DNA of 64,000 nt from the NCBI GenBank assembly GCA_951799425.1, contig OX637391.1, positions 49,819,069-49,883,068 of the forward strand, given 5' to 3'. Below the pieces are notes generated by a model. It searched no databases. It had not been told where the DNA came from and saw only the letters and a program-made list of their open reading frames with translations. The number at the start of each line of letters is the position of its first letter. Positions within the stretch are counted from its first letter, which is position 1. This document shows positions 1 to 64,000 of this stretch, piece after piece. Source of the DNA: Ilex aquifolium (lineage: Eukaryota; Streptophyta; Magnoliopsida; Aquifoliales; Aquifoliaceae). Position numbers and translations under genes: made by a program.

Positions 1-650
1 AAAAGCTGCATTTTATAATTAACCCGTAAGTAAATTACTTGGTCTGTATTTGGGGTGTACAGTTACTCCCACATTGAAATTTAAACAAACTTTTGAAGAC
101 TTTATACTACTAAAATCTTAGAGCAATTAAGTTTTGCAATAAGCTTCTAATTGGTCCCACATTAAGTATAAAAAAAAAAAAACCAGACATAATTGAAGGG
201 GTCGAAATATAATTTGCCATTAACTTAACATGGCCTTAAGAACACGTTTTTTTATTTTTAAAGTGCTTTTTTTTTTTTCAAATTATTTTGGCGTAATTCT
301 CGAATTAAGTTTTGCAATAAGCTTTCCAATTGGTCCCACATCAAGTATAAAAAAAAAAAAAAAATTCCCATATTTAAAGAATTTTTTGTCAAAAAGTCCT
401 GGATAGTGTGGCAGGGACTATTGTTACAAAATGTTTGCCACCAAATATGCAATTTTCTTCAGACAAAAAAAAAAAAAACAGAAGGGTAAATTACACGTTA
501 ACCCCTAAATTATAGACTCGGTTTCATTTTGCCTTTTGAATGATTGAATTTTTCACATTACCCTCTCAACTACTCGAATTATTTTATCTCAATTGCAAAC
601 ATCCATTATCTTTTTGGATGGAAATGGACAAATTGAAAAATATTACATAG
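1..650. other. AT-rich intergenic stretch with a short direct repeat
   Basis: No coding region is supported. A segment of about 65 bp at 121-185 recurs in the same orientation at 298-362 (both read AAGTTTTGCAATAAGCTT followed by TGGTCCCACAT and an A-run). Part of 480-640 has the character of one end of a degraded MITE (alternating phrases about Ttaacccctaaatta). Nothing else can be assigned. Confidence 0.5.
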
Positions 651-2075
651 AATATTGGAAATCACTTCTACTTTCTTAGCACTACAATCCATTACAATTA
701 AGTCACATTATTATGGTACTGGGGCAACTCTTGCTAATGCCTTGACAAATTGAACAACAACTTTGGCAACATTGAGAGCTGCAAGAGGCCCAAATACATG
801 GATTGAGTTCTTCCCTTCTTGTCCCCCAGCTAAATCCGATAGGCCACGGATCACAATCACCGGGAAGCCATTTGACAAGCTTGTCTGCCAAAACCACCAA
901 GTTCAATTGAATGCTAAGAATTGTGCAATGCATTCTGCCAAAATGACTAAACTTTCCTAGTATAAGATTAAAGGGGGTGCAAAAATGCAATAGAGGTCAT
1001 CCCCCCAACAAGGCTCCCGCCTTTTGCAACGCTTGGGAGAGATAAATGGTATATAGTTTTATCCTGATTAGGAAACACTAATTCCCGAACTCGAAACTGA
1101 ATATCATTTGAATAGATGAGCACTATTTATAAAACATTTTTCTAAAAGAGTTATGGGAAAACTCTAAGATAAATGATTTTGGAGGAGGAATTTTTTAGCA
1201 ATCATTCTATCCCAAGGCTTTGTTACGCAATTCAAGCACAAACAAGTGTGGGATCTAAGTTCAATTTTCATTTTTTAATTGGGGTGGTTCAGAGCCAATT
1301 TATCATTCATCGCTTATCCAATTTGAGCAAGTGAATGATCGACGTTAATCTATTTGAGGAAAAGGAAAAGAAGGAATAAAAGAGGCTCAATGAAAAGAAC
1401 TTGCCATTACCACTGCTGAACTCTCCATATCAACTGATGAAACCTGAAAAGTTCGAAAGAGGAACTCTCTGTAAGCTGCATTGTCCACAAAAATGTTGGC
1501 AGTTGAGGCCCTTAATCCAACCACCAATTTGGGCATTTTTGGAAGGCACACACTTGCATTCAAACACTGTTCTAGTTTCATCCCCTGTAATAATCAAAAT
1601 GAAATTGTGTCAAAGGAAAGCCACCATATAGGAAATTTTTCAGTCCTAGAAGCAAAGTTGTAATGATTTTCAGTGATGTTCTCACAAATCTTGCCTGCCC
1701 ATTCCGTTTTGTGAAACTAAATTAAGGTAAAACCAAATTAATTGGTTTCACATTGGCCCAGAACCAAATTTCCATCATGTTTTGAATGAAAATGTCTAAA
1801 TGTGTAATAAAATGCACGTTTCCAACGTCCACAATAGGGATAAAATGAAATTAATGACTATAGTTGAAGTTACAACAAGAAAAATGTGGTAGTTGAGGGG
1901 GCGATGTAAAGCAATGACCATAGTGTTGGGTGTGGAATGTGAGAAATGTAAACGTTGAAGGAGTAGTGTGTGTGTGAGAGGGAGAGAGAGAGAGAGGGGG
2001 GGGGGGGGACATAGTTGAAGGGTTAAAGGCAAATTTGCCTAAAGTATTTATTTGTGGAATCAAGTCATAAATTAA
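651..2075 (-). repeat. Segmental duplication, copy 1 (3' half of storage-protein gene)
   Basis: This stretch, covering exons 5 and 6, intron 5 and much of intron 4, is closely matched in the same orientation by 7340-8760. The similarity begins near GCACTACAATCC downstream of the stop codon. It runs through intron 4 to CATAAATTAAC at about 2065-2075. Copy 1 carries the functional exons. Confidence 0.85.
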
Positions 2076-3568
2076 CTACATTAATGAAGTGAAAGAAAAC
2101 AAGAGATTTTTGTATGGATTGGTGACATTGAAAAATCAAAGTGATTAAACTATAAGACATAAGAAATGTAGCAATGACATGAAAGAAAACAAGCATAGAT
2201 GTTAGTATTTTTGCCTCCAAACTTGCAGCTAGTTGAAGCCAATTCTGGCTTATCTGTGCCCAGACCAAAGGCTTATAAATATTAGGCTTCCCAGATTCCG
2301 AAAAGAATTCCTCAGGGTTATATCCGATGCGTCCCAACGAATTATTTCCTTCTCCTTTTGGGACATTGTACCTTCCAAAATCTAGATAAGCAACATCATC
2401 GGTTGGCATCATCTCATTTGGTTTCTGTTCAAAATAAAAAAAATTAGTATTCGGGTTGGACTGAAGTTCAAAATTATGATAGAAAACATATAAACGTTTA
2501 AGGGAGAGTTTAATTTGAGAAATGAACTCAAACCATCCAATTCCATAGTCCCGTGTGGGCTAATTGTTTTGGAATTGTGACATCTCCAATGGACATTGAA
2601 TTGTTTGCATTGCCTGCTATACCAAAATGTATTAAGCCTACTATGTCAAACAGATCCACCATTTGTTGGGTTGATGCTGCTGCATTAACCTGAATGAGAG
2701 ACAAGGGTCATCCAAATCAATCTATACATTTTTTAAGGAAAAAAACTTCAAGAACAATGCATTCCAGTGCCCTTTCTCCTATTTCTTTCCTCAAATAACC
2801 ATAACTAGAATGACTAATTCAATAGTAGCATCCAAAATGTCTATACGAACTCAATTTATTATATCGGGAGACGAAAATGAGGCTCAAAGGAAATAATTCC
2901 CGGGGATGAAAGTATAGATTTTTCAACATATATAGTTTGCCACTTCAACAAAAGCTATTAAGGCTTTCTGCTACATTACAAACCAGTTTTTTTACCAGGG
3001 ATTCATTGACCATTGATAGAAGATTAGAAGCTATGGCACAGCATCAAGAGAGAAGAAACTGTACCATTCCAATCCCACATCTCACATAAATAACTCTCTT
3101 CCCATGAATTTTCCCAACTCGAAAACGTCTGCCTGCAAAAACCAGCCGTATTTTAGCTCATGAATGCCAAGAATTGCATATCTAGAATCAAAATATTATT
3201 TCCTTGCACAGTTTTATATTCAACTCAAAAATGAAAACGTTTTGAAAACATGGACACATCCTGAAATATTAATCGACACATACTGAAATTTCTTATGCAT
3301 AACAAACATTTATATGGATAGAATATCTACCTGACAAATCCACATATGGGTGTTTTGGGTGTGGCTTGAATGCACCAGTTGAGAAGAAGGCATGTTCTTC
3401 AGGAGGATAGACTGTGATGAGTCCAAGATATGGGCCTTTATGATTCAGCTCCTTTATTATTTTCAGTGATTTCCACCTTCTTAATGAAGTTGCAGATACA
3501 GAAAACACCAGTGATGAGGAGATCAAAGCTACTATCACTAGACATGTTGTGACTTGTATTGCAGCCAT
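711..3568 (-). CDS. Bark/vegetative storage protein-like, nucleoside phosphorylase fold (six exons)
   Basis: Exons on the minus strand: 3568-3331, 3132-3065, 2689-2534, 2424-2215, 1584-1405, 884-711, giving about 341 residues. The start is the ATG at 3568; residues 1-28 form a hydrophobic signal peptide, so the protein probably enters the secretory pathway or vacuole. Recognisable PNP/UDP-phosphorylase-superfamily pieces run in order: GPYLGLITVYPPEEHAFF, GKRVIYVRCGIGMVNAAAST, GLIHFGIAGNAN, STANIFVDNAAYREF, VSSVDMESSAVVM and RGLSDLAGGQ. Length and exon order fit plant bark storage protein A and MTA-nucleosidase-like proteins. Introns 1-3 have GT donors. Introns 4 and 5 appear to use GC donors (GAG|GCAAAA and ATG|GCAAGT), which keep the frame exactly. 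No internal stop is seen, so the gene looks intact. Storage or wound-response roles are known for the family; enzymatic activity here is unproven. A TATA-like stretch lies near 3628-3640. Confidence 0.87.
1970..2012. repeat. GT/GA microsatellite followed by a G-run
   Basis: A short GTGTGTGAGAGGGAGAGAG tract runs into about twelve consecutive G inside intron 4 of the storage-protein gene. The duplicated copy near 8690 has only a remnant of it. Confidence 0.8.
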
Positions 3569-3715
3569 GTTGTGGTTGTTCTCTAGCACAATTCCATATT
3601 TGAGTCCACACTGCCGGCTAATGTGGTTGAGGGCTTTTATTAATAAATGTTTTTGACCAATTCTTTTGTCTTACACATTATATGGGTTGTATTGGATTTT
3701 TTTTTTTTTTTTTTT

Positions 3716-4746
3716 GGAGAATTACACTCAGACTCCCCAATGTTTGTCACTTAATCACTCAGACCTCTTAACATTTAAAATATTACACACAAACCCCCTA
3801 AAGTTTGTACACCCGTAGCACTTATACTCCTGCGGTTAAATATCCGTTAGTAAATTACACCCAAATCTCTTGAAATTTGTAGGCGTATAATACTTAAACC
3901 TCTTAAGTTAAAAAAGTTATACTTAGACAAAAAATATTCCAATCAAAGATAGAATATCAAATATTTTAAATTTTATAACTAAAATTCATGTTCTATTGTA
4001 TCATTTATTGAAATAAAATCAAAAATAAAAAGCTAATTTTTTTAAAAAAAATCGTAATTAATATACAATTATATTTTTTTTTTTGTATACAATTATACTA
4101 TCTATTGGAATAAAACTAAAAAATAAATAAGGGGCCTAAGTTACTCATAATAGAACATGAATTTTACAACCAAAATTCATGTTGTATTATGTCATTTATT
4201 GAAATAAAATGAAAAATATAAATCTAATTTATTCTTAAAAATTATAATTAATATACAATTATACTATCTATTAGAATAAAACTAAAAAATCAAAAAAAAT
4301 GTCAAACTGTAATGAACACTATATATTCTAACTTTAATTAGGGTAATTTGGTCGTTTAAACGACCAAATTAAATTATAATAAATAATATAATTGTATACT
4401 AATTATGATTTTTTAATAAAAAATTATATTTTTATTTTTAATTTTATTTCAACAAATGTCTTAATAGAACATGAATTTAGGTTGTAAAATTTAAAATATT
4501 TCATATTCTATTTTTGATTGAAGTATTTTTTGTCTAAGTATAACATTTTAAACTTGAGGGTCTAAGTATTACACATTACAAACTTCAGGGGTCTGGATGT
4601 AATTTATTAACGAATATAAACATTAACGACAGGGGTCTAAGTGTTATGCACCTACAAACCTTAAGGAGTTTGTGTGTAATATTTCAAATGTCAAGGGTCT
4701 AAATAATTAAATGACAAATCTCAGGGGAATTGGGTGTAATTCTCCC
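3716..4746. mobile_element. Foldback element with about 0.5-kb inverted arms
   Basis: The left end reads GGAGAATTACACTCAGACTC. The reverse complement of the right end reads GGGAGAATTACACCCAATTC. The inverted similarity continues through matching phrases such as TTTGTCA-TTAAT, AAATTTTATAAC and the paired ATTCATGTTCTATT blocks to the centre, where 4345-4370 is a perfect 26-bp palindrome. The element sits between T-runs of about 20 and 10 bases, so a T-rich target duplication is likely but its length cannot be read. There is no coding sequence. It is a non-autonomous terminal-inverted-repeat element, possibly Mutator-like. A transcript would form a long hairpin. Confidence 0.8.
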
Positions 4747-5675
4747 TTTTTTTTTTTAGTTTTGGAATGTACAACTATGAATTTAGCTTATTTCTTAAGA
4801 CAGAGAGAGAGAGAGAGTGGTGAGAGGTTACAAAGGATTGATTGAAGTTCTTGTCTGGACACAAACTATGTACGATATTTTTAAGATATTTTTTGTTCTG
4901 GAGCGACTAGGGAATTGACTTCACATAGGGTCTCCCACTCTACATTTGGGATTAGTGTTAAAACAATAATTAATGTGATGAATTCAATGCTTTTTGTTTT
5001 GACTTATGCCTACTTGGGTGGAGTCCTTCCTTATCAGCTAGATTTTTTGGTCTACAATGGAATGGGGTTATTGCCAAGGTGAAGCAATCATTCATCAAGA
5101 CTCAGGAAGTCAATAAACATTTCAGTAAAAGAAACTCAAATGCACATGGTAAGTGAATTTGTTAGTGTTTTTTTCTTTTGATTAGTTAAAAAAACATCAC
5201 ATTATTTGATAGATGTAAGGAATGAGATTCTTCATTTAATAGGTTTCGAACGAACAGTCTAAAATACCCATGATATGTTGTCCATATGATGAACACGTGA
5301 GACATCCCATCAAAAAACTTAACAGTTGATGATAGAATGATTTAATTGCTAAAATTTTAGAGTTTATGGACTCAATTGACACAAAAATTAATTCAAGGAC
5401 TTAATTGACCCAATGGTCATAGTTTAAAAGTCATTTGTATAGTTTACTCAAAAATTAATGATATTCAGGTGGGGAACGTAATATGGATAGTGTGAAGCTA
5501 ATGATTCAATTGGATGAATATTAATGTAAAAAACATACTAGTTAAGGGGTTAGCATGACACAATACTATAATTAAGGGGATCAAAGTATAATTCCTCAAA
5601 GGTACTACTTTAAGTGGATCAATCTCATCCGGGGGGGGGGGGGGGGGGGCGTTTATACTGAAAAGTCATTTTTTG
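4747..5675. other. Intergenic, no gene seen
   Basis: AT-rich sequence with a short (GA)n at 4803-4818 and a run of about nineteen G at 5632-5649. Around 5340-5610 there are phrases of the kind found in degraded MITE ends, but no clean terminal repeats could be drawn. Confidence 0.5.
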
Positions 5676-6264
5676 TAGGGGTATTCAAATTTTTGATTAG
5701 CAGTAATTTTTTATCCTACCTGACTTTATCCGACTCTATTAACGGTTAGCCGAAAAAATCGGGTAGAAATGCAGAAGTTTTTTTAGTCTTTCGATTAAAT
5801 CGGGTAGGAATGCGGAATAGCCATTAATTTTTGTATTCCTACTCTATCCTACCCGCATTAATTTATATATATATATATATAAATTTAAAACCCTAATTCC
5901 CTAATCATATGGTTTAAACTTAAAATAATTGTTATTATATTTGTTCAACAATTATGATGGATTGATGTTTATGCTTTCTTGTGTTTTATTTTAATTGTTG
6001 TTGTAATTGTTTTAGTTTTAGTGTAATTGGTTTATTTTGTTGTTAAATTGGTGCATGTTATTTAATTGAATTGTTAAAATGATCCAAAAATTAAAAACTA
6101 CAAAAGTGTTCACCTGATTTACTACCCGACTTCCTACCCTATTAATTTGGCCGGAAGTCAAGTAGGAATACCACACTTGATCGGGTAGGGTAGGCCAAGA
6201 AAATATTATGGTAAGAAGACGAAAGATCATATTTCCTACCCGTAGGATAGGGTGAACACCCCTA
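5676..6264. mobile_element. hAT-like non-autonomous element
   Basis: The ends read TAGGGGTATTCA and, from the other side, TAGGGGTGTTCA. The flanking octamers are ATTTTTTG (5668-5675) and ATTTTTGG (6265-6272), an 8-bp target duplication with one difference, as expected for hAT elements. The interior has repeated TCGGGTAGG/CCTACCC phrases near both ends in inverted arrangement, plus a short (AT)n at 5866-5880. No transposase sequence is present. Confidence 0.7.
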
Positions 6265-7339
6265 ATTTTTGGTAATAAATTTTAATTTGAGTTATTAGAA
6301 ATGTAACTGACAAAAAAATAATAAATTTAACAATAATGAAAAGGCGAATTATACTTTGTACCCTAACATATTTAATAGGTCTCATTTTATACCCTAAAAA
6401 ATTAAATTTTACATATACCTTCAATATATTAAAAAATATTACGAAGTGGCCCTTCTTTTAACTTCTGTTGCTTATTCTGTCAATATCAAACGGCAGTTAA
6501 CAAAAGAACCGCATTACAACACTTTTAATACGTTTAGTTTGTAATAGAAAAAATCCCATATTTATTGTCAAAATTGGTGGCTAGTGTGGTGGATATATAT
6601 ATATAAAATAACGTACAATACAATTCAAATATCAAAAAATAAACAAAATAATTTTTATTTTTCGCAGTTGAGATCACTTTAAATTTTACTTTAAAGTTAA
6701 TCCGACAGCTAATATTAACACCCCAAATATAATAGAAAAAATGGACAACCGATTATGTTTTAGGGAAGTTAATCACTAATAAAATCGATTCTAAAAAATA
6801 GGCCAAGTCAAGAACAGTATACCCTCGATTTTAATATTGTTTAGGTAGGCATCTAGAGGCCAGTTTTGTTTTAAGAGGTTTCTAGTTGTATTAGCATAGA
6901 TTGATTTATGAACATTCATTCTTCAAAACCAACTCAGATCTTTCCTATCTAAAGCTACTTGACACACATTATATCCCTTCAATAAATACGTAGATTTTTA
7001 TTTTAGAAAATGTTATTTGGACGTAATCTAGAGATCTAATCAATAACAATTTTGTTCGATTAAAAATGGGCGTTTGAATTTTATATTGCATCGTGCCTTC
7101 AGGCACGAGTTAGAACTAGTGTGAGATAAAAGACATACTTGAGGTGGTCAAAGTGTAATTTAGCTTTAATTGAACAATCACATATCAAAGCAAGAACAAT
7201 AAATGAATACAAGAAGTCAGCAATACAACTTCCTAATTTAATTCTCTATTATTACTGGCAGCTCAACGATTGTCGCCACCACCGCCATCACCGCCACCGC
7301 CAAGTTTGGGGCACTTTGGTGCAGCCCTCAGCCCTGTGA
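6265..7339. other. Intergenic, with a dispersed repeat copy
   Basis: The segment 6591-6748 is matched in the same orientation at 25836-25995 (both contain AACAAAATAATTTTTA, then TTTTAAATTTTACTTTAAAG and GCTAATATTAACACC). At 7005-7035 one end of an AATGTTATTTGGA-type MITE can be recognised without its partner. At 7262-7300 there is a short CCACCG-rich run. No gene is supported. Confidence 0.5.
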
Positions 7340-8760
7340 GTATTGGACATCACTTCTACTTTCTTAGCACTACAATCCCTTGCAATGAAGTAACATTATT
7401 GTGATAGTACTGGGACAACCCTTGCCAATGCCTTGACAAATTGAACAACAACTTTGGCAACATTGAGAGCTGCAAGAGGCCCATATACATCGATCGAGTT
7501 CTTCCCTACTTGTCCCCCAGCCAAGTCCGATAGGCTGCGGGAAGCCATTTGACAAGCTTGTCTTCCAAAACCACCAAGTTCAGTTAGCTATTTTTGGCAA
7601 TACATTGACTTCCTAGTAGAATGCTAAGAATTGTACAATGCATTCTGCCAAAAGGACTAAACTTTCCTGGTATAATGTTAAAGGGGTGCAAAAATGCAAT
7701 AGGGGTCATCCCTACACAAGGTTCCCGCCTATTGCAACGTCTGGGAGAGATAAACGGTACATAGTTTTATCCCAGATTAGGAGACACTAATTCCTGAATC
7801 GAAGCTGATTATCATTTGAATAGATGAGCACTATTCATAAAACATTTCTGAAAGAGTGATGGGAAAACTCTAAGCTAAATGATTTTGGAGGAGGAATTTT
7901 TTAGCAAGCATTCTATCCCAAGGCTTTGTGATGCAATTCAAGCACAAACAAGTGTGGTATCTAAGTTCATTTTTCATCTTTTAAATGGGGTACTTCAGAG
8001 CCAATTTCTCATTCACTGCTTACTCGATTTAAGCAAATGAGTGCTCGACATTAATCTCCTTGAGGAAAAAGAAAAGAAGGAATAAACGAGGCTCAGCGAA
8101 AAGAACTTGCTACTATTGTTGAACTCTCCATATCAACTGATGAAACCCAAAAAGTTTGAAAGATGAACTCTTTGTAAGCTGCATTGTCCACAAAAATGTT
8201 GGCAGTTGAGGTCCTTAATCCAACCACTAATTTGGGCATTTTCGGAAGGCACACACTTGCATTCAAACACTGTTCTAGTTCCATCCCCTCTAATAATCAA
8301 AATGAAACTGTATCAAAGGAAAGCTTGATATCATATAAGAAATTTTTCGGTCCTAGAAGCAAAGTTGTAATGATTTTCACTGATGTTCTCAAAAATCTTG
8401 TCTGCCCAAATTAAGGTTGAATTATATTTTAACTCTTCCTCAACTACGGTCCTAATCTCACGTTACCTCTGTAGCTCTGTTGAGTTTGTTATGTTAATGT
8501 TTTGAACCAAAAATATCTAAATGTGTGACAAAATACATGTTTTCAACGTCCACAATGTGAAACTAATAACTATAGTTGAAGCTCCAACAAGAAAAATGTG
8601 GTAGTTGAGGGGGCGATGTAAAGCAATAACCGTAGTTGGATGTGTAATGTGAGAAATGTAATCATTGAGGAAGCACTGTGTAAGAGTGAGAGGATATAGT
8701 TGAAAGGTTAAAGGGTAATCTGCCTAAGTATTTATTTGTGGAATCAGTTCATAAATTAAC
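7340..8760 (-). pseudogene. Dead partial copy of the storage-protein gene (exons 5 and 6 only)
   Basis: The exon-5 counterpart (about 8292-8112) reads MELEQCLNASVCLPKMPKL and continues to VSSVDMESS. The exon-6 counterpart (about 7557-7384) retains NSIDVYGPLAALNVAKVVVQ in the original frame. Relative to copy 1 it has lost 14 bases just after the NGFP codons, a frameshift that removes the RGLSDLAGG core. One codon is missing before the GC donor, and the acceptor before the last exon is AAG rather than CAG. Exons 1-4 are absent: the homology ends at 8760, where the copia fossil begins. It lies about 6.7 kb upstream of, and in the same orientation as, the intact gene, so it is a broken tandem duplicate. 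Confidence 0.85.
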
Positions 8761-8984
8761 TGAAAGGAATAAGACTTTCTAGCCTTAAATAGTTCATTGA
8801 TATGAATCTATTGATGGGTACAAATATATATAGTATAAGAAGACTATTCTAGAATATTTGTACATGGAAAGAATCAAAACACAATACAAGATTATAGGAA
8901 TCAAATTCTTGACATAGGCTGCAATATTCACGTATGTGATCAATCCCCTTGACTGGAGGAGTGAAATCTGCTATTCACTTAACA
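8761..8984 (-). repeat. Copia LTR (3' LTR of the minus-strand fossil)
   Basis: Read on the minus strand, a polypurine tract (TTTGCGGGGGAG) is followed by TGTTAAGTGAATAG, and the segment closes with CTTATTCCTTTCA. This gives a TG...CA repeat of 224 bp. It abuts the duplicated storage-protein intron exactly at 8760/8761. Confidence 0.72.
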
Positions 8985-11900
8985 CTCCCCCGCAAACTGA
9001 TGAGGAGGGGACACAACATTAGTTTGTCTCGTAGATTAAGAAACTGAGAAGTGGTGAGACCCTTTGTGAAGATATTAGTAGTTTGATGATTCGTACGAAT
9101 AAATTGCATGTGAAGGGTTCCTTTCGCTACTAGTTCGCGAACAAAATGTTAATCAATTTCAATATGTTTTGTTCTAGCATGGAACACCGGATTTGTAGCC
9201 ATGTAAGTTGCACTCACATCATCACAGTGAAGAGAATAAGGTGTCGAAGTGGAGACACGAAGTTCTCGAAGGAGATAGCGAAGCCAAATAACTTCAGCAG
9301 TTGCACAAGCAACAACAAGGTACTCTGCTTCAGCACTAGATCGGGCTACTATGGGTTGCTTTTTACAAGACCAAGAAATAAGATTAGATCCAAGGAAGAT
9401 GCAACACCCAGTAACACCCAGTAGTAGAACGACAAAAGTCAGGGCATCCAGCCCAATCAGCATCGGAGAAAGTATTGATTGTAAGAGAGGAACCAAACTG
9501 AAGATGAAGGCCCAAATCAATTGTACATTCAACATAGCAAATAATCTGTTTTATAGCAACAAGATGAGTTATGGTCGGAGCATGCATAAATTGACATGCT
9601 TGATTGACAGCATAGATAATATCAAGATGAGTTATGGTAAGATATGGAAGAGCTCCCACAATTTGGTGATAAAAGGATGGGTCTGACAAGGGATCACCTT
9701 CATGTAAGGAGAGTTTCGAATCAAGTGTGGCAAGTGTGGGATACGGTTTTGCTTCAAGAATACTTGCACGTGATAGCAGGGTAACAACATACTTGGACTG
9801 GGAAAGATGAAGCCCTATAGCAGTATGTTTTGCTTCAATGCCTAAGAAATAATGAAGATCGCCTAGATCTTTCATGGCAAACTAAGTACTGAGCATATCT
9901 ATAAATGATCGAAGAAGTGAGGGAGAACTGCCAGTGAAGATGATATCATCCACATAAAGAAGAGGAACCATAGTGCCAACAGACAATTGAAATAGAAACA
10001 TAGAGAGATCTGCTCGACTGCAAGTAAAACCAAATTGACGAAGAAATCCACTAAAACGTTGAAACCAAGCGCATGGAGCTTGCTTAAGACCATAAATAGT
10101 CTTATGAAGATGACAGACATGTGTAGGATGAGAAGGGTCATGGAAGCTAGGCAACTGTTCCATATAAACTTCCTCATACAGTACTCCACGAAGAAATGCA
10201 TTCTTCACATACAATTAACGAATAGACCAATCACGAGAAAGAGCCAGAGAGAGAATCGTGCGATCAATAACAGATTTCACCACTGGACTAAAGGTCTCAG
10301 TAAAGTCTATGCCTTCTTGTTGATTATAACCTTTGGCAACTAGACGTGTTTTGTATTGCTCCATCGAACCATCATATTTTTCTTTAATTTTGTAAACTCA
10401 TTTGGAGCCAACTATATTCAAATTGCCATGACGAGGGAAAAAAGACCAAGTGGTATTGGAAAGAAGGGAATTAAATTCGTCTTGCATGGCAACACACCAT
10501 TTTGGATCTTTAGAGTCCTCCCGATAGGTAAAGGGTTCTATCCGATCAGAGGATGCCACTAATGCAAGCAAGACAGCTGGAAGAGGATGCTTGGTCGTCA
10601 TGAAAGACCTTTGTTTGGTTTTAACAATGCCACCCTTAAATCATGTAACCATTGGGTGAGTGGAAATAGATGGAGGTGGTGGTGTAGGAGTTGTCACATG
10701 TACCACAGAGGTCTCAACAGGAGTAAATTCATTCTCAACCAAATTAGGTAGAAGAGAGGTAGGGGATACATCGATAAAGGAGGCTTCCGGAGATCCAGGT
10801 GGTGCGGAATCTATTGGAATTGATGAAGGGATGGTCGGAGTCATCCTGCTAAAAATAGGCAGAGTCGGTTGAAAGGGAATGGTAACGAAATCCATTGTTG
10901 TTGAGACTCCAACGTTGGCAGGGTAGCAATTGAGTCTGCAAAAGGAAAATTGAACTGATCAAAGACAACCTGACGGGAAATATAAACTCGGCCTATGATT
11001 ATATCCAAGCATTGATATCCCTTGTGATGACCAGTATACCCCAAGAATGCACACCGGATCGACTTTGGGCTTAGCTTATCTGCCTTGTAAGGCCCCAAAT
11101 AGGGAAGACAAGCACATCCAAAAGTGTGAAGTATGTTATAATTCGGTTCTGCATGAAATAAAACTTCATGAGGAGAACGAGAGTTCAACACTGACGTTGG
11201 TAAACGATTGATAAGGAAAACTGCATGTTTGAAAGCTTCTGACCAAAATCTCTTGGGTATAGAACTGTGAAACATCAAAGATAAGCCAATTTCAGTAATA
11301 TGTCGATGCTTACGCTCAGAAACCCCATTCTGCTGTTGAGTGTGAGGACATGAAATCCGTGAAATAATACCACATTCATCAAGTATAGTTTTGAACACTT
11401 CCTTGGTTAACTCTAAAGCACCATCACTTTGAAAATATTTGATCTTGGTCGATAGTAAATTTTCCATCATCCTTTTAAAATGAAGAAAGCAATTTGAACT
11501 ATCACTTTTAGCTTTCATAGGGTAAAGCCACACATATCACCTGAAATCATCAATAAATATAATATAATAGAGGTAGCCTGAATTAGAAGAAACTAAACTT
11601 TTATTCAAAGTACCAGAAACATCTAAAAATTTATTTGAAGAAAGAGAGGCAATAATCTTAAATCCTGCATGCCCTAAGTGATTATGCCAGACTTCAGAAG
11701 TAGCCTTTGCACTGATGAATGTTGATCTTGTGGAAACGAAACAATCTTTCTATTAGAGACTTCTGGATGAGATATGGAGTGGATAAAGATTATCCTTGAT
11801 TGGTCCTGTGAGAAGAACTTTCCCTGTTGCCAAATCCTTAACACAATAATACCATGGAAAAAAGTGAAATGAACAATTTGCCAAATCCCCCCCCCAGATA

Positions 11901-12169
11901 GTAGATTTTTCTTAATAACAGGAACACACAACACATCTCGAAAGTGAAATTTTGAATCATGAAAATAAATATTACCAGTATGAGAAATAGGAAGACCCGC
12001 ACCATATCCAACCATAACCGTATCTAAACCAAAGTAGTCTGTTGGTTGTTAAAGAACAGACATGTCTCCTATCATATGACTAGTTGCACTAGTATCTGGG
12101 TACCAAAATGGATCGTATGAAAATGGAGTAGTGGGGGATTGAGCAACTAGGGAAGAACTTGAATTTTTA

Positions 12170-12326
12170 CACTAATGCTATGCTGACCAAATTAAGAACC
12201 CAAATGACATGACAACATATTATTGCTTCTTTATTTGGTGTCATATTATTTGAGCCTCAATAAAGACTCCAAATAATATGTTGTCATGTAATTTGGTCCC
12301 AAAATTTGGTCAGCATAGCATTACTG
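12170..12326. mobile_element. Mutator-like MITE of the AATGCTAT family, inside the copia fossil
   Basis: Terminal inverted repeats are CACTAATGCTATGCTGACC and CAGTAATGCTATGCTGACC. The perfect 9-bp flanking duplication is GAATTTTTA (12161-12169 and 12327-12335). It is 157 bp long, non-coding and strongly self-complementary. It must be younger than the copia copy it interrupts. Confidence 0.85.
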
Positions 12327-12545
12327 GAATTTTTAATATTCATGGCTACAAACACTATTGTACGGATCTAGAAGTATAAGCCTGATCAAATCGAAAGCAA
12401 CATTTGAATGCGCTATGTCCTTGTGCACGACAGATCTAACATTTGCCCATGTAGAGATTTCCCTGAAAATTTTGACTACGACCATGATTTTGAGCATATC
12501 CTCGTCCACGACGATTTGAGTGCTCACCACCACGTCCATGATGAG

Positions 12546-13644
12546 CAAAATATATTATCTATTGGAATAAAACTAAAAAATCAAACAATTGGTCTAAATC
12601 ATTCATCATAGAACATGAATTTTACAACCAAAATTCATGTTCTATTATGACATTTATTGAAATAAAATTAAAAATGAAAATATAATATTTTCTCTAGATG
12701 TATAAAATTAAGTTCGTCTGGACCTCTCGTACTTCATAGTTGCGGAATCGTTATGCACTAGGTCAATATTGAAAATTTTAGTAAAAATTCTATCTACAAA
12801 GCATTCTCGGATAGAAAACCAACGCCAGTCACAAAATCCATCTCTCCACTGTATCTTCTTTATGTAAGTGTGATTAGTAATGATCAAAATTTTGTTTTGA
12901 TAGCGCATAACTTTCAAATAACTTTAAAACACAAAACATTTCGAGAATTGAATGGAAACAAAAGAAAAAAAATTATACTTTTGACTCCAAAACATCTCGA
13001 ATTAGTTTCACACATTCTGAAACATGAGAATTTTGACTTTCTACCAACGCTTTGCCTATGTTTTCACAAATTATTTCAGTCGCTTCAGTGGAAACAACAT
13101 GAAATTTCGAGCCCTTCAAGCAATGCTTTCTTCTGACTTTCATTCAAGAATTCTTGTTTAGACCGTTCATACAATCCGTACATATGAGGAATCAATGAAA
13201 TCGAAAGTACGTCAATTCAATTCCTAAACTTCTGCACTGGACAGATGTAGTTGTTTCACTTCCACGCAGTTGACATTTTTATGGTCACAGTAAATCATAA
13301 GATAACTCATCCCAAAAAGAAGTCCAACAATTAGACTTTCCCATAGTACAAGTCATACTAGTAAGACTCTGTTCAACATTTCAACTCAACAAAATCTCGT
13401 CCCAACAAGTTGGGATCGACTATATAAATCTTATTTCGTCATTGGTTTTTGTCATTTCTAAGCAGCAAGCAGAGGAGGAACTGGAGGGGGGAAGGTTTGC
13501 ACCTTGATAAACTGGTTCTGTAATTTGAATCACTTTCTTTAATTAAAATTTTGCTTGGGAGCATCCAACTGTTTTCAGGATTCCCACAGTCCTCTACAAT
13601 ATTGGTACATAAAAAAGAATGTTGTCAAAACCAAAATTTAAAGT
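12546..13644. other. Foldback fragment and unassigned sequence downstream of PDK1
   Basis: The stretch 12546-12690 matches the interior of the foldback element at 4090-4220 (shared ATCTATTGGAATAAAACTA and GAACATGAATTTTACAACC), so it is a piece of another copy joined to the end of the copia fossil. From 12700 to 13644 no repeat, gene or motif is recognised. The 3' untranslated region of PDK1 should occupy the part nearest 13644. Confidence 0.5.
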
Positions 13645-16600
13645 TCACCGATTTTGAAGAGCCTCGATCGCCTTTTTCCACTGCAACGCTCTCTGTTTCG
13701 CATCCTCGAATGATAAAACCTTTTTTGGCTGTACCATTGCAAACAGATAAATATACAAGTAAATTCGATAAAACATGTGAATAGTTAATGCAATGGAAGT
13801 GCCAGAAAATTTCTTGTTCCTTTTTCCTACAGCCATTCTAATCAGGATCGGACCATGAATTTAACTCAGGGTGGACCCTAAATTACATGCTGAAGGTTTT
13901 ATATCGATAAAAAGCAAATTACAAACTATAAAATAACTCCATTCGATTCAAAATTTGTTTGAATCTGTTTGAATGGTGTCCTTAACGTGCCCATAGCCAT
14001 TTAGGTATAGATCTATATGGAAGTAATAGGGTGGGCACTAGAACATATATTTAAGGGTGTTTAATACATTTATACACAAACATATATAATTATAGTTATT
14101 TAAAACTATTTGAGGGTGGGCAGGGTACCACCCTGGGCCAAGGGTGACTCCGCCCATGCCAGTGACCACTCCCTAGATTATCTGGAAAGCGTTAAAGAAT
14201 AGTGTGAAATCATACTATGTATTTTCAGACTTTTAGGATGAAAACATCTTTGCATTTACATATTTACATCCACAATCCTGGAGTGTTCAAGATAGATGAA
14301 ATGCAACTTAATTTACCTCAACAAAATCTTGTCTCAAGACAACTGTAATGACGGTAAGAAATTAAATTTATCAAAGTGGAGATGCACCAGGGAAAAAACA
14401 AGAAAAGGGACTTACTGTGCAAATCTTGAAATGCGAAGGGCTCACGACTTGGATGTTAAGGTCATTAGGGTTGTCAGACCAAATGATGCTCCCTTTAACC
14501 ACCAGCTTCGACGGGTCCACGTATATCAACTTCGGCTTGTTGGTGAGAATAAGCTGTACTTTCTTGTTTGTCAGTTTCCGTATTTTCTTGACCATGGAAA
14601 TCATGAGAACAGATTCACCAGGCTCCAAAAATTGTTGCCTGCTCACAGGCCAGTAGAAAAATTAGACGGGTCAAGTTGATGACCGACGGAATGATGTATA
14701 TGCTGCAGCATGGTCTGTGTGTGCAAAAAAAACTCTTACTAGACTCCATTAATGATCTCAAATGGCATTTCTCAAATGCTTTGTGAAATCACCAAATTAC
14801 CACAACCACCAAAACCCCAGACCAAACACCTAATCTACACAGGCACACACTTTCTATCCTCCTCATTGATGTAACATTACACACACACACAGGTTTTTGT
14901 TTATAATTCTCTTTGAATTAAATCATATATGTATGTCGGTCGGGGAGTTAGGGACTCTGGTGATCAAGTCCTCTCTCTTCTCTCCGATTTGCAATGGTGG
15001 TGAATGGTTAGTGGAGGTGTTGTCAGGTTTGTAGTGGATGTGATCTGACTATGTCATTTGTTCACAATAGATTAAAGGTGGTGTTGAATTAGGAGTCGTT
15101 TGTGATTGTGATTCGATGCTTATGTGTGGGTGTATGGAGACAGAGAGAGTGGTGCTGTTAGTAGTTTAGGTTCAAGTCGGAGGGACAAGCTTTTTAATAA
15201 ATTTTTCTTTAATTTTATAAATACCATTTTGCTTTTCAATTTTTAATTTTCTGTGTATTATAAGGGCAAAAGGGGATTTTAAAAAGGGGCATGACATAAG
15301 AGGATCCCAGTTGTGTACTGGCCATTGACTGACATATAAGGCACCAGTGAAGTCAAATTTCGGACCATAATGGGTGCAGAGTAGTTTCAGAAACAACAAG
15401 AGCGGGGCTATTAATAAAGTGTTTCTTATCAAAAAAAAGAAACAAGAAGAGCGGGAGATATCATGGGGTGTCATTATATTCCCAACAATTAAAAGCTCAT
15501 CAACAAATATTTGGAACAATATTGAAAAATACACAAGATAGTAGTAGCCATTGCCACTCACAGAAGTATGTTGCATGAGATCCAGTTTCACTGTATTGGT
15601 CAGTAACCACAATTTGCAATATATATGTGGTAATAATATTAGTTGATCATTTTACAAAGTTCACAACTCAGCCACATGCAACTGAAAGACTCTGAATTAA
15701 GGTTTCGAATAAATAAATGCAAATAGTGGGAGTATCTGAAATTACCATTTTGAATCAAAGGAGTCAATTGAAGCAAGCCTAGTTATACTACCAGCTTCAG
15801 AAGAGGACGCAGCACCACCATTTCCATCATTTTGTCTTGTTGAACTATCCCCAATGTGTGATGGGTTCCACGAAGAATCCTGATCATCACTCTCACTTGA
15901 CTGAGCCTAAAGAATTGAGAAAACAATGTGAGACAGTAATTGCAATCATTTCACCAAAAACAACAAAGATGCCAGAGAAAGTGGGAATTTTTGGACTAAG
16001 ATTTTGAAGCATCAAGAAACGCATACCTTTGGCTCCAAAACAAGTTTTGGAGGGTTTTGTGCCCTTAGATTCTCCCAGTCAACTCCCTTAAAGAAAGGAT
16101 GCATCTTGAGTGAAGCATAACCATCAGGTCCAGCACCCGGTCTTCTACTAGGGTCAATATCCTGAGTATTTTTCGTGAAATTCGAATTAAGACACTTCAA
16201 TAAAGATGATAGAAGCAATATACAATGAGCAGCTGAATAAAAACAATAAACTATGACCATTATAGGAAATTTCTTTGTCAAATTCTGCATATAATTCAAA
16301 AAATCTGCAAGGTTTTTGTGGCTTGTATCTCGAGTATTGCCCGAGAAAAAGGCTCATGGAAAATACATCTAGTTTCCATGAACTATATCCTTTTAAGGTT
16401 TCTACCTCAGATTGTCAACACACATAGCATACACCCTCATAAATTTCAAAGAAATTTCATTCATTAAGTTTATGGAGTTCAAGAATTTGAGGTTTTTGGA
16501 CTAGTAGTCCCTGTTATGACAAGTAATTTCCCAATAAATGCGACAATAGTGGCCAATGTAACTTTCTAACACGTTGGAATTTTAAGATTGTCATTTCCTA

Positions 16601-19600
16601 TATATACGAGAGTTTCCCTCTTTTGATTGGATTCAAAATTCTATTTTGAACAGACACAAGGAGAAGAAAATCTCCATTTGTACCATCTACAAACATTTGA
16701 GCAAATGGTCCAATAAATATGATCAAGCATGTACAAAGATTTGCATTACATCCCCCTTTCTCTCGCGCTTCCCTTTTGCAGGATAAAGTTGGTCTGAAAA
16801 CATATGGACACACGAGAAATTCCTTTCCTTCCTTTATGTAACTCCAATAACATGGCTCCTCTCTTTTTTACCCTCTGGAAGAATTTTGTATGTTAAAATC
16901 AGAAATGTGATACTATGGAAACCTGTATCCCACTGAAGGTAATAAGACACAAAATAGGGCTGTCTTGTGAATAGTCTTCACATTTTGTAAATCCTCAAGC
17001 ATCATATTGCTAAGAAGTTTGCCACAAACTGTCCTCACTTAATCCACGATGCCTTATTGTTGCTATTTGGGATTGGCATATCAAATGCCCATACTAAATT
17101 TACCCTAGACATGTAAAATTTAAAATATAAGATTTGATTTGACTAGGATTTAGTTAATAATGGAGGAAGATGAGGAAGATAATCTATACGAGCCAAAAAC
17201 AGTTTGAGAAGATAACATATTAAACCATGTAGCTTTATCATTACATAGGTATGTGCAAGTTATTTTGGCATCCATTCCATGAGAGGTTAGGAATTTTTCA
17301 CATTGGTATGTCAACATCCCGATGAATAAATGTCCACAGCTGAGTCGATGAAATATACTCAGAACCTATTCTGGGTTGAGGATTGAGTGAAATCTAAAGC
17401 TTTTTCTATATCAAAAAATTGTAGGCGCTAAGATAATGGGCAATGGAATTTAAAAAATAAAGATACAGACATGCATAGCATAATTCAAAGAATATTGAAG
17501 CTAATAAAGGCAGTTAAGATATTGCTTACCAATAGCCTATCAATGAGATCTCTAGCTGATTCTGAGAAATAGTTTGGAAATCTAATATCTCTGGCAATGA
17601 TTCTTTGGAAAATGAGCCATTCACTTGCATCTTTAAAGGGTGAAGTTCCTGAAAGCATCTGATACAAGGTGCAGCCAAGTGCCCAGAGGTCATTTCTGTT
17701 AGAATTCATTCAAGAGAAGTGAATAAATCATACTACAAAGATGGTACATGATAAAGAATAAAATGCCAAAACAAGTACAATGGTAGGAACCAATTATTAC
17801 CAAAAGATACATAAAAAATTTGCTCACCCAAAAGTTGCAGGAGAAGAATTTAAGACTTCTGGAGGGACATAAGCAGCTGTTCCCACAAAGGTACAAGCCT
17901 TATCATCTGAAGACATAATCCCAATGATTTAGCACATAATCATAGCAACTTATTTATCTGTGTGGGTGTAGGTGTACATTACATAAAGTAAGCATGCCAT
18001 CAATATGTCTCATTATGGTCTGACATATTTACCTGATGCTGCGTTAGGAAGGACTGTTATCCGGCTATCCTGCATAGGCTTCACGCTACCAAAGTCAGCA
18101 ATTTTAATATGCCCTTCAGCATTAAGCAGCAGGTTCTCTGGCTGTAGTTCAAGAAAATGTCAGCATTTTTCATATGATGAGACGCTGCATTCATGCGGTG
18201 AAATACCTTAATATCCCGATGTATCAATCCCATATTATGTATGTATTCAAGAGCATCTACAACTTCAGCAGAATAAAAGCGAGCTTCGTCCTCTGACAAA
18301 CGTCCTTTCTGCACCCACAGAAATTCACTGGAAATTAGACATCATATGACAACTTGGCAGAAGAAGCTGAATGACAAACTTGCAGTTCGGGAAAAAAAAT
18401 TGACACCTAGAAGAATAACATAGAGCTAGAATATAAGTTGGCAAGAATCTCAAATACAACTGGAAATATTCAAAGATGTCTGTGTTGACTATAAGCTAAA
18501 TTGCAGTGAATTCAGAATCTTCACTCTATGCAAATTTATTCAGAAAAATTCAAGTGACTAAGAAAAACAATCAATAAATCACCATTGTAGACAAACAATT
18601 TGGAGGCTTTCCAATGATATACAAAGAAACCAGGCTCCAAAATTTTTTAAATTTCCTTACCCTGGTTATTTGATCAAAAAGTTCTCCACCTTCACAGGAT
18701 TCAAGCGCCATGTCTTCACAACATAATCAAACGCACTCATGTCAAATCATAATCCAAAACCCAAATTCTCCAAAAAAAGACAAACATAGTGAGTGAAGGA
18801 AAAAACCAGATTATCCTACGAAAATCTGGATTATTAAATCCCTAACCAGACTGCGACCAAGAATACTTACACAGGGAAAAACTATCTTGAAATGTAAAAT
18901 ACAGCCGCACGACGCCAGGATGATCCAACTGATCGAGCACAATACGCTCTAACTTCACATAAGCAGTTTTATTTTCTTTTGTAATGAACTTTTTGTCCAT
19001 AATCTTCAAGGCATACACAATTCCTGTGTCTTTCTTCTTTGCTCTGACAACCTAGAGCCACCATACGTGAAACATTAAGTGAATGTCAATAAGAAGAGTA
19101 TAATGACATGTTAAATGCATACTTTAAGAAGCAAACTAAGGACACCAGAAATGATAGAAAGGCAAAAGGTCCATTAATCTATCATATTACAATTGCAGCA
19201 ATTCAAACAAGGAGGTCTTCAACAAACAATATTAATATTGTTGAAAGGAATAAAAAACACAGAAAGCAGAGATGAATAAAGGTAAAACTCTGAAGTATCT
19301 GCTAGATGAAATGGCATATTTTACTTTCACATCCCAATAAGATTGTGTGCGATGCAAGGTATTAATGAAAAGGGTATATTCATACTATGTAAGCCGCAAC
19401 TTCCAATGAATACATGCTGGAACCGAGACAACATGAACACAAAAATTTCCAAATCAAACAATGGCATCACATAGAAAAAGCAATGTTTCACTGAAAAACA
19501 ATTTCCTCCATTTCCCATCCAATCAGAGCAAGGACAACAAATCAAACAACACAACAGAGGATCCTTCCTGTCAAGTTAGAGCATCTCCAATAATGCTCCC

Positions 19601-20722
19601 TATTTTAAAGAGCATCTTTGATGAAAAGTTAAAATAAACAGCGAAATTTTTTTAACAAATCTAATTCTAATAGAACTCTCTATTTTAGCTAGTTCAAATT
19701 AAGACTCTATTGGAGATGAAATTTTAGGAATTGACTCTCTATAATAGAGAATTGAGTGGGAATAGTGAGTCTATTGAAGATGCTCTTACTTCCCAATCTT
19801 AAGCCTTGAATGCTGTTAAAGTTATGCACCAGGATAATTTTTGGCAATCAAGTCTTTCAACATCTGATGCAATTTCAGCCAGAATGTACGACTTTACAGC
19901 TTAGAAACTCCCCAAATTTCAACAAGCTACATGATACCTCTACTAACGAACCTCCATCAAAGAGATTAGTAGTTCATTCAAGCTCGTATTGAGTAAGTAT
20001 TACAGAGATTTTTCACAGATTATATGCAGAAGATTTAACAGTTGTTTTAGGAAATTCCAAATTACAAGCTCATATCCTTCCAAAACAATTCATCCCCCCC
20101 CCAAAAAAAAAAAAAAAAGAAAGAACCAACAAAAAAAACAACAACAACAAAATCACACATATTTCCTGCTGGAGGTAAGAACTATTCTAGTTATCTACCA
20201 TTTTGCTGCATAACGGATGAAACGAATTGATATTATGATTTACGAACCAATTCCTAAATAAGATGTCATCGAATACCAATAAGACTCAAAACAAACGTAC
20301 AAGAGAAGAAATTAAGAAGATAGAAATGAGGATGACACAGGAGATTCAACCATAATAATAACCAAATATGCATAACCCACTAGTCTACCATTAACATAAA
20401 TCAAACTAACAACATGAAACACAAGAAAGAAGCAAAATTAATATAGCCAAGACAATGGAACAGGCCAAAACAGATTGAAAATAAGTGAAAAAAGACCAAC
20501 CTTGGAATAAGAACCGACTCCGTAGATCTTGCCCAATTCAAAGTCTTGTATGGTGAAACTCTCTTGTGGTGCCCTAAATGCAAAGCTCTTAGATCTCTGT
20601 ACAAAATTCCCACCACCACCACCATGAGATGAATTATCGTCCTGAATCCTAAGCTTTGAATCAAAATCCTTCTCCATATTAATATTTGTGGCTGCTGCTC
20701 CTCCCCCAACCAATGCCAACAT
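13645..20722 (-). CDS. PDK1: 3-phosphoinositide-dependent protein kinase 1 (eleven exons)
   Basis: Exons (minus strand): 20722-20501, 19051-18871, 18713-18661, 18308-18207, 18141-18033, 17906-17828, 17695-17530, 16161-16027, 15906-15746, 14638-14416, 13728-13645. All junctions are GT-AG and in frame, giving 504 residues (Arabidopsis PDK1 has about 490). The AGC-kinase domain covers about residues 60-330: glycine loop [12 protein letters not shown] (about 64-75), catalytic-lysine motif YALKIMDK (Lys90), HRDIKPENLL (about 182-191), ADFGS (Asp202), activation segment [13 protein letters not shown]. The linker contains [17 protein letters not shown]-terminal PH domain (about 400-500) has [16 protein letters not shown] and ends [20 protein letters not shown]. 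The enzyme phosphorylates AGC-kinase activation loops in plasma-membrane and auxin-related signalling. The start matches the plant MLA...MEK N-terminus. No breaks are seen. Confidence 0.96.
13850..14165. repeat. Probable degraded transposon in PDK1 intron 10
   Basis: The left part reads CTCAGGGTGGACCC. The right part reads GGTACCACCCTGGGCCAAGG followed by GTGACTCCGCCCATGCC, a phrase typical of the ends of abundant plant DNA transposons. The inverted match between the two ends is weak and no target duplication was found, so this is a tentative call. Confidence 0.3.
14639..15745. other. PDK1 intron 9, no further feature
   Basis: An intron of 1.1 kb with a short (CA)n at 14880-14892. An open stretch on the minus strand at 15172-15612 carries no recognisable domain. 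Confidence 0.6.
16162..17529. other. PDK1 intron 7, no further feature
   Basis: A 1.37-kb intron between the kinase C-lobe exons. No repeat with readable ends and no coding motif was seen. Confidence 0.6.
19579..19785. mobile_element. PIF/Harbinger (Tourist-like) MITE in PDK1 intron 1
   Basis: The ends read GAGCATCTCCAATAATGCTC and, reversed, GAGCATCTTCAATAGACTCA. The flanking duplication TTA is at 19576-19578 and 19786-19788. It is 207 bp, non-coding and self-complementary. The GAGCATCTCCAA terminus is a widespread plant Tourist-type signature. Confidence 0.85.
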
Positions 20723-21009
20723 TTCTCTCTCTAGAATTCCCTATAAAATGGCAAACACTTTCACATAAAAACATACGTAAGCGAATAGGGATGTTATAAC
20801 TCTCTTTCTCTCTCTAAAAACAGCGCTTTGTCTCTCTAGAAATCTTGGAACAAGAGTTGGACCGTTGAACAGCAGAGCAATTGCAGTACTAGATCCAACC
20901 CATATCACATCTGATTTGATTCTATTCATATATTCTCTTTCTTCGAACCAAATTGATAAAGCCCACCATTTCAAACCACCCAAAAAGCAAATGATTCCTT
21001 ATACACAGC

Positions 21010-21051
<42 letters not shown>

Positions 21052-21130
21052 GTGTGTATATATATGGATATCTCTGCAAAGGTCTCAGCTTTATTTTCTC
21101 ATAAACCTAGAAAGCTAAACAGAAGGTGAA
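20723..21130 (-). promoter_or_regulatory. PDK1 5' leader and core promoter region
   Basis: Reading the minus strand toward the ATG at 20722, a TATA-like stretch (ATATATACACAC, about 21052-21066) is followed by a GA-microsatellite of about 34 bp (CT on the plus strand, 21009-21043) and other GAGAGA clusters at 20800-20840. GA-rich leaders are common in plant genes. The transcription start is inferred, not seen. Confidence 0.4.
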
Positions 21131-22026
21131 TGAAAATATGGGGATGGAAGAGCACATGGGAATGAATGATGGGTATCATTCATTTTCATTTCATTCATTC
21201 ATCATCCAATTTTTTCTTGTTTTCTCTCTCAACAAATCACTCTCTCTCCCTCTACATAGGTCCTAAAAAGTAGGGGAAATAGGAAGGTGATGCTGTCTAT
21301 GATTGGGGGCTACGGCTACCCTCCCGTCCAAAATGGCCTCACGCACCTGCTTCCATTGCTCCAATCGTAACTGTAAAAAAATAGAGAAAATTACAAAACT
21401 TTGGTGCCCAAAAGAAAAAAAAAGAGAAAATAAAGGGTTCCTCATTGTAAATATTTTTCACACTATCCGGATCCGGAGTATATAAAAGAGTGGCTTAGCG
21501 TTTTATTAGTGAACACGTGGCAGTATTTGGGAAGGTTTTGTGTTTTGGAAGGTTGAAATTTGAAAGAGCTGAGTTAAATTAGGTCCGATATTAGGTGTCT
21601 AAATTAAGTCCATTTAGTATTTTCTAATTCTAGAGGCTTACGGTTTTCGATTATGTCAAATTAATCAAAAATGTAAAAATAAAAATAAAAAACAAAATAA
21701 TGTGATATTGATATGGTAATTGGTAAGTAAATTTTGAATTTTAAATAAATAAATATGGAATAAAAAATATTATCACACCATTTAATCTTTATTTTTTATT
21801 ATCAATTTAACATTTTTCTATGCTTTTCATCACTTTAAAATTTATTTTTGGGATTCTATATATGGTTTTCTTTTATCCCAAACATACTAGATATCCATAT
21901 TTTTAAAAATATATAATGTTCCATTTAAATGACATAGTATTGAATATTATTTCCATTAAAATTGTGAAAAATATTCATTAAACATTTGACTTGATTTGTT
22001 GACCTAGTGATATAATTTCATTGTAA
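21131..22026. other. Intergenic upstream of PDK1
   Basis: A short minus-strand open stretch ending near 21263 has no recognisable domain. The remainder is AT-rich and featureless. Confidence 0.5.
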
Positions 22027-22823
22027 GATCATCTCAAATGAAAATCCAAACTCTTATACTCCGTTTAGTAGGAAAGATGAAAAGTAGGAGGGATACATTT
22101 TCTATCCTCAAAAGAAGGAAAGTAAGAATAATACACTTTACTTTTTTTGTATTTGGTTAAATGGATGGAAAATAAAAATAAATAAATTTTTTTTTTGTGC
22201 TTGGTAAGATAGAAAAAATATTTTTTTCATTTTTTTAATTTATCATTGTATTTATATATGAAATTAATATATACATAATATATGTATATATCAAATGATA
22301 TCTAGACAAATAAAATACATTTCAATACAAATAATTAACTTTTCATTCTCTTTCCTTTCAATTTTGGAGGGATTAATTTTGGTGAGTTGGAAGGAAAGCT
22401 CATCCGTCCACTTTTCCATCCATCATATTTCCATTCCTTACCAAATATGATATTTTATCTATCCCCTTCAACTTTTCATCATTCCAACTTTTCATTCTTC
22501 TATTTTTCTACAGTACCAAACGGAGCATTAGTCAAATTTGAGTACAAAAAAGAGTAAAAAAACTTGATTTGGTATAGACCTCTCAAATAGAAAAACTCAA
22601 ATTTAAAAGAGATTAAAATATGACCATTGAATATTTAAAGGAGAGTGTAATCTCACAATTAAATTATTTGGGTATGAATTTGAGTCTCTTTTTATTTGAG
22701 TAAAAAAATAAGTCTCTCCCTTCATCTGATATGGGTATAGGTCTAATATTGGAAAAAAAAATTTAAGAGTATTTTACTCAAATTTAAATTTGAGTTTAAA
22801 AAAGATTAAGATCGAAGATGGTC
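22027..22823. mobile_element. PIF/Harbinger-type MITE carrying a nested insertion
   Basis: The outer ends are GATCATCTCAAATG and, reversed, GACCATCTTCGATC. The flanking TAA is at 22024-22026 and 22824-22826. Internal sequence with repeated ACTCAAATTTAAATTTGAGT phrases is shared with the element at 62714-63062. It is interrupted by the element at 22057-22527. Without that insertion it is about 320 bp. Confidence 0.75.
22057..22527. mobile_element. MITE nested in the Harbinger-type element
   Basis: The inverted ends are TACTCCGTTTAGTA and TGCTCCGTTTGGTA, followed on both sides by GATGAAAAGT-type sequence. The flanking TTA (22054-22056 and 22528-22530) reads as a target duplication. It is 471 bp, without coding sequence. 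The ends resemble abundant plant elements starting CTCCGTTTGG. Family assignment between PIF/Harbinger and hAT is open; the 3-bp duplication favours Harbinger. Confidence 0.7.
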
Positions 22824-23041
22824 TAACCGCTGAATTAAGACTAATTTTTAATGTTTGATAGGGTCCACACGATGACTTCAATTACTATCCCAAATTTGGG
22901 ATTCGTAACATTGCTATTTCTTGTTTGACCAGCTGCTTTGATTTTGACGAAAAAAAGAGGTGGTGGATAACGCTGTCACAAGCTCCCATGTTAAAGTTAT
23001 CGAAACAATGTACTTGCCTTGGTGGCTCCTCCTTTTCTTAC

Positions 23042-23229
23042 TTTTTTTGGTCAGATCATCCGGTATCTGAAAGTCACTTTGGGCTCCGACTAATCTAGAT
23101 TCGAGCCGGGTAGGACCACAAGGGCGGCAAAGCTCTCCCTACCGAGCGCAACTGCGTTCCCAAAACTCGAACTCGAGACCTTGGTTAAGCTAGAACAGTC
23201 CCTTATCAACTGATCTAACGCTCGTTGGT
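23042..23229 (-). mobile_element. tRNA-derived SINE with 17-bp target duplications
   Basis: On the minus strand the element begins near ACCAACGAGCGTTAG. It has an A-box-like TAGATCAGTTGATAAGG and a B-box-like GGTCTCGAGTTCGAG, continues through CCTACCCGGCTCGAAT, and ends in an A/T-rich tail (ACCAAAAAAAG). It is flanked by perfect direct repeats GCTCCTCCTTTTCTTAC at 23025-23041 and 23230-23246. These are the hallmarks of LINE-mobilised SINE insertion. The perfect repeats suggest a fairly recent event. Confidence 0.88.
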
Positions 23230-23525
23230 GCTCCTCCTTTTCTTACATCTTCTGTTTGATTGTCAAGAAAAAGTGAAGGAGAATACAATTCGAATATTGC
23301 ATCTCAAAACTTTTGTGTTACTTGTGACATAGGAAAAAACACTTCTTCAAAACGTCTCTGTTTAGGACTCTTCAAAACCGTAGTGTGCACCGTGACAAAA
23401 AAAAAAAATGTGTTCTAGAGGGAAAAAAAACAAAATTTGTAGCGGTAGTATTGTCATAAAAGATTAATTTATTGCAATAAATATTATTTGAGATGAACTA
23501 TTGCTGCCACAAATACTTTTTGAAA

Positions 23526-23670
23526 TAAGCAATGCTACATGAATTTAAAAACTAGATTTGATAATTACAACCATTGATTTCACTGTGGGTCCCAATAATT
23601 ATTGAGACCCACAACCTATTCAATGATTGTGATTATCATGTCTAGTTTTTAAATACATGTAGCATTACTC
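23526..23670. mobile_element. Mutator-like MITE of the AATGCTA family
   Basis: The ends are TAAGCAATGCTACATG and, reversed, GAGTAATGCTACATG, each followed by TTTAAAAACTAGA-like sequence. The flanking TTTTGAAA is present at 23518-23525 and 23671-23678. It is 145 bp, self-complementary and non-coding. Confidence 0.75.
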
Positions 23671-24801
23671 TTTTGAAACTTTACTTATTGTAGCGAGGTG
23701 TTGTGACGTTATGTCTCATCATAATAAGTAGAGCATTAAAAAGATTTTATGACGACAACAAGTCATCTCAAATAGTATGTGTGACAACAAATAAATTTTT
23801 TAGGACTGTATTATCATAACAAAAAATATTTTTTTCTTCAAAACATGTTTGTTTTGTGACTATGGAAACAGTTGTGCACACCTCGATTAATCCCCTCTTC
23901 TGTCCGATCAAAAACAGTTCATCCACGCCGGGACTAAGATATTCATGAGGGATAAATCGTTCATGGTCTGACCCTAAAAAATTGTCAAGATCCGAAATAG
24001 GACGTCTGGATTTACATCTCGCCTCTATTATTACTTGAGTTACCTTTGAAGTTAAATCAACTGATTTTTTGAGTTCTCTTCTCGAGCATATTATCTGAAG
24101 AAACTTCATCCAGTGTTCCACTTTGATACAATCCCACACAAAAAAACAAGTGCTTATCCAAGTATGTGCATATACCCTTTTTTTGTAGATCATCTTTGCC
24201 CATACTCCCGGGACCCAGTTCAATCAATTATGTTAGTATTATGCTATCAAGGAAACATGGTGTGGAACACACAACATGGGCAGGCCCCATGCATTTATAA
24301 AGTCTCCAACCCCCAAAAGAATTGCCACCGAGCCCATATGGTCCAATATCGGGACAAGAGACGCATAAATTTACACATCCAGAGTTCAAGACGTTCTCAT
24401 TGAATTACATACATTTGAGATTGACGCTACAATCGTGAGTGTCACTGATTTTGTACGAATTTGTTCAGTAATCAAACAAGAGAGACATAAATCGATACAT
24501 CCTAAGTTTGACATCTTTCGGCTCAATAAAATGTAAATTTAATTAATAAATAAGTGTTTACGTACATTCGAGATTTTGAATAGAATCGTGCCTAAGAAAG
24601 CATGATTGAAATTGCTATCAATCCACATGCATATCCTACTTTGATGGGGGAACAGGAACACTTTGGCATGGAAAACCAAGCATGCAACGTCCTTATCACG
24701 AGGAAACATTTAGTGAAACCGCATCAAAATGGGTCCCTTTAAAGACTTGGATTCCAAAAATGGTCATAGCTGAGATTTAAGAGCAATACCATTTAGAAGT
24801 G
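23671..24801. other. Intergenic, with a dispersed repeat tail
   Basis: The segment 23877-23970 (ACCTCGATTAATCCCCTC through GGGATAAATC) is matched at 61227-61311. It resembles a SINE-like or other retroposon tail. An open stretch across it on the minus strand (23768-24223) has no recognisable domain and is not called. The rest is featureless. Confidence 0.45.
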
Positions 24802-25818
24802 GGGCACAGCTCCTCTGCTGCTGTTGAAGGCTAACAGCACCGTGTGCTGTCTAATGCAACGGCGCCGTTTTTGGCGTGGACCCCCCAACAGACTCCCTTC
24901 CAACTTTTGCACTGTCACGTTGAATCATTTACCAAAAAAATATATTATTTTTATTTCTTATATAAAAAGTCTACGGTTCTTCTCCTCTGATGGTCAACAG
25001 TTTTAGGGTCTTTGAATTGTGAGCGGTATCGTTTCGTGTTGTCAGGTATCGTTTCGTGTTGTCAAGTAGAATCATTTTTTTTTGGAGTGGGTACTTTAAT
25101 GATAAGGTTTAATTTTTGTCTTATAATTTATAAAAATAAAATAATATTTTTATATCTATTACATCATAATTGATATATAAAAATTCATTAAACACAAAAA
25201 AATTAAAATCAATGATATATTTTTCTCTATATGTAATCAAATATTTCATTACAAGATGAAATAACAAATATTAAAATAATTAGAAATTAAAAATGAATAA
25301 TTTTTTTTAGGTGCTCGAATTTTATATTTCATCTTGTCTTCAGGCATGAGTTATGACTAGTCAATAGATAATTGATAACTTGATTACATATAAAAAAAAA
25401 TAGATCATTTTTTTTTTTGTTCAATGAATTTTTATATATCAAGTATGATGTAATAGATATAATAATATTATTTTATTTTTATAAATTATAAGACAAAAAT
25501 TAAACCTTATCATTAAAGTACCCCACTCCCAAAACAAAAATGACTCTACCTGACAACACGAAATGATATCTGACAACACAAAACGACACCATTCACAATT
25601 CTAAGACACTAAAACCGTTGACCAAGGAGAGGAACAGTAGACTTTTTGTATAAGAAATAAAAATAATATGTTTTTTTGAATTTTTGTTGGTAAAGGATTC
25701 AAACGAGGCAATGCAAAAGTTGGAGGGGAGTTTGTTGGGGGGTCCACGCCAAAAACGGTGTCGTTGTATTAAACAACACCGTGTGCTGTTACCCTTCAAC
25801 AACAGAGGAGTCGTGCCC
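24802..25818. mobile_element. Foldback Mutator-like element, about 1 kb, near-palindromic
   Basis: The left end is GGGCACAGCTCCTCTGCTG; the right end, reversed, is GGGCACGACTCCTCTGTTG. The arms stay complementary for about 450 bp each, including AGCACCGTGTGCTGT, GGCGTGGACCCCCCAACA, GTATCGTTTCGTGTTGTC and the (A/T)-rich centre. A perfect 10-bp duplication TTTAGAAGTG flanks it (24792-24801 and 25819-25828). Long arms and a 9-11-bp duplication indicate a non-autonomous Mutator-like element. In the left arm GGTATCGTTTCGTGTTGTC is tandemly doubled. There is no coding sequence. Confidence 0.88.
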
Positions 25819-25828
25819 TTTAGAAGTG

Positions 25829-26082
25829 TCTATTTGGATATATATATGTTTATCTATTTTAACTTACAATTTAAATTTCAAAAGATAAACAAAATAATTT
25901 TTACTTTTCGCGGTTTGGATCGTTTTAAATTTTACTTTAAAGTTAATCTAACGGCTAATATTAACACCCTAAATTTAATAGGAAAAATAGACCATCAAGG
26001 GTGTGTTTGGAATGACTTTTTAAAAATACTTCTGGAAATTATTTCTCATAAATACTTTAAAAAAAAAAAATAGTGTTTGAAA
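25829..26082. other. Intergenic, dispersed repeat copy
   Basis: The stretch 25836-25995 is the partner of the repeat at 6591-6748. Next comes GTGTGTTTGGAATGACTTTT, which looks like a transposon end, but its partner could not be fixed. Confidence 0.5.
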
Positions 26083-26370
26083 CCGCTGCACCACTACCTC
26101 TACCACCACCACTACCTCGACCACCATCGTTGCCACCACCACCACCGCCGCCGTCACCACCATCGCCGTCGTCGCCGTCGCCGCCGCCGCCGCCGTTGCC
26201 GCCATCACCATCGTCGTCGTCGCCGTCGCCACCACCACCATCGTCGCCACCACCGTCACCGTCGCCGCCACCACCACCACCGTCGCCGCCACTGCCACCA
26301 CCACCGCTGCCGTCACGGTCATTGCCACCCACCACAACCATCACCGTCTCCTACCACCACCACATCTCAC
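26083..26370. repeat. GC-rich CCN trinucleotide island
   Basis: Nearly 290 bp built from CCA, CCG, TCG and CCT triplets (minus strand GGN) within otherwise AT-rich DNA. All three plus frames and some minus frames stay open, giving artificial Pro-, His/Arg- and Gly-rich translations. It is an expanded triplet repeat with interruptions, not a gene. Confidence 0.85.
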
Positions 26371-27352
26371 CTCTACTATAACCGATGCTTAAATTCATTT
26401 ATCTCTCCTCTATATTTGTGATTTGATTTTAGAAATTAATACAAATATGTTTATTGTTTACTATTTTTTATTACTTTGTATCTTCAGGCACATACAATAA
26501 CTAGTATATATATATATATATATTAGTAACTTTGTGTATTCTACTGTTTAAAGAAAAAAAAGAAAAATATCATAATTAGTCTTTAAATTTTATCTTTAAT
26601 TTTATTTTATTCCTTGAACTTTCGATTGTCTCAATTTAATTCATCAACTATCAATTTCTTCTCAATTAAATCGTTCCATCAATTTCAATCGTCAGATCAA
26701 TTAGAGACTAGCTCAATCTGATTCATCTCAACATTAATTTAACGTTAAAAATGAACAAAAATACTTAATTGAGATAAAATTAATAATTAAAAGACTAAAT
26801 AGAGACAATTAAAAGTTTAAAAATCAAATTAAAATTTAAGAAAAATGGGTGTTCGAGACTCGGGCGTTAAAGTCTCAAATGTACAATTTGCTTTAAAAGA
26901 GCACTTTTTTTTTTTTTTTTGCTTTCAAAAGAAATACATTTTCTCTTGTTTTGGTTTTAAAAAGTTTTTTTTTTTTTTTTAACACTACTTTCTACTTTTT
27001 TCTTTGAAAAAAAGTGACCAAATGACGGCTTAGCATTCTTTGAAATGTCTCGAGCTGAAATTTGAGAGTAAGATGATTTACAAGCACACAAATTCTCCAT
27101 AACAGACTACCCCCTAACCTTGGTTCTATTCAATCTTTCAAAACATTAGGACAAAGAAGGGACTGTTTTCATCCAAACAAATGTACATTTTACTGACCAA
27201 AACTATTTTGAAACCTAAACTCCCCCGAAAAGCAAAATTCACAATTCAGGGTATAACCAAAAACTACACCAAAGAAGATGAGGATCATCGACAAAACGAA
27301 AAAGGGTACTAACTCTGACCTGTTTCTAGTAGAATGTGCTTTTGCTCACTCA
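26371..27352. other. Intergenic downstream of GINT1
   Basis: There is an (AT)n at 26503-26522. A loose inverted repeat of about 265 bp spans 26570-26838 (AGTCTTTAAATTTTATCTTT against its reversed partner with TTGATTTTTAAACTTTTAATTGTCTC), probably a decayed MITE. T-runs lie near 26908 and 26967. The GINT1 3' untranslated region should lie just left of 27353. Confidence 0.45.
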
Positions 27353-30300
27353 CTATACATCCCAACCATCGTTCCGTCTCTTGAATTCGGATTTCCGGTT
27401 TGATAGACTCCCATACATCTCCGAGAATGTCATAAGACAATTGCTTCTAACCCCATAATGTGCTTGTGTGTTTCGACTAATTGCAACACCAGAAAACTTT
27501 GATGTATCGATTGCCCATGCTGGTTTTACGTACTCGACTGTCTTGAAAGAACTTGCATTTGCATACAAGTAGTTCAATAGGACATCCTCACAGTTAAAAT
27601 ACTTGTCCACTAATGCCCTCCCTGCCGTGGCTTCCTCACTCCAGTACCTCTTAAAAGCCACCTGACTATCAATGAAAGCCGCTCCTGTTAGGATCACATT
27701 ATAGCCATTATGACGGCGAGCATGTTTCTCACCTCTATACTTCAATCGGCGTCCATCAATGAGCCGGGGGTAGAAGCCGACAATCCGATCAGGATGCTCA
27801 CGCCATATCCTGAAGCCTCGTTCGATATCATCACATGTCATCATAATATCATCGTCAAGCTCGAGAACAGCACGGGTTTCTATCGACGAATCCATCTTAA
27901 ATCGATTGTTTAGCGAGTTTTCTTCCTCGATTCTGATCCTCACTGGGACTACTGAATCAAAGTCACTCGATACAGGAGGTTTCCCTTTGTTCCACACAAC
28001 AACAATCTCACGCACAGAGGGGCACCTCGAGTAATGTTTCACGTACATCTTCAAATTCCAGAGGCGAGCTTCATAGGTCATTGTTAATAATGTGAATTGA
28101 GAATAATGACCTTTCCACGGGTAAGCCTCTTGTGCCCCATTGCCTCCATATATATATCCAACTCCAGTGCACATTAGCACCACCGCAAACACAATTACAA
28201 GAGCAAGAACCAACCTTCCAGTACAAGTGTTTGGTTTTACCCTGCCTCGGAGAAACGAGCTCCCTCTGTTTAAGCGACTGCAAAACCGTCTCACTTTGGA
28301 AGACAAGAAGTTCGACTTCTCCCAATCAAAGATAGCATCACTTCTCTTTACCATGTTGTGAGGGCACCAGCTCAAAGGGATTAAGCACTTCACAACGCCA
28401 AGTAATATACCCACAAGTAGAACAAGTGCAGCAACAGCTATAATTGAGGCACAACCAAGAATAAACTGACGAACTGCCTCTCCAGAGGGAACTCGGTCTC
28501 CATCCAACACTGCAATCCAGTCTCCGGAACTTAGCTGCTGCACATCAAAGTGATGGTTGCGGGCACCATTCCAAGCCTTCCGACCCTTTGTTGGCTCTTC
28601 TATGCCCAAGAGAACTTCAACTTCTTTGAATTCATTGATGGTGAGAACTTCCACTTTAAAGACGCGTATTCGTCGCCCATAGGTCTCACCACAGTCCTGA
28701 CCAACACGATATAGGTTTCCATTATAAACAAATGGTCTGCCTCCATTGCGAGCCCCCATGCTCTTGTCTGTGTTATAGATAGGATTCTTCTTATGTGGTT
28801 TCCAAGGACCAAGAGGTGAGCTACTATACCAGATTTCCAGCTGTCCATTCTTCTTAGTACCGATACCACTGTGATCCGAACCAAAAAGCCAATACTTCCC
28901 GTCATGACTAATGAGAAAGGAATCAACAAGAGGCTTTTTCATGATGATTTTCTCTAGTGTCCACTGCAAAGGAAAATTTAGCGCTCGATAAAGACGGAGG
29001 TCCCCATTTTCACTGCCCTCGGGCATCATGTAGATCTGTTACAAACAAAATTTAGAAGAGATGAAGTCAAGAAATGAAATTTCTGAAGATTTCAATCCAA
29101 TAAGGGATGTATTAGACTCCATGTCGTTTATGAGTTCAGGAATACCAAATTTATCAACAATAACCAAACACTCTTGGATTAGGTAACATATGGTGACTAA
29201 CTATGATAGCAGAATCAAGAAAATTCATTGGAAAAGGTCACAAAAATTTGAACAATTTTGGCAATCTAAACTCTCTTCAAGAGCTTCCAAACACATTCAC
29301 CTTTTACATAATAGGGTTGTAATGATTGCTCATAGTCATTTAATCACGTTGATTTAGCTCTGTTGACATTATAAATGAGACTCATTGGTTGCTAATCTGC
29401 CCTCATCTTGCATGTCCTTTGTTTTGTATATTCTTTCTTTTGGCTTCAGAGGGTTTACACTACAAAATACCAATTGTGGACATGAATGCACCCACAAACA
29501 GATACACCTACTAATGTCTACGAAATTGAGACCTTACTTGCCCATTGTAGTCGAACACGTAAGGATAAGAGAGATGCCAGTCTTCATCTAGGGCAATACC
29601 CAACTGTTGCCAGGTTGCTCCCTTATCGATGCTTCTTGCAACTCCAATATCTCCTTGCATGGTGATTGAATTCTTGGTTTCAAAGAATAGGTAAAGGATA
29701 TCTCCCTGAACCATAACATGAGTATCATTGAGAAGGATTCATTTCATGATTTAAAAGAATTCAAACACAAGAATTTGATTATTGTTGTTCCAAGTCATGT
29801 ATTGTAATATGTTCATGCTGGATGAATTAAAGGGCAGGAAAAGTTGATTTGAGGCTTAAGTGCAAGCACATGAACATACATGATATGCAAGCATCTGCTA
29901 GGGATTTTGTGTATATATATGCATTATGTATGAAGGACTACATGAATCCTAAGGAACATTTATGTATGAACAAACACAGGAATTCTAATGAACATGTATA
30001 TATGAATGTACATATGTACGTATGTATGCACCAAGACTGAAGAGAGAAGAACTCCCTACTTCTGTGAACGACCAACATATAAACTTAAAGGAGAAGTACA
30101 CTTAGGCTGGTCTAATAGGTTAGCTATTCAAAATCACCACGACACCTTCTCATTCACTCCATATTCCATTTTATCTCCTTGCATTCCAAAATTTAAGACC
30201 TAGTCTCATAAACACCAAATTATTAGGGAACCCTTCCCAGTCCCAGATAAGGACTCCACACCATGAGCAAACTTACAGTTTCCTTTAACCACTTCAACAA

Positions 30301-33300
30301 TTTTCTCCCCGAACTTCCATGTAAGAATGAAAAATGATAGAAATGCTACAGCACACATGCTCATAAAATTTTTGAGCCAAGTGGGTTGGATAGGAAAAGA
30401 TGACCCAAGAAACAAAAACCACTATATGAATGACACCAAATATACTCTCTTTTTTTTATCAACACATAATATACTCAAAAGAAGCAAATCTGGGATGTGC
30501 TCACATACAATAAGAAGGGTTCACCAAAAAGATGATCCGAAATGAAATCACAAGAAGGAACCAGCAAAAATGAATAAAATTTTACATGGGAGCGATCTCA
30601 AAACTTAAAAATCAACAGAATAAAATGACAGATTTGAATTATCAGTTAGATTGCAATTTTCTATTTTTTTATAACCATAAGAAATTAAATTAATAGATAA
30701 GGATTCAAATTTTGATATTTAGAAAAAATAATAAATGGACTTGACAGATGACCAAAACCTAACGAAAAGGGAGTAAATTTAGTGAAATTCAAAGGAGCAA
30801 GTAACTCAAACTTAGTTCCATTTTCATATCAGCCTTCACAGCCTTCTTGGTTAACCTTCATAATCAATGGGATGTATCCTAAAGAATTTTAGGGCTGGGA
30901 AGTGTGAGAACTTCCTTGAGCCTAAGTAAGAATGAATGAAAGTTTATTCACAAGTGTGTGCTGAGGGCGCATGTGTGTGTGTGTGTGTATTGCTATGAAT
31001 TGGGACACGATATTTGAGTGATCTGACTTAAATGAAAGTTACTGTACACGGACACTTGTAAATGCATCAAGTATTTGTGTTAGACACTTGAAAAATGGGC
31101 AAGGGTATATGATCTATGTCCAACATTTGGGGCTAACCAATTCAACATTACCATTTATTTTAATGGAGTCCCATCTACTAACACTAATATTTATAGCTAA
31201 TGAATTGTCAGGATGCTTAGAACTCATATTCTTCTATATTTATTTTCAAAAAAAAATTCAGTGCATGCCAATCAGTTGGGCACAAAAAAAAAAACATTTG
31301 TTCCACCATTAGAGTTCACCTATTTGAATCTTAATAGTCAGGTAGCAACCTTTTTCCGAGTTAAGCATCATTAAATGTCCAATCAAGCGATTTTTGAGCC
31401 TCTAGCCTCACTATAGTAGATTCTCTATATACACATGCTCAGATATTACTATGAGGGAATATGCAATGCAGGAAAATAGCGCACATCAAAAAAGTCTCCA
31501 GAAGAGCCCTTTTACAATAAATAACACCCATCTACAATTTCAGTTATTTGACTTTTCTTATTGTTTTGCAACGATGATTATCACAAATATACTATATGAC
31601 TTATACCTCTAGATAGTTCAAGAATACACACTCAAATTATCAAAGTTGACAGTGTCAAGAAGATATGGACAAACTTAATTATAAACACTAAGCTAATACA
31701 AAGCATAGAAACAGTAAGATGTGTTTAGTTTACTAAAGACCCTCCAGTTGTTATTAGAGATTGGTAACTCAAACTGAGAAAATTTTGATAAAATTTTTCC
31801 TTCCTTGCCGAAATTCCAGAGTTTAGCGATCTTTTGACTCTACACTAGATGAAACTTTAATTCCAACTACAAGGTGCTACATATAGAACTCTTCGATGAC
31901 CATATCCTTGATATAAACACGTGGTTCCATGTCTTGTTTAATCTTCTAACACTAATCTCCTTAGCTTTCCTCTCCCCTCCCCCCCCCCCCCCCCCCTCCC
32001 CTCCCCTCTTCTCCTTGTACCCTCTCCTGGTGAAACAGAACACTGTGAGTCATATGATTACTGAAAAATCAGACTAAATACTCCAACAGGCCCTTATAGC
32101 ACCTTTTATTCAAATCAAATGAGCCCTCCTGCATAATACATTAATTGGCATCACCAGTATCTTCTTAAGAAAGCATTCATTTCAATGTTTTTCTTGCATT
32201 GCTAGGATATATTCCAACATCTGCATCGCGGCAAAAACCATTTTAAGATACATTGGTACAAGGTATTACAATTTTGCTTCAGAGTTGCCTAATCTTGGGA
32301 TGCATCATCTCCAATCTCAACTTTCTTATGTGATTTCATTCCAAAGTAACCAAGATGGTCCATGTATGCATTGTCAACATCACTTAGGAATCAGTAATAA
32401 CTCAACAGTGACTACTATTTCAACCCGAGTGGCCCCACCCATATTTTGCTAAGCCCTGATTATGACCTATTGCATGATGTCTCAAAGATTGGATAAATTC
32501 ACTGCACAAATGCGTGAAATCTCCCTGTAAAATGCAATCCTATTGCACACTAGAACTGAAACATGGATAAAGAGACAGAAAACCATAAAAGAAGCTAACC
32601 TTTTCCTTTTTAGTTTTCGCTTTAATTTATGCTACAACTTGCTTGCTCCAAACCTAAAAGGTGACTTTTCTATCCCTTTAGGATTTGCACTAACAAAATC
32701 CATTACCAACAACTTATCTGGCCCAATCTGCCAAGTTCCAATAGATGAATGTCATCATTGTTTAAGAAAACTGATGATCTCAATTGTGGCGAATCCCAGT
32801 ATACCACATCAAGGGTAAAACAAAAGGATGACAATTATAATGAATCAAAACTAAGCAATCGTCCCCACCAGTTCCTTATTCATGTTCATCACCAATTAAT
32901 AAATTCATCACACAACAGTTAAAAGGCACTTATTCCTTCAAAAAAAAATAATAATTCATTCACAACCAAACGCCCCAGAAGTCGTAGGGACAGACGCCTC
33001 CTGCAGTGGGCCACCCTTTTTTATTCAAAACTCAAAAACACTTCCAACAGAGTCTCCGTATCCATTCTTTCGAAAACCCACAGATTCTTGCATGCAAACA
33101 GAGATTATTAACTTATATTTACTTATCATCCAAGAACTAAATAAATAAATCTAAGAAACAAAATGACCACAAAAAATTACCTGGGCATAAAGAAAAGGGT
33201 CAGCAACAAAATTACTGGGGAAACCAGCATCAGAAACTGAAGCACAAGTGACAACAGGGTTGGCAACAGGCCATGCCGCACTCTGATCCTTCCATATATT

Positions 33301-33816
33301 CATCTGTCACCCATTTGAATTCAAACCCACATATCAAAACCCCCAAAAATCCAAAAACCAACAAATACCCACAAAAACCCAGAACCTAAAACCAATAAAA
33401 ATTACAGAAAATAAGCTTATAAAGCCGAAAAATAGAATAGGTTGGGGAGAAAAGCATGAAAAATTACCAAAATCAAAGAAAAATAACACATGCAAAGATG
33501 CATATAACATCAAAGGTGATATAAAACTTACAGCTTCAATGGGTTTGAGGGAAAATGGTGAGTCACCGTAGAAAACACCGATGGACCAAGACCCTTCATT
33601 GTCCTCATGACACCCAAGCGAGGACAGACCTGAACGGACATTGGGGGTGAACATGGACCACGCATAGAGGGTCGCAATCGAGCCCAAGAACACGAATGAT
33701 GCGAAAAAGAAGGCGAATGTCGAAGAGAGAGCACGATGATCCTGCCGCCACCGGCAACACAACCACCCACGGCCGTTGGTGGCGGCGCTTGACGTTACAA
33801 TCGGGCTGGAACCCAT
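27353..33816 (-). CDS. GINT1: Glucosamine inositolphosphorylceramide transferase (GT64), four exons
   Basis: Exons (minus strand): 33816-33532, 33303-33181, 29705-29538, 29035-27353. All are GT-AG, phase 0, giving 752 residues (Arabidopsis GINT1 has about 765). A signal-anchor helix lies at about residues 33-53. A beta-propeller-like N-terminal domain follows (FFETKNSITMQGDIGVARS, SFLISHDGKYWLFGSDHSG, NGGRPFVYNGNLYRVGQDC). Two further hydrophobic segments occur at about 383-411 and 467-490, then a C-terminal exostosin-like GT64 domain (about 504-744) with the metal-binding LELDDDIMMTCDD motif (Asp586-588), GFYPRLIDG and YFNCEDVLLNY. The protein is a Golgi enzyme adding a GlcNAc/glucosamine head group to GIPC sphingolipids. 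No break is seen. Confidence 0.94.
29706..33180. other. GINT1 intron 2 (3.5 kb)
   Basis: A long intron separating exons 2 and 3. It contains a (GT)n at 30969-30988 and a run of about eighteen C at 31979-31996 followed by CT-rich DNA. No transposon with readable ends and no second gene was recognised. Confidence 0.6.
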
Positions 33817-34100
33817 GTCGGAAAAGGGAAGCCGGAGGGGAGGGTGGTCGCCGCTGGTGAGATCTCACGGTGGAGGTGCATGTGAGGAGAGAGAAAGTCC
33901 AACTGAAACCAGCATTACATAAATCTAAGTGTATATATATACATATATAGATAGATTACATACAAAGTCTTTCGATATATGGGTGTTCTTGATATATATT
34001 TGAAATGACGGAGGCGGTGAGAGACTGCGCTTGTTCTTGTTTCATCTTCTTGTCTTCTCTCTCTAGTTTTCTCTCTCTAGAATTGAGACTCAAAGGTGGC
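33817..34100 (-). promoter_or_regulatory. GINT1 5' leader and core promoter region
   Basis: Reading the minus strand toward 33816, a TATATATACAC-type stretch (33930-33952) precedes a pyrimidine-rich leader (CTTTCTCTCTCC, about 33885-33900). Further CT-rich blocks lie at 34040-34080. This is a plausible plant core promoter; the start site is inferred. Confidence 0.35.
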
Positions 34101-34379
34101 AGAAAACCCGCGGTCACGTTGCAGGCGAAAAACGTTACAGCTTACAAGATCCTGTTGTGTATATGATATGCAACCTATATATATAACATGTGTGGGTGTG
34201 TCTGAATACATCTGTTCACATAAATATTTATTTTGACAATAAATGAATTGAAAATTGTTTTAATAGGTCTTATTTCGTCATTGAAGAAAATTGTCCAAGT
34301 CTCAATCCGAACTTTTGTAGTAATCCTAGTGGGAATTAAAGAAATAATATAATTTATTAATTTTAATTTAATAGTGCGG

Positions 34380-34700
34380 TTAGGAGTGTCAAAATATGAT
34401 ATATTTCATTATTACGAAACGAACACGACACGGAATTAGAGAATTTAGGTCTTCCTTCAGCCACCCGTTTAATAAACTAGTGGACCTGACTCGACATTAT
34501 TAATAAACGAATTGGGGATGAGTGAAATCAATCAGAAAAATTACACGACACGACTCGTTTTTATACAAGTAATACACGGTTCATATATGACACGAACTTG
34601 ATATAAGATGATTTGTTAGACACGAATTAATAAACACATCGGGTATTATTGAAGTATTTTTTTATACGAACATGCATCACCCGACATGATTGACATACTT
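34380..34700. mobile_element. hAT-like non-autonomous element
   Basis: The ends are TTAGGAGTGTCAAAATATG and, reversed, AAGTATGTCAATCATG. The flanking octamers TAGTGCGG (34372-34379) and AAGTGCGG (34701-34708) match at seven of eight positions. The interior is rich in GACACGA/TCGTGTC phrases, a pattern common in plant hAT MITE families. It is 321 bp with no coding sequence. Confidence 0.65.
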
Positions 34701-34708
34701 AAGTGCGG

Positions 34709-36280
34709 CAATAATATGGTCCAACAGTGTTATTGTAGCGGTAAATGTTGAACTTTTTCATTAAAATTTTATCACTTGACACATCATTGTATAAATAAAT
34801 TAAATTATTTTTTTAGATTAACTCGTATCTGAAAACACGGTACAATATGAATAGTTTTGAGAGAGATATTGGTGGTCGTTGAATGAGTTTATTTGAGATC
34901 GTCAGATAAACTTATTAAAACCAGTTCTGTTTTATATTATAGATTGACAAAAAAAATGAACTTAGAATAGAGCTCAAATAATATGACAACTAATATGGTA
35001 AGTAAATCTAAAATCAAAAATAAAATCAAAAACTTCATTATGGCAATGTCACGTTATTTGGTTTCTATTTTTGATCTTATTTTTTTATCAATCTAATATT
35101 CTCGTAGAAGAATAATAAAACATTATATTTAAAAAAAAACAAGAAGTTTTTTTAGATAGTTGTCAAATTATTTAAATTGTGGTCAATCTCATTATTATGA
35201 TGCTTATGTGGAAAACAAAATTTGGCATTAAAATTTATTTGGAAATTATGGTATTTAATTAATTTTATAAATATTTGTAAAGAATAAGTATTGGTAACTA
35301 GAATTTTACTCTTTTTTTTTTTTTTGATAGATTTTAAAATTAATTTGAAAATAGTAATGAGAGGAAGGATTATTTATATTAATAAACATTTTATAGCACT
35401 CAATGATTGCATAAATCACGTTATAAAATTTCAATACCCATTTTATTTTACCTTATTTTTGTTATATAATTATTTATATTTATAATTTAAATTTTTTTTT
35501 AAAATAACACGATATTAATTCGATACGACTCGATTCTTACACTTAGTTTACCATCGTGCAAATCTCGTTAAATATATTTTACTATTATTTATGATAGAAA
35601 AAGAAAATAAAAAAGGTTTTCTATTTTTTGTCAGGTTGGCCCATAAAATCTTAATGGTAAAATATGTATTTATATTGATAAGGGTTAGAGATCTGTAACA
35701 CTCGAAGCAACATGTGTGTGAAGTTCACTCGCGGCTAGCTATTGACAACTGTAAAGAGAAGCAACTCCACTGTTTACCACGTGGCTTCACTTGCCGCGTT
35801 AATTAAACGCGATTTACGAGGATGTCTACTTTCAATTTTAATTTCAAAATGGGATCATTTTCTTCTCTTTTTCCTTAAAAAATATGTGTAATTTCAAAAT
35901 TTATTTTCAATAAAATCTTAAAATGTCGGGGGTATCGATTTCGTGCAATAAAAAATTGATTAATTAGAAATATTCGAGAGAAGGAGGGGAACTAAGAAAT
36001 TCAGTGCCTCATCCTCTCATAAATCATTATATCCGATAGAAAAAATATTTTTGGTCAAACTATGTGGTACCTTGTTACTAGAACCCTTTACAATAAATAC
36101 TTTGAAGAATCTAGAATCGTGAGAAATAATATTAATATATACTAGAACGGGACTTGAAGGCTCGAAATTACATTCAAAAATGTAAATATAAGTTTTTGGC
36201 TTTTCATAGGTCAAATATTTGAAAAAATTGTAGCTCGTAATTTCTTAAATTCTTTTTTTTTTTCCTCGAATTTTCACGTC
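34709..36280. other. Intergenic, no gene seen
   Basis: AT-rich sequence. A second TAACACGATATTAATTCGA-type fragment near 35505-35545 resembles the interior of the hAT-like element at 34380. Nothing else is assignable. Confidence 0.45.
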
Positions 36281-36282
36281 TA

Positions 36283-36895
36283 CGGTCCGTTTGGTTATGA
36301 AAAAAAAAATGATAGAAAGTGAAGTGAAAGAGAAGAAAATGATAGAAAATATATTTTCATGTATGTATTTTGTTAGAATAAAAATTTTACGGGAAAGTTT
36401 TAAAAAAAAAATATTTTATTGTTTGAAAAAACGAAAGTTATAAGAAAATTTTTATAATTGTCTAAATTATCTTTAATTATATTAAATCGGTCTAAAAAGA
36501 AAAAAAATATGTAATTATAATTCAAAGTTAAAAATTTTTAAAAAAGTGGCTCGAAACCTAATTCTATGACAATCACCAACACAAATGTCTTTGGGCCAAA
36601 TTATATGATTAATCATATTCATATCAAAATTTTTTAAAATTAATAACTAATAAAATATTTTAAGAAAAATAAAGGTAAAGTGAGAAGGTAGTTATTGATC
36701 ACAACTTTCTTACATTTCCTTGCGTTTTTTACAAAAAAAAAAAAAAAAGTTGGTTATTTGTGAGAAAATTCAAGCATTGTAGAAAATTATTTTTTATATT
36801 ATTTTCCTTTTCATGCTAATCAAACACATAAAAAATTTAAAAAAAATTTCTTTCTTGCATTTTCTACCATTCTCCAACTAAACAAATGGCCCCTG
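36283..36895. mobile_element. Possible non-autonomous DNA transposon
   Basis: The left end GGTCCGTTTGGTTATGAA and the reversed right end GGGGCCATTTGTTTAGTTGG are loosely complementary. They are followed by ATGATAGAAAGTG and ATGGTAGAAAATGC-type sequence in inverted order. No target duplication was found, so this is tentative. Confidence 0.4.
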
Positions 36896-39790
36896 TAAAT
36901 TAAGGTAACTTATGAGTTGGAACCATCCACACACTAAATGACAAAAGGGTTATTTGGCAAACCTAGGATTATTCAAATTCATAGGCAAAGATTATAGGAG
37001 TTGTCTATGGTCCCCAAAAAATATGAGAATGTACTATATTTGTGGGTATTTTTATTACTATTATTAATATTTTTACTACTATTATAGTATAAAAGAAAAG
37101 TAATAAAAATAGTTACCATAACAGTAAGAAAATTATCTACAAATATAGTAAATCACCAACGAAAGTGACAATTTTTTTTTTACGAAAAAAAATAATAAAA
37201 ATAGTTGCTACAACAGTGATAAAACCACCTGCAACAGTGAAAAAAAATACTTATAAATATAGTAAATCAACAACAAAAGTGATAATTTTTTTTGTATCGA
37301 ATAAATATGGTAAAAATAGTTATCAAAATAGTAGTAAACATACTCATAAAAGTGGTAAATCACCCATAACAAGTGATAAACAAATTTTTTATTATAAAAT
37401 GACCTACAAAAATTTTAAAAACACCCATTAAATTAATAAATTTTGGAATTACATTACCGAATTTTTTTAATACCATACCCAAGTCCTAGATTATAAGAGG
37501 AAAATAAATGGTGGCGGCTCATTAACATGAATGTTGATTTCCGTGTTTCGAAAATATTTTGACCCGTTTCGAAAACAGAATGAAAAAAAAAAATTAAGAA
37601 TTATTTTTTTAAAATATTGGTCGAAATATACCAAAATATCTTGAAATACCTTAAAAATTCCAAAATAATTGTACAAATGCATTGAAATATAACAAAATAT
37701 TTTGAAACATTATGGAACACTATTAGAATTTCAATTACATTACTAATTCGTTTCGATTTCCTTGAAAACGGAAACGTTTCGAATGTTTCGACCATTTCAA
37801 AATAATATTTTAATCCTTGCTAACAATTATTACAACTTTTGATATCAAATAATGCCCATGTATAAATGGAACTTAAGAAAGATAAAGAAAAATATTATAA
37901 CTCTGGTAAGACTTAATCTCAGATTGTGTCAAAAAACAAATAAATCATGAAAATAACTCAAATAAATACATTTTTCGAAGAGCAATGGATCAATCTAAAT
38001 TAATTCTTAAAATAAAAGACTAGGAAAACAATTGTACTATTTGTACGATTTGATACAGATCATATCAAAAGACGACTAGAATTTAAGAAAGACGAAAAAA
38101 AATATTATAAGATTGGTAAGACTAAGATCTCAGATTACGTCGACACACAAATAAATTGTGAATAACTAAAATAAATTCATTTTTGATGATATCATTTTCA
38201 CACTTGATTGGTCAAATGTGTTGTTGGGTGGTACTGGTAGCTGCTGACAACTCAAACAATAGAAGAGTTTTGTTGTTTTTATTATAAATAAATAAATTAA
38301 TGGCCACTGGGAATAAATTCAATTTAATTTTGGAAATATTTAGGGCTACAAATACTTTGGGGAGGCCCTGTTTGGGGATGTATGGCACTTGATTGAAGCA
38401 ATCAATTAATAATATATAAAAAAAACACAAGTTGGTCTCAAACCTGACTTTACCTTTTTGTTTTCCCCAGGTCTGTTCTTGTAATAAATCCAACAACCAC
38501 ATGGGAAATTAAAAACAATTTAAATTGTTGCCTTCTAGGTGAGGTAGCTAGGTTGACCTCTTCTTTTCTACTTGTCTGCCAAATCTTTTTGTTTCTGTCG
38601 ATGAAAAAATATAATTTATAATATAAAAATATGATAGATTTTAATAAGTTTATTCGACAATTTCAAATAGATTCATTTATCAGTCACCAACATCTGTCTT
38701 AAAATTATTCAAATTATATTGTATTTTCAGATATGAGTTACTCCTAGTAATGATTTAAAACATAGAGATTGAATTTAAATCGTCCCTATTAAAGTATAAC
38801 TTGACTTGTTCTGAGTTACACTTTGTGATATTACAGAAAAATGATAGTCTCTCATGCCATCTTTCGCGACCTGTTATATACCCGAGAATGAATGAATTAT
38901 GATATAGTGTCGAATAAGCAGCAACTGCTCTAATTTGTTAAAAATGTATAAAAAAACTTTAAGTCACTGTTCTATTGTTAAATTATTTAATTAGAAATTG
39001 GTAAAAAGGTAAAAAAAAACATACTTTTTTTTATCGGTAGAGTCACCGGACGAACACCAACATGAAGAATTATTGAAGTTTCAATTAATATAAGTAAAGT
39101 CTCTAAAGATATGATAATTTACAAGAGATGTGAATGAAATTTTTCGTCCATCGAAGGAAGGGGAGACGCAGTCTCAATTACTCGGGACTACGTACCCCCA
39201 CAATTTTCATATTATGCGCGCTTACCTCAATGTCAGGATAGACAGGACACAATCCTTGAATTAATAAACCAGAAACTCATGGGCGTTTAGGCTTTCATCT
39301 TATGCTTTCAATGTGTCATGAGTGAGGTAAGAAGGAATGATCAAATGCACAAGATGAGTTGAAACTCAAGTTCACATTAGATATGTTGTTAGGTAATGGT
39401 TGTGGCCAATTATTCCTTTGAATACTTTTAGTAAAGGCAGATTTTGAGATTTTCTGTCCTTTGATATCGACTCTTTCAACCTTCTTTCTTCAATTTCTCA
39501 ATCCCCCTAACTTTTCTACATTCTAGATTGGAGGGCTCATTTGTTTATATGAATGACAAATCAAAATCTATTCCAACTTCTCTTTTGGAGGGAAAAAAGA
39601 GAGAGTAATGATATACTCATTAAAAAATGAGATTAAAAATAGAATCTATATATGATTAATAGTATTGTTGAAAACCGTTATGTGTCAGACGCTCACGTGA
39701 TGTGCTACAATTAATCCTAAATGGTAAATCGGTAAATGTTTCGGGTGAGAATTGACCATCGAGGTATTTTCACTGATGGAAAACCCAATA
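36896..39790. other. Intergenic with short tandem arrays
   Basis: At 37139-37390 about three diverged units of roughly 100 bp repeat (each with ATAGTAAATCA-CAAC followed by AAGTGA-AATTTTTT). Between 37520 and 37800 there are repeated GTTTCGAAA phrases. No gene or intact element could be supported. Confidence 0.45.
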
Positions 39791-39791
39791 A

Positions 39792-40013
39792 CGGTGATAC
39801 CACGTGATAATGTGATGTGGTATCACCTACCAATAATATTAAAACAAATAAACAAATGAATCCCACAAAAATTAATAATCAACTTGTCATGTAAGCAAAT
39901 AACTTTCTACTCTTTTTCCATGTAAGCCCAAGTGGGGTTCACCTTGCCCACTTAAGATTTTATTATTGGTTGGTGATACCAAATTATCAATGATGACATG
40001 GTATCACCGTTGT
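39792..40013. mobile_element. MITE with GGTGATACCA termini
   Basis: The ends are TAACGGTGATACCACGTGAT and, reversed, CAACGGTGATACCATGTCAT. A second inner pair, GGTATCACCTACCAATAATA and GGTATCACCAACCAATAATA, faces the same way, so each arm is itself partly palindromic. It is about 222 bp and non-coding. No target duplication could be assigned. Confidence 0.65.
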
Positions 40014-40794
40014 ATTTAATATTTACTCCATGGTCTAGGGGGCCATAGCCACCCAAATTTTGAAAAATTCCTCTAACACCCCATAAGTTTTGGAAAATCT
40101 TATGTTTCACTTCAAGTTATAAAAAGCCATACATATAGGCAATTTACTTGCTGAATTCAAAAAGACCAGTGATTTGTTATTTAATAGCCATATGGGAATA
40201 AATGGACGAGTGATGATTTTACTTGGAAAATATTTGATTGGACAAGTCGATTCGTCAAAGAAAATTGAAAAAGTAAGTTTTTTTGTTGATAAAATCGGAT
40301 TATACTTGATGATCTGTGTACATACTTGAATGGTCACTCAATCCATTAATAATTGGTATAGTGTCAGATGTCTTGGTACGAGGGCACGCCCTTAAATGGT
40401 TATAGTAGGCGAAATCTCTCGCCCATTTAATCATCCCGATATGTATGTTTGTTTGTTTCGGCTCGATTTATTATTCCAAGATTCGTTTATGACTTGATGG
40501 ACCACCCTTAGAAACTCCCAACAATCCTTTTCATTTTATGTACTATGGATTAAAAGTTTCTGAGGCTAAATGTAGAGAAGAATCAAATGGGTTTAAAGGA
40601 AAAAAACTAAAGTCAATGTGTGGAACACAGCTTGCAGTGAACAATGAACATGGCCTATTCTGATTCTCATGCATGCATATATGCATTAATGTCTCACAGT
40701 CACAGAAGAATCTAACAAATTTGGAAACCCACCTACCTTAATTGGGATGTGAAGATAATTTACTGCAAGTTCAAAATTTTCTTCTGTCAAGATA

Positions 40795-41212
40795 CAAATC
40801 ATCTTTTGTTCTTATACTTAAATCCAAAAATGGCTACTTCAAAGTGATTCTTATAATATTCGAATGATATAAATTCGAAAAAGATACAACCAATTAAAGC
40901 GAACAATAAGTAGGTCATGTTCGTGTGAACCATATATAACCGAAGCGGAAGAATATGGTACCAAAAAACAAAAAAAAATCGGTATTGTACCACCATTACA
41001 AATCATCTTTCTTCTTTGTTCTTAATACTTAAATCCAAAATGGCTACTACAAAGTGATTCTTATAATTTTCGATGTGATATAAATTCGAAAATGATACAA
41101 CCAAATAAAGCGAGCAATAAGTCGGTCGTGTTAGTGTGAACCACATATCAGCGAAGGAGAAGACTACGGTATCAAAAAAAAATAAAATATCAGTACCGTA
41201 CCACCATTACAA
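40795..41212. repeat. Tandem duplication, two units of about 204-213 bp
   Basis: Unit 1 (40795-40998) and unit 2 (40999-41212) both begin CAAATCATCTTT and contain ACTTAAATCCAAAA, TGGCTACT-CAAAGTGATTC, TTATAAT-TTCGA and GAACCA-ATAT, ending ACCACCATTA. They differ by scattered substitutions and small indels, so the duplication is not recent. No coding content is seen. Confidence 0.85.
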
Positions 41213-41990
41213 ATTTTGTGAGTTGTTTTTACAATTTTTGAAGGTTATTTATAACTTTAGTAGTAATTTATGATTGATCCTAACATCTAGGTATCGATAT
41301 CAAGTTACTACAAAAGTTATAATTTACCCAAAAAAAAGTTGTTATTTAAACCCTAAAAATTGTAATATGTGTGCATAAATTAAAAAACTTATTACCAAAT
41401 CTATGTAAGCATAATTCATCATTCATTACTTTTAAGAATTGGATCCTCTCAATTGAAGTTTCTTTCCTTTTTTGTTCGATTTTAGTACCCACCATTAGTT
41501 CATTGGATCCGACCTATGGTCCCATCATTAATGCATGGTTGGTAATTAAAATTCAAATTAAGGACATGGCAAAGCTAAAAAGGTGAGGCTGCTTAACCAT
41601 TGAAAATAAGTTAACCCCTTCTCCAATTTCGTAAGCATTTGAACATCTTTCAATTGTTTTTGGATGGTTAAAATGCATTCAGATTGACGTATTCAATAGA
41701 TTTGGATTTTGTTTTACAAGTTATTCAGATCCACCGATATAGACAGATCTTCGTCATTCAAAAAACGAATTAGTAGGAATGCTATGATTTTTTGTAAAAA
41801 TTGGATTAGAGAAACTTGAAATCTTCTTTGAGATGCTAATAATTCTGTAAAATGGCATCAAGTGACCCGACTCAACTGGATGTGATATAATTAGCTTTGA
41901 TTGCCTTCCCTCCTTTGAAACGCATCACAATAGGTTAGATCGAGTGTTCATAAACAACAATGACCTTTCTCCGGTCTACGTGGAGAAGGT
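41213..41990. other. Intergenic, no feature recognised
   Basis: AT-rich DNA; no repeat ends or coding motif seen. Confidence 0.5.
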
Positions 41991-41992
41991 AT

Positions 41993-42357
41993 GTACTGGA
42001 TTGATAATTGAGTCGAGATTTAGGAGCTTGTTTTTCTAAAAGAGCCTAAAAAAATTTTCAAGTTCGATTCGTTTAGAAAACGATTTAAACGAGCCGAGCC
42101 CAAAATGAGCCGAACCCGAGTAGCTCGACTATTTTACATATAAACGAGTTGAGTTTTACGAGTTCGAGCTGAGTCTTTTTAGATTCGTTTAAAAAATTGT
42201 TCAAGCTCGACTCGTTTTTGCACGAGCCAAGCTTTTTAGGCTTATTTTTCTAAACAAGCATAAAAAAATTGTTAGAACCCAGCTCGTTTTTACACGAGCC
42301 AAGCTTGAGTCGAATTCGAGCAGAGCCCGAGTAGTTCGGCTCAATTATCAGCCTTAG
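41993..42357. mobile_element. Probable hAT-type repeat rich in GAGCTCG phrases
   Basis: The left end contains TTGATAATTGAGTCGA. The right end, reversed, reads GGCTGATAATTGAGCCGAAC. The interior is full of ACGAGCC/GGCTCGT phrases. Flanks (GGTATGTAC and GGTACATG) are similar but do not form a clean duplication. It is an old non-autonomous element. Confidence 0.5.
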
Positions 42358-43419
42358 GTACATGGATGGAACACCTCACCCACCTCCTTCTCTCTCTTTT
42401 TTTTTTTGGTTTTTGGAGCCTGCCTCACCCACCTCCTTCTCTCACTTGGGTGACTAATCTTTTGGCTGTCATAAGCTACAACAATAGACAAGGGGGGAAA
42501 GAGCTTTACATGTAATGACTAATATAAACTTTTAACTACATCATTGGTTTGATTTTTCTAATCAGTCCCTTCAAAATGGGGGTAAGAGTACCTACCACTT
42601 ATCTCTTCCTCTACCAACTATAGACAGAAAGTGTGCGCCAACTACGACTTTTAACTGAACTAGATGTATGCGTTCCATGTACACTCAAATATTCCACGAA
42701 AATATCAACAGCCCTGTTGGGCTGTTTAAACAAAGAAAACCTACACAACCACAATGGATATGAAGTTCATACAAGTGTCTAGAACTAAATGATATTAGAA
42801 TATGCGACTTAAATCAATCTTGATGACACAATGGTGATCATCCTAGTCATTAATGATTAATTTATGGTGAAGAGTTGACTAATCTCGAAGAGAAAAAGAA
42901 AGGTAAGCAATTTGTTTTTTTTGTCTTGTTTTTTGGTTTTTTTTGGGGGGAGGGGGGCATTGAAGATGATAGTTGAATCACAAGTTTTTATTGAAGGAGG
43001 TGGGATTTGGGAAGGGGAACATCTCAACTTGGAGTTGAAAATAGGGTCAAATGATTCATACTATGAGTGGTTGTTTGAGATGGATAGGTGTTGGAAAAAA
43101 TGGTTTTAAATAATTGAGTTTTGAACAATTTTAGACTTAAATTTTATGTCTCAAAGTGACCCACTTGAATGGATGGAAAGAACTAAATTTAATGAAGAGT
43201 AGTGTATAAGACTTATCTCAGATTAGAAGAAGACCAAATTTTTGGTGAGTTAATATACTCTAGTAGGCTTCATGGGTCGGATCCCAAGGGTACCATGCTT
43301 TTGTGCGTGGAGCAAGCACGTACACAACTTTGGCTACCACACACGCACGTGCCACAATTCAACCCGGTCGGGCTTGGGCCTTAGGTAAAAAATATATTAT
43401 CTTTTTGGACAAAATTTAT
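42358..43419. other. Intergenic left of the large MULE
   Basis: CT-rich blocks at 42385-42410 and a T/G-rich run at 42917-42957. No gene or repeat with readable ends was recognised. Confidence 0.45.
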
Positions 43420-43940
43420 TGGGGAATTTAGAAGTCGCTACAAATTTTTAGACTTATTTAGGTAAAAATACAAAACAAAAACTTATTTGGGTAGAAGTGC
43501 ATTTTTTAAAAAAATACCGATATTGCCATTGGTAATTAGTTAAAAAATGGGAACCAATGGAATCCCATCCGTTTTTTTTGGCAAAAATAATGTAATGGGA
43601 GGGAAAAAGGGGATTTAATTATATTCTTCCATCTTCTTCGGCAGAGGGTTTGTATGCCTATTGGAATGCCAAAACTGTCATACCTGTGAGTGTTCTTCTT
43701 CTCTGTAAAAAATGTTTTCAGTTTAGTGTTCATCGTCCAAAAGGAGGAAGACTACATACTGTTTATCGACTTTATACAAGTGCATTGCGAGGTTTTTGAA
43801 TCGACTCCGACAATTTCTGAATCGTCGCATACGGACAACTCATTGTGAATCGTCTCCTACGAGTTCTTCTCCGGAAATTGCAGGTAACAATAGTGTTTGG
43901 GTTTTTTTTTCCGTTAATTAATTTCCTAATTTTCACAAGG

Positions 43941-44119
43941 GAAATGCTATTTGAACCTAATTTGGGGACCTAATCTAGGGACCTAATGATGTACAACCAT
44001 TGGATTGGTTGTGGGCTCCATCTAACATTGGAACTCACAACTAATCCAATGGTTACATTGAAGCCACATCATTAGGTCCCCATATTAGGTCCCCAAATAA
44101 GGTCCCTATAGCATTGCTC
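43941..44119. mobile_element. Mutator-like MITE of the AATGCTAT family, inside the MULE
   Basis: The ends are GAAATGCTATTTGAACC and, reversed, GAGCAATGCTATAGGGACC, each followed by ATTTGGGGACCTAAT. A perfect flanking repeat TTTTCACAAGG is present at 43930-43940 and 44120-44130. It is 179 bp and lies in what should be the first intron of the Ulp1-like gene. Confidence 0.83.
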
Positions 44120-44214
44120 TTTTCACAAGGTGTGTTGTTTGATTCTGGAAAAAAAACCTATTTTGGTGAATTGATAGTAACAAATTGCAGTTTTTTAAGT
44201 TACGATTAAGTAAC

Positions 44215-45426
44215 CTAATTTGTACAATCCTTGCATAACTGTTTTATGTAACTTTTTGTAATGACAAATAACAAACTATTAATATTCAAAAATTAATAGT
44301 TGATACTGTATTGACCTTACAATGTAGTTACAAATTTTATTGATGCTTACATAATATTCAATATTTACTTTAATGTTTTTATGTATCTAATTTGTGATTA
44401 CAAATTACAAACAGTTAATATCCACATATGAGTGATTGTAACTGTATTGGGTAACTATCTTGTGTATGAAATCATTCAACCCTGTTATATGTTTTTGGTA
44501 ACTGTATCTATTATATGTAGAGTAGTTGCGTTAAGTATATGTTACTTAATGGTTTAATGTTCAAAAATTGAATGAGTGTAACTGTATTGAGAAACTAATC
44601 TGTGTATCAAGTATTACATTATTATATATGCTATTGGTAACTGTAATTAGTATGTGTACTTGAGTTACTCTGTGCAATTGAGTTATGCTGCTCTTACAAA
44701 ATTAGGTGAATCTCATTCTATCAAATTAAACAGTTACCAATGTGTGGAATAATGGTTAGAGTAAAAATAAATATATCAGATATAACTGTATGATACCCTA
44801 ACGCTGTTAATTCAATTGACCTAATTTGTACAATCCTTGCATAAGTGTTTCATGTAACTTTTTGTAATGACAAATAACAAATTATTAATATTCAAAAATT
44901 AATAGTTGATACTGTATTGACCTTACAATGTAGTTACAAATTTTATTGCTGCTTACATAATATTCAATATTTACTTTAATATTTTTAAGTATCTAATTTG
45001 TGATTACAAATTACAAACAGTTAATATCCACAGATGAGTGATTGTAACTGTATTGGGTAACTATCTTGTGTATGAAATCATTCAACCCTGTTATATGTTT
45101 TTGGTAACTGTATATATTATATGTAGAGTAGTTGCGTTAAGTATATGTTACTTAATGGTTTAATGATCAAAAATTGAATGAGTGTAATTGTATTGAGACA
45201 CTAATCTGTGTATCAAGTATTACATTATTATATATGCTATTGGTAACTGTAATTAGTATGTGTACTTGAGTTACTCTGTGCAATTGAGTTATGCTGCTCT
45301 TACAAAATTAGGTGAATTTCATTCTAACAAATTAAACAGTTACCAATGTGTGGAATAATGGTTAGAGTAAAAATAAATATATCAGATATAACTGTATGAT
45401 ACCCTAACGCTGTTAATTCAATTGAC
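44215..45426 (+). repeat. Exact-period 606-bp tandem duplication upstream of the Ulp1-like gene
   Basis: Unit 1 is 44215-44820 and unit 2 is 44821-45426. Both start CTAATTTGTACAATCC and end TTAATTCAATTGAC, with only about ten scattered differences by eye. Each unit contains four or five GTAACTG motifs in plus orientation and one reversed. The second unit runs directly into the splice acceptor ACAG|GTC that precedes the start codon at 45432. A probable upstream donor is at 43885 (TTGCAG|GTAAC), so the duplication lies in a leader intron. Confidence 0.9.
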
Positions 45427-45431
45427 AGGTC

Positions 45432-48400
45432 ATGGCGAAAAAAAAAGCTTCACAAAACAGACCTGCTATAAGGGGCAGCAAAAAAATTCCACAGCAAGAG
45501 TCACAAGCAACAAATACGAAGGTCACTGGTGCAAAATACAACCCTCAATACAGATCAAATATGCTAGCTATCATCAGGGCAATTGAAGAACTTCATTTAA
45601 ATGATTATCACAAGACATCGTTGCAAAAGACCCCATTCTGGCTGCTTTTTGAATGTATAATTGACCAAACATTGGACAAAACATGGTGCCGTAAAAGTGA
45701 CAGCTGCATTCTTGAAATTCTATTATGTTTCAATTCAGATACTTCAAGATTCATTATCGGGAGAAAAAAATTGAGACTGCGACCTAATGATGTCACCCTA
45801 ATATTTGGCATACAAGATGGGTGTGAAAAGATTGATTGTACGATACATGGTAAATCAGTTACACCATTCACAGAACGCTGGTTCAAGAAGGATCGGAGGT
45901 TAACAGCAACGTTGATAAGAAGCAAGCTAAAACATGCGTCCGAGTTGGACAATGAGAATGGGTATGATGACTTGGCTAGATTGTTATGTTTGTATCTGTT
46001 GGCAACACTTTTCTTCCCAGTCACGGGGAACACAATGAGTTGGGGGTTGGTACCATATATTGAAAAGTTGGATGCATGTAGAAAATACAATTGGTCCGAA
46101 GCTATAACTGATACTCTAATTTCATCATTGAAGAAGAAGAAAGAAACGCCATCGGCTATAAATGGATGCGTCCTCCTAATACCAGTAAGTGTCTTAATAT
46201 ATCTGTTAATATATGTTTTTGAGTATTTCAATTACTTTGATAGCACCAAATATGATATAATAATCATAATGTTATATGTTGCAGTACTGGCTGTGTGAAC
46301 ACACCTCGATGTTAACTCCCAGCACTGAGAGGCCATTTCCTCGGTTCCTCAAATGGAACTTACCAAGTCTGAATAGAGCAATCAAGCAAAAATGTTTGGC
46401 AAAAATTATGGCAAGTGAGGTAAGTCTCAGTTCATAAATTATAATCCCAATAACTTGTAACTGTTTTGAAAATGCAACTATGTTAATGTTTGTTAATTAA
46501 ATTTATTTTTGTCCTCAGATCATGAAGCAAAGATTGAAGAGAACTAAGGAAGAGAAAATGTTTATATCATCGAAAAAGAAGGCAGTAAAAGAATTGAAAA
46601 AACCAATGGAGCAGGAGTTAGACGACAATGACAAACTTGACACAGAAAAAAATGGTGTTGGAAAGACATCAATTGGTGATGATGAATGTTCAAATGAAAT
46701 GGGACAATTGGATGACTTAGTTGAAATTAATGTTACCCAACCGACAGAAATACAGTCAAAAGAACAAGAGGTTTGGATTGACAGTGAAAAGGACAACATT
46801 ATGAGAGAGAGATGAATTTCAAAAGATTGTTGTTGAGTTGATTGTGAAGGACAAATTAAACCAAGAAAAAATTGCCGAGTTGGCCAATGAGAATGCAACG
46901 TTGAAAAGACACATGCAAGACAGTGTTGACATGGGGCATCACAAGGTATATATAAAAATAACTGTTATAATGTATATGAGAATCTTTTGCATAGTATTGT
47001 GAGCCCTTTTAAGTGTGTATCTATATTATACCTAAATATTGTAACTGTTTCAGCCCTGTGTTGTATAACTGTATTTGGATTAACATGTTAACTGTATGGT
47101 TCAATAATTTAGCTACCTGTTACATGTTAACTGCTTGTTGAAGCCCCGCTCTGTTTTATATTATAGATGTGGTGCAATCCTTTTTGAACATATTTGATTA
47201 ACTTTTTTTTAGTCTTAACGATTTGTCATGGTGTAACTATTCTACTATCTTATATAGTTTAACTTTATGATGTAACTGTTTTGTACAACTGTATTAGATA
47301 ACAAAGTTACATACACAACAGTTACCCATATATGAATAGAAATATTTGAGATGCATATGGATGTTTTTGGGGATGAATATACAATTGGTTGACTAAGTTG
47401 AAGTTGATGACTGTATCTATACTATACATGAATGGTGTAACTGTTTCTGTATACTTACTTGCAGGTTAAAGTGCATCTATTTGGTGCTCATGTTTGAGTA
47501 ACTGTTTGAGCCCTGTGTAACTTTTATGATGTAACTGTTTGTTGTACTTGTTATGTAACTGTTTTGGTTAATTGTATAATGTATTAGTTAACTGGTATTT
47601 TCATAATGAATTCATGCAGCAAGCTGAAGTGCAAGGGGACATTCCATCCGAAGATAATGTTCAATCATCACAGATTATAGTTTCCATGTTGCAATTAGTT
47701 GACAGAGACACAAAAATTGGCCAACTTGAGACATTGGTTCATACGATGCATAATGAAAAAGACGCAATTGAGGCTGAAAATGTGACATTAAAAGAGAATG
47801 TCATAGTACTAGAAGTTGAAAATACAGAATTAATAGATCAAATAAATGAGTTGACAGTTCACAGCATCACCCAGAATCTGAATACCATCGAGCCTAGTGA
47901 CAGTGCAAAAATTGGTCAAACTTCAATGGTTCGAAAGCTGAAGACCAAAGAGAGAAAGAGAAAAATATATGAGGATTACGAGTATGGCAATAAGAAAAAG
48001 GGCAAGGGACACATTGAGGGGTCACAGTCAATTATCACCCTCGAGGATGAAGCAGACAAGATCAGTGCGGCGAAAGAACAAGCGAAAATCGATAAGGAAA
48101 TTGCAAGGTTATGGAACATTTGTCAGAAAACGAATCGGCCTATCTATGATCAATTACAACAAATCAATGATATAGAAGGACCAACGTAAGTATATTATAT
48201 ATTATAACATTTATGTATTATGCTACTGATTTTTCATTGAAATACATGAAATTACTCACTATACTTTTATTAAAAAATATGAACTTACCTTATATGACTG
48301 TGCTCTGACCATATAGGACACCCATTTGGTCCGGTGTTTCAATTGGAAACTACATAAATGTTGTAGACACATTGAAACTGGTTGGAGGATGTGAACTGTA

Positions 48401-51400
48401 CAACAGTGTACATATTAAACTTAAATCTTTTTTTGTCCACATCACAAAATTGTCAACTTAAAATGTTTACATGTAATCTGTTTGCATGCACCAAGTACTG
48501 TTTTGAACGTTCTTTTATACATTGTAACAGATTATAGATTGCTGGGGAGATATGCTGCTTGAACTTGATGCTTACAACGAGCAGTTAACGTATAAAAAAC
48601 GTTGCTTCTTCTTCAACAGTCTATGTTGGGTACATTAAAATTTATTGACATTTTTTTTTAATTTCAGTATTGTTATATTTCAATTTAATTGTCCATAAAT
48701 TGGGTTATTTGTAGACATTCGTTACAAAAAACATGAATCTATGCAAAGACCAAATTGACAAAAACCTCATTTTGGGAAGAGATCGTCGATTCCTTGTATT
48801 TCCCATGAATTCCAATGGTCAAAACAACCTTGTGGAACCTTGGCATTGGACATTGTTAGTGTTGGATACTGACGCTGGATCTTGGACACACTACAATTCT
48901 AAGAAATCACGAACAGTGAAGAGGGACGTGTGGCTGGATGATGCAAGAGTATTGGTAAAAAACAACTGAATCCCATTGTATTTGTTTGAGTTTTGCAGTA
49001 TCATAGCCGACACTAATATATGTCATTGAATAACATGCAGAAAGATTATGTTGAAAAGAAAATTAGTGAAATGCAGGCAGCCGATGGAAATGACATTGAC
49101 CCCTCAGACAATGTTCTTCCACTGACAGTGTAAAACCCGAGGAAATTTAAACTTTTGAGAAAAAGGGCAAAATGGTAAATTGCCACTATGGTACAGGTTG
49201 TAAACCTGAAATTTTCTAGAGCTCGGATGACGAAACGGACATCACCGTTGGATTCGTCTCGCAAAACCTAGTTACCTTGTCAAATTTCATTGAATTCTGA
49301 GTTAGTCGGATTTTTCGCGTTTTACGAGGCAGTCGAACCTCGGGAGACCCAAAAACGAGATTCTGAATAAAATTTTAAATTTTGGGAAATAAATGACGGT
49401 AAGTTAAAACAAAAATATTTTGAACTTGAATCGGAGTGAAATTTAATCGTTTCGGGGCTAAAACAGACCCGGGAAATAAGGGTCGTGTGGCGCATTGAGG
49501 GCCAAGTATTTAAAGGGGAGAAAATCAGATTTTCTCCCCATTTGTTCAGCCGATACACGTGAGAGGAAGAGAGGGAAAGAGCAAAGTTTTCTCCACCTTC
49601 TCTCTACGATCTACAACGATTGAGAGCTCAAATCAACTCGAGCCAAGAGAGAAAGTTGTTCTCCTCGCCAAGGACTACAAAACCATACCAAGAAGGTCGG
49701 GTTTGGGCGAAATTCAAGGAACGGAATTTTGGGAAGCTAGGGCTTAGAGCTTGAATCGGGTCTTGGAGCTTCCTACGGTCGTTCCTTACGCTTCAAGAGG
49801 TAGGATTTCTTCCTACTAAGGTTTATTCCAAACCTAGAATGTTTTAATGAAATGGGTAGGATGATAGGATGTGTATATCTTGCCTATTTGTTTGATTTTG
49901 GTGAAATGGTTATGGAATTGGGTAAAGATCAATTCTAATTGGATTGGTAATTAGAAGTTTCTAAATGAGATTTCTAGAATTGGGTGCATGAAATTAATCC
50001 AATGTGAATCTTGGGTTATATGGAATTGTGGGCATGTTATGTGTTTATGTATATGCCTTGAGGAATTTAAGATGTTGATAACATGATTATGTGACAACAT
50101 GCTTGGAAATTGTTTTATGGAAATTATATGCTTATGATATGATTTTGCCATGAAGTGTGTGAAATGTGTTGTAAATGTTCATATGTTACTCATACCATAT
50201 TGAACATTGTATTATTGTTGCAATGGGACATCACATTGCATATGCATGGGAACATCGCATTTAGTGGGTGTGTGTGCATGGTGGTTGTCTTCACCAAGTT
50301 TGGTGGACGACGAGTGGGCTCGGGCGATACGGATTGGTGACCTAGTCGAGTCTCACGGTTTGCATGGTTGTTAGGGTTGGGGTAGCAAGAAGGGCTAGAC
50401 TATCCCTTGGGTGAGAGACCCGGTGATTGGATACGCACTCCGTTAGTATATGAGCCTATAAAGTGTGTCGGTGTACGCGGAACCGTTGGTGGAAGTCCAT
50501 GAATTCTGTGTAGGTTGGGTGACCTTTGGTGTGAGTCCATGAACATCCACCCCTATAAAGACCCTAGAATGAAATGTCATTTGATGTGTAACATAAATGA
50601 CGGATTGGTACACATTGGCACTTGCATGTGTAGAGGAGCCGAGAAGGGCTTGGTTGATATGCATGAGTGAGTCTCACCTCATTCCATAGCATCGCATTGC
50701 AAATTCCATCATTGAATATATTTCCTTGCTTGGAATGTTATGAATTGTTGATTTTGGCATGTGAACATTTCATATGCATTTAGGTTGGGGAGTAGCCTCA
50801 TTAGGAGATACCCTATTGAGCGTGGCTCACCCTTTATGGGAAAAACATTTCAGGTGCGGGGTTTACACCGGCGGACGGCTCCCATTTCGAGCCTCAAGGT
50901 TGAAGAAAGCCGACTTGTGGCTTTTATGGTTATTTTGTAAAGCTTTTGTAAGAATTCCATTTTGATATATAAATATATGGAATCAATTGTAATAGAACTT
51001 GTACAAACCATGTTTTATATGGAAATCCTTGTCAAACATGTATTTGATGAATTGGGAAAGGTTTTGAATGGATTGGAAATGAAAAATGGTTGAAAATGGC
51101 AAAACTGGACAGAGAGTACCGGTACTGGGTACCGGTACCCCCTTTCCAGTAGGTTAACAGTACCGGTACTGTGTACCGGTACACTCTCCAAAATTTACTG
51201 ATTTTTAAATTGTTTTGCCCTATTTTCAATCTATGTTTTCCCTTCCTCCAATGATGTAAATGGACTATAATGGAGTGTAAATCAAGGTGCGTTGGGTCTT
51301 GGTTAAACCAAATGAATAATTGATTTCAATTTACAGTTGTGGGTTATGATTCTGGTTAAAGGAATGTTATTTGACGTGGTGTCGGGTTTAAGGGACATTC

Positions 51401-51771
51401 ACGGATACTTCTGCGAGTTGACGGTTGGTCAACGGTTAATATAGGACCCCCGGAAATTGGGGCGTCACAGACAGCGTATGAGAAAATGCCACAACAACGG
51501 GCAGATTCGTACGTATTATTTTTTAACGTTAATTCATTCAAAATCAATGAAATGTTAGTAACAAAACCTATAATGCAGGGTCGATTATGGACTATTCGTT
51601 TGCTACATAATGAGACAGCTTGCAAAGGACAAAGACATACCAGAAAAGTTGACAGCTGCACAAGTGAAAAAATTCCGGACGGAAATGATGGAAATGTTCT
51701 TAAACCATTCCAATTCTTGGACACTAAATGATTTCCATGAAAGGATGAAATTGAAGGCAATGTATGAATAG
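45432..51771 (+). pseudogene. MULE-borne Ulp1/SENP-protease-like gene (nine exons, disrupted)
   Basis: Exons: 45432-46184, 46285-46419, 46519-46945, 47620-48185, 48317-48407, 48531-48629, 48715-48954, 49041-49128 plus 51475-51508, 51579-51771 (about 870 codons). The N-terminal domain (about residues 35-300: KSDSCILEILLCFN, LRLRPNDVTLIFGIQDG) recalls the DUF1985/plant-mobile-domain segments of transposon-linked Ulp proteins. A coiled coil and basic NLS-like KLKTKERKRK follow, then a C48 peptidase fold: PWHWTLLVLD with the catalytic His, HYNSKKS where the Asp is usual, PQQRADS, and VDYGLFVCYIMRQL. The catalytic Cys position holds Tyr (TAT). Exon 3 has a one-base frame slip in its GAGAGAGA run near 46800, and a solo LTR splits exon 8. 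Family members are SUMO/ubiquitin-like proteases or anti-silencing factors; this copy is dead. Confidence 0.82.
49129..51469 (+). mobile_element. Solo LTR, probably Ty3/gypsy, inserted in exon 8 of the Ulp1-like gene
   Basis: A 2341-bp segment starting TGTAAAACCCGAGG and ending ATTGGGGCGTCACA. It is flanked by the perfect 5-bp duplication GACAG (49124-49128 and 51470-51474). Length and termini fit long-LTR gypsy elements of the Del/Tekay type, orientation plus by inference. No internal gag-pol is present, so it is a recombination relic. Bridging the flanks rejoins the host reading frame, so it landed in a continuous exon. The perfect duplication suggests modest age. Confidence 0.86.
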
Positions 51772-52463
51772 TCCTATTTGAGATGTAATTGGATGTTTTG
51801 GGAATGAAATCAGACTATTGGTTGACTTAGTTGAAATTAATGTGTGTGTCTATAATATACTTGGATGGAGTAACTGTTTCAGGTCTGTGTACCATATATG
51901 TTGTAACTGTTTAGTCCACCTGCATTATATATCAAAGGTACTTACAAAACAGCTACACCATATATCAATAGTCATATTTGAGATGTAATTGGATGTTTTG
52001 GGAATGAAATGAGACTATTGGTTGACTTAGTTGAAGTTTATGTGTGTGTATATACTATAACTGAATGGTGTAACTGTTTCAGTATACTTATTTACATGTT
52101 AAAGTGCAGCTATTTGGTGTAGCTGCTTTGAGTAACTGTTTCAGCTCTGTGAACCATGATGGTGTAACTGTTTTGTCCAACTGGAGTATATAACAAAGTT
52201 ACCTACAAAAACAGCTACACCATATATCCATAGTCCTATTTGAGATGTAGTTGGATGTTTTGGGATTGAAATGAGACAATTGGTTGACTTAGTTGTATTT
52301 AATGTGTGTATCTATAATATACCTGGATGGAGTAACTGTTTCAGTATACTTCTTTACATATTAAAGTGCATCTATTTGGTGCAAATGCTTTGAGTAACTG
52401 TTTCAGCTCTGTGTACCATTTATGGTGTAACTTTTTTGTCCACCAGCAGTATATAACCAAGTT
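51772..52463 (+). repeat. Tandem array of about 200-265-bp units between the two MULE genes
   Basis: Units start near 51769, 51966 and 52230 with TCCTATTTGAGATGTA-TTGGATG and pass through TTGGTTGACTTAGTTG, GTAACTGTTTCAG, a second GTAACTGTTT and ACAGCTACACCATATAT. The last unit is interrupted by the retroelement at 52469 and resumes at 55507. A related partial unit lies in intron 3 of the Ulp1-like gene (47345-47530). Confidence 0.85.
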
Positions 52464-52468
52464 ACCTA

Positions 52469-54147
52469 TGATTAACCATCAAAAGTGCTATTTTATTATA
52501 TTTAATAATTGGTTAATTGCATATTATTTGTGATTAAATGTGTTAAATTTCTTGATTTTCTAATTTGATACTTTTTCTAGTTGTTTGGTTTATTTTGCAG
52601 GTAAATTGGTTGATTTAAAGTAATAATGGATAATGCAAGTGAATCAATCACTAGAGGAAGAATCACAATTGATAAGGATTGAAGAGTCGAGATTGGGATA
52701 GGAAGACTTGAAGATAAATCAGAATTTTAATCCTTATAAGAGTTTAAGTGAGAAGAAAACTCATTTAAAGTTGGATTAGGAAAGTTTCCTAAAAGATAAG
52801 GATTTGACACGTCTTCAGTATTTCATTCATAAATTTTGACTCCGATATCGGATTGACTTGATTTTTGTGGGGTTGGAAAGAAGACTTCAAGGGCTATAGA
52901 AGTGTATTTCACGAAAATTTCGTGATTCAGTCTCTAAATATGTGAAATTCAAGCTCGAAGTCTGGACAGATTTTGTACCCGCAGGGCCCAAGATTTATGC
53001 ACGGGATTTAACTTTACAAGACATCTTTTTGAGAAAGGAATTCCTTCCAACCTGTACTTAGGATTTATTTTACTATAAATAAGGGCTCTCATCTATTGAG
53101 AGGGGGGATCTTTTTGCTCACGAATTCTTCAATGTATTTTGCAATTCTTTTATCATGTCCGGCTAGAAGGTTAAGATAGGGCTAAGGGAAAACCTCTCAG
53201 TGAAGTACGGTATTATCATTGACTTTGTACTTAATGATTTATGATATTGTGTTAATCTAATTTCTGATCTTTTAGTAAAGTTTTTATTCTATAAAAACTC
53301 CTGAGTTGTTGTGCCACGTACATCGATTGCTTGAGTTTCCCTGCGAATAAATAACTGGTTATTCCACGTTTGAAGTGTTAGCATTGTTTCACAGCTAGAC
53401 ATATTGTCTTTCTTTTTTTTTCAACTTTTTTTTCTTTTCTTTTTTTTTAGTAAGACATCTAATGCAAATATTCACAAGTATGTAAAACTCTTTTTTTTTT
53501 TTTTCTTTTCTTAACCAACATCTCCCAAATTACATAAACAACAAAAGTTCAATCTCAGGATAACCAAGGGTAAAAAATATTATTTTTTCTCATTGGCTTG
53601 GTTATTATATGTTGGGTATAAGAAATAAAATTTTGCTTTAAAGGCTCAATCATGGCTTCTAGGGATAATAATATTCAAAGAATAAGGTTTAAGCTCAAAT
53701 AATGACAAAGATGGCCTAAAATCATATCTCAAGAGCTTTTGATAACACACTTCTCATGCAAATAATTCAAAGTCAAGCAATCATTCACAATATTGGTGTT
53801 AACCAAAACAAAAATAATGAGACTATTGAAGGAGATTAGCTAAATAAAAATATTTTTTATTGAGTAAATGTAAATAACCCTCCAAAAAAGATTGGAACAA
53901 AACTCACTAGGGTTTTTATGCATCTCCACTATATGTTTCAAGTTCTCAAGGTAAAATACCTAATAAATTTTCAACTTGGTAAAGTCTAAAGTGCACAAAT
54001 TGTGAGTTTTTATAAGAACATGATATGAGATACAAAAATATAGAATAAAATTCTATGTGATCCTTAAACAGTTGCAAATTTAAAGCTATACAAATTATTT
54101 ATATATTGTGGTGTCAAACTATGCATAAAAATGTTATTTAGATATTT

Positions 54148-54188
<41 letters not shown>

Positions 54189-55501
54189 TTATTTTTTATT
54201 TTTACCAACATAATTAAACTAGAAATTGTTACAACAAAAAACATACCCACACCCCCCAACCTAAATCCAACATTGTCCTCAATGTAAAAATAAATACATT
54301 AATGCTTAATAAAAATAATGAATAAAGATCAAAGGAGTAGGAATACCTGGTGCTGCAACAACTCTAAAACCTAAAAATAAAAACTCAAAAAAAAAACTAT
54401 AAATTAAAACAAATAGAAACAAAACTAAAATTAAAAATAAAATAAAATAAAATCTAACTACTATGTACAAATAAAAATAAAAGCTCACACTCAATCCGGT
54501 TTAAAATCATATTTGAATATGCGACCATTCAATTTTATTGGCTTAAAAATGTGGTGTGGAAATAACTCTTTTAATCGAACTATCCACTCATATACCCAAG
54601 ATATTATTAGAGTATGCAAGAAAAGGGAGATATATACATTTTTATGCAAATCTAACAATGAGATAGAAAATAGATTTTTATCAATTACAACACACAACTC
54701 AACTTTCATACCCTCACCAAGATTAGATATGTGAATCTCATTACTACTTGTTGATAATGAAATGTCTTTGGGCTCATTAGTCTCTTGTGGAATAATAATG
54801 TCACTTAATTCTTCACTATCAAGAGTATTAATGGATTCATTCTCAGTTTGTAGTTCAGGAAAAAAATCACTCTCACTATATTGACTATTTTTATCCTCTT
54901 GTTCTTGTATCAATATATTGAGTATATATTTTATCTCTTTAATATCTTGACTTGTTTGGGCATAGATATCTTTTATCTCTTTAATATCTTGACTTGTTTG
55001 GGCATTGAAAGCTAGTTGACTTTGAATAAATTCGTTAAGAATATTCTCCAAATTCTCTTCTTGTAGGTCATGGTATGGTGGATATTGGGGAGGGTCTTGT
55101 GGTGATGTGACATATATAGGTAACTGATAATGTCCATTCTCCCAACCAAAATTGGGATAAAAAGTTTCAAAACAATGGTCGGGGTAAGGTTGAGAAGAAT
55201 TAGGTAAGACAATTGTCCCATTCCTCAAAACTTTTCGAGCAGTTGGAATTAAATGGCAAACCTCAATGGGATGCCCATACACATCACAAAGCACACATAG
55301 TTCCTCCATCGGGGAAAATCTTCACACCACATTAAAAGAAATATAAAATATAAAAATAGAAATTATGAAATATCTAACCTGAGGAAAAATAAAACAAATA
55401 ATAAAAAAAAGGACGAGATTACCGGATCTGTGACGAGTCTCAAATCAAGCAAACCTCAATAGATGGCGATGTGTTCTTTGCCTTCAAACAATTCCCCGGC
55501 A
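52469..55501 (-). mobile_element. Gag-only LTR-type retroelement fossil inserted in the MULE
   Basis: A 3033-bp insertion flanked by the 5-bp duplication ACCTA (52464-52468 and 55502-55506). The surrounding tandem unit (AAGTTACCTA / CAACACAGATACACC) is rejoined when it is bridged. The right end reads CCCCGGCAAC on the plus strand, matching the 3' part of plant tRNA-Asp, so it is a primer-binding-site remnant. A gag-like frame (55309-54491) with a CCHC knuckle and a G-rich polypurine-like tract (minus strand, about 54262-54250) follow. The left portion (from 52469) is LTR-like, but it also holds a TATAAATAA box at 53092 in plus orientation, so internal orientation is not fully settled. Only one terminal repeat is recognised. 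It resembles non-autonomous TR-GAG/LARD elements of the Athila/Tat kind; no pol is seen. Confidence 0.72.
54491..55309 (-). CDS. Gag-like frame of the retroelement fossil
   Basis: About 272 codons on the minus strand. Near the N-terminus CVLCDVYGHPIEVC is a classical CX2CX4HX4C zinc knuckle. A Tyr/Pro-rich stretch follows (NFGWENGHYQLPIYV, PPQYPPYHD), then a predicted coiled coil with an in-frame duplication of QTSQDIKEIK visible as a DNA repeat at 54940-55010. This layout resembles the C-terminal half of Athila/Tat-type gag. No protease, reverse transcriptase or integrase accompanies it. It is part of a fossil; expression is not implied. Confidence 0.6.
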   Translation of the reverse strand: MEELCVLCDVYGHPIEVCHLIPTARKVLRNGTIVLPNSSQPYPDHCFETFYPNFGWENGHYQLPIYVTSPQDPPQYPPYHDLQEENLENILNEFIQSQLAFNAQTSQDIKEIKDIYAQTSQDIKEIKYILNILIQEQEDKNSQYSESDFFPELQTENESINTLDSEELSDIIIPQETNEPKDISLSTSSNEIHISNLGEGMKVELCVVIDKNLFSISLLDLHKNVYISLFLHTLIISWVYEWIVRLKELFPHHIFKPIKLNGRIFKYDFKPD

Positions 55502-55790
55502 ACCTACAACACAGATACACCATATATCAATACTTTAGATGCATTGTGTTGAATAAATGTAACAGTGACCACATCCCATAATTCCTACAGGTATCCCTGA
55601 TATACACATGGATTTTCCAGTTTTGATTTTCCATTCATCCCCCAACATTTACTCAACGTACAAAAATTTGCACCCTTACTATAACATTCATATTAACAAA
55701 TCCATAAAAGAACCATTACTACAATAAAACAGCAACTGGAAAAAAGAAATATTCAAATAAAAAATTTATTAGTTTAAACTAGTAATCCAA

Positions 55791-58145
55791 TCACAAAGGT
55801 TCTTTACAAGTTTTCTTGTTGTGACTACCTAACCGTCCACACCGACCACATCGAATTCGTCTAATAAGTTCCCCCCTTGACCTAATTCTACATTTTTTGG
55901 GACGGCCCGGCTGCTTCTTAGTTGATGGTGGCAAAATATCAGCTTCGTCAACATTGAAGTCCGAACGACCAAGAGTAGGGATTGGGAATATAGGTTGAGC
56001 GTATGATTTCTTGTATGTACTAACATGATAATAATAATCAACAAACTCATTCATATTTCTCTCACTTTTACGTATTGCCGCTACTGCATGAGAACAAGGA
56101 AATCCATTAATCTACCATTGAAAGCATGAACACGTGTCATTCTGAATGTCGACTGAAACAGAAGGATTTGAATTAACTTCATACACATCATTGTTCGAAA
56201 CACTAACAGCCCAAGACCTGCTTTTGGCAAATGCAATCTGTAATCTTGAATCCATCTCAGGACATAAATTTTCATTCCATGTAGACGCAGTGATAATCCT
56301 AGCACCAATTTGATTCATAATTTGACACCGAATAGTGTCAACCATGCTCGTAATGGGTAAATGTCGTACTTTCATAATCCACGAATTGAAGGACTCCACT
56401 GCATTAGAGTTCATCTCGCCATAACGTCTACCTTTAAAGTATGCATTTGCCCAATGCGCGTATGGAAGATTATCCAAAAAACGTTTGACAATGAAACCAC
56501 CCTCACTTCGAAAAGCTTCAATTTTTTGGGTAAACAGTGAAATGGTGGGGGCATAAACACACTCACACAACAGCACCACCATATGCTCTCTAAATCCATT
56601 TGAATAACGACTACCACTGAACTTGTCCCGCAAGTTCGCCTTCAAGTGCTGCAAACAGAAAGCGTGGTGACACATTGAAAAAATATTTGGCATGGCTTCC
56701 AACAAACCAACATTACGATCAGAGACAAATGTAATGTCCCTATTCGGATCCAAAATCTCTGACAGTTGTTGTAAGAACCATAACCAATTTGCCTCATTTT
56801 CTGAGTCAACAATCGCAAACGCTAGTGGGTATAATCCTGAAATACAAAGGTAAATATATATAGTTAAGTAAAATATTAAAACGATTGCCTACAGATTCAC
56901 ATCAGTGCAACAAATATACACCAATCTGTTAAATTAAAATAGTTACAATAAACACATACAGTTACACTACTTATAAAAAAATAAAAAAAACCAAATACAA
57001 CAATTAAAATACAAAAGCAAATCGCACATTAAAATAAAAAAGGTTAGAGGATTTATACCCTGATTACCATCCTTCCCAATTGCCGAAAGAATGCATCATT
57101 TGTACTTTCCTTTAATGAATGTCCCATCAATGAATAAAATTGGACGACAATAATTGAAATCATCGATACAAGCCTTGAAGGACACAAACAATCTATGGAA
57201 ACGGTTAGACTTATCATCACAATGCAAAACTATATGGCTTCTAGGGTTTGTATTACTCGCAGCATCCACATACCAACGTAACTGTTTGTATGACAACGTA
57301 TGATCCCCAAAAAGCATACATTTTGCTTTTTCCACCCCCATCCAAGCTTGGTGATACGATACGTCAAGACCATAAGATGTAAGGAAATCACTAACCACGT
57401 CCACTGGACGAGTGGACGTCTGATCACGGACATTATCAACAATCAAATCTCCAATCAAATTATAAGATAATCTATTGTTCTTTGTGGTACGCAGGGCTAC
57501 ACCACATGTGTGTTCATTATTCATTTTCCGTATGTAAAAGAAACCATTAAGTTTCTGAATAGTAGCATTTACATGCCATCCACACCCTTTATCATACTTT
57601 GAGGCGCACTCAGCAATAACCCTATCCCTACAATTCCTCACATAATTAAACTTGAACCCAATCTCTATTGAGTATTTGCACAGAGCTTTCTTGAAATGTG
57701 TGACACCACCTTCGAACCTTTGGCCTACACGGCTTATTTCATTTGACCACCCAGCTGTCAACAATAATTTTTCCGTACGTGAGCAAAAGCTAGGGAGCAA
57801 ATCATCATCACACTCAACCCCATCGTCGCAAATATAAACATCTTCAAGCAAATTATCATCAACCACCACACGTGACTCTTTATCTTGCCTAGTTACCATG
57901 ACCTCAACATGATTGACATTTATCAAGCGCATTATATCAAACATATTACGCAAGTCCCCATCATTTTGCAAACAACATTTTGGGTGCCCTGGAATAGAAT
58001 ATGACATGACAACAGACACATTACCCAATTCCTCCCATTTTCCGCAAAGCCTACCATAAATGAAATCAAAGGTTGCATGAGCAGAACATCTGATAATAAA
58101 GGTGTCAACATCATATTTGCATACAAGCAGCACTATTCCCTCCAT
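55791..58145 (-). pseudogene. MURA-type transposase of the MULE (two exons, two nonsense codons)
   Basis: Exon 1 is 58145-57059 and exon 2 is 56836-55791, with a GT-AG intron in phase 1, for 711 codons in one frame. Domains in order: N-terminal PB1-like MuDR domain (about 1-90), acidic linker, a DNA-binding WRKY/GCM1-like zinc finger (CGWHVNATIQ, NNEHTCG; about 170-230), the MULE DDE core with LFIDGTFIKGKY (first Asp about 340), FVSDRNVGLLEA (second Asp) and NSNAVESFNSW (Glu), a SWIM finger (CSCFQW then INGFPCSHA) and a C-terminal CCHC knuckle (CGRCGRLGSHNKKTC). The catalytic residues are all present. TGA replaces an expected Gly codon at 57096-57098, and TAG replaces an expected Gln inside the SWIM finger at 56112-56114. 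The gene converges on the Ulp1-like gene, tail to tail. Confidence 0.92.
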
Positions 58146-59190
58146 TTCCTGAATACGACATTAAAAAAATGAATGACAATGTATCAATACAAAATAAAAA
58201 ACAAAAAACAGTCATACAAAACAGTTACATTAAAAAAAATACAAATGACTGAATTAAATAGTGCCATACTGGAAGAAAAACATAGTACAAAAAATAGTTA
58301 CAATATACAGGCTCTGCCAAAATTGATATTGGCTGAAACAATGCATAAAAAATCATTTACAGTTAAACAGAACTCTGATAAAAAAAAACAGTTACACCCA
58401 TTAACACAAAAACAATTTTTTTTTTCCTTCATTCCAACAACGAAATTTTTTTTACAAAAACGAAACAGTTACACTCCTTAGAATCAAGGCAGAACTTTTA
58501 TCCAATTCAATTGATCAGGGAACATACATAACACAAAATCAAACATAAAAATTCCCCAACAAAAATGACCGAATAAAAGAATAAATAAAATTATTAACAA
58601 CTAACCTTCAAGCCGATGAACATATGAATTTCCACAAAAAAAAAAGAAAAAAATCAGAAATATAATTATTATGTGTATATCACCAAATAGATACACCCAT
58701 TAACAACAGTTACACCCAATAGAATCAAAGCAGTTTTTCTTTCCCACTCATTTCATCAGCGAAGAAAAAAAAAAAAAAATCAAACATAATTTTCCATACA
58801 AAAAGGACCGAATATTTTCAATCTTTTTTACGAACAAACCTTCAAGACGACACCGATGATTGATTCTTCAAATCTACTGTTGAATACACACTTACAGCCG
58901 TTTATTCCCACCCGTTTATTCCATAAAAAACTGCTCATTCAAAATTTAAAAAACAAAGATAACAATTAGGGAATCTTTACATATTTGTTTCCTCAAATAA
59001 CTGTCAAATAATGCTGCATAAATTAAGGAAGGGTGTTTAGGTAAAAAAGATTTTAATTCATTTGAATTATGTACCTAAACCAAATAAGTTTTATTAAAAT
59101 TGAACTTAAATGAATAAACAACTTATCCATACACTTTTGCATAAATAAGTCTTCAAAATTGTACCCACACCTAAAAAACCCAAATTTATT
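58146..59190. other. MULE subterminal region upstream of the transposase
   Basis: This is the 5' leader/promoter side of the transposase gene. It contains at least four CAGTTAC motifs on the plus strand (58207, 58393, 58467, 58708), that is GTAACTG reading with the transposase. It ends in the diverged terminal repeat near 59060-59185. No other gene is seen. Confidence 0.6.
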
Positions 59191-60396
59191 TGGTGCAATG
59201 CGGGTTGTAGGTTAAACCAAATGGACTTGAACTTGGATCGTAATTAATCTTTTAATCGAAATTTAAATATCCAAACGGATTTTTAAATTTTCGAGCCGTT
59301 AAATTTAATTTGGTGCCGAAATTAAATTGCGTCTATGTCTGTTCAATCCAGATGTGCCTTTTCCTCTCGTTATTGTTTAGATTAAGGGTGTGTCTCTTCG
59401 ATCCGAACATATTCAACAAACAGTGACGCCTTGTGCCTCTTCAAACGATCCGAACAGACATCAAGGGTCTATAAATAGACTGCTTCACTGCCATTTTCAA
59501 TCCATCCCATATTCTGAATTTTGTGTTCATTCTTTCTTCTCTGTGCATATTGCTGCATTGTTATTTCTGTTTGGTTTAAGTGCAAAATACAAAATTGTGT
59601 TTGTTGGAGTCTTAAAAATTGAAGTGTTGCATCTTCAAGAAAGAAATCATTTCTATCTTGGGAGACAATTGCTTATCAACCTTAAGCACCGAGAGGGAGC
59701 AAATCTGTCTTAAAGAAACTGTGATTACACATGACTCGAATTATTTCGAATTTCTTTTTCTTTTATTATTGTTGTTTTGCATTACAGCAAATGTATTATT
59801 TTAGTTTCAGTTTTAACATTCTGTTTTTAATTAAATAATTTGTATACAACAGTTCTAACTAATTTTAGATTTGTTACAGTCATTAATTAGTATTTAACAT
59901 CTGATTATATACTTTGAATAATAATTTTAATTAAGAGTAATGATATCGTGACTTAAAAAATTAACGTGATATAATGCGATAGTGACATAATCAAATATAA
60001 TTATTATAACTAGAATTGTTGGGTTGGGGGAGCTGAATATGAATACTCTGTTGGAAAACACAAGGGTCACACTTTAGACTTTTTCTTGGCACTGTCTAGG
60101 GTAGCTTGACTGTCAATTACTTCTTATCTACAAGATGATCGATCCTACATATGAATTTCATATTGGTATTTGTTTGTCGAAATTCGAATGACCAGCTTGG
60201 ACTTTGCTATGGGATTCACATTAAATAAATTAAAAAGATAGAGTGCATTGGTGTCATTGATGGGCAGATCATATGCCTTAAAAAAGACAACCCAATGTAT
60301 GAGATTCTAGGTGCTTTGCTTTGCTTGCAAAAAAATGAAAATAATGAAGTGCAAGAAAAGGCATCATATTATTTAAGCCCAATGTGTCGCTACAAA
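59191..60396. other. Intergenic right of the MULE
   Basis: A plus-strand open stretch at 59390-59713 has no recognisable domain. The stretch 60025-60190 is a diverged duplicate of 61375-61570 (shared GAGCTGAAT, CTTGGCA-TTCTAG, GTCAA-TTCTTATCT, GATGATC/GATGGTC). Otherwise featureless. Confidence 0.45.
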
Positions 60397-60405
60397 ATTA
60401 AAAAA

Positions 60406-60746
60406 GGGTTAATAGTACTTTTGGTCCTTAAAATATGTATATTTTGTCAATTTGATCTCTAAAATATCAATTTTATCAATTGATTCTTAAAATATTCAAT
60501 TCGTGTTTAAATGATTCCTACACAGACGAACCGTTAAATTTTTACCGAAATGATCATAGGTTAGTTACGTGATACCGCCTGAAAGAATAACACGTGATCA
60601 CTTTTATCAAAAAACTTAACGAATTGTTTGATTAAGGAGTAAAGTGCCAAGAATCAAAATTTTAGGGATCAAATTAATAAAATTAATACAATGATGACCA
60701 AAATGATAAAACAGACATAATTTTAGGGACAAAATGCTATTAACCC
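60406..60746. mobile_element. Mutator-like MITE with GGGTTAATAG termini
   Basis: The ends are GGGTTAATAGTACTTTTGG and, reversed, GGGTTAATAGCATTTTGTCC. A perfect 9-bp duplication ATTAAAAAA flanks it (60397-60405 and 60747-60755). The 341-bp body is self-complementary with paired TTTGATC-CTAAAAT phrases. There is no coding sequence. Confidence 0.87.
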
Positions 60747-60983
60747 ATTAAAAAATGTTGAGACATGTGCAACCCTATCTTCAAATGAGTTGGGATTCAC
60801 ATGCAAGAAAATCAAATGACATGTTACTTTTGGATTACATTACTAGCATTTAAAGAAATTCAAGGTGTAGTGTGAAATTTATAATTTTTAAGAAGATAAA
60901 ATAAAAAAATTTATCTAAGGGGTGAAATATCATTGAACCCATAGAAATTAAAAATGTAGCTTTAACGTTGAACAAAATTATTT

Positions 60984-61137
60984 GAGTAATGTTATTTGAA
61001 CCTAATTTATTGATCTAATTTTTTAATTTACTAATCTAATCTATTGTAGTCGTTGGATTAGAAGCAAATCCCAATGTTTGATAAAGTCTATTGCCAATCC
61101 AATAGTTGTAGTGGATTAAGTCGGAATAGCATTATTC
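60984..61137. mobile_element. MITE of the AATGCTAT family, diverged
   Basis: The ends are GAGTAATGTTATTTGAACC and, reversed, GAATAATGCTATTCCGAC. The flanks (AAAATTATTT and AAAATATTTT) are similar but no longer identical. The inner part has paired AATCCAA-GTTGTAG/CTACAACTATTGG-type phrases. It looks older than the copies at 12170 and 43941. Confidence 0.65.
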
Positions 61138-62710
61138 AAAATATTTTTTGTGCCACATTTAGTTTGATTACAAGGACCATGAGTCTTTTTTTTTGGTTCA
61201 ATGGCCAGGGGTATTTTGGTTCAATTTACGCGCACCTCGACTAATCCCCTCTCCAGTCCGGTCAAAGACAAATCATCTACACCGAAATTAGAGTATTCAT
61301 AAGGGATAAATCCTTGAAGACCACAACTCTTTGCAAATGGGAAAAAAAGAAAGAATGTGAGGTTATGAGAGCTGAATGTGACCACTAAATAAATTAAAAA
61401 GAAAAAAGAAAAGATATGTTACAAAGAAAAACAACTTATAGTTATAAACACCTTTCTGAATTTTTTTCTTGGCATCTTCTAGATAAGCTTAACAGTCAAC
61501 TTCTTATCTGAAAGATGGTCATGCATATGATTTCGTATTGCCAATTGTTTGTGAAAATTTCTAGGCCTAGTTTGACTATATATGTTGTGGAATTCATATT
61601 TGGGTACCTCAAATACTTTTTTTTTATAAAGAAAACTCAATACACGAGACTCTTGTCACTACGTAATTCGAAAAAGATTAAATACACATAATCTTGCAGT
61701 TGTATTCACAAAGATTATTTTTGTGATTCGAATCTGCAATGCCTTAGTGAGAATGAGCAGATCAAGCAATGCATACTCGTTTTATATAGTCTAACATTCG
61801 TATTTGTAAAAACCGTTTCTGTGATTTGATCCTATATAATAATCAAGTTAAAAATGAACGAATTAAATACCTGCACTGCGTAATGTCGTAGTTCCTTAGG
61901 CAGCAAGTAATGGCATACTTTTTCAAAAAATCAACATCATCTAGAAGGTAAAACATCAGAAATAAAATGGAGTTCATATTTCCTTTTGAAACGAATGCCT
62001 TTCTAGCCCCCCGTGTACTAGGGGAGTCGCCTATATTTGTCTGATTTTCATATTTCCTTATGACAACTTTGTTTTTGTCAATAAAATATGATATGCATGA
62101 ACTTTCATGATTGCTATTTTTACGTACGATCAATGACTACAAACTAATCAAGATCTAATTACGATTGAAAACTCACTAATCGGGGATAAATATAGGTTCT
62201 CTTTTATTATAATTACTCTCAAATAATTATAAACGCACTAAGACCTCCTTGGCCACTCGACTATTCCCCGTTTCTTACCCTGCTCCTTCAACTACCATGT
62301 TTTTCACTTTGTACCTCCAATTATATTTGTCGGTCTCATAAATTTATCTAATTACATATCTGGTATTGGTTTCACATTACCCCATTGAAATTGTGTATTT
62401 TACTACGCAAGTGGGTATTTTTGAAATAAAATATGACAGACGTCTGATCTTTAGGTAATGCAAAATAAATTTGAGTAGTTAAGAGGATAATATGAGACGT
62501 TTAGTAGTTTAAGGACGAAGTGAGATCAAGATCATAGTTGAGCGAGTCAGAATTTACCCTTTCAATTTTCGCCCACAAGAGAGAAAGGACATATAATAGT
62601 AATGGCATGCGCTTATCTATTCAATCATTAACCTAGGGATAAGGTTATTTATCGTTTACTTCTCTTAGACCTCATTATTAATGACAAAATTCAAATTTGT
62701 TAACTACAAA
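61138..62710. other. Intergenic, with two dispersed repeat copies
   Basis: The stretch 61227-61311 matches the retroposon-like tail at 23877-23970. The stretch 61375-61570 is the second copy of the diverged duplication with 60025-60190. The region 62240-62570 contains loosely inverted phrases (GTTTCTTACCCTG and AGAATTTACCCTT) suggesting a decayed MITE. No gene is supported. Confidence 0.45.
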
Positions 62711-62713
62711 TTA

Positions 62714-63062
62714 GGGTATCTTTAACTCTGACTCAAATTTAAATTTGAGTAAAAAAGTTTAAAAAACTTGCTCCAACTTTTGACTCAAACTTATACCAAA
62801 TCAATGGAGACTCATTTTTTTACTCAAATCAAGGGAGACTCAAATCCTTTTTCAAATCTTTAATAGTAAGATTTCACAATCTTTTAGAGATCCAATTATC
62901 ATCTTTACTTTCTCTTTTAAATTTGAGTTTGTTCTCATTTAAATTTAAGTTTCTCTTTTAAATTTAAGTTTGTTCTTTGAAGCTCTTTATATCAAATCAA
63001 GCTTTTTATTCAAATGTTAATTTAAATTTAAGTAAAAATTTGAGTTATGGTTGAATATACTC
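62714..63062. mobile_element. PIF/Harbinger-type MITE
   Basis: The ends are GGGTATCTTTAACTCTGACT and, reversed, GAGTATATTCAACCATAACT, both leading into CAAATTTAAATTTGAGT-like sequence. A TTA duplication flanks it (62711-62713 and 63063-63065). The interior matches the host element of the nested pair at 22027-22823. It is 349 bp and non-coding. Confidence 0.8.
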
Positions 63063-63065
63063 TTA

Positions 63066-64000
63066 CAGGCGAAAGTATTCCCGACCATCGGACTATTTCC
63101 TTTAATCTTGGATACACCATATATAAAAGCGGTACCGTTAGATGAACTATAACGAATTACAATTTGTGTGGGTTAATTTATATAAAAAATAAATAAAAAA
63201 TTGACCCTATTCCAACAGAAAAAGTCAGGATTGATTCTAAAATTTTAGGATGGATCCTAAAAATCTCAAATGCTGTAGCTTAACCCTTAATAAATTATAC
63301 TTAATGGGACAATACCCAAAAAACATTTTCAGTACTGTCAACTTATCCCATATATTATATACTATGTCTCAAAAGACTCAGAAAATTTTAATGGGTATGC
63401 AGACTGAGGAATCTATGGGATTGGGTCGGGGATAGTATTTATAACAGGTACCCCTAAATTATATAGAATTTTTTTTTTGGGTAAACCTAAATCTTCTAGG
63501 TTTTTTAAAAAATTCAAAAGAGTTACCTCGTGGAGTACTTCTCTTGATTCCTCCCCCAGGTATACCTGGACTAGAAGAGCTTTCTTTTGCCCAATGAACC
63601 TGAACAACTATGATCAAACTGGTTAAGAAATTTCCTAGACTATCTGTTTTTCGAGCCGGCACGCACTGCTATGCTATCCAAATTAAAATCCGACTTCTTC
63701 ATCCTAAATGAGTCTGCACCACACATCATTTTCTGGGTTCCAAAAAATTAATTTTTTCACTGAGTGTATGGTGTTAATACATTTGGGGATAGAAATTTGA
63801 GTTTTGATTTGAGCAACGTAGCATTTTCGTATGAAAATCATTTTGAGTTCAACTATTGCATGTTCTTTGAACTGTTTATGTCGTTGTATTATTAGAGTAC
63901 ATTATTGGCATCTCTCATAGTTTAATGAAAAAGCTTATCCCTTCTAAAATAGTTTTTGAGAAAAGATGATCTGCTACTAACTTTTTAGAGACATTTGTAA
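63066..64000. other. Right-hand end of the window, no gene assigned
   Basis: Short open stretches around 63250-63600 on both strands lack any domain that can be named with confidence. No repeat ends were found. Confidence 0.4.

Follow-up and report, generated by a model that had tools for sequence, protein, structure and literature searches.

A Mutator-like element with two convergent genes

The 64,000-nt window of Ilex aquifolium DNA that we analysed contains a Mutator-like element (43421-59181) bounded on either side by a perfect 9-bp target-site duplication (AAATTTATT), a length that agrees with the approximately 8-11 bp of Mutator-like elements. The element carries a MURA transposase gene on the minus strand (58145 to 55791) and a nine-exon Ulp1-like gene with GT-AG introns on the plus strand (45432-51771), and the two genes are convergent. 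Such a pairing within one element had been proposed in a sequence-only reading of this DNA, and is confirmed by the Pfam domains, the GT-AG exons and the element borders. The features are given below, with the number of copies of the 8-bp motif GTAACTGT in the non-coding regions that hold it.

43412-43420: left target-site duplication, AAATTTATT
43421-43467, plus strand: left degenerate terminal inverted repeat
43941-44119: MITE-like younger insertion, 179 bp, with an 11-bp direct repeat, TTTTCACAAGG
44131-45431, plus strand: region upstream of the Ulp1-like gene, 9 GTAACTGT
45432-46184, plus strand: Ulp1-like exon 1
46285-46419, plus strand: Ulp1-like exon 2
46519-46945, plus strand: Ulp1-like exon 3, interrupted by a frame change around 46803-46815, at a run of GAGAGAGA
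46946-47619, plus strand: Ulp1-like intron 3, 7 GTAACTGT
47620-48185, plus strand: Ulp1-like exon 4, charged and coiled-coil-like by eye, with weak coiled-coil-type Pfam matches
48317-48407, plus strand: Ulp1-like exon 5
48531-48629, plus strand: Ulp1-like exon 6
48715-48954, plus strand: Ulp1-like exon 7, His kept (WHW), Asp position Asn (HYNSK)
49041-49128, plus strand: Ulp1-like exon 8, part 5′ of the insert
49129-51469: solo-LTR-like insertion in Ulp1-like exon 8, ~2.3 kb, TG..CA ends, 5-bp duplication GACAG
51470-51508, plus strand: Ulp1-like exon 8, part 3′ of the insert, opening with the duplicated GACAG
51579-51771, plus strand: Ulp1-like exon 9 and stop, Cys position Tyr (SVDYGLFVC)
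51772-52468, plus strand: downstream tandem repeat, 262-bp unit, 7 GTAACTGT, zero CpG in 697 bp
52469-55501: second LTR-retrotransposon-like insertion, TG..CA ends, 5-bp duplication ACCTA
55791-56836, minus strand: MURA exon 2, with MULE domain, in-frame stop within the SWIM finger and C-terminal CCHC-like knuckle (by eye)
56837-57058, minus strand: MURA intron, 1 GTAACTGT
57059-58145, minus strand: MURA exon 1, with DBD_Tnp_Mut and an in-frame stop close to its end
58146-59134, minus strand: MURA upstream region, 4 GTAACTGT
59135-59181, minus strand: right degenerate terminal inverted repeat
59182-59190: right target-site duplication, AAATTTATT

The terminal inverted repeat (TIR) is only ~47 bp long, with 32 of 41 bases pairing in an ungapped block at positions 7-47 of the end, and it scores 37 compared to a best of 33 among 300 dinucleotide shuffles. 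MURA has the Mutator DNA-binding and MULE domains that mark a Mutator-like element, both exceeding the Pfam cut-offs (DBD_Tnp_Mut, E 2.8e-10; MULE, E 4.6e-10), and a SWIM match under the cut-off (E 0.015). In NCBIfam, MURA exon 2 showed only weak similarity of the IS256 and ISH6 types, MURA exon 1 and Ulp1-like exon 1 gave no useful match, and scans of viral contigs with MURA exon 2 and Ulp1-like exon 1 as queries gave no confirmed relative. No third gene was recognised by eye among the 31 open frames of at least 70 aa, and it is possible that this copy has lost one.

Both genes are disrupted in the present copy, MURA by two in-frame stops and the Ulp1-like gene by a frameshift and the insert in exon 8, so this copy of the element is unlikely to act now. 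Taking the frame with the fewest stops for each of the ten stretches tallied, we found zero in-frame stops among 864 Ulp1-like codons, suggesting the frame was long kept open. Three younger insertions sit inside the element; no LTR pair is detectable in the second LTR-retrotransposon-like insert (score 24, compared with up to 34 in 30 shuffles). There is also a 606-bp direct duplication within the region upstream of the Ulp1-like gene. The disruption of both genes, the younger insertions and the replacement of two catalytic residues, discussed below, were absent from the sequence-only reading.

The two halves of the Ulp1-like protein

When the two parts flanking the insert were joined by XXXX, the query matched Peptidase_C48 (E 8e-6, 26.3 bits, cut-off 20.7), the domain carried by Kaonashi and other Ulp1-bearing MULEs. 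The domain was unlisted at E up to 10 when the pieces were searched apart, where HMMER filters discard most matches above ~0.1. In the PDB, the joined query found SENP8 chains as its best, weak matches (E 0.47-0.59), while the two parts searched separately found nothing relevant. The catalytic His is retained, Asn replaces the expected Asp, as located by alignment to SENP8, and Tyr replaces the expected Cys.

These replacements raise the possibility, which we rate as rather unlikely, that the Ulp1 fold had lost catalysis before this copy died and that the accessory protein acted purely by binding DNA or proteins. Four simple models, calibrated on 2 nonsense changes among 1,570 codons, put the chance of decay alone altering both catalytic codons at ~0.0004, up to 0.006 at the upper bound, but this estimate presumes an ancestor with both residues, and the two sites were picked after inspection. 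Each replacement is also one transition away from the canonical codon, the kind of change expected when methylated DNA decays, and the Tyr was not covered by any aligned solved structure. Furthermore, compared with what we take to be the C48 motif, there is one additional residue between the Gln pair and the Tyr, which also counts against early loss of the protease. A protein of this kind would be compatible with the anti-silencing explanation that we favour below.

For the N-terminal half, the sequence-only reading had called for a comparison with DUF1985 and plant mobile domain (PMD) profiles. Exons 1 and 2 joined resemble the plant mobile domain at E 1.2e-6 to 6.2e-6, with 26-28.4 bits below the Pfam cut-off of 34.9, and this model outscores DUF1985, which on the N-terminal half reaches 13.9-14.4 bits, far below its cut-off of 35.1 (E 0.038-0.055). 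Exon 1 alone gives E 0.071 for the plant mobile domain and 0.038 for DUF1985, and a query of exons 1-3 combined brings up no DUF1985 match with E of 1 or less. No family named DUF287 is among the Pfam matches for either gene, the presence of such a model in the library being unconfirmed. For exon 1 alone, AlphaFold2 gave no usable fold (mean pLDDT 35.8). A direct link to VANC proteins through the sequence of the accessory protein is weak.

The GTAACTGT array

Of the 32 GTAACTGT sites in the window, 29 lie in the non-coding DNA of the element (5,421-5,444 nt, depending on the borders), where the shuffle mean is 0.40 and the maximum 2 across 100 shuffles, and where GTAACTGT is the commonest 8-mer in a list excluding words of A and T only. 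One site is found in 4,764 nt of coding sequence, none in 5,553 nt of younger inserts and two in 48,221 nt of flank, so that the density is 5.35 per kb in the non-coding element DNA and 0.04 per kb in the flank. The motif arrays noticed earlier are real and far above chance. The motif is spread over the upstream regions, the MURA intron, two Ulp1-like introns out of eight and the downstream tandem array, leaving the exons nearly free; none is present in the left 515 nt, in the 293 nt 3′ of MURA or in the remaining six Ulp1-like introns. Most sites read in the sense direction of each gene: the left half has 21 on the plus strand and 3 on the minus strand, and the right half 0 and 5, respectively.

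Alternatively, the motif copies could have accumulated neutrally through tandem duplication, and the Ulp1-like gene could be a functionless passenger picked up by the element. The 606-bp duplication and the 262-bp tandem repeat do explain part of the copies, and the available text on grapevine reports ULP presence as independent of MULE phylogeny or TIRs (PMC2528002). We nevertheless consider this explanation unlikely: after masking the second 606-bp copy and the later 262-bp units, 21 sites are left in six compartments with the exons almost motif-free, and no in-frame stop has accumulated over the 864 Ulp1-like codons. The bases flanking the motif differ between sites, with a strong bias only at the next two positions (A or T, then T in 25 of 29), and we take this variation as conservation beyond simple copying.

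The plant MYB core is CNGTTR, and the TAACTG within GTAACTGT fits it. The array could then draw host MYB-type factors that drive both genes, with the Ulp1-like protein stripping, for example, SUMO or NEDD8 from the transposase or from host factors, and the mostly sense orientation of the sites would suit such a role. However, the motif is also in introns and the downstream repeat, and other words of the core are unenriched per kb in the element compared to the flank (CAACTG 0.74 and 0.60, TAACGG 0.18 and 0.19, CAACGG 0 and 0.12, TAACCG 0 and 0.17, respectively). The replacement of the two protease positions besides His also speaks against this reading. Variants of the motif point both ways. 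Those at position 6, permitted by CNGTTR, are at chance level (2, shuffle mean 2.5), whereas those at position 7, forbidden by it, are above chance (14, shuffle mean 6.3, maximum 12 of 100). In favour of MYB binding, the clearest excess is at position 1 (10, shuffle mean 1.7, maximum 6), which falls outside the core, and position 7 alone makes up a share of the one-mismatch variants that matches the flank (7/22 and 5/25, p 0.50). An argument against MYB binding from positions 1 and 7 combined (15/22 and 7/25, p 0.009) is weakened, as it rests mainly on position 1; our estimate is unchanged, since the number of position-6 variants leads to the same conclusion. On balance, recruitment of MYB-type factors seems improbable to us.

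We also looked at C>T decay at the CHG site of the motif. Position 7 has five G>A and six G>T changes and position 5 one C>T (uncollapsed), which is no clear deamination pattern.

A putative anti-silencing element and its known relatives

A short motif arrayed in non-coding element DNA is what VANC factors recognise, making GTAACTGT a putative target, and the array is the best evidence in favour of the sequence-only reading. The VANC targets described so far are short motifs that form tandem repeats within introns and upstream of the genes of the element, and the layout of GTAACTGT, with exons nearly free, resembles that of VANC21 and VANC6 targets in the available text (PMC5735166). Within the same limits, VANDAL21 and VANDAL6 share with our element degenerate TIRs, an intron-containing accessory gene and partly tandem arrays of short motifs in non-coding DNA (PMC5735166; PMC10398659). 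They differ in the motif itself, reported as YAGTATTAY or AGTTGTCC/AGTTGTAC, of which the element has one AGTTGTCC, one AGTTGTAC and no YAGTATTAY, with one AGTTGTAC and one YAGTATTAY outside it; having compared GTAACTGT with these motifs by eye, we claim no resemblance. They also differ in that no third, VANB-like gene was recognised here, and in that the N-terminal half here is closer to PMD than to DUF1985 and has a Ulp1 fold attached.

The Kaonashi (KI/KIU) MULEs of Arabidopsis likewise have mudrA and a reverse-oriented ULP-like gene and are called non-TIR in the accessible parts of two sources (PMC2528002; PMC13317346). The accessory gene here is on the plus strand and MURA on the minus strand, upholding the Kaonashi-like pairing of the sequence-only reading (PMC2528002, as far as available), and the TIR has the degenerate character of Ulp1-bearing MULEs. 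Unlike KI elements, for which the text at hand reports three genes, two were recognised here, a short TIR is still visible, and the C48 domain is without two catalytic residues. ULP-bearing MULEs also occur in grapevine, a woody plant; they include TIR and non-TIR elements, and their ULP sequences follow the transposase in one orientation or the other. The available portion of the 2008 grapevine paper mentions neither a motif array nor a PMD-like half (PMC2528002). According to the accessible text on PMD-bearing MULEs, these elements captured the plant mobile domain, with anti-silencing use proposed as speculation (PMC5418596), but there PMD is fused to the transposase, whereas here the PMD-like half is in a separate Ulp1-like gene.

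We cannot follow the suggestion that this locus extends the range of self-protection systems, since the grapevine elements date from a 2008 paper and a review from 2026, in its available part, describes the Ulp1 domain of such elements as strongly conserved in eudicots (PMC13317346). The kind, a Ulp1-bearing MULE with a VANC-type gene, is already described, and the present element is a further, decayed example. The same part of the review states that Ulp1-bearing VANC-type genes act via short recognised motifs and that the function of the Ulp1 domain in them is unknown (PMC13317346).

The explanation we favour, with modest confidence, is that a once autonomous MULE of the Ulp1-bearing VANDAL/Kaonashi type has decayed, and that its accessory protein bound GTAACTGT arrays and lifted silencing locally. 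While the element was alive, a protein with a PMD/DUF1985-like N-terminal half, a charged middle and a Ulp1-fold C-terminal half would have bound the arrays in the upstream regions, introns and downstream repeat of its own family, silencing marks would have been removed locally, and MURA could then have moved family copies. An anti-silencing role is likely. As for membership of the VANC-like group with the arrays as targets, which the sequence-only reading proposed, the motif layout and the Ulp1-MULE arrangement speak for it, and the sub-cut-off DUF1985 match and the lack of DUF287 among the matches speak against it. We also counted against anti-silencing the MYB-like core in GTAACTGT, the unrecognised third gene and the motif-free stretches named above.

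A more specific version, in which a PMD/DUF1985-type half was joined to a Ulp1 fold that lost its protease (His-Asn-Tyr for His-Asp-Cys) during family activity and became a recognition module at GTAACTGT arrays, strikes us as unlikely. If true, the known spread of the Ulp1 fold through plant transposons would be independent of protein cleavage. If the favoured anti-silencing mechanism is true, this element would offer a readable further pair of motif and accessory gene, with a motif unlike those of VANC21 and VANC6 and sharp enough for gel-shift, and a copy with replaced catalytic positions would bear on the need for cleavage, provided that intact relatives are alike.

The element and its two genes

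The Mutator-like element (MULE) has a perfect 9-bp duplication, AAATTTATT, at both flanks, and its termini form an inverted repeat that is short and degenerate (best block, 32 matches in 41 bases), with a score that none of 300 shuffles reached. The sequence-only reading had placed a MURA transposase and a nine-exon Ulp1-like gene inside one element, and both are present, on opposite strands.

Features of the element and its surroundings
43421-59181, Mutator-like element
45432-51771, plus strand, Ulp1-like gene, nine exons with GT-AG borders
58145 (ATG) to 55791 (stop), minus strand, MURA, one intron at 57058-56837
43941-44119, MITE-like insertion within the element's left end, inverted ends, flanked by the 11-bp direct repeat TTTTCACAAGG
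49129-51469, insert splitting exon 8 of the Ulp1-like gene, 2,341 bp, TG..CA ends, GACAG duplication
52469-55501, LTR-retrotransposon-like insertion, ACCTA duplication
27353-33864, minus strand, GINT1-type glycosyltransferase gene (GINT1_N E 5.5e-99, GT64 E 3.4e-63)

MURA has DBD_Tnp_Mut and MULE domains above the Pfam cut-offs and SWIM below, and is broken by two in-frame stops, the first close to where exon 1 ends, the second inside the SWIM finger. No stops were found in 864 codons of the Ulp1-like gene (ten stretches, taking for each the frame with the fewest stops), and exon 3 changes frame within a GAGAGAGA run. The exon 8 insert looks like a solo LTR; its borders form a chance GT..AG pair, and gene-prediction programs could therefore annotate the insert as intronic. 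The insertion at 52469-55501 has no detectable LTR pair, and its minus strand holds an open frame of 276 aa with what by eye is a possible zinc-knuckle-like start.

Its gene content marks the window as plant DNA. There are 14 open frames of at least 150 aa; all seven outside the element were scanned, and among these the GINT1-type gene is the one that can be recognised as a host gene; it lies ~9.6 kb to the left of the element. Copia-type retrotransposon remnants lie at 9384-11536 (RVT_2 below cut-off, retroviral SH3-like domain above), and a tandem repeat of a 211-bp unit (~2 copies, 87% matches) at 40805-41214.

Domains and catalytic positions of the accessory protein

With exons 1 and 2 joined, residues ~120-281 of the Ulp1-like product match the plant mobile domain (PMD) with 26-28.4 bits, short of the 34.9 cut-off (E 1.2e-6 to 6.2e-6); exon 1 alone gives a weaker match (E 0.071). 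Residues 148-231, inside this stretch, match DUF1985 (E 0.038-0.055, ~14 bits, cut-off 35.1), a family not listed when exons 1-3 were the query. Since both profiles fall on one stretch, the two families may be related. The C-terminal half matches Peptidase_C48, the Ulp1-type peptidase domain, above cut-off (E 8e-6) when sequence from either side of the exon 8 insert is joined by XXXX; queried singly, neither side was listed at E up to 10.

In a weak alignment with SENP8 (E 0.47), the catalytic His corresponds to the His in WHW and the Asp position to the Asn in HYNSK, with a spacing of 17 residues in both proteins. SVDYGLFVC has D-Y-G where D-C-G is usual, and the spacing after the Gln pair is one residue longer than in the usual motif. 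Two members of the catalytic triad are thus replaced, Asp by Asn and Cys by Tyr. Nonsense changes number two in 1,570 codons of both genes, both within MURA, and under four simple mutation models the chance of equal decay altering both catalytic codons is ~0.0004-0.0005 (upper Poisson bound 0.004-0.006), for two sites picked after inspection and ancestral residues that were assumed. This low probability would favour loss of the catalytic residues before the copy's death, although the post-hoc choice of sites, the assumed ancestor and the fact that the Asp and Cys codons each changed by a single transition count against it.

The motif array and its possible readers

With no motif preset and A/T-only words excluded, the 8-base word GTAACTGT tops the 8-mer ranking of the element's non-coding part. 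It occurs 32 times in the window: 29 times in the element's non-coding DNA (5,444 nt; shuffle mean 0.40), once in its coding DNA (4,764 nt; 0.14), never in the three younger inserts (5,553 nt; 0.14) and twice in the flanks (48,221 nt; 1.23), with 100 shuffles per class and counts that are unchanged when borders differ by a few bases.

Non-coding sites of GTAACTGT within the element
Upstream of the Ulp1-like gene, 9
Ulp1-like intron 2, 1
Ulp1-like intron 3, 7
Downstream of the Ulp1-like gene, in a 262-bp tandem repeat, 7
MURA intron, 1
Upstream of MURA, 4

The motif is absent from the element's left 515 nt, the six remaining Ulp1-like introns and the 293 nt downstream of MURA. Masking the second 606-bp copy and later tandem units leaves 21 sites. 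The copy belongs to a direct duplication of ~606 bp at 44208-45419, upstream of the Ulp1-like gene (97% over 300 bp), in which the motifs were copied along. That the array is a neutral by-product is disfavoured by its spread across six compartments and by exons nearly free of the motif.

Host MYB-type factors could also read the array, TAACTG being a MYB-type core. In each half of the element the motif mostly follows the sense strand of the gene there (left, 21 plus, 3 minus; right, 0 plus, 5 minus), a bias that agrees with MYB readers, as do an excess of variants that is clearest at position 1, outside the core, and position 7 variants that taken alone do not differ from the flank (7/22 vs 5/25, p 0.50). 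However, the remaining MYB-core words are not enriched, core-permitted position 6 variants are at chance (2 vs shuffle mean 2.5), and core-forbidden position 7 variants exceed it (14 vs mean 6.3, maximum 12 of 100 shuffles), all of these variant counts being small and drawn from partly non-independent repeats.

The downstream array (51772-52468) has no CpG in 697 bp; CpG numbers 5 over the 1,301 bp upstream of the Ulp1-like gene and 2 over the 674 bp of intron 3, compared with 11 over the 1,021 bp upstream of MURA. Going by these raw counts, the densest parts of the array appear poor in CpG.

Relation to described elements

According to Hosaka et al. (PMC5735166), VANC21 binds YAGTATTAY in its own elements' non-coding DNA and sequences affected by VANC6 contain AGTTGTCC/AGTTGTAC; both motifs lie in tandem repeats, VANC21's occurring both within introns and in front of the transposase gene. 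Compared with these targets, our element has a similar motif layout but a different motif. A 2026 review (PMC13317346) describes certain VANC genes with a Ulp1 domain (KIU) that likewise recognise specific motifs, this domain being strongly conserved in eudicots and, per the review, of unknown function. Given the VANC-like layout and these Ulp1-bearing VANC genes, the best reading, by analogy, would be that the element belonged to the Ulp1-bearing MULEs with motif-directed anti-silencing and is now dead; its accessory protein would have bound the motif array and may have demethylated it.

The proposal that the element extends the known range of such systems is not supported; PMC2528002 already describes ULP-bearing MULEs in grapevine as well as in Arabidopsis, melon and rice, in either orientation and with or without TIRs. 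PMC6117577 cites no fewer than 97 MULEs whose C48 domains are intact, and PMC5418596 reports MULE capture of PMD, with anti-silencing proposed as speculation. The element is therefore a decayed addition to a type already described, and its own contributions are a sharp motif, a PMD-like half inside a Ulp1 gene and replaced catalytic residues.
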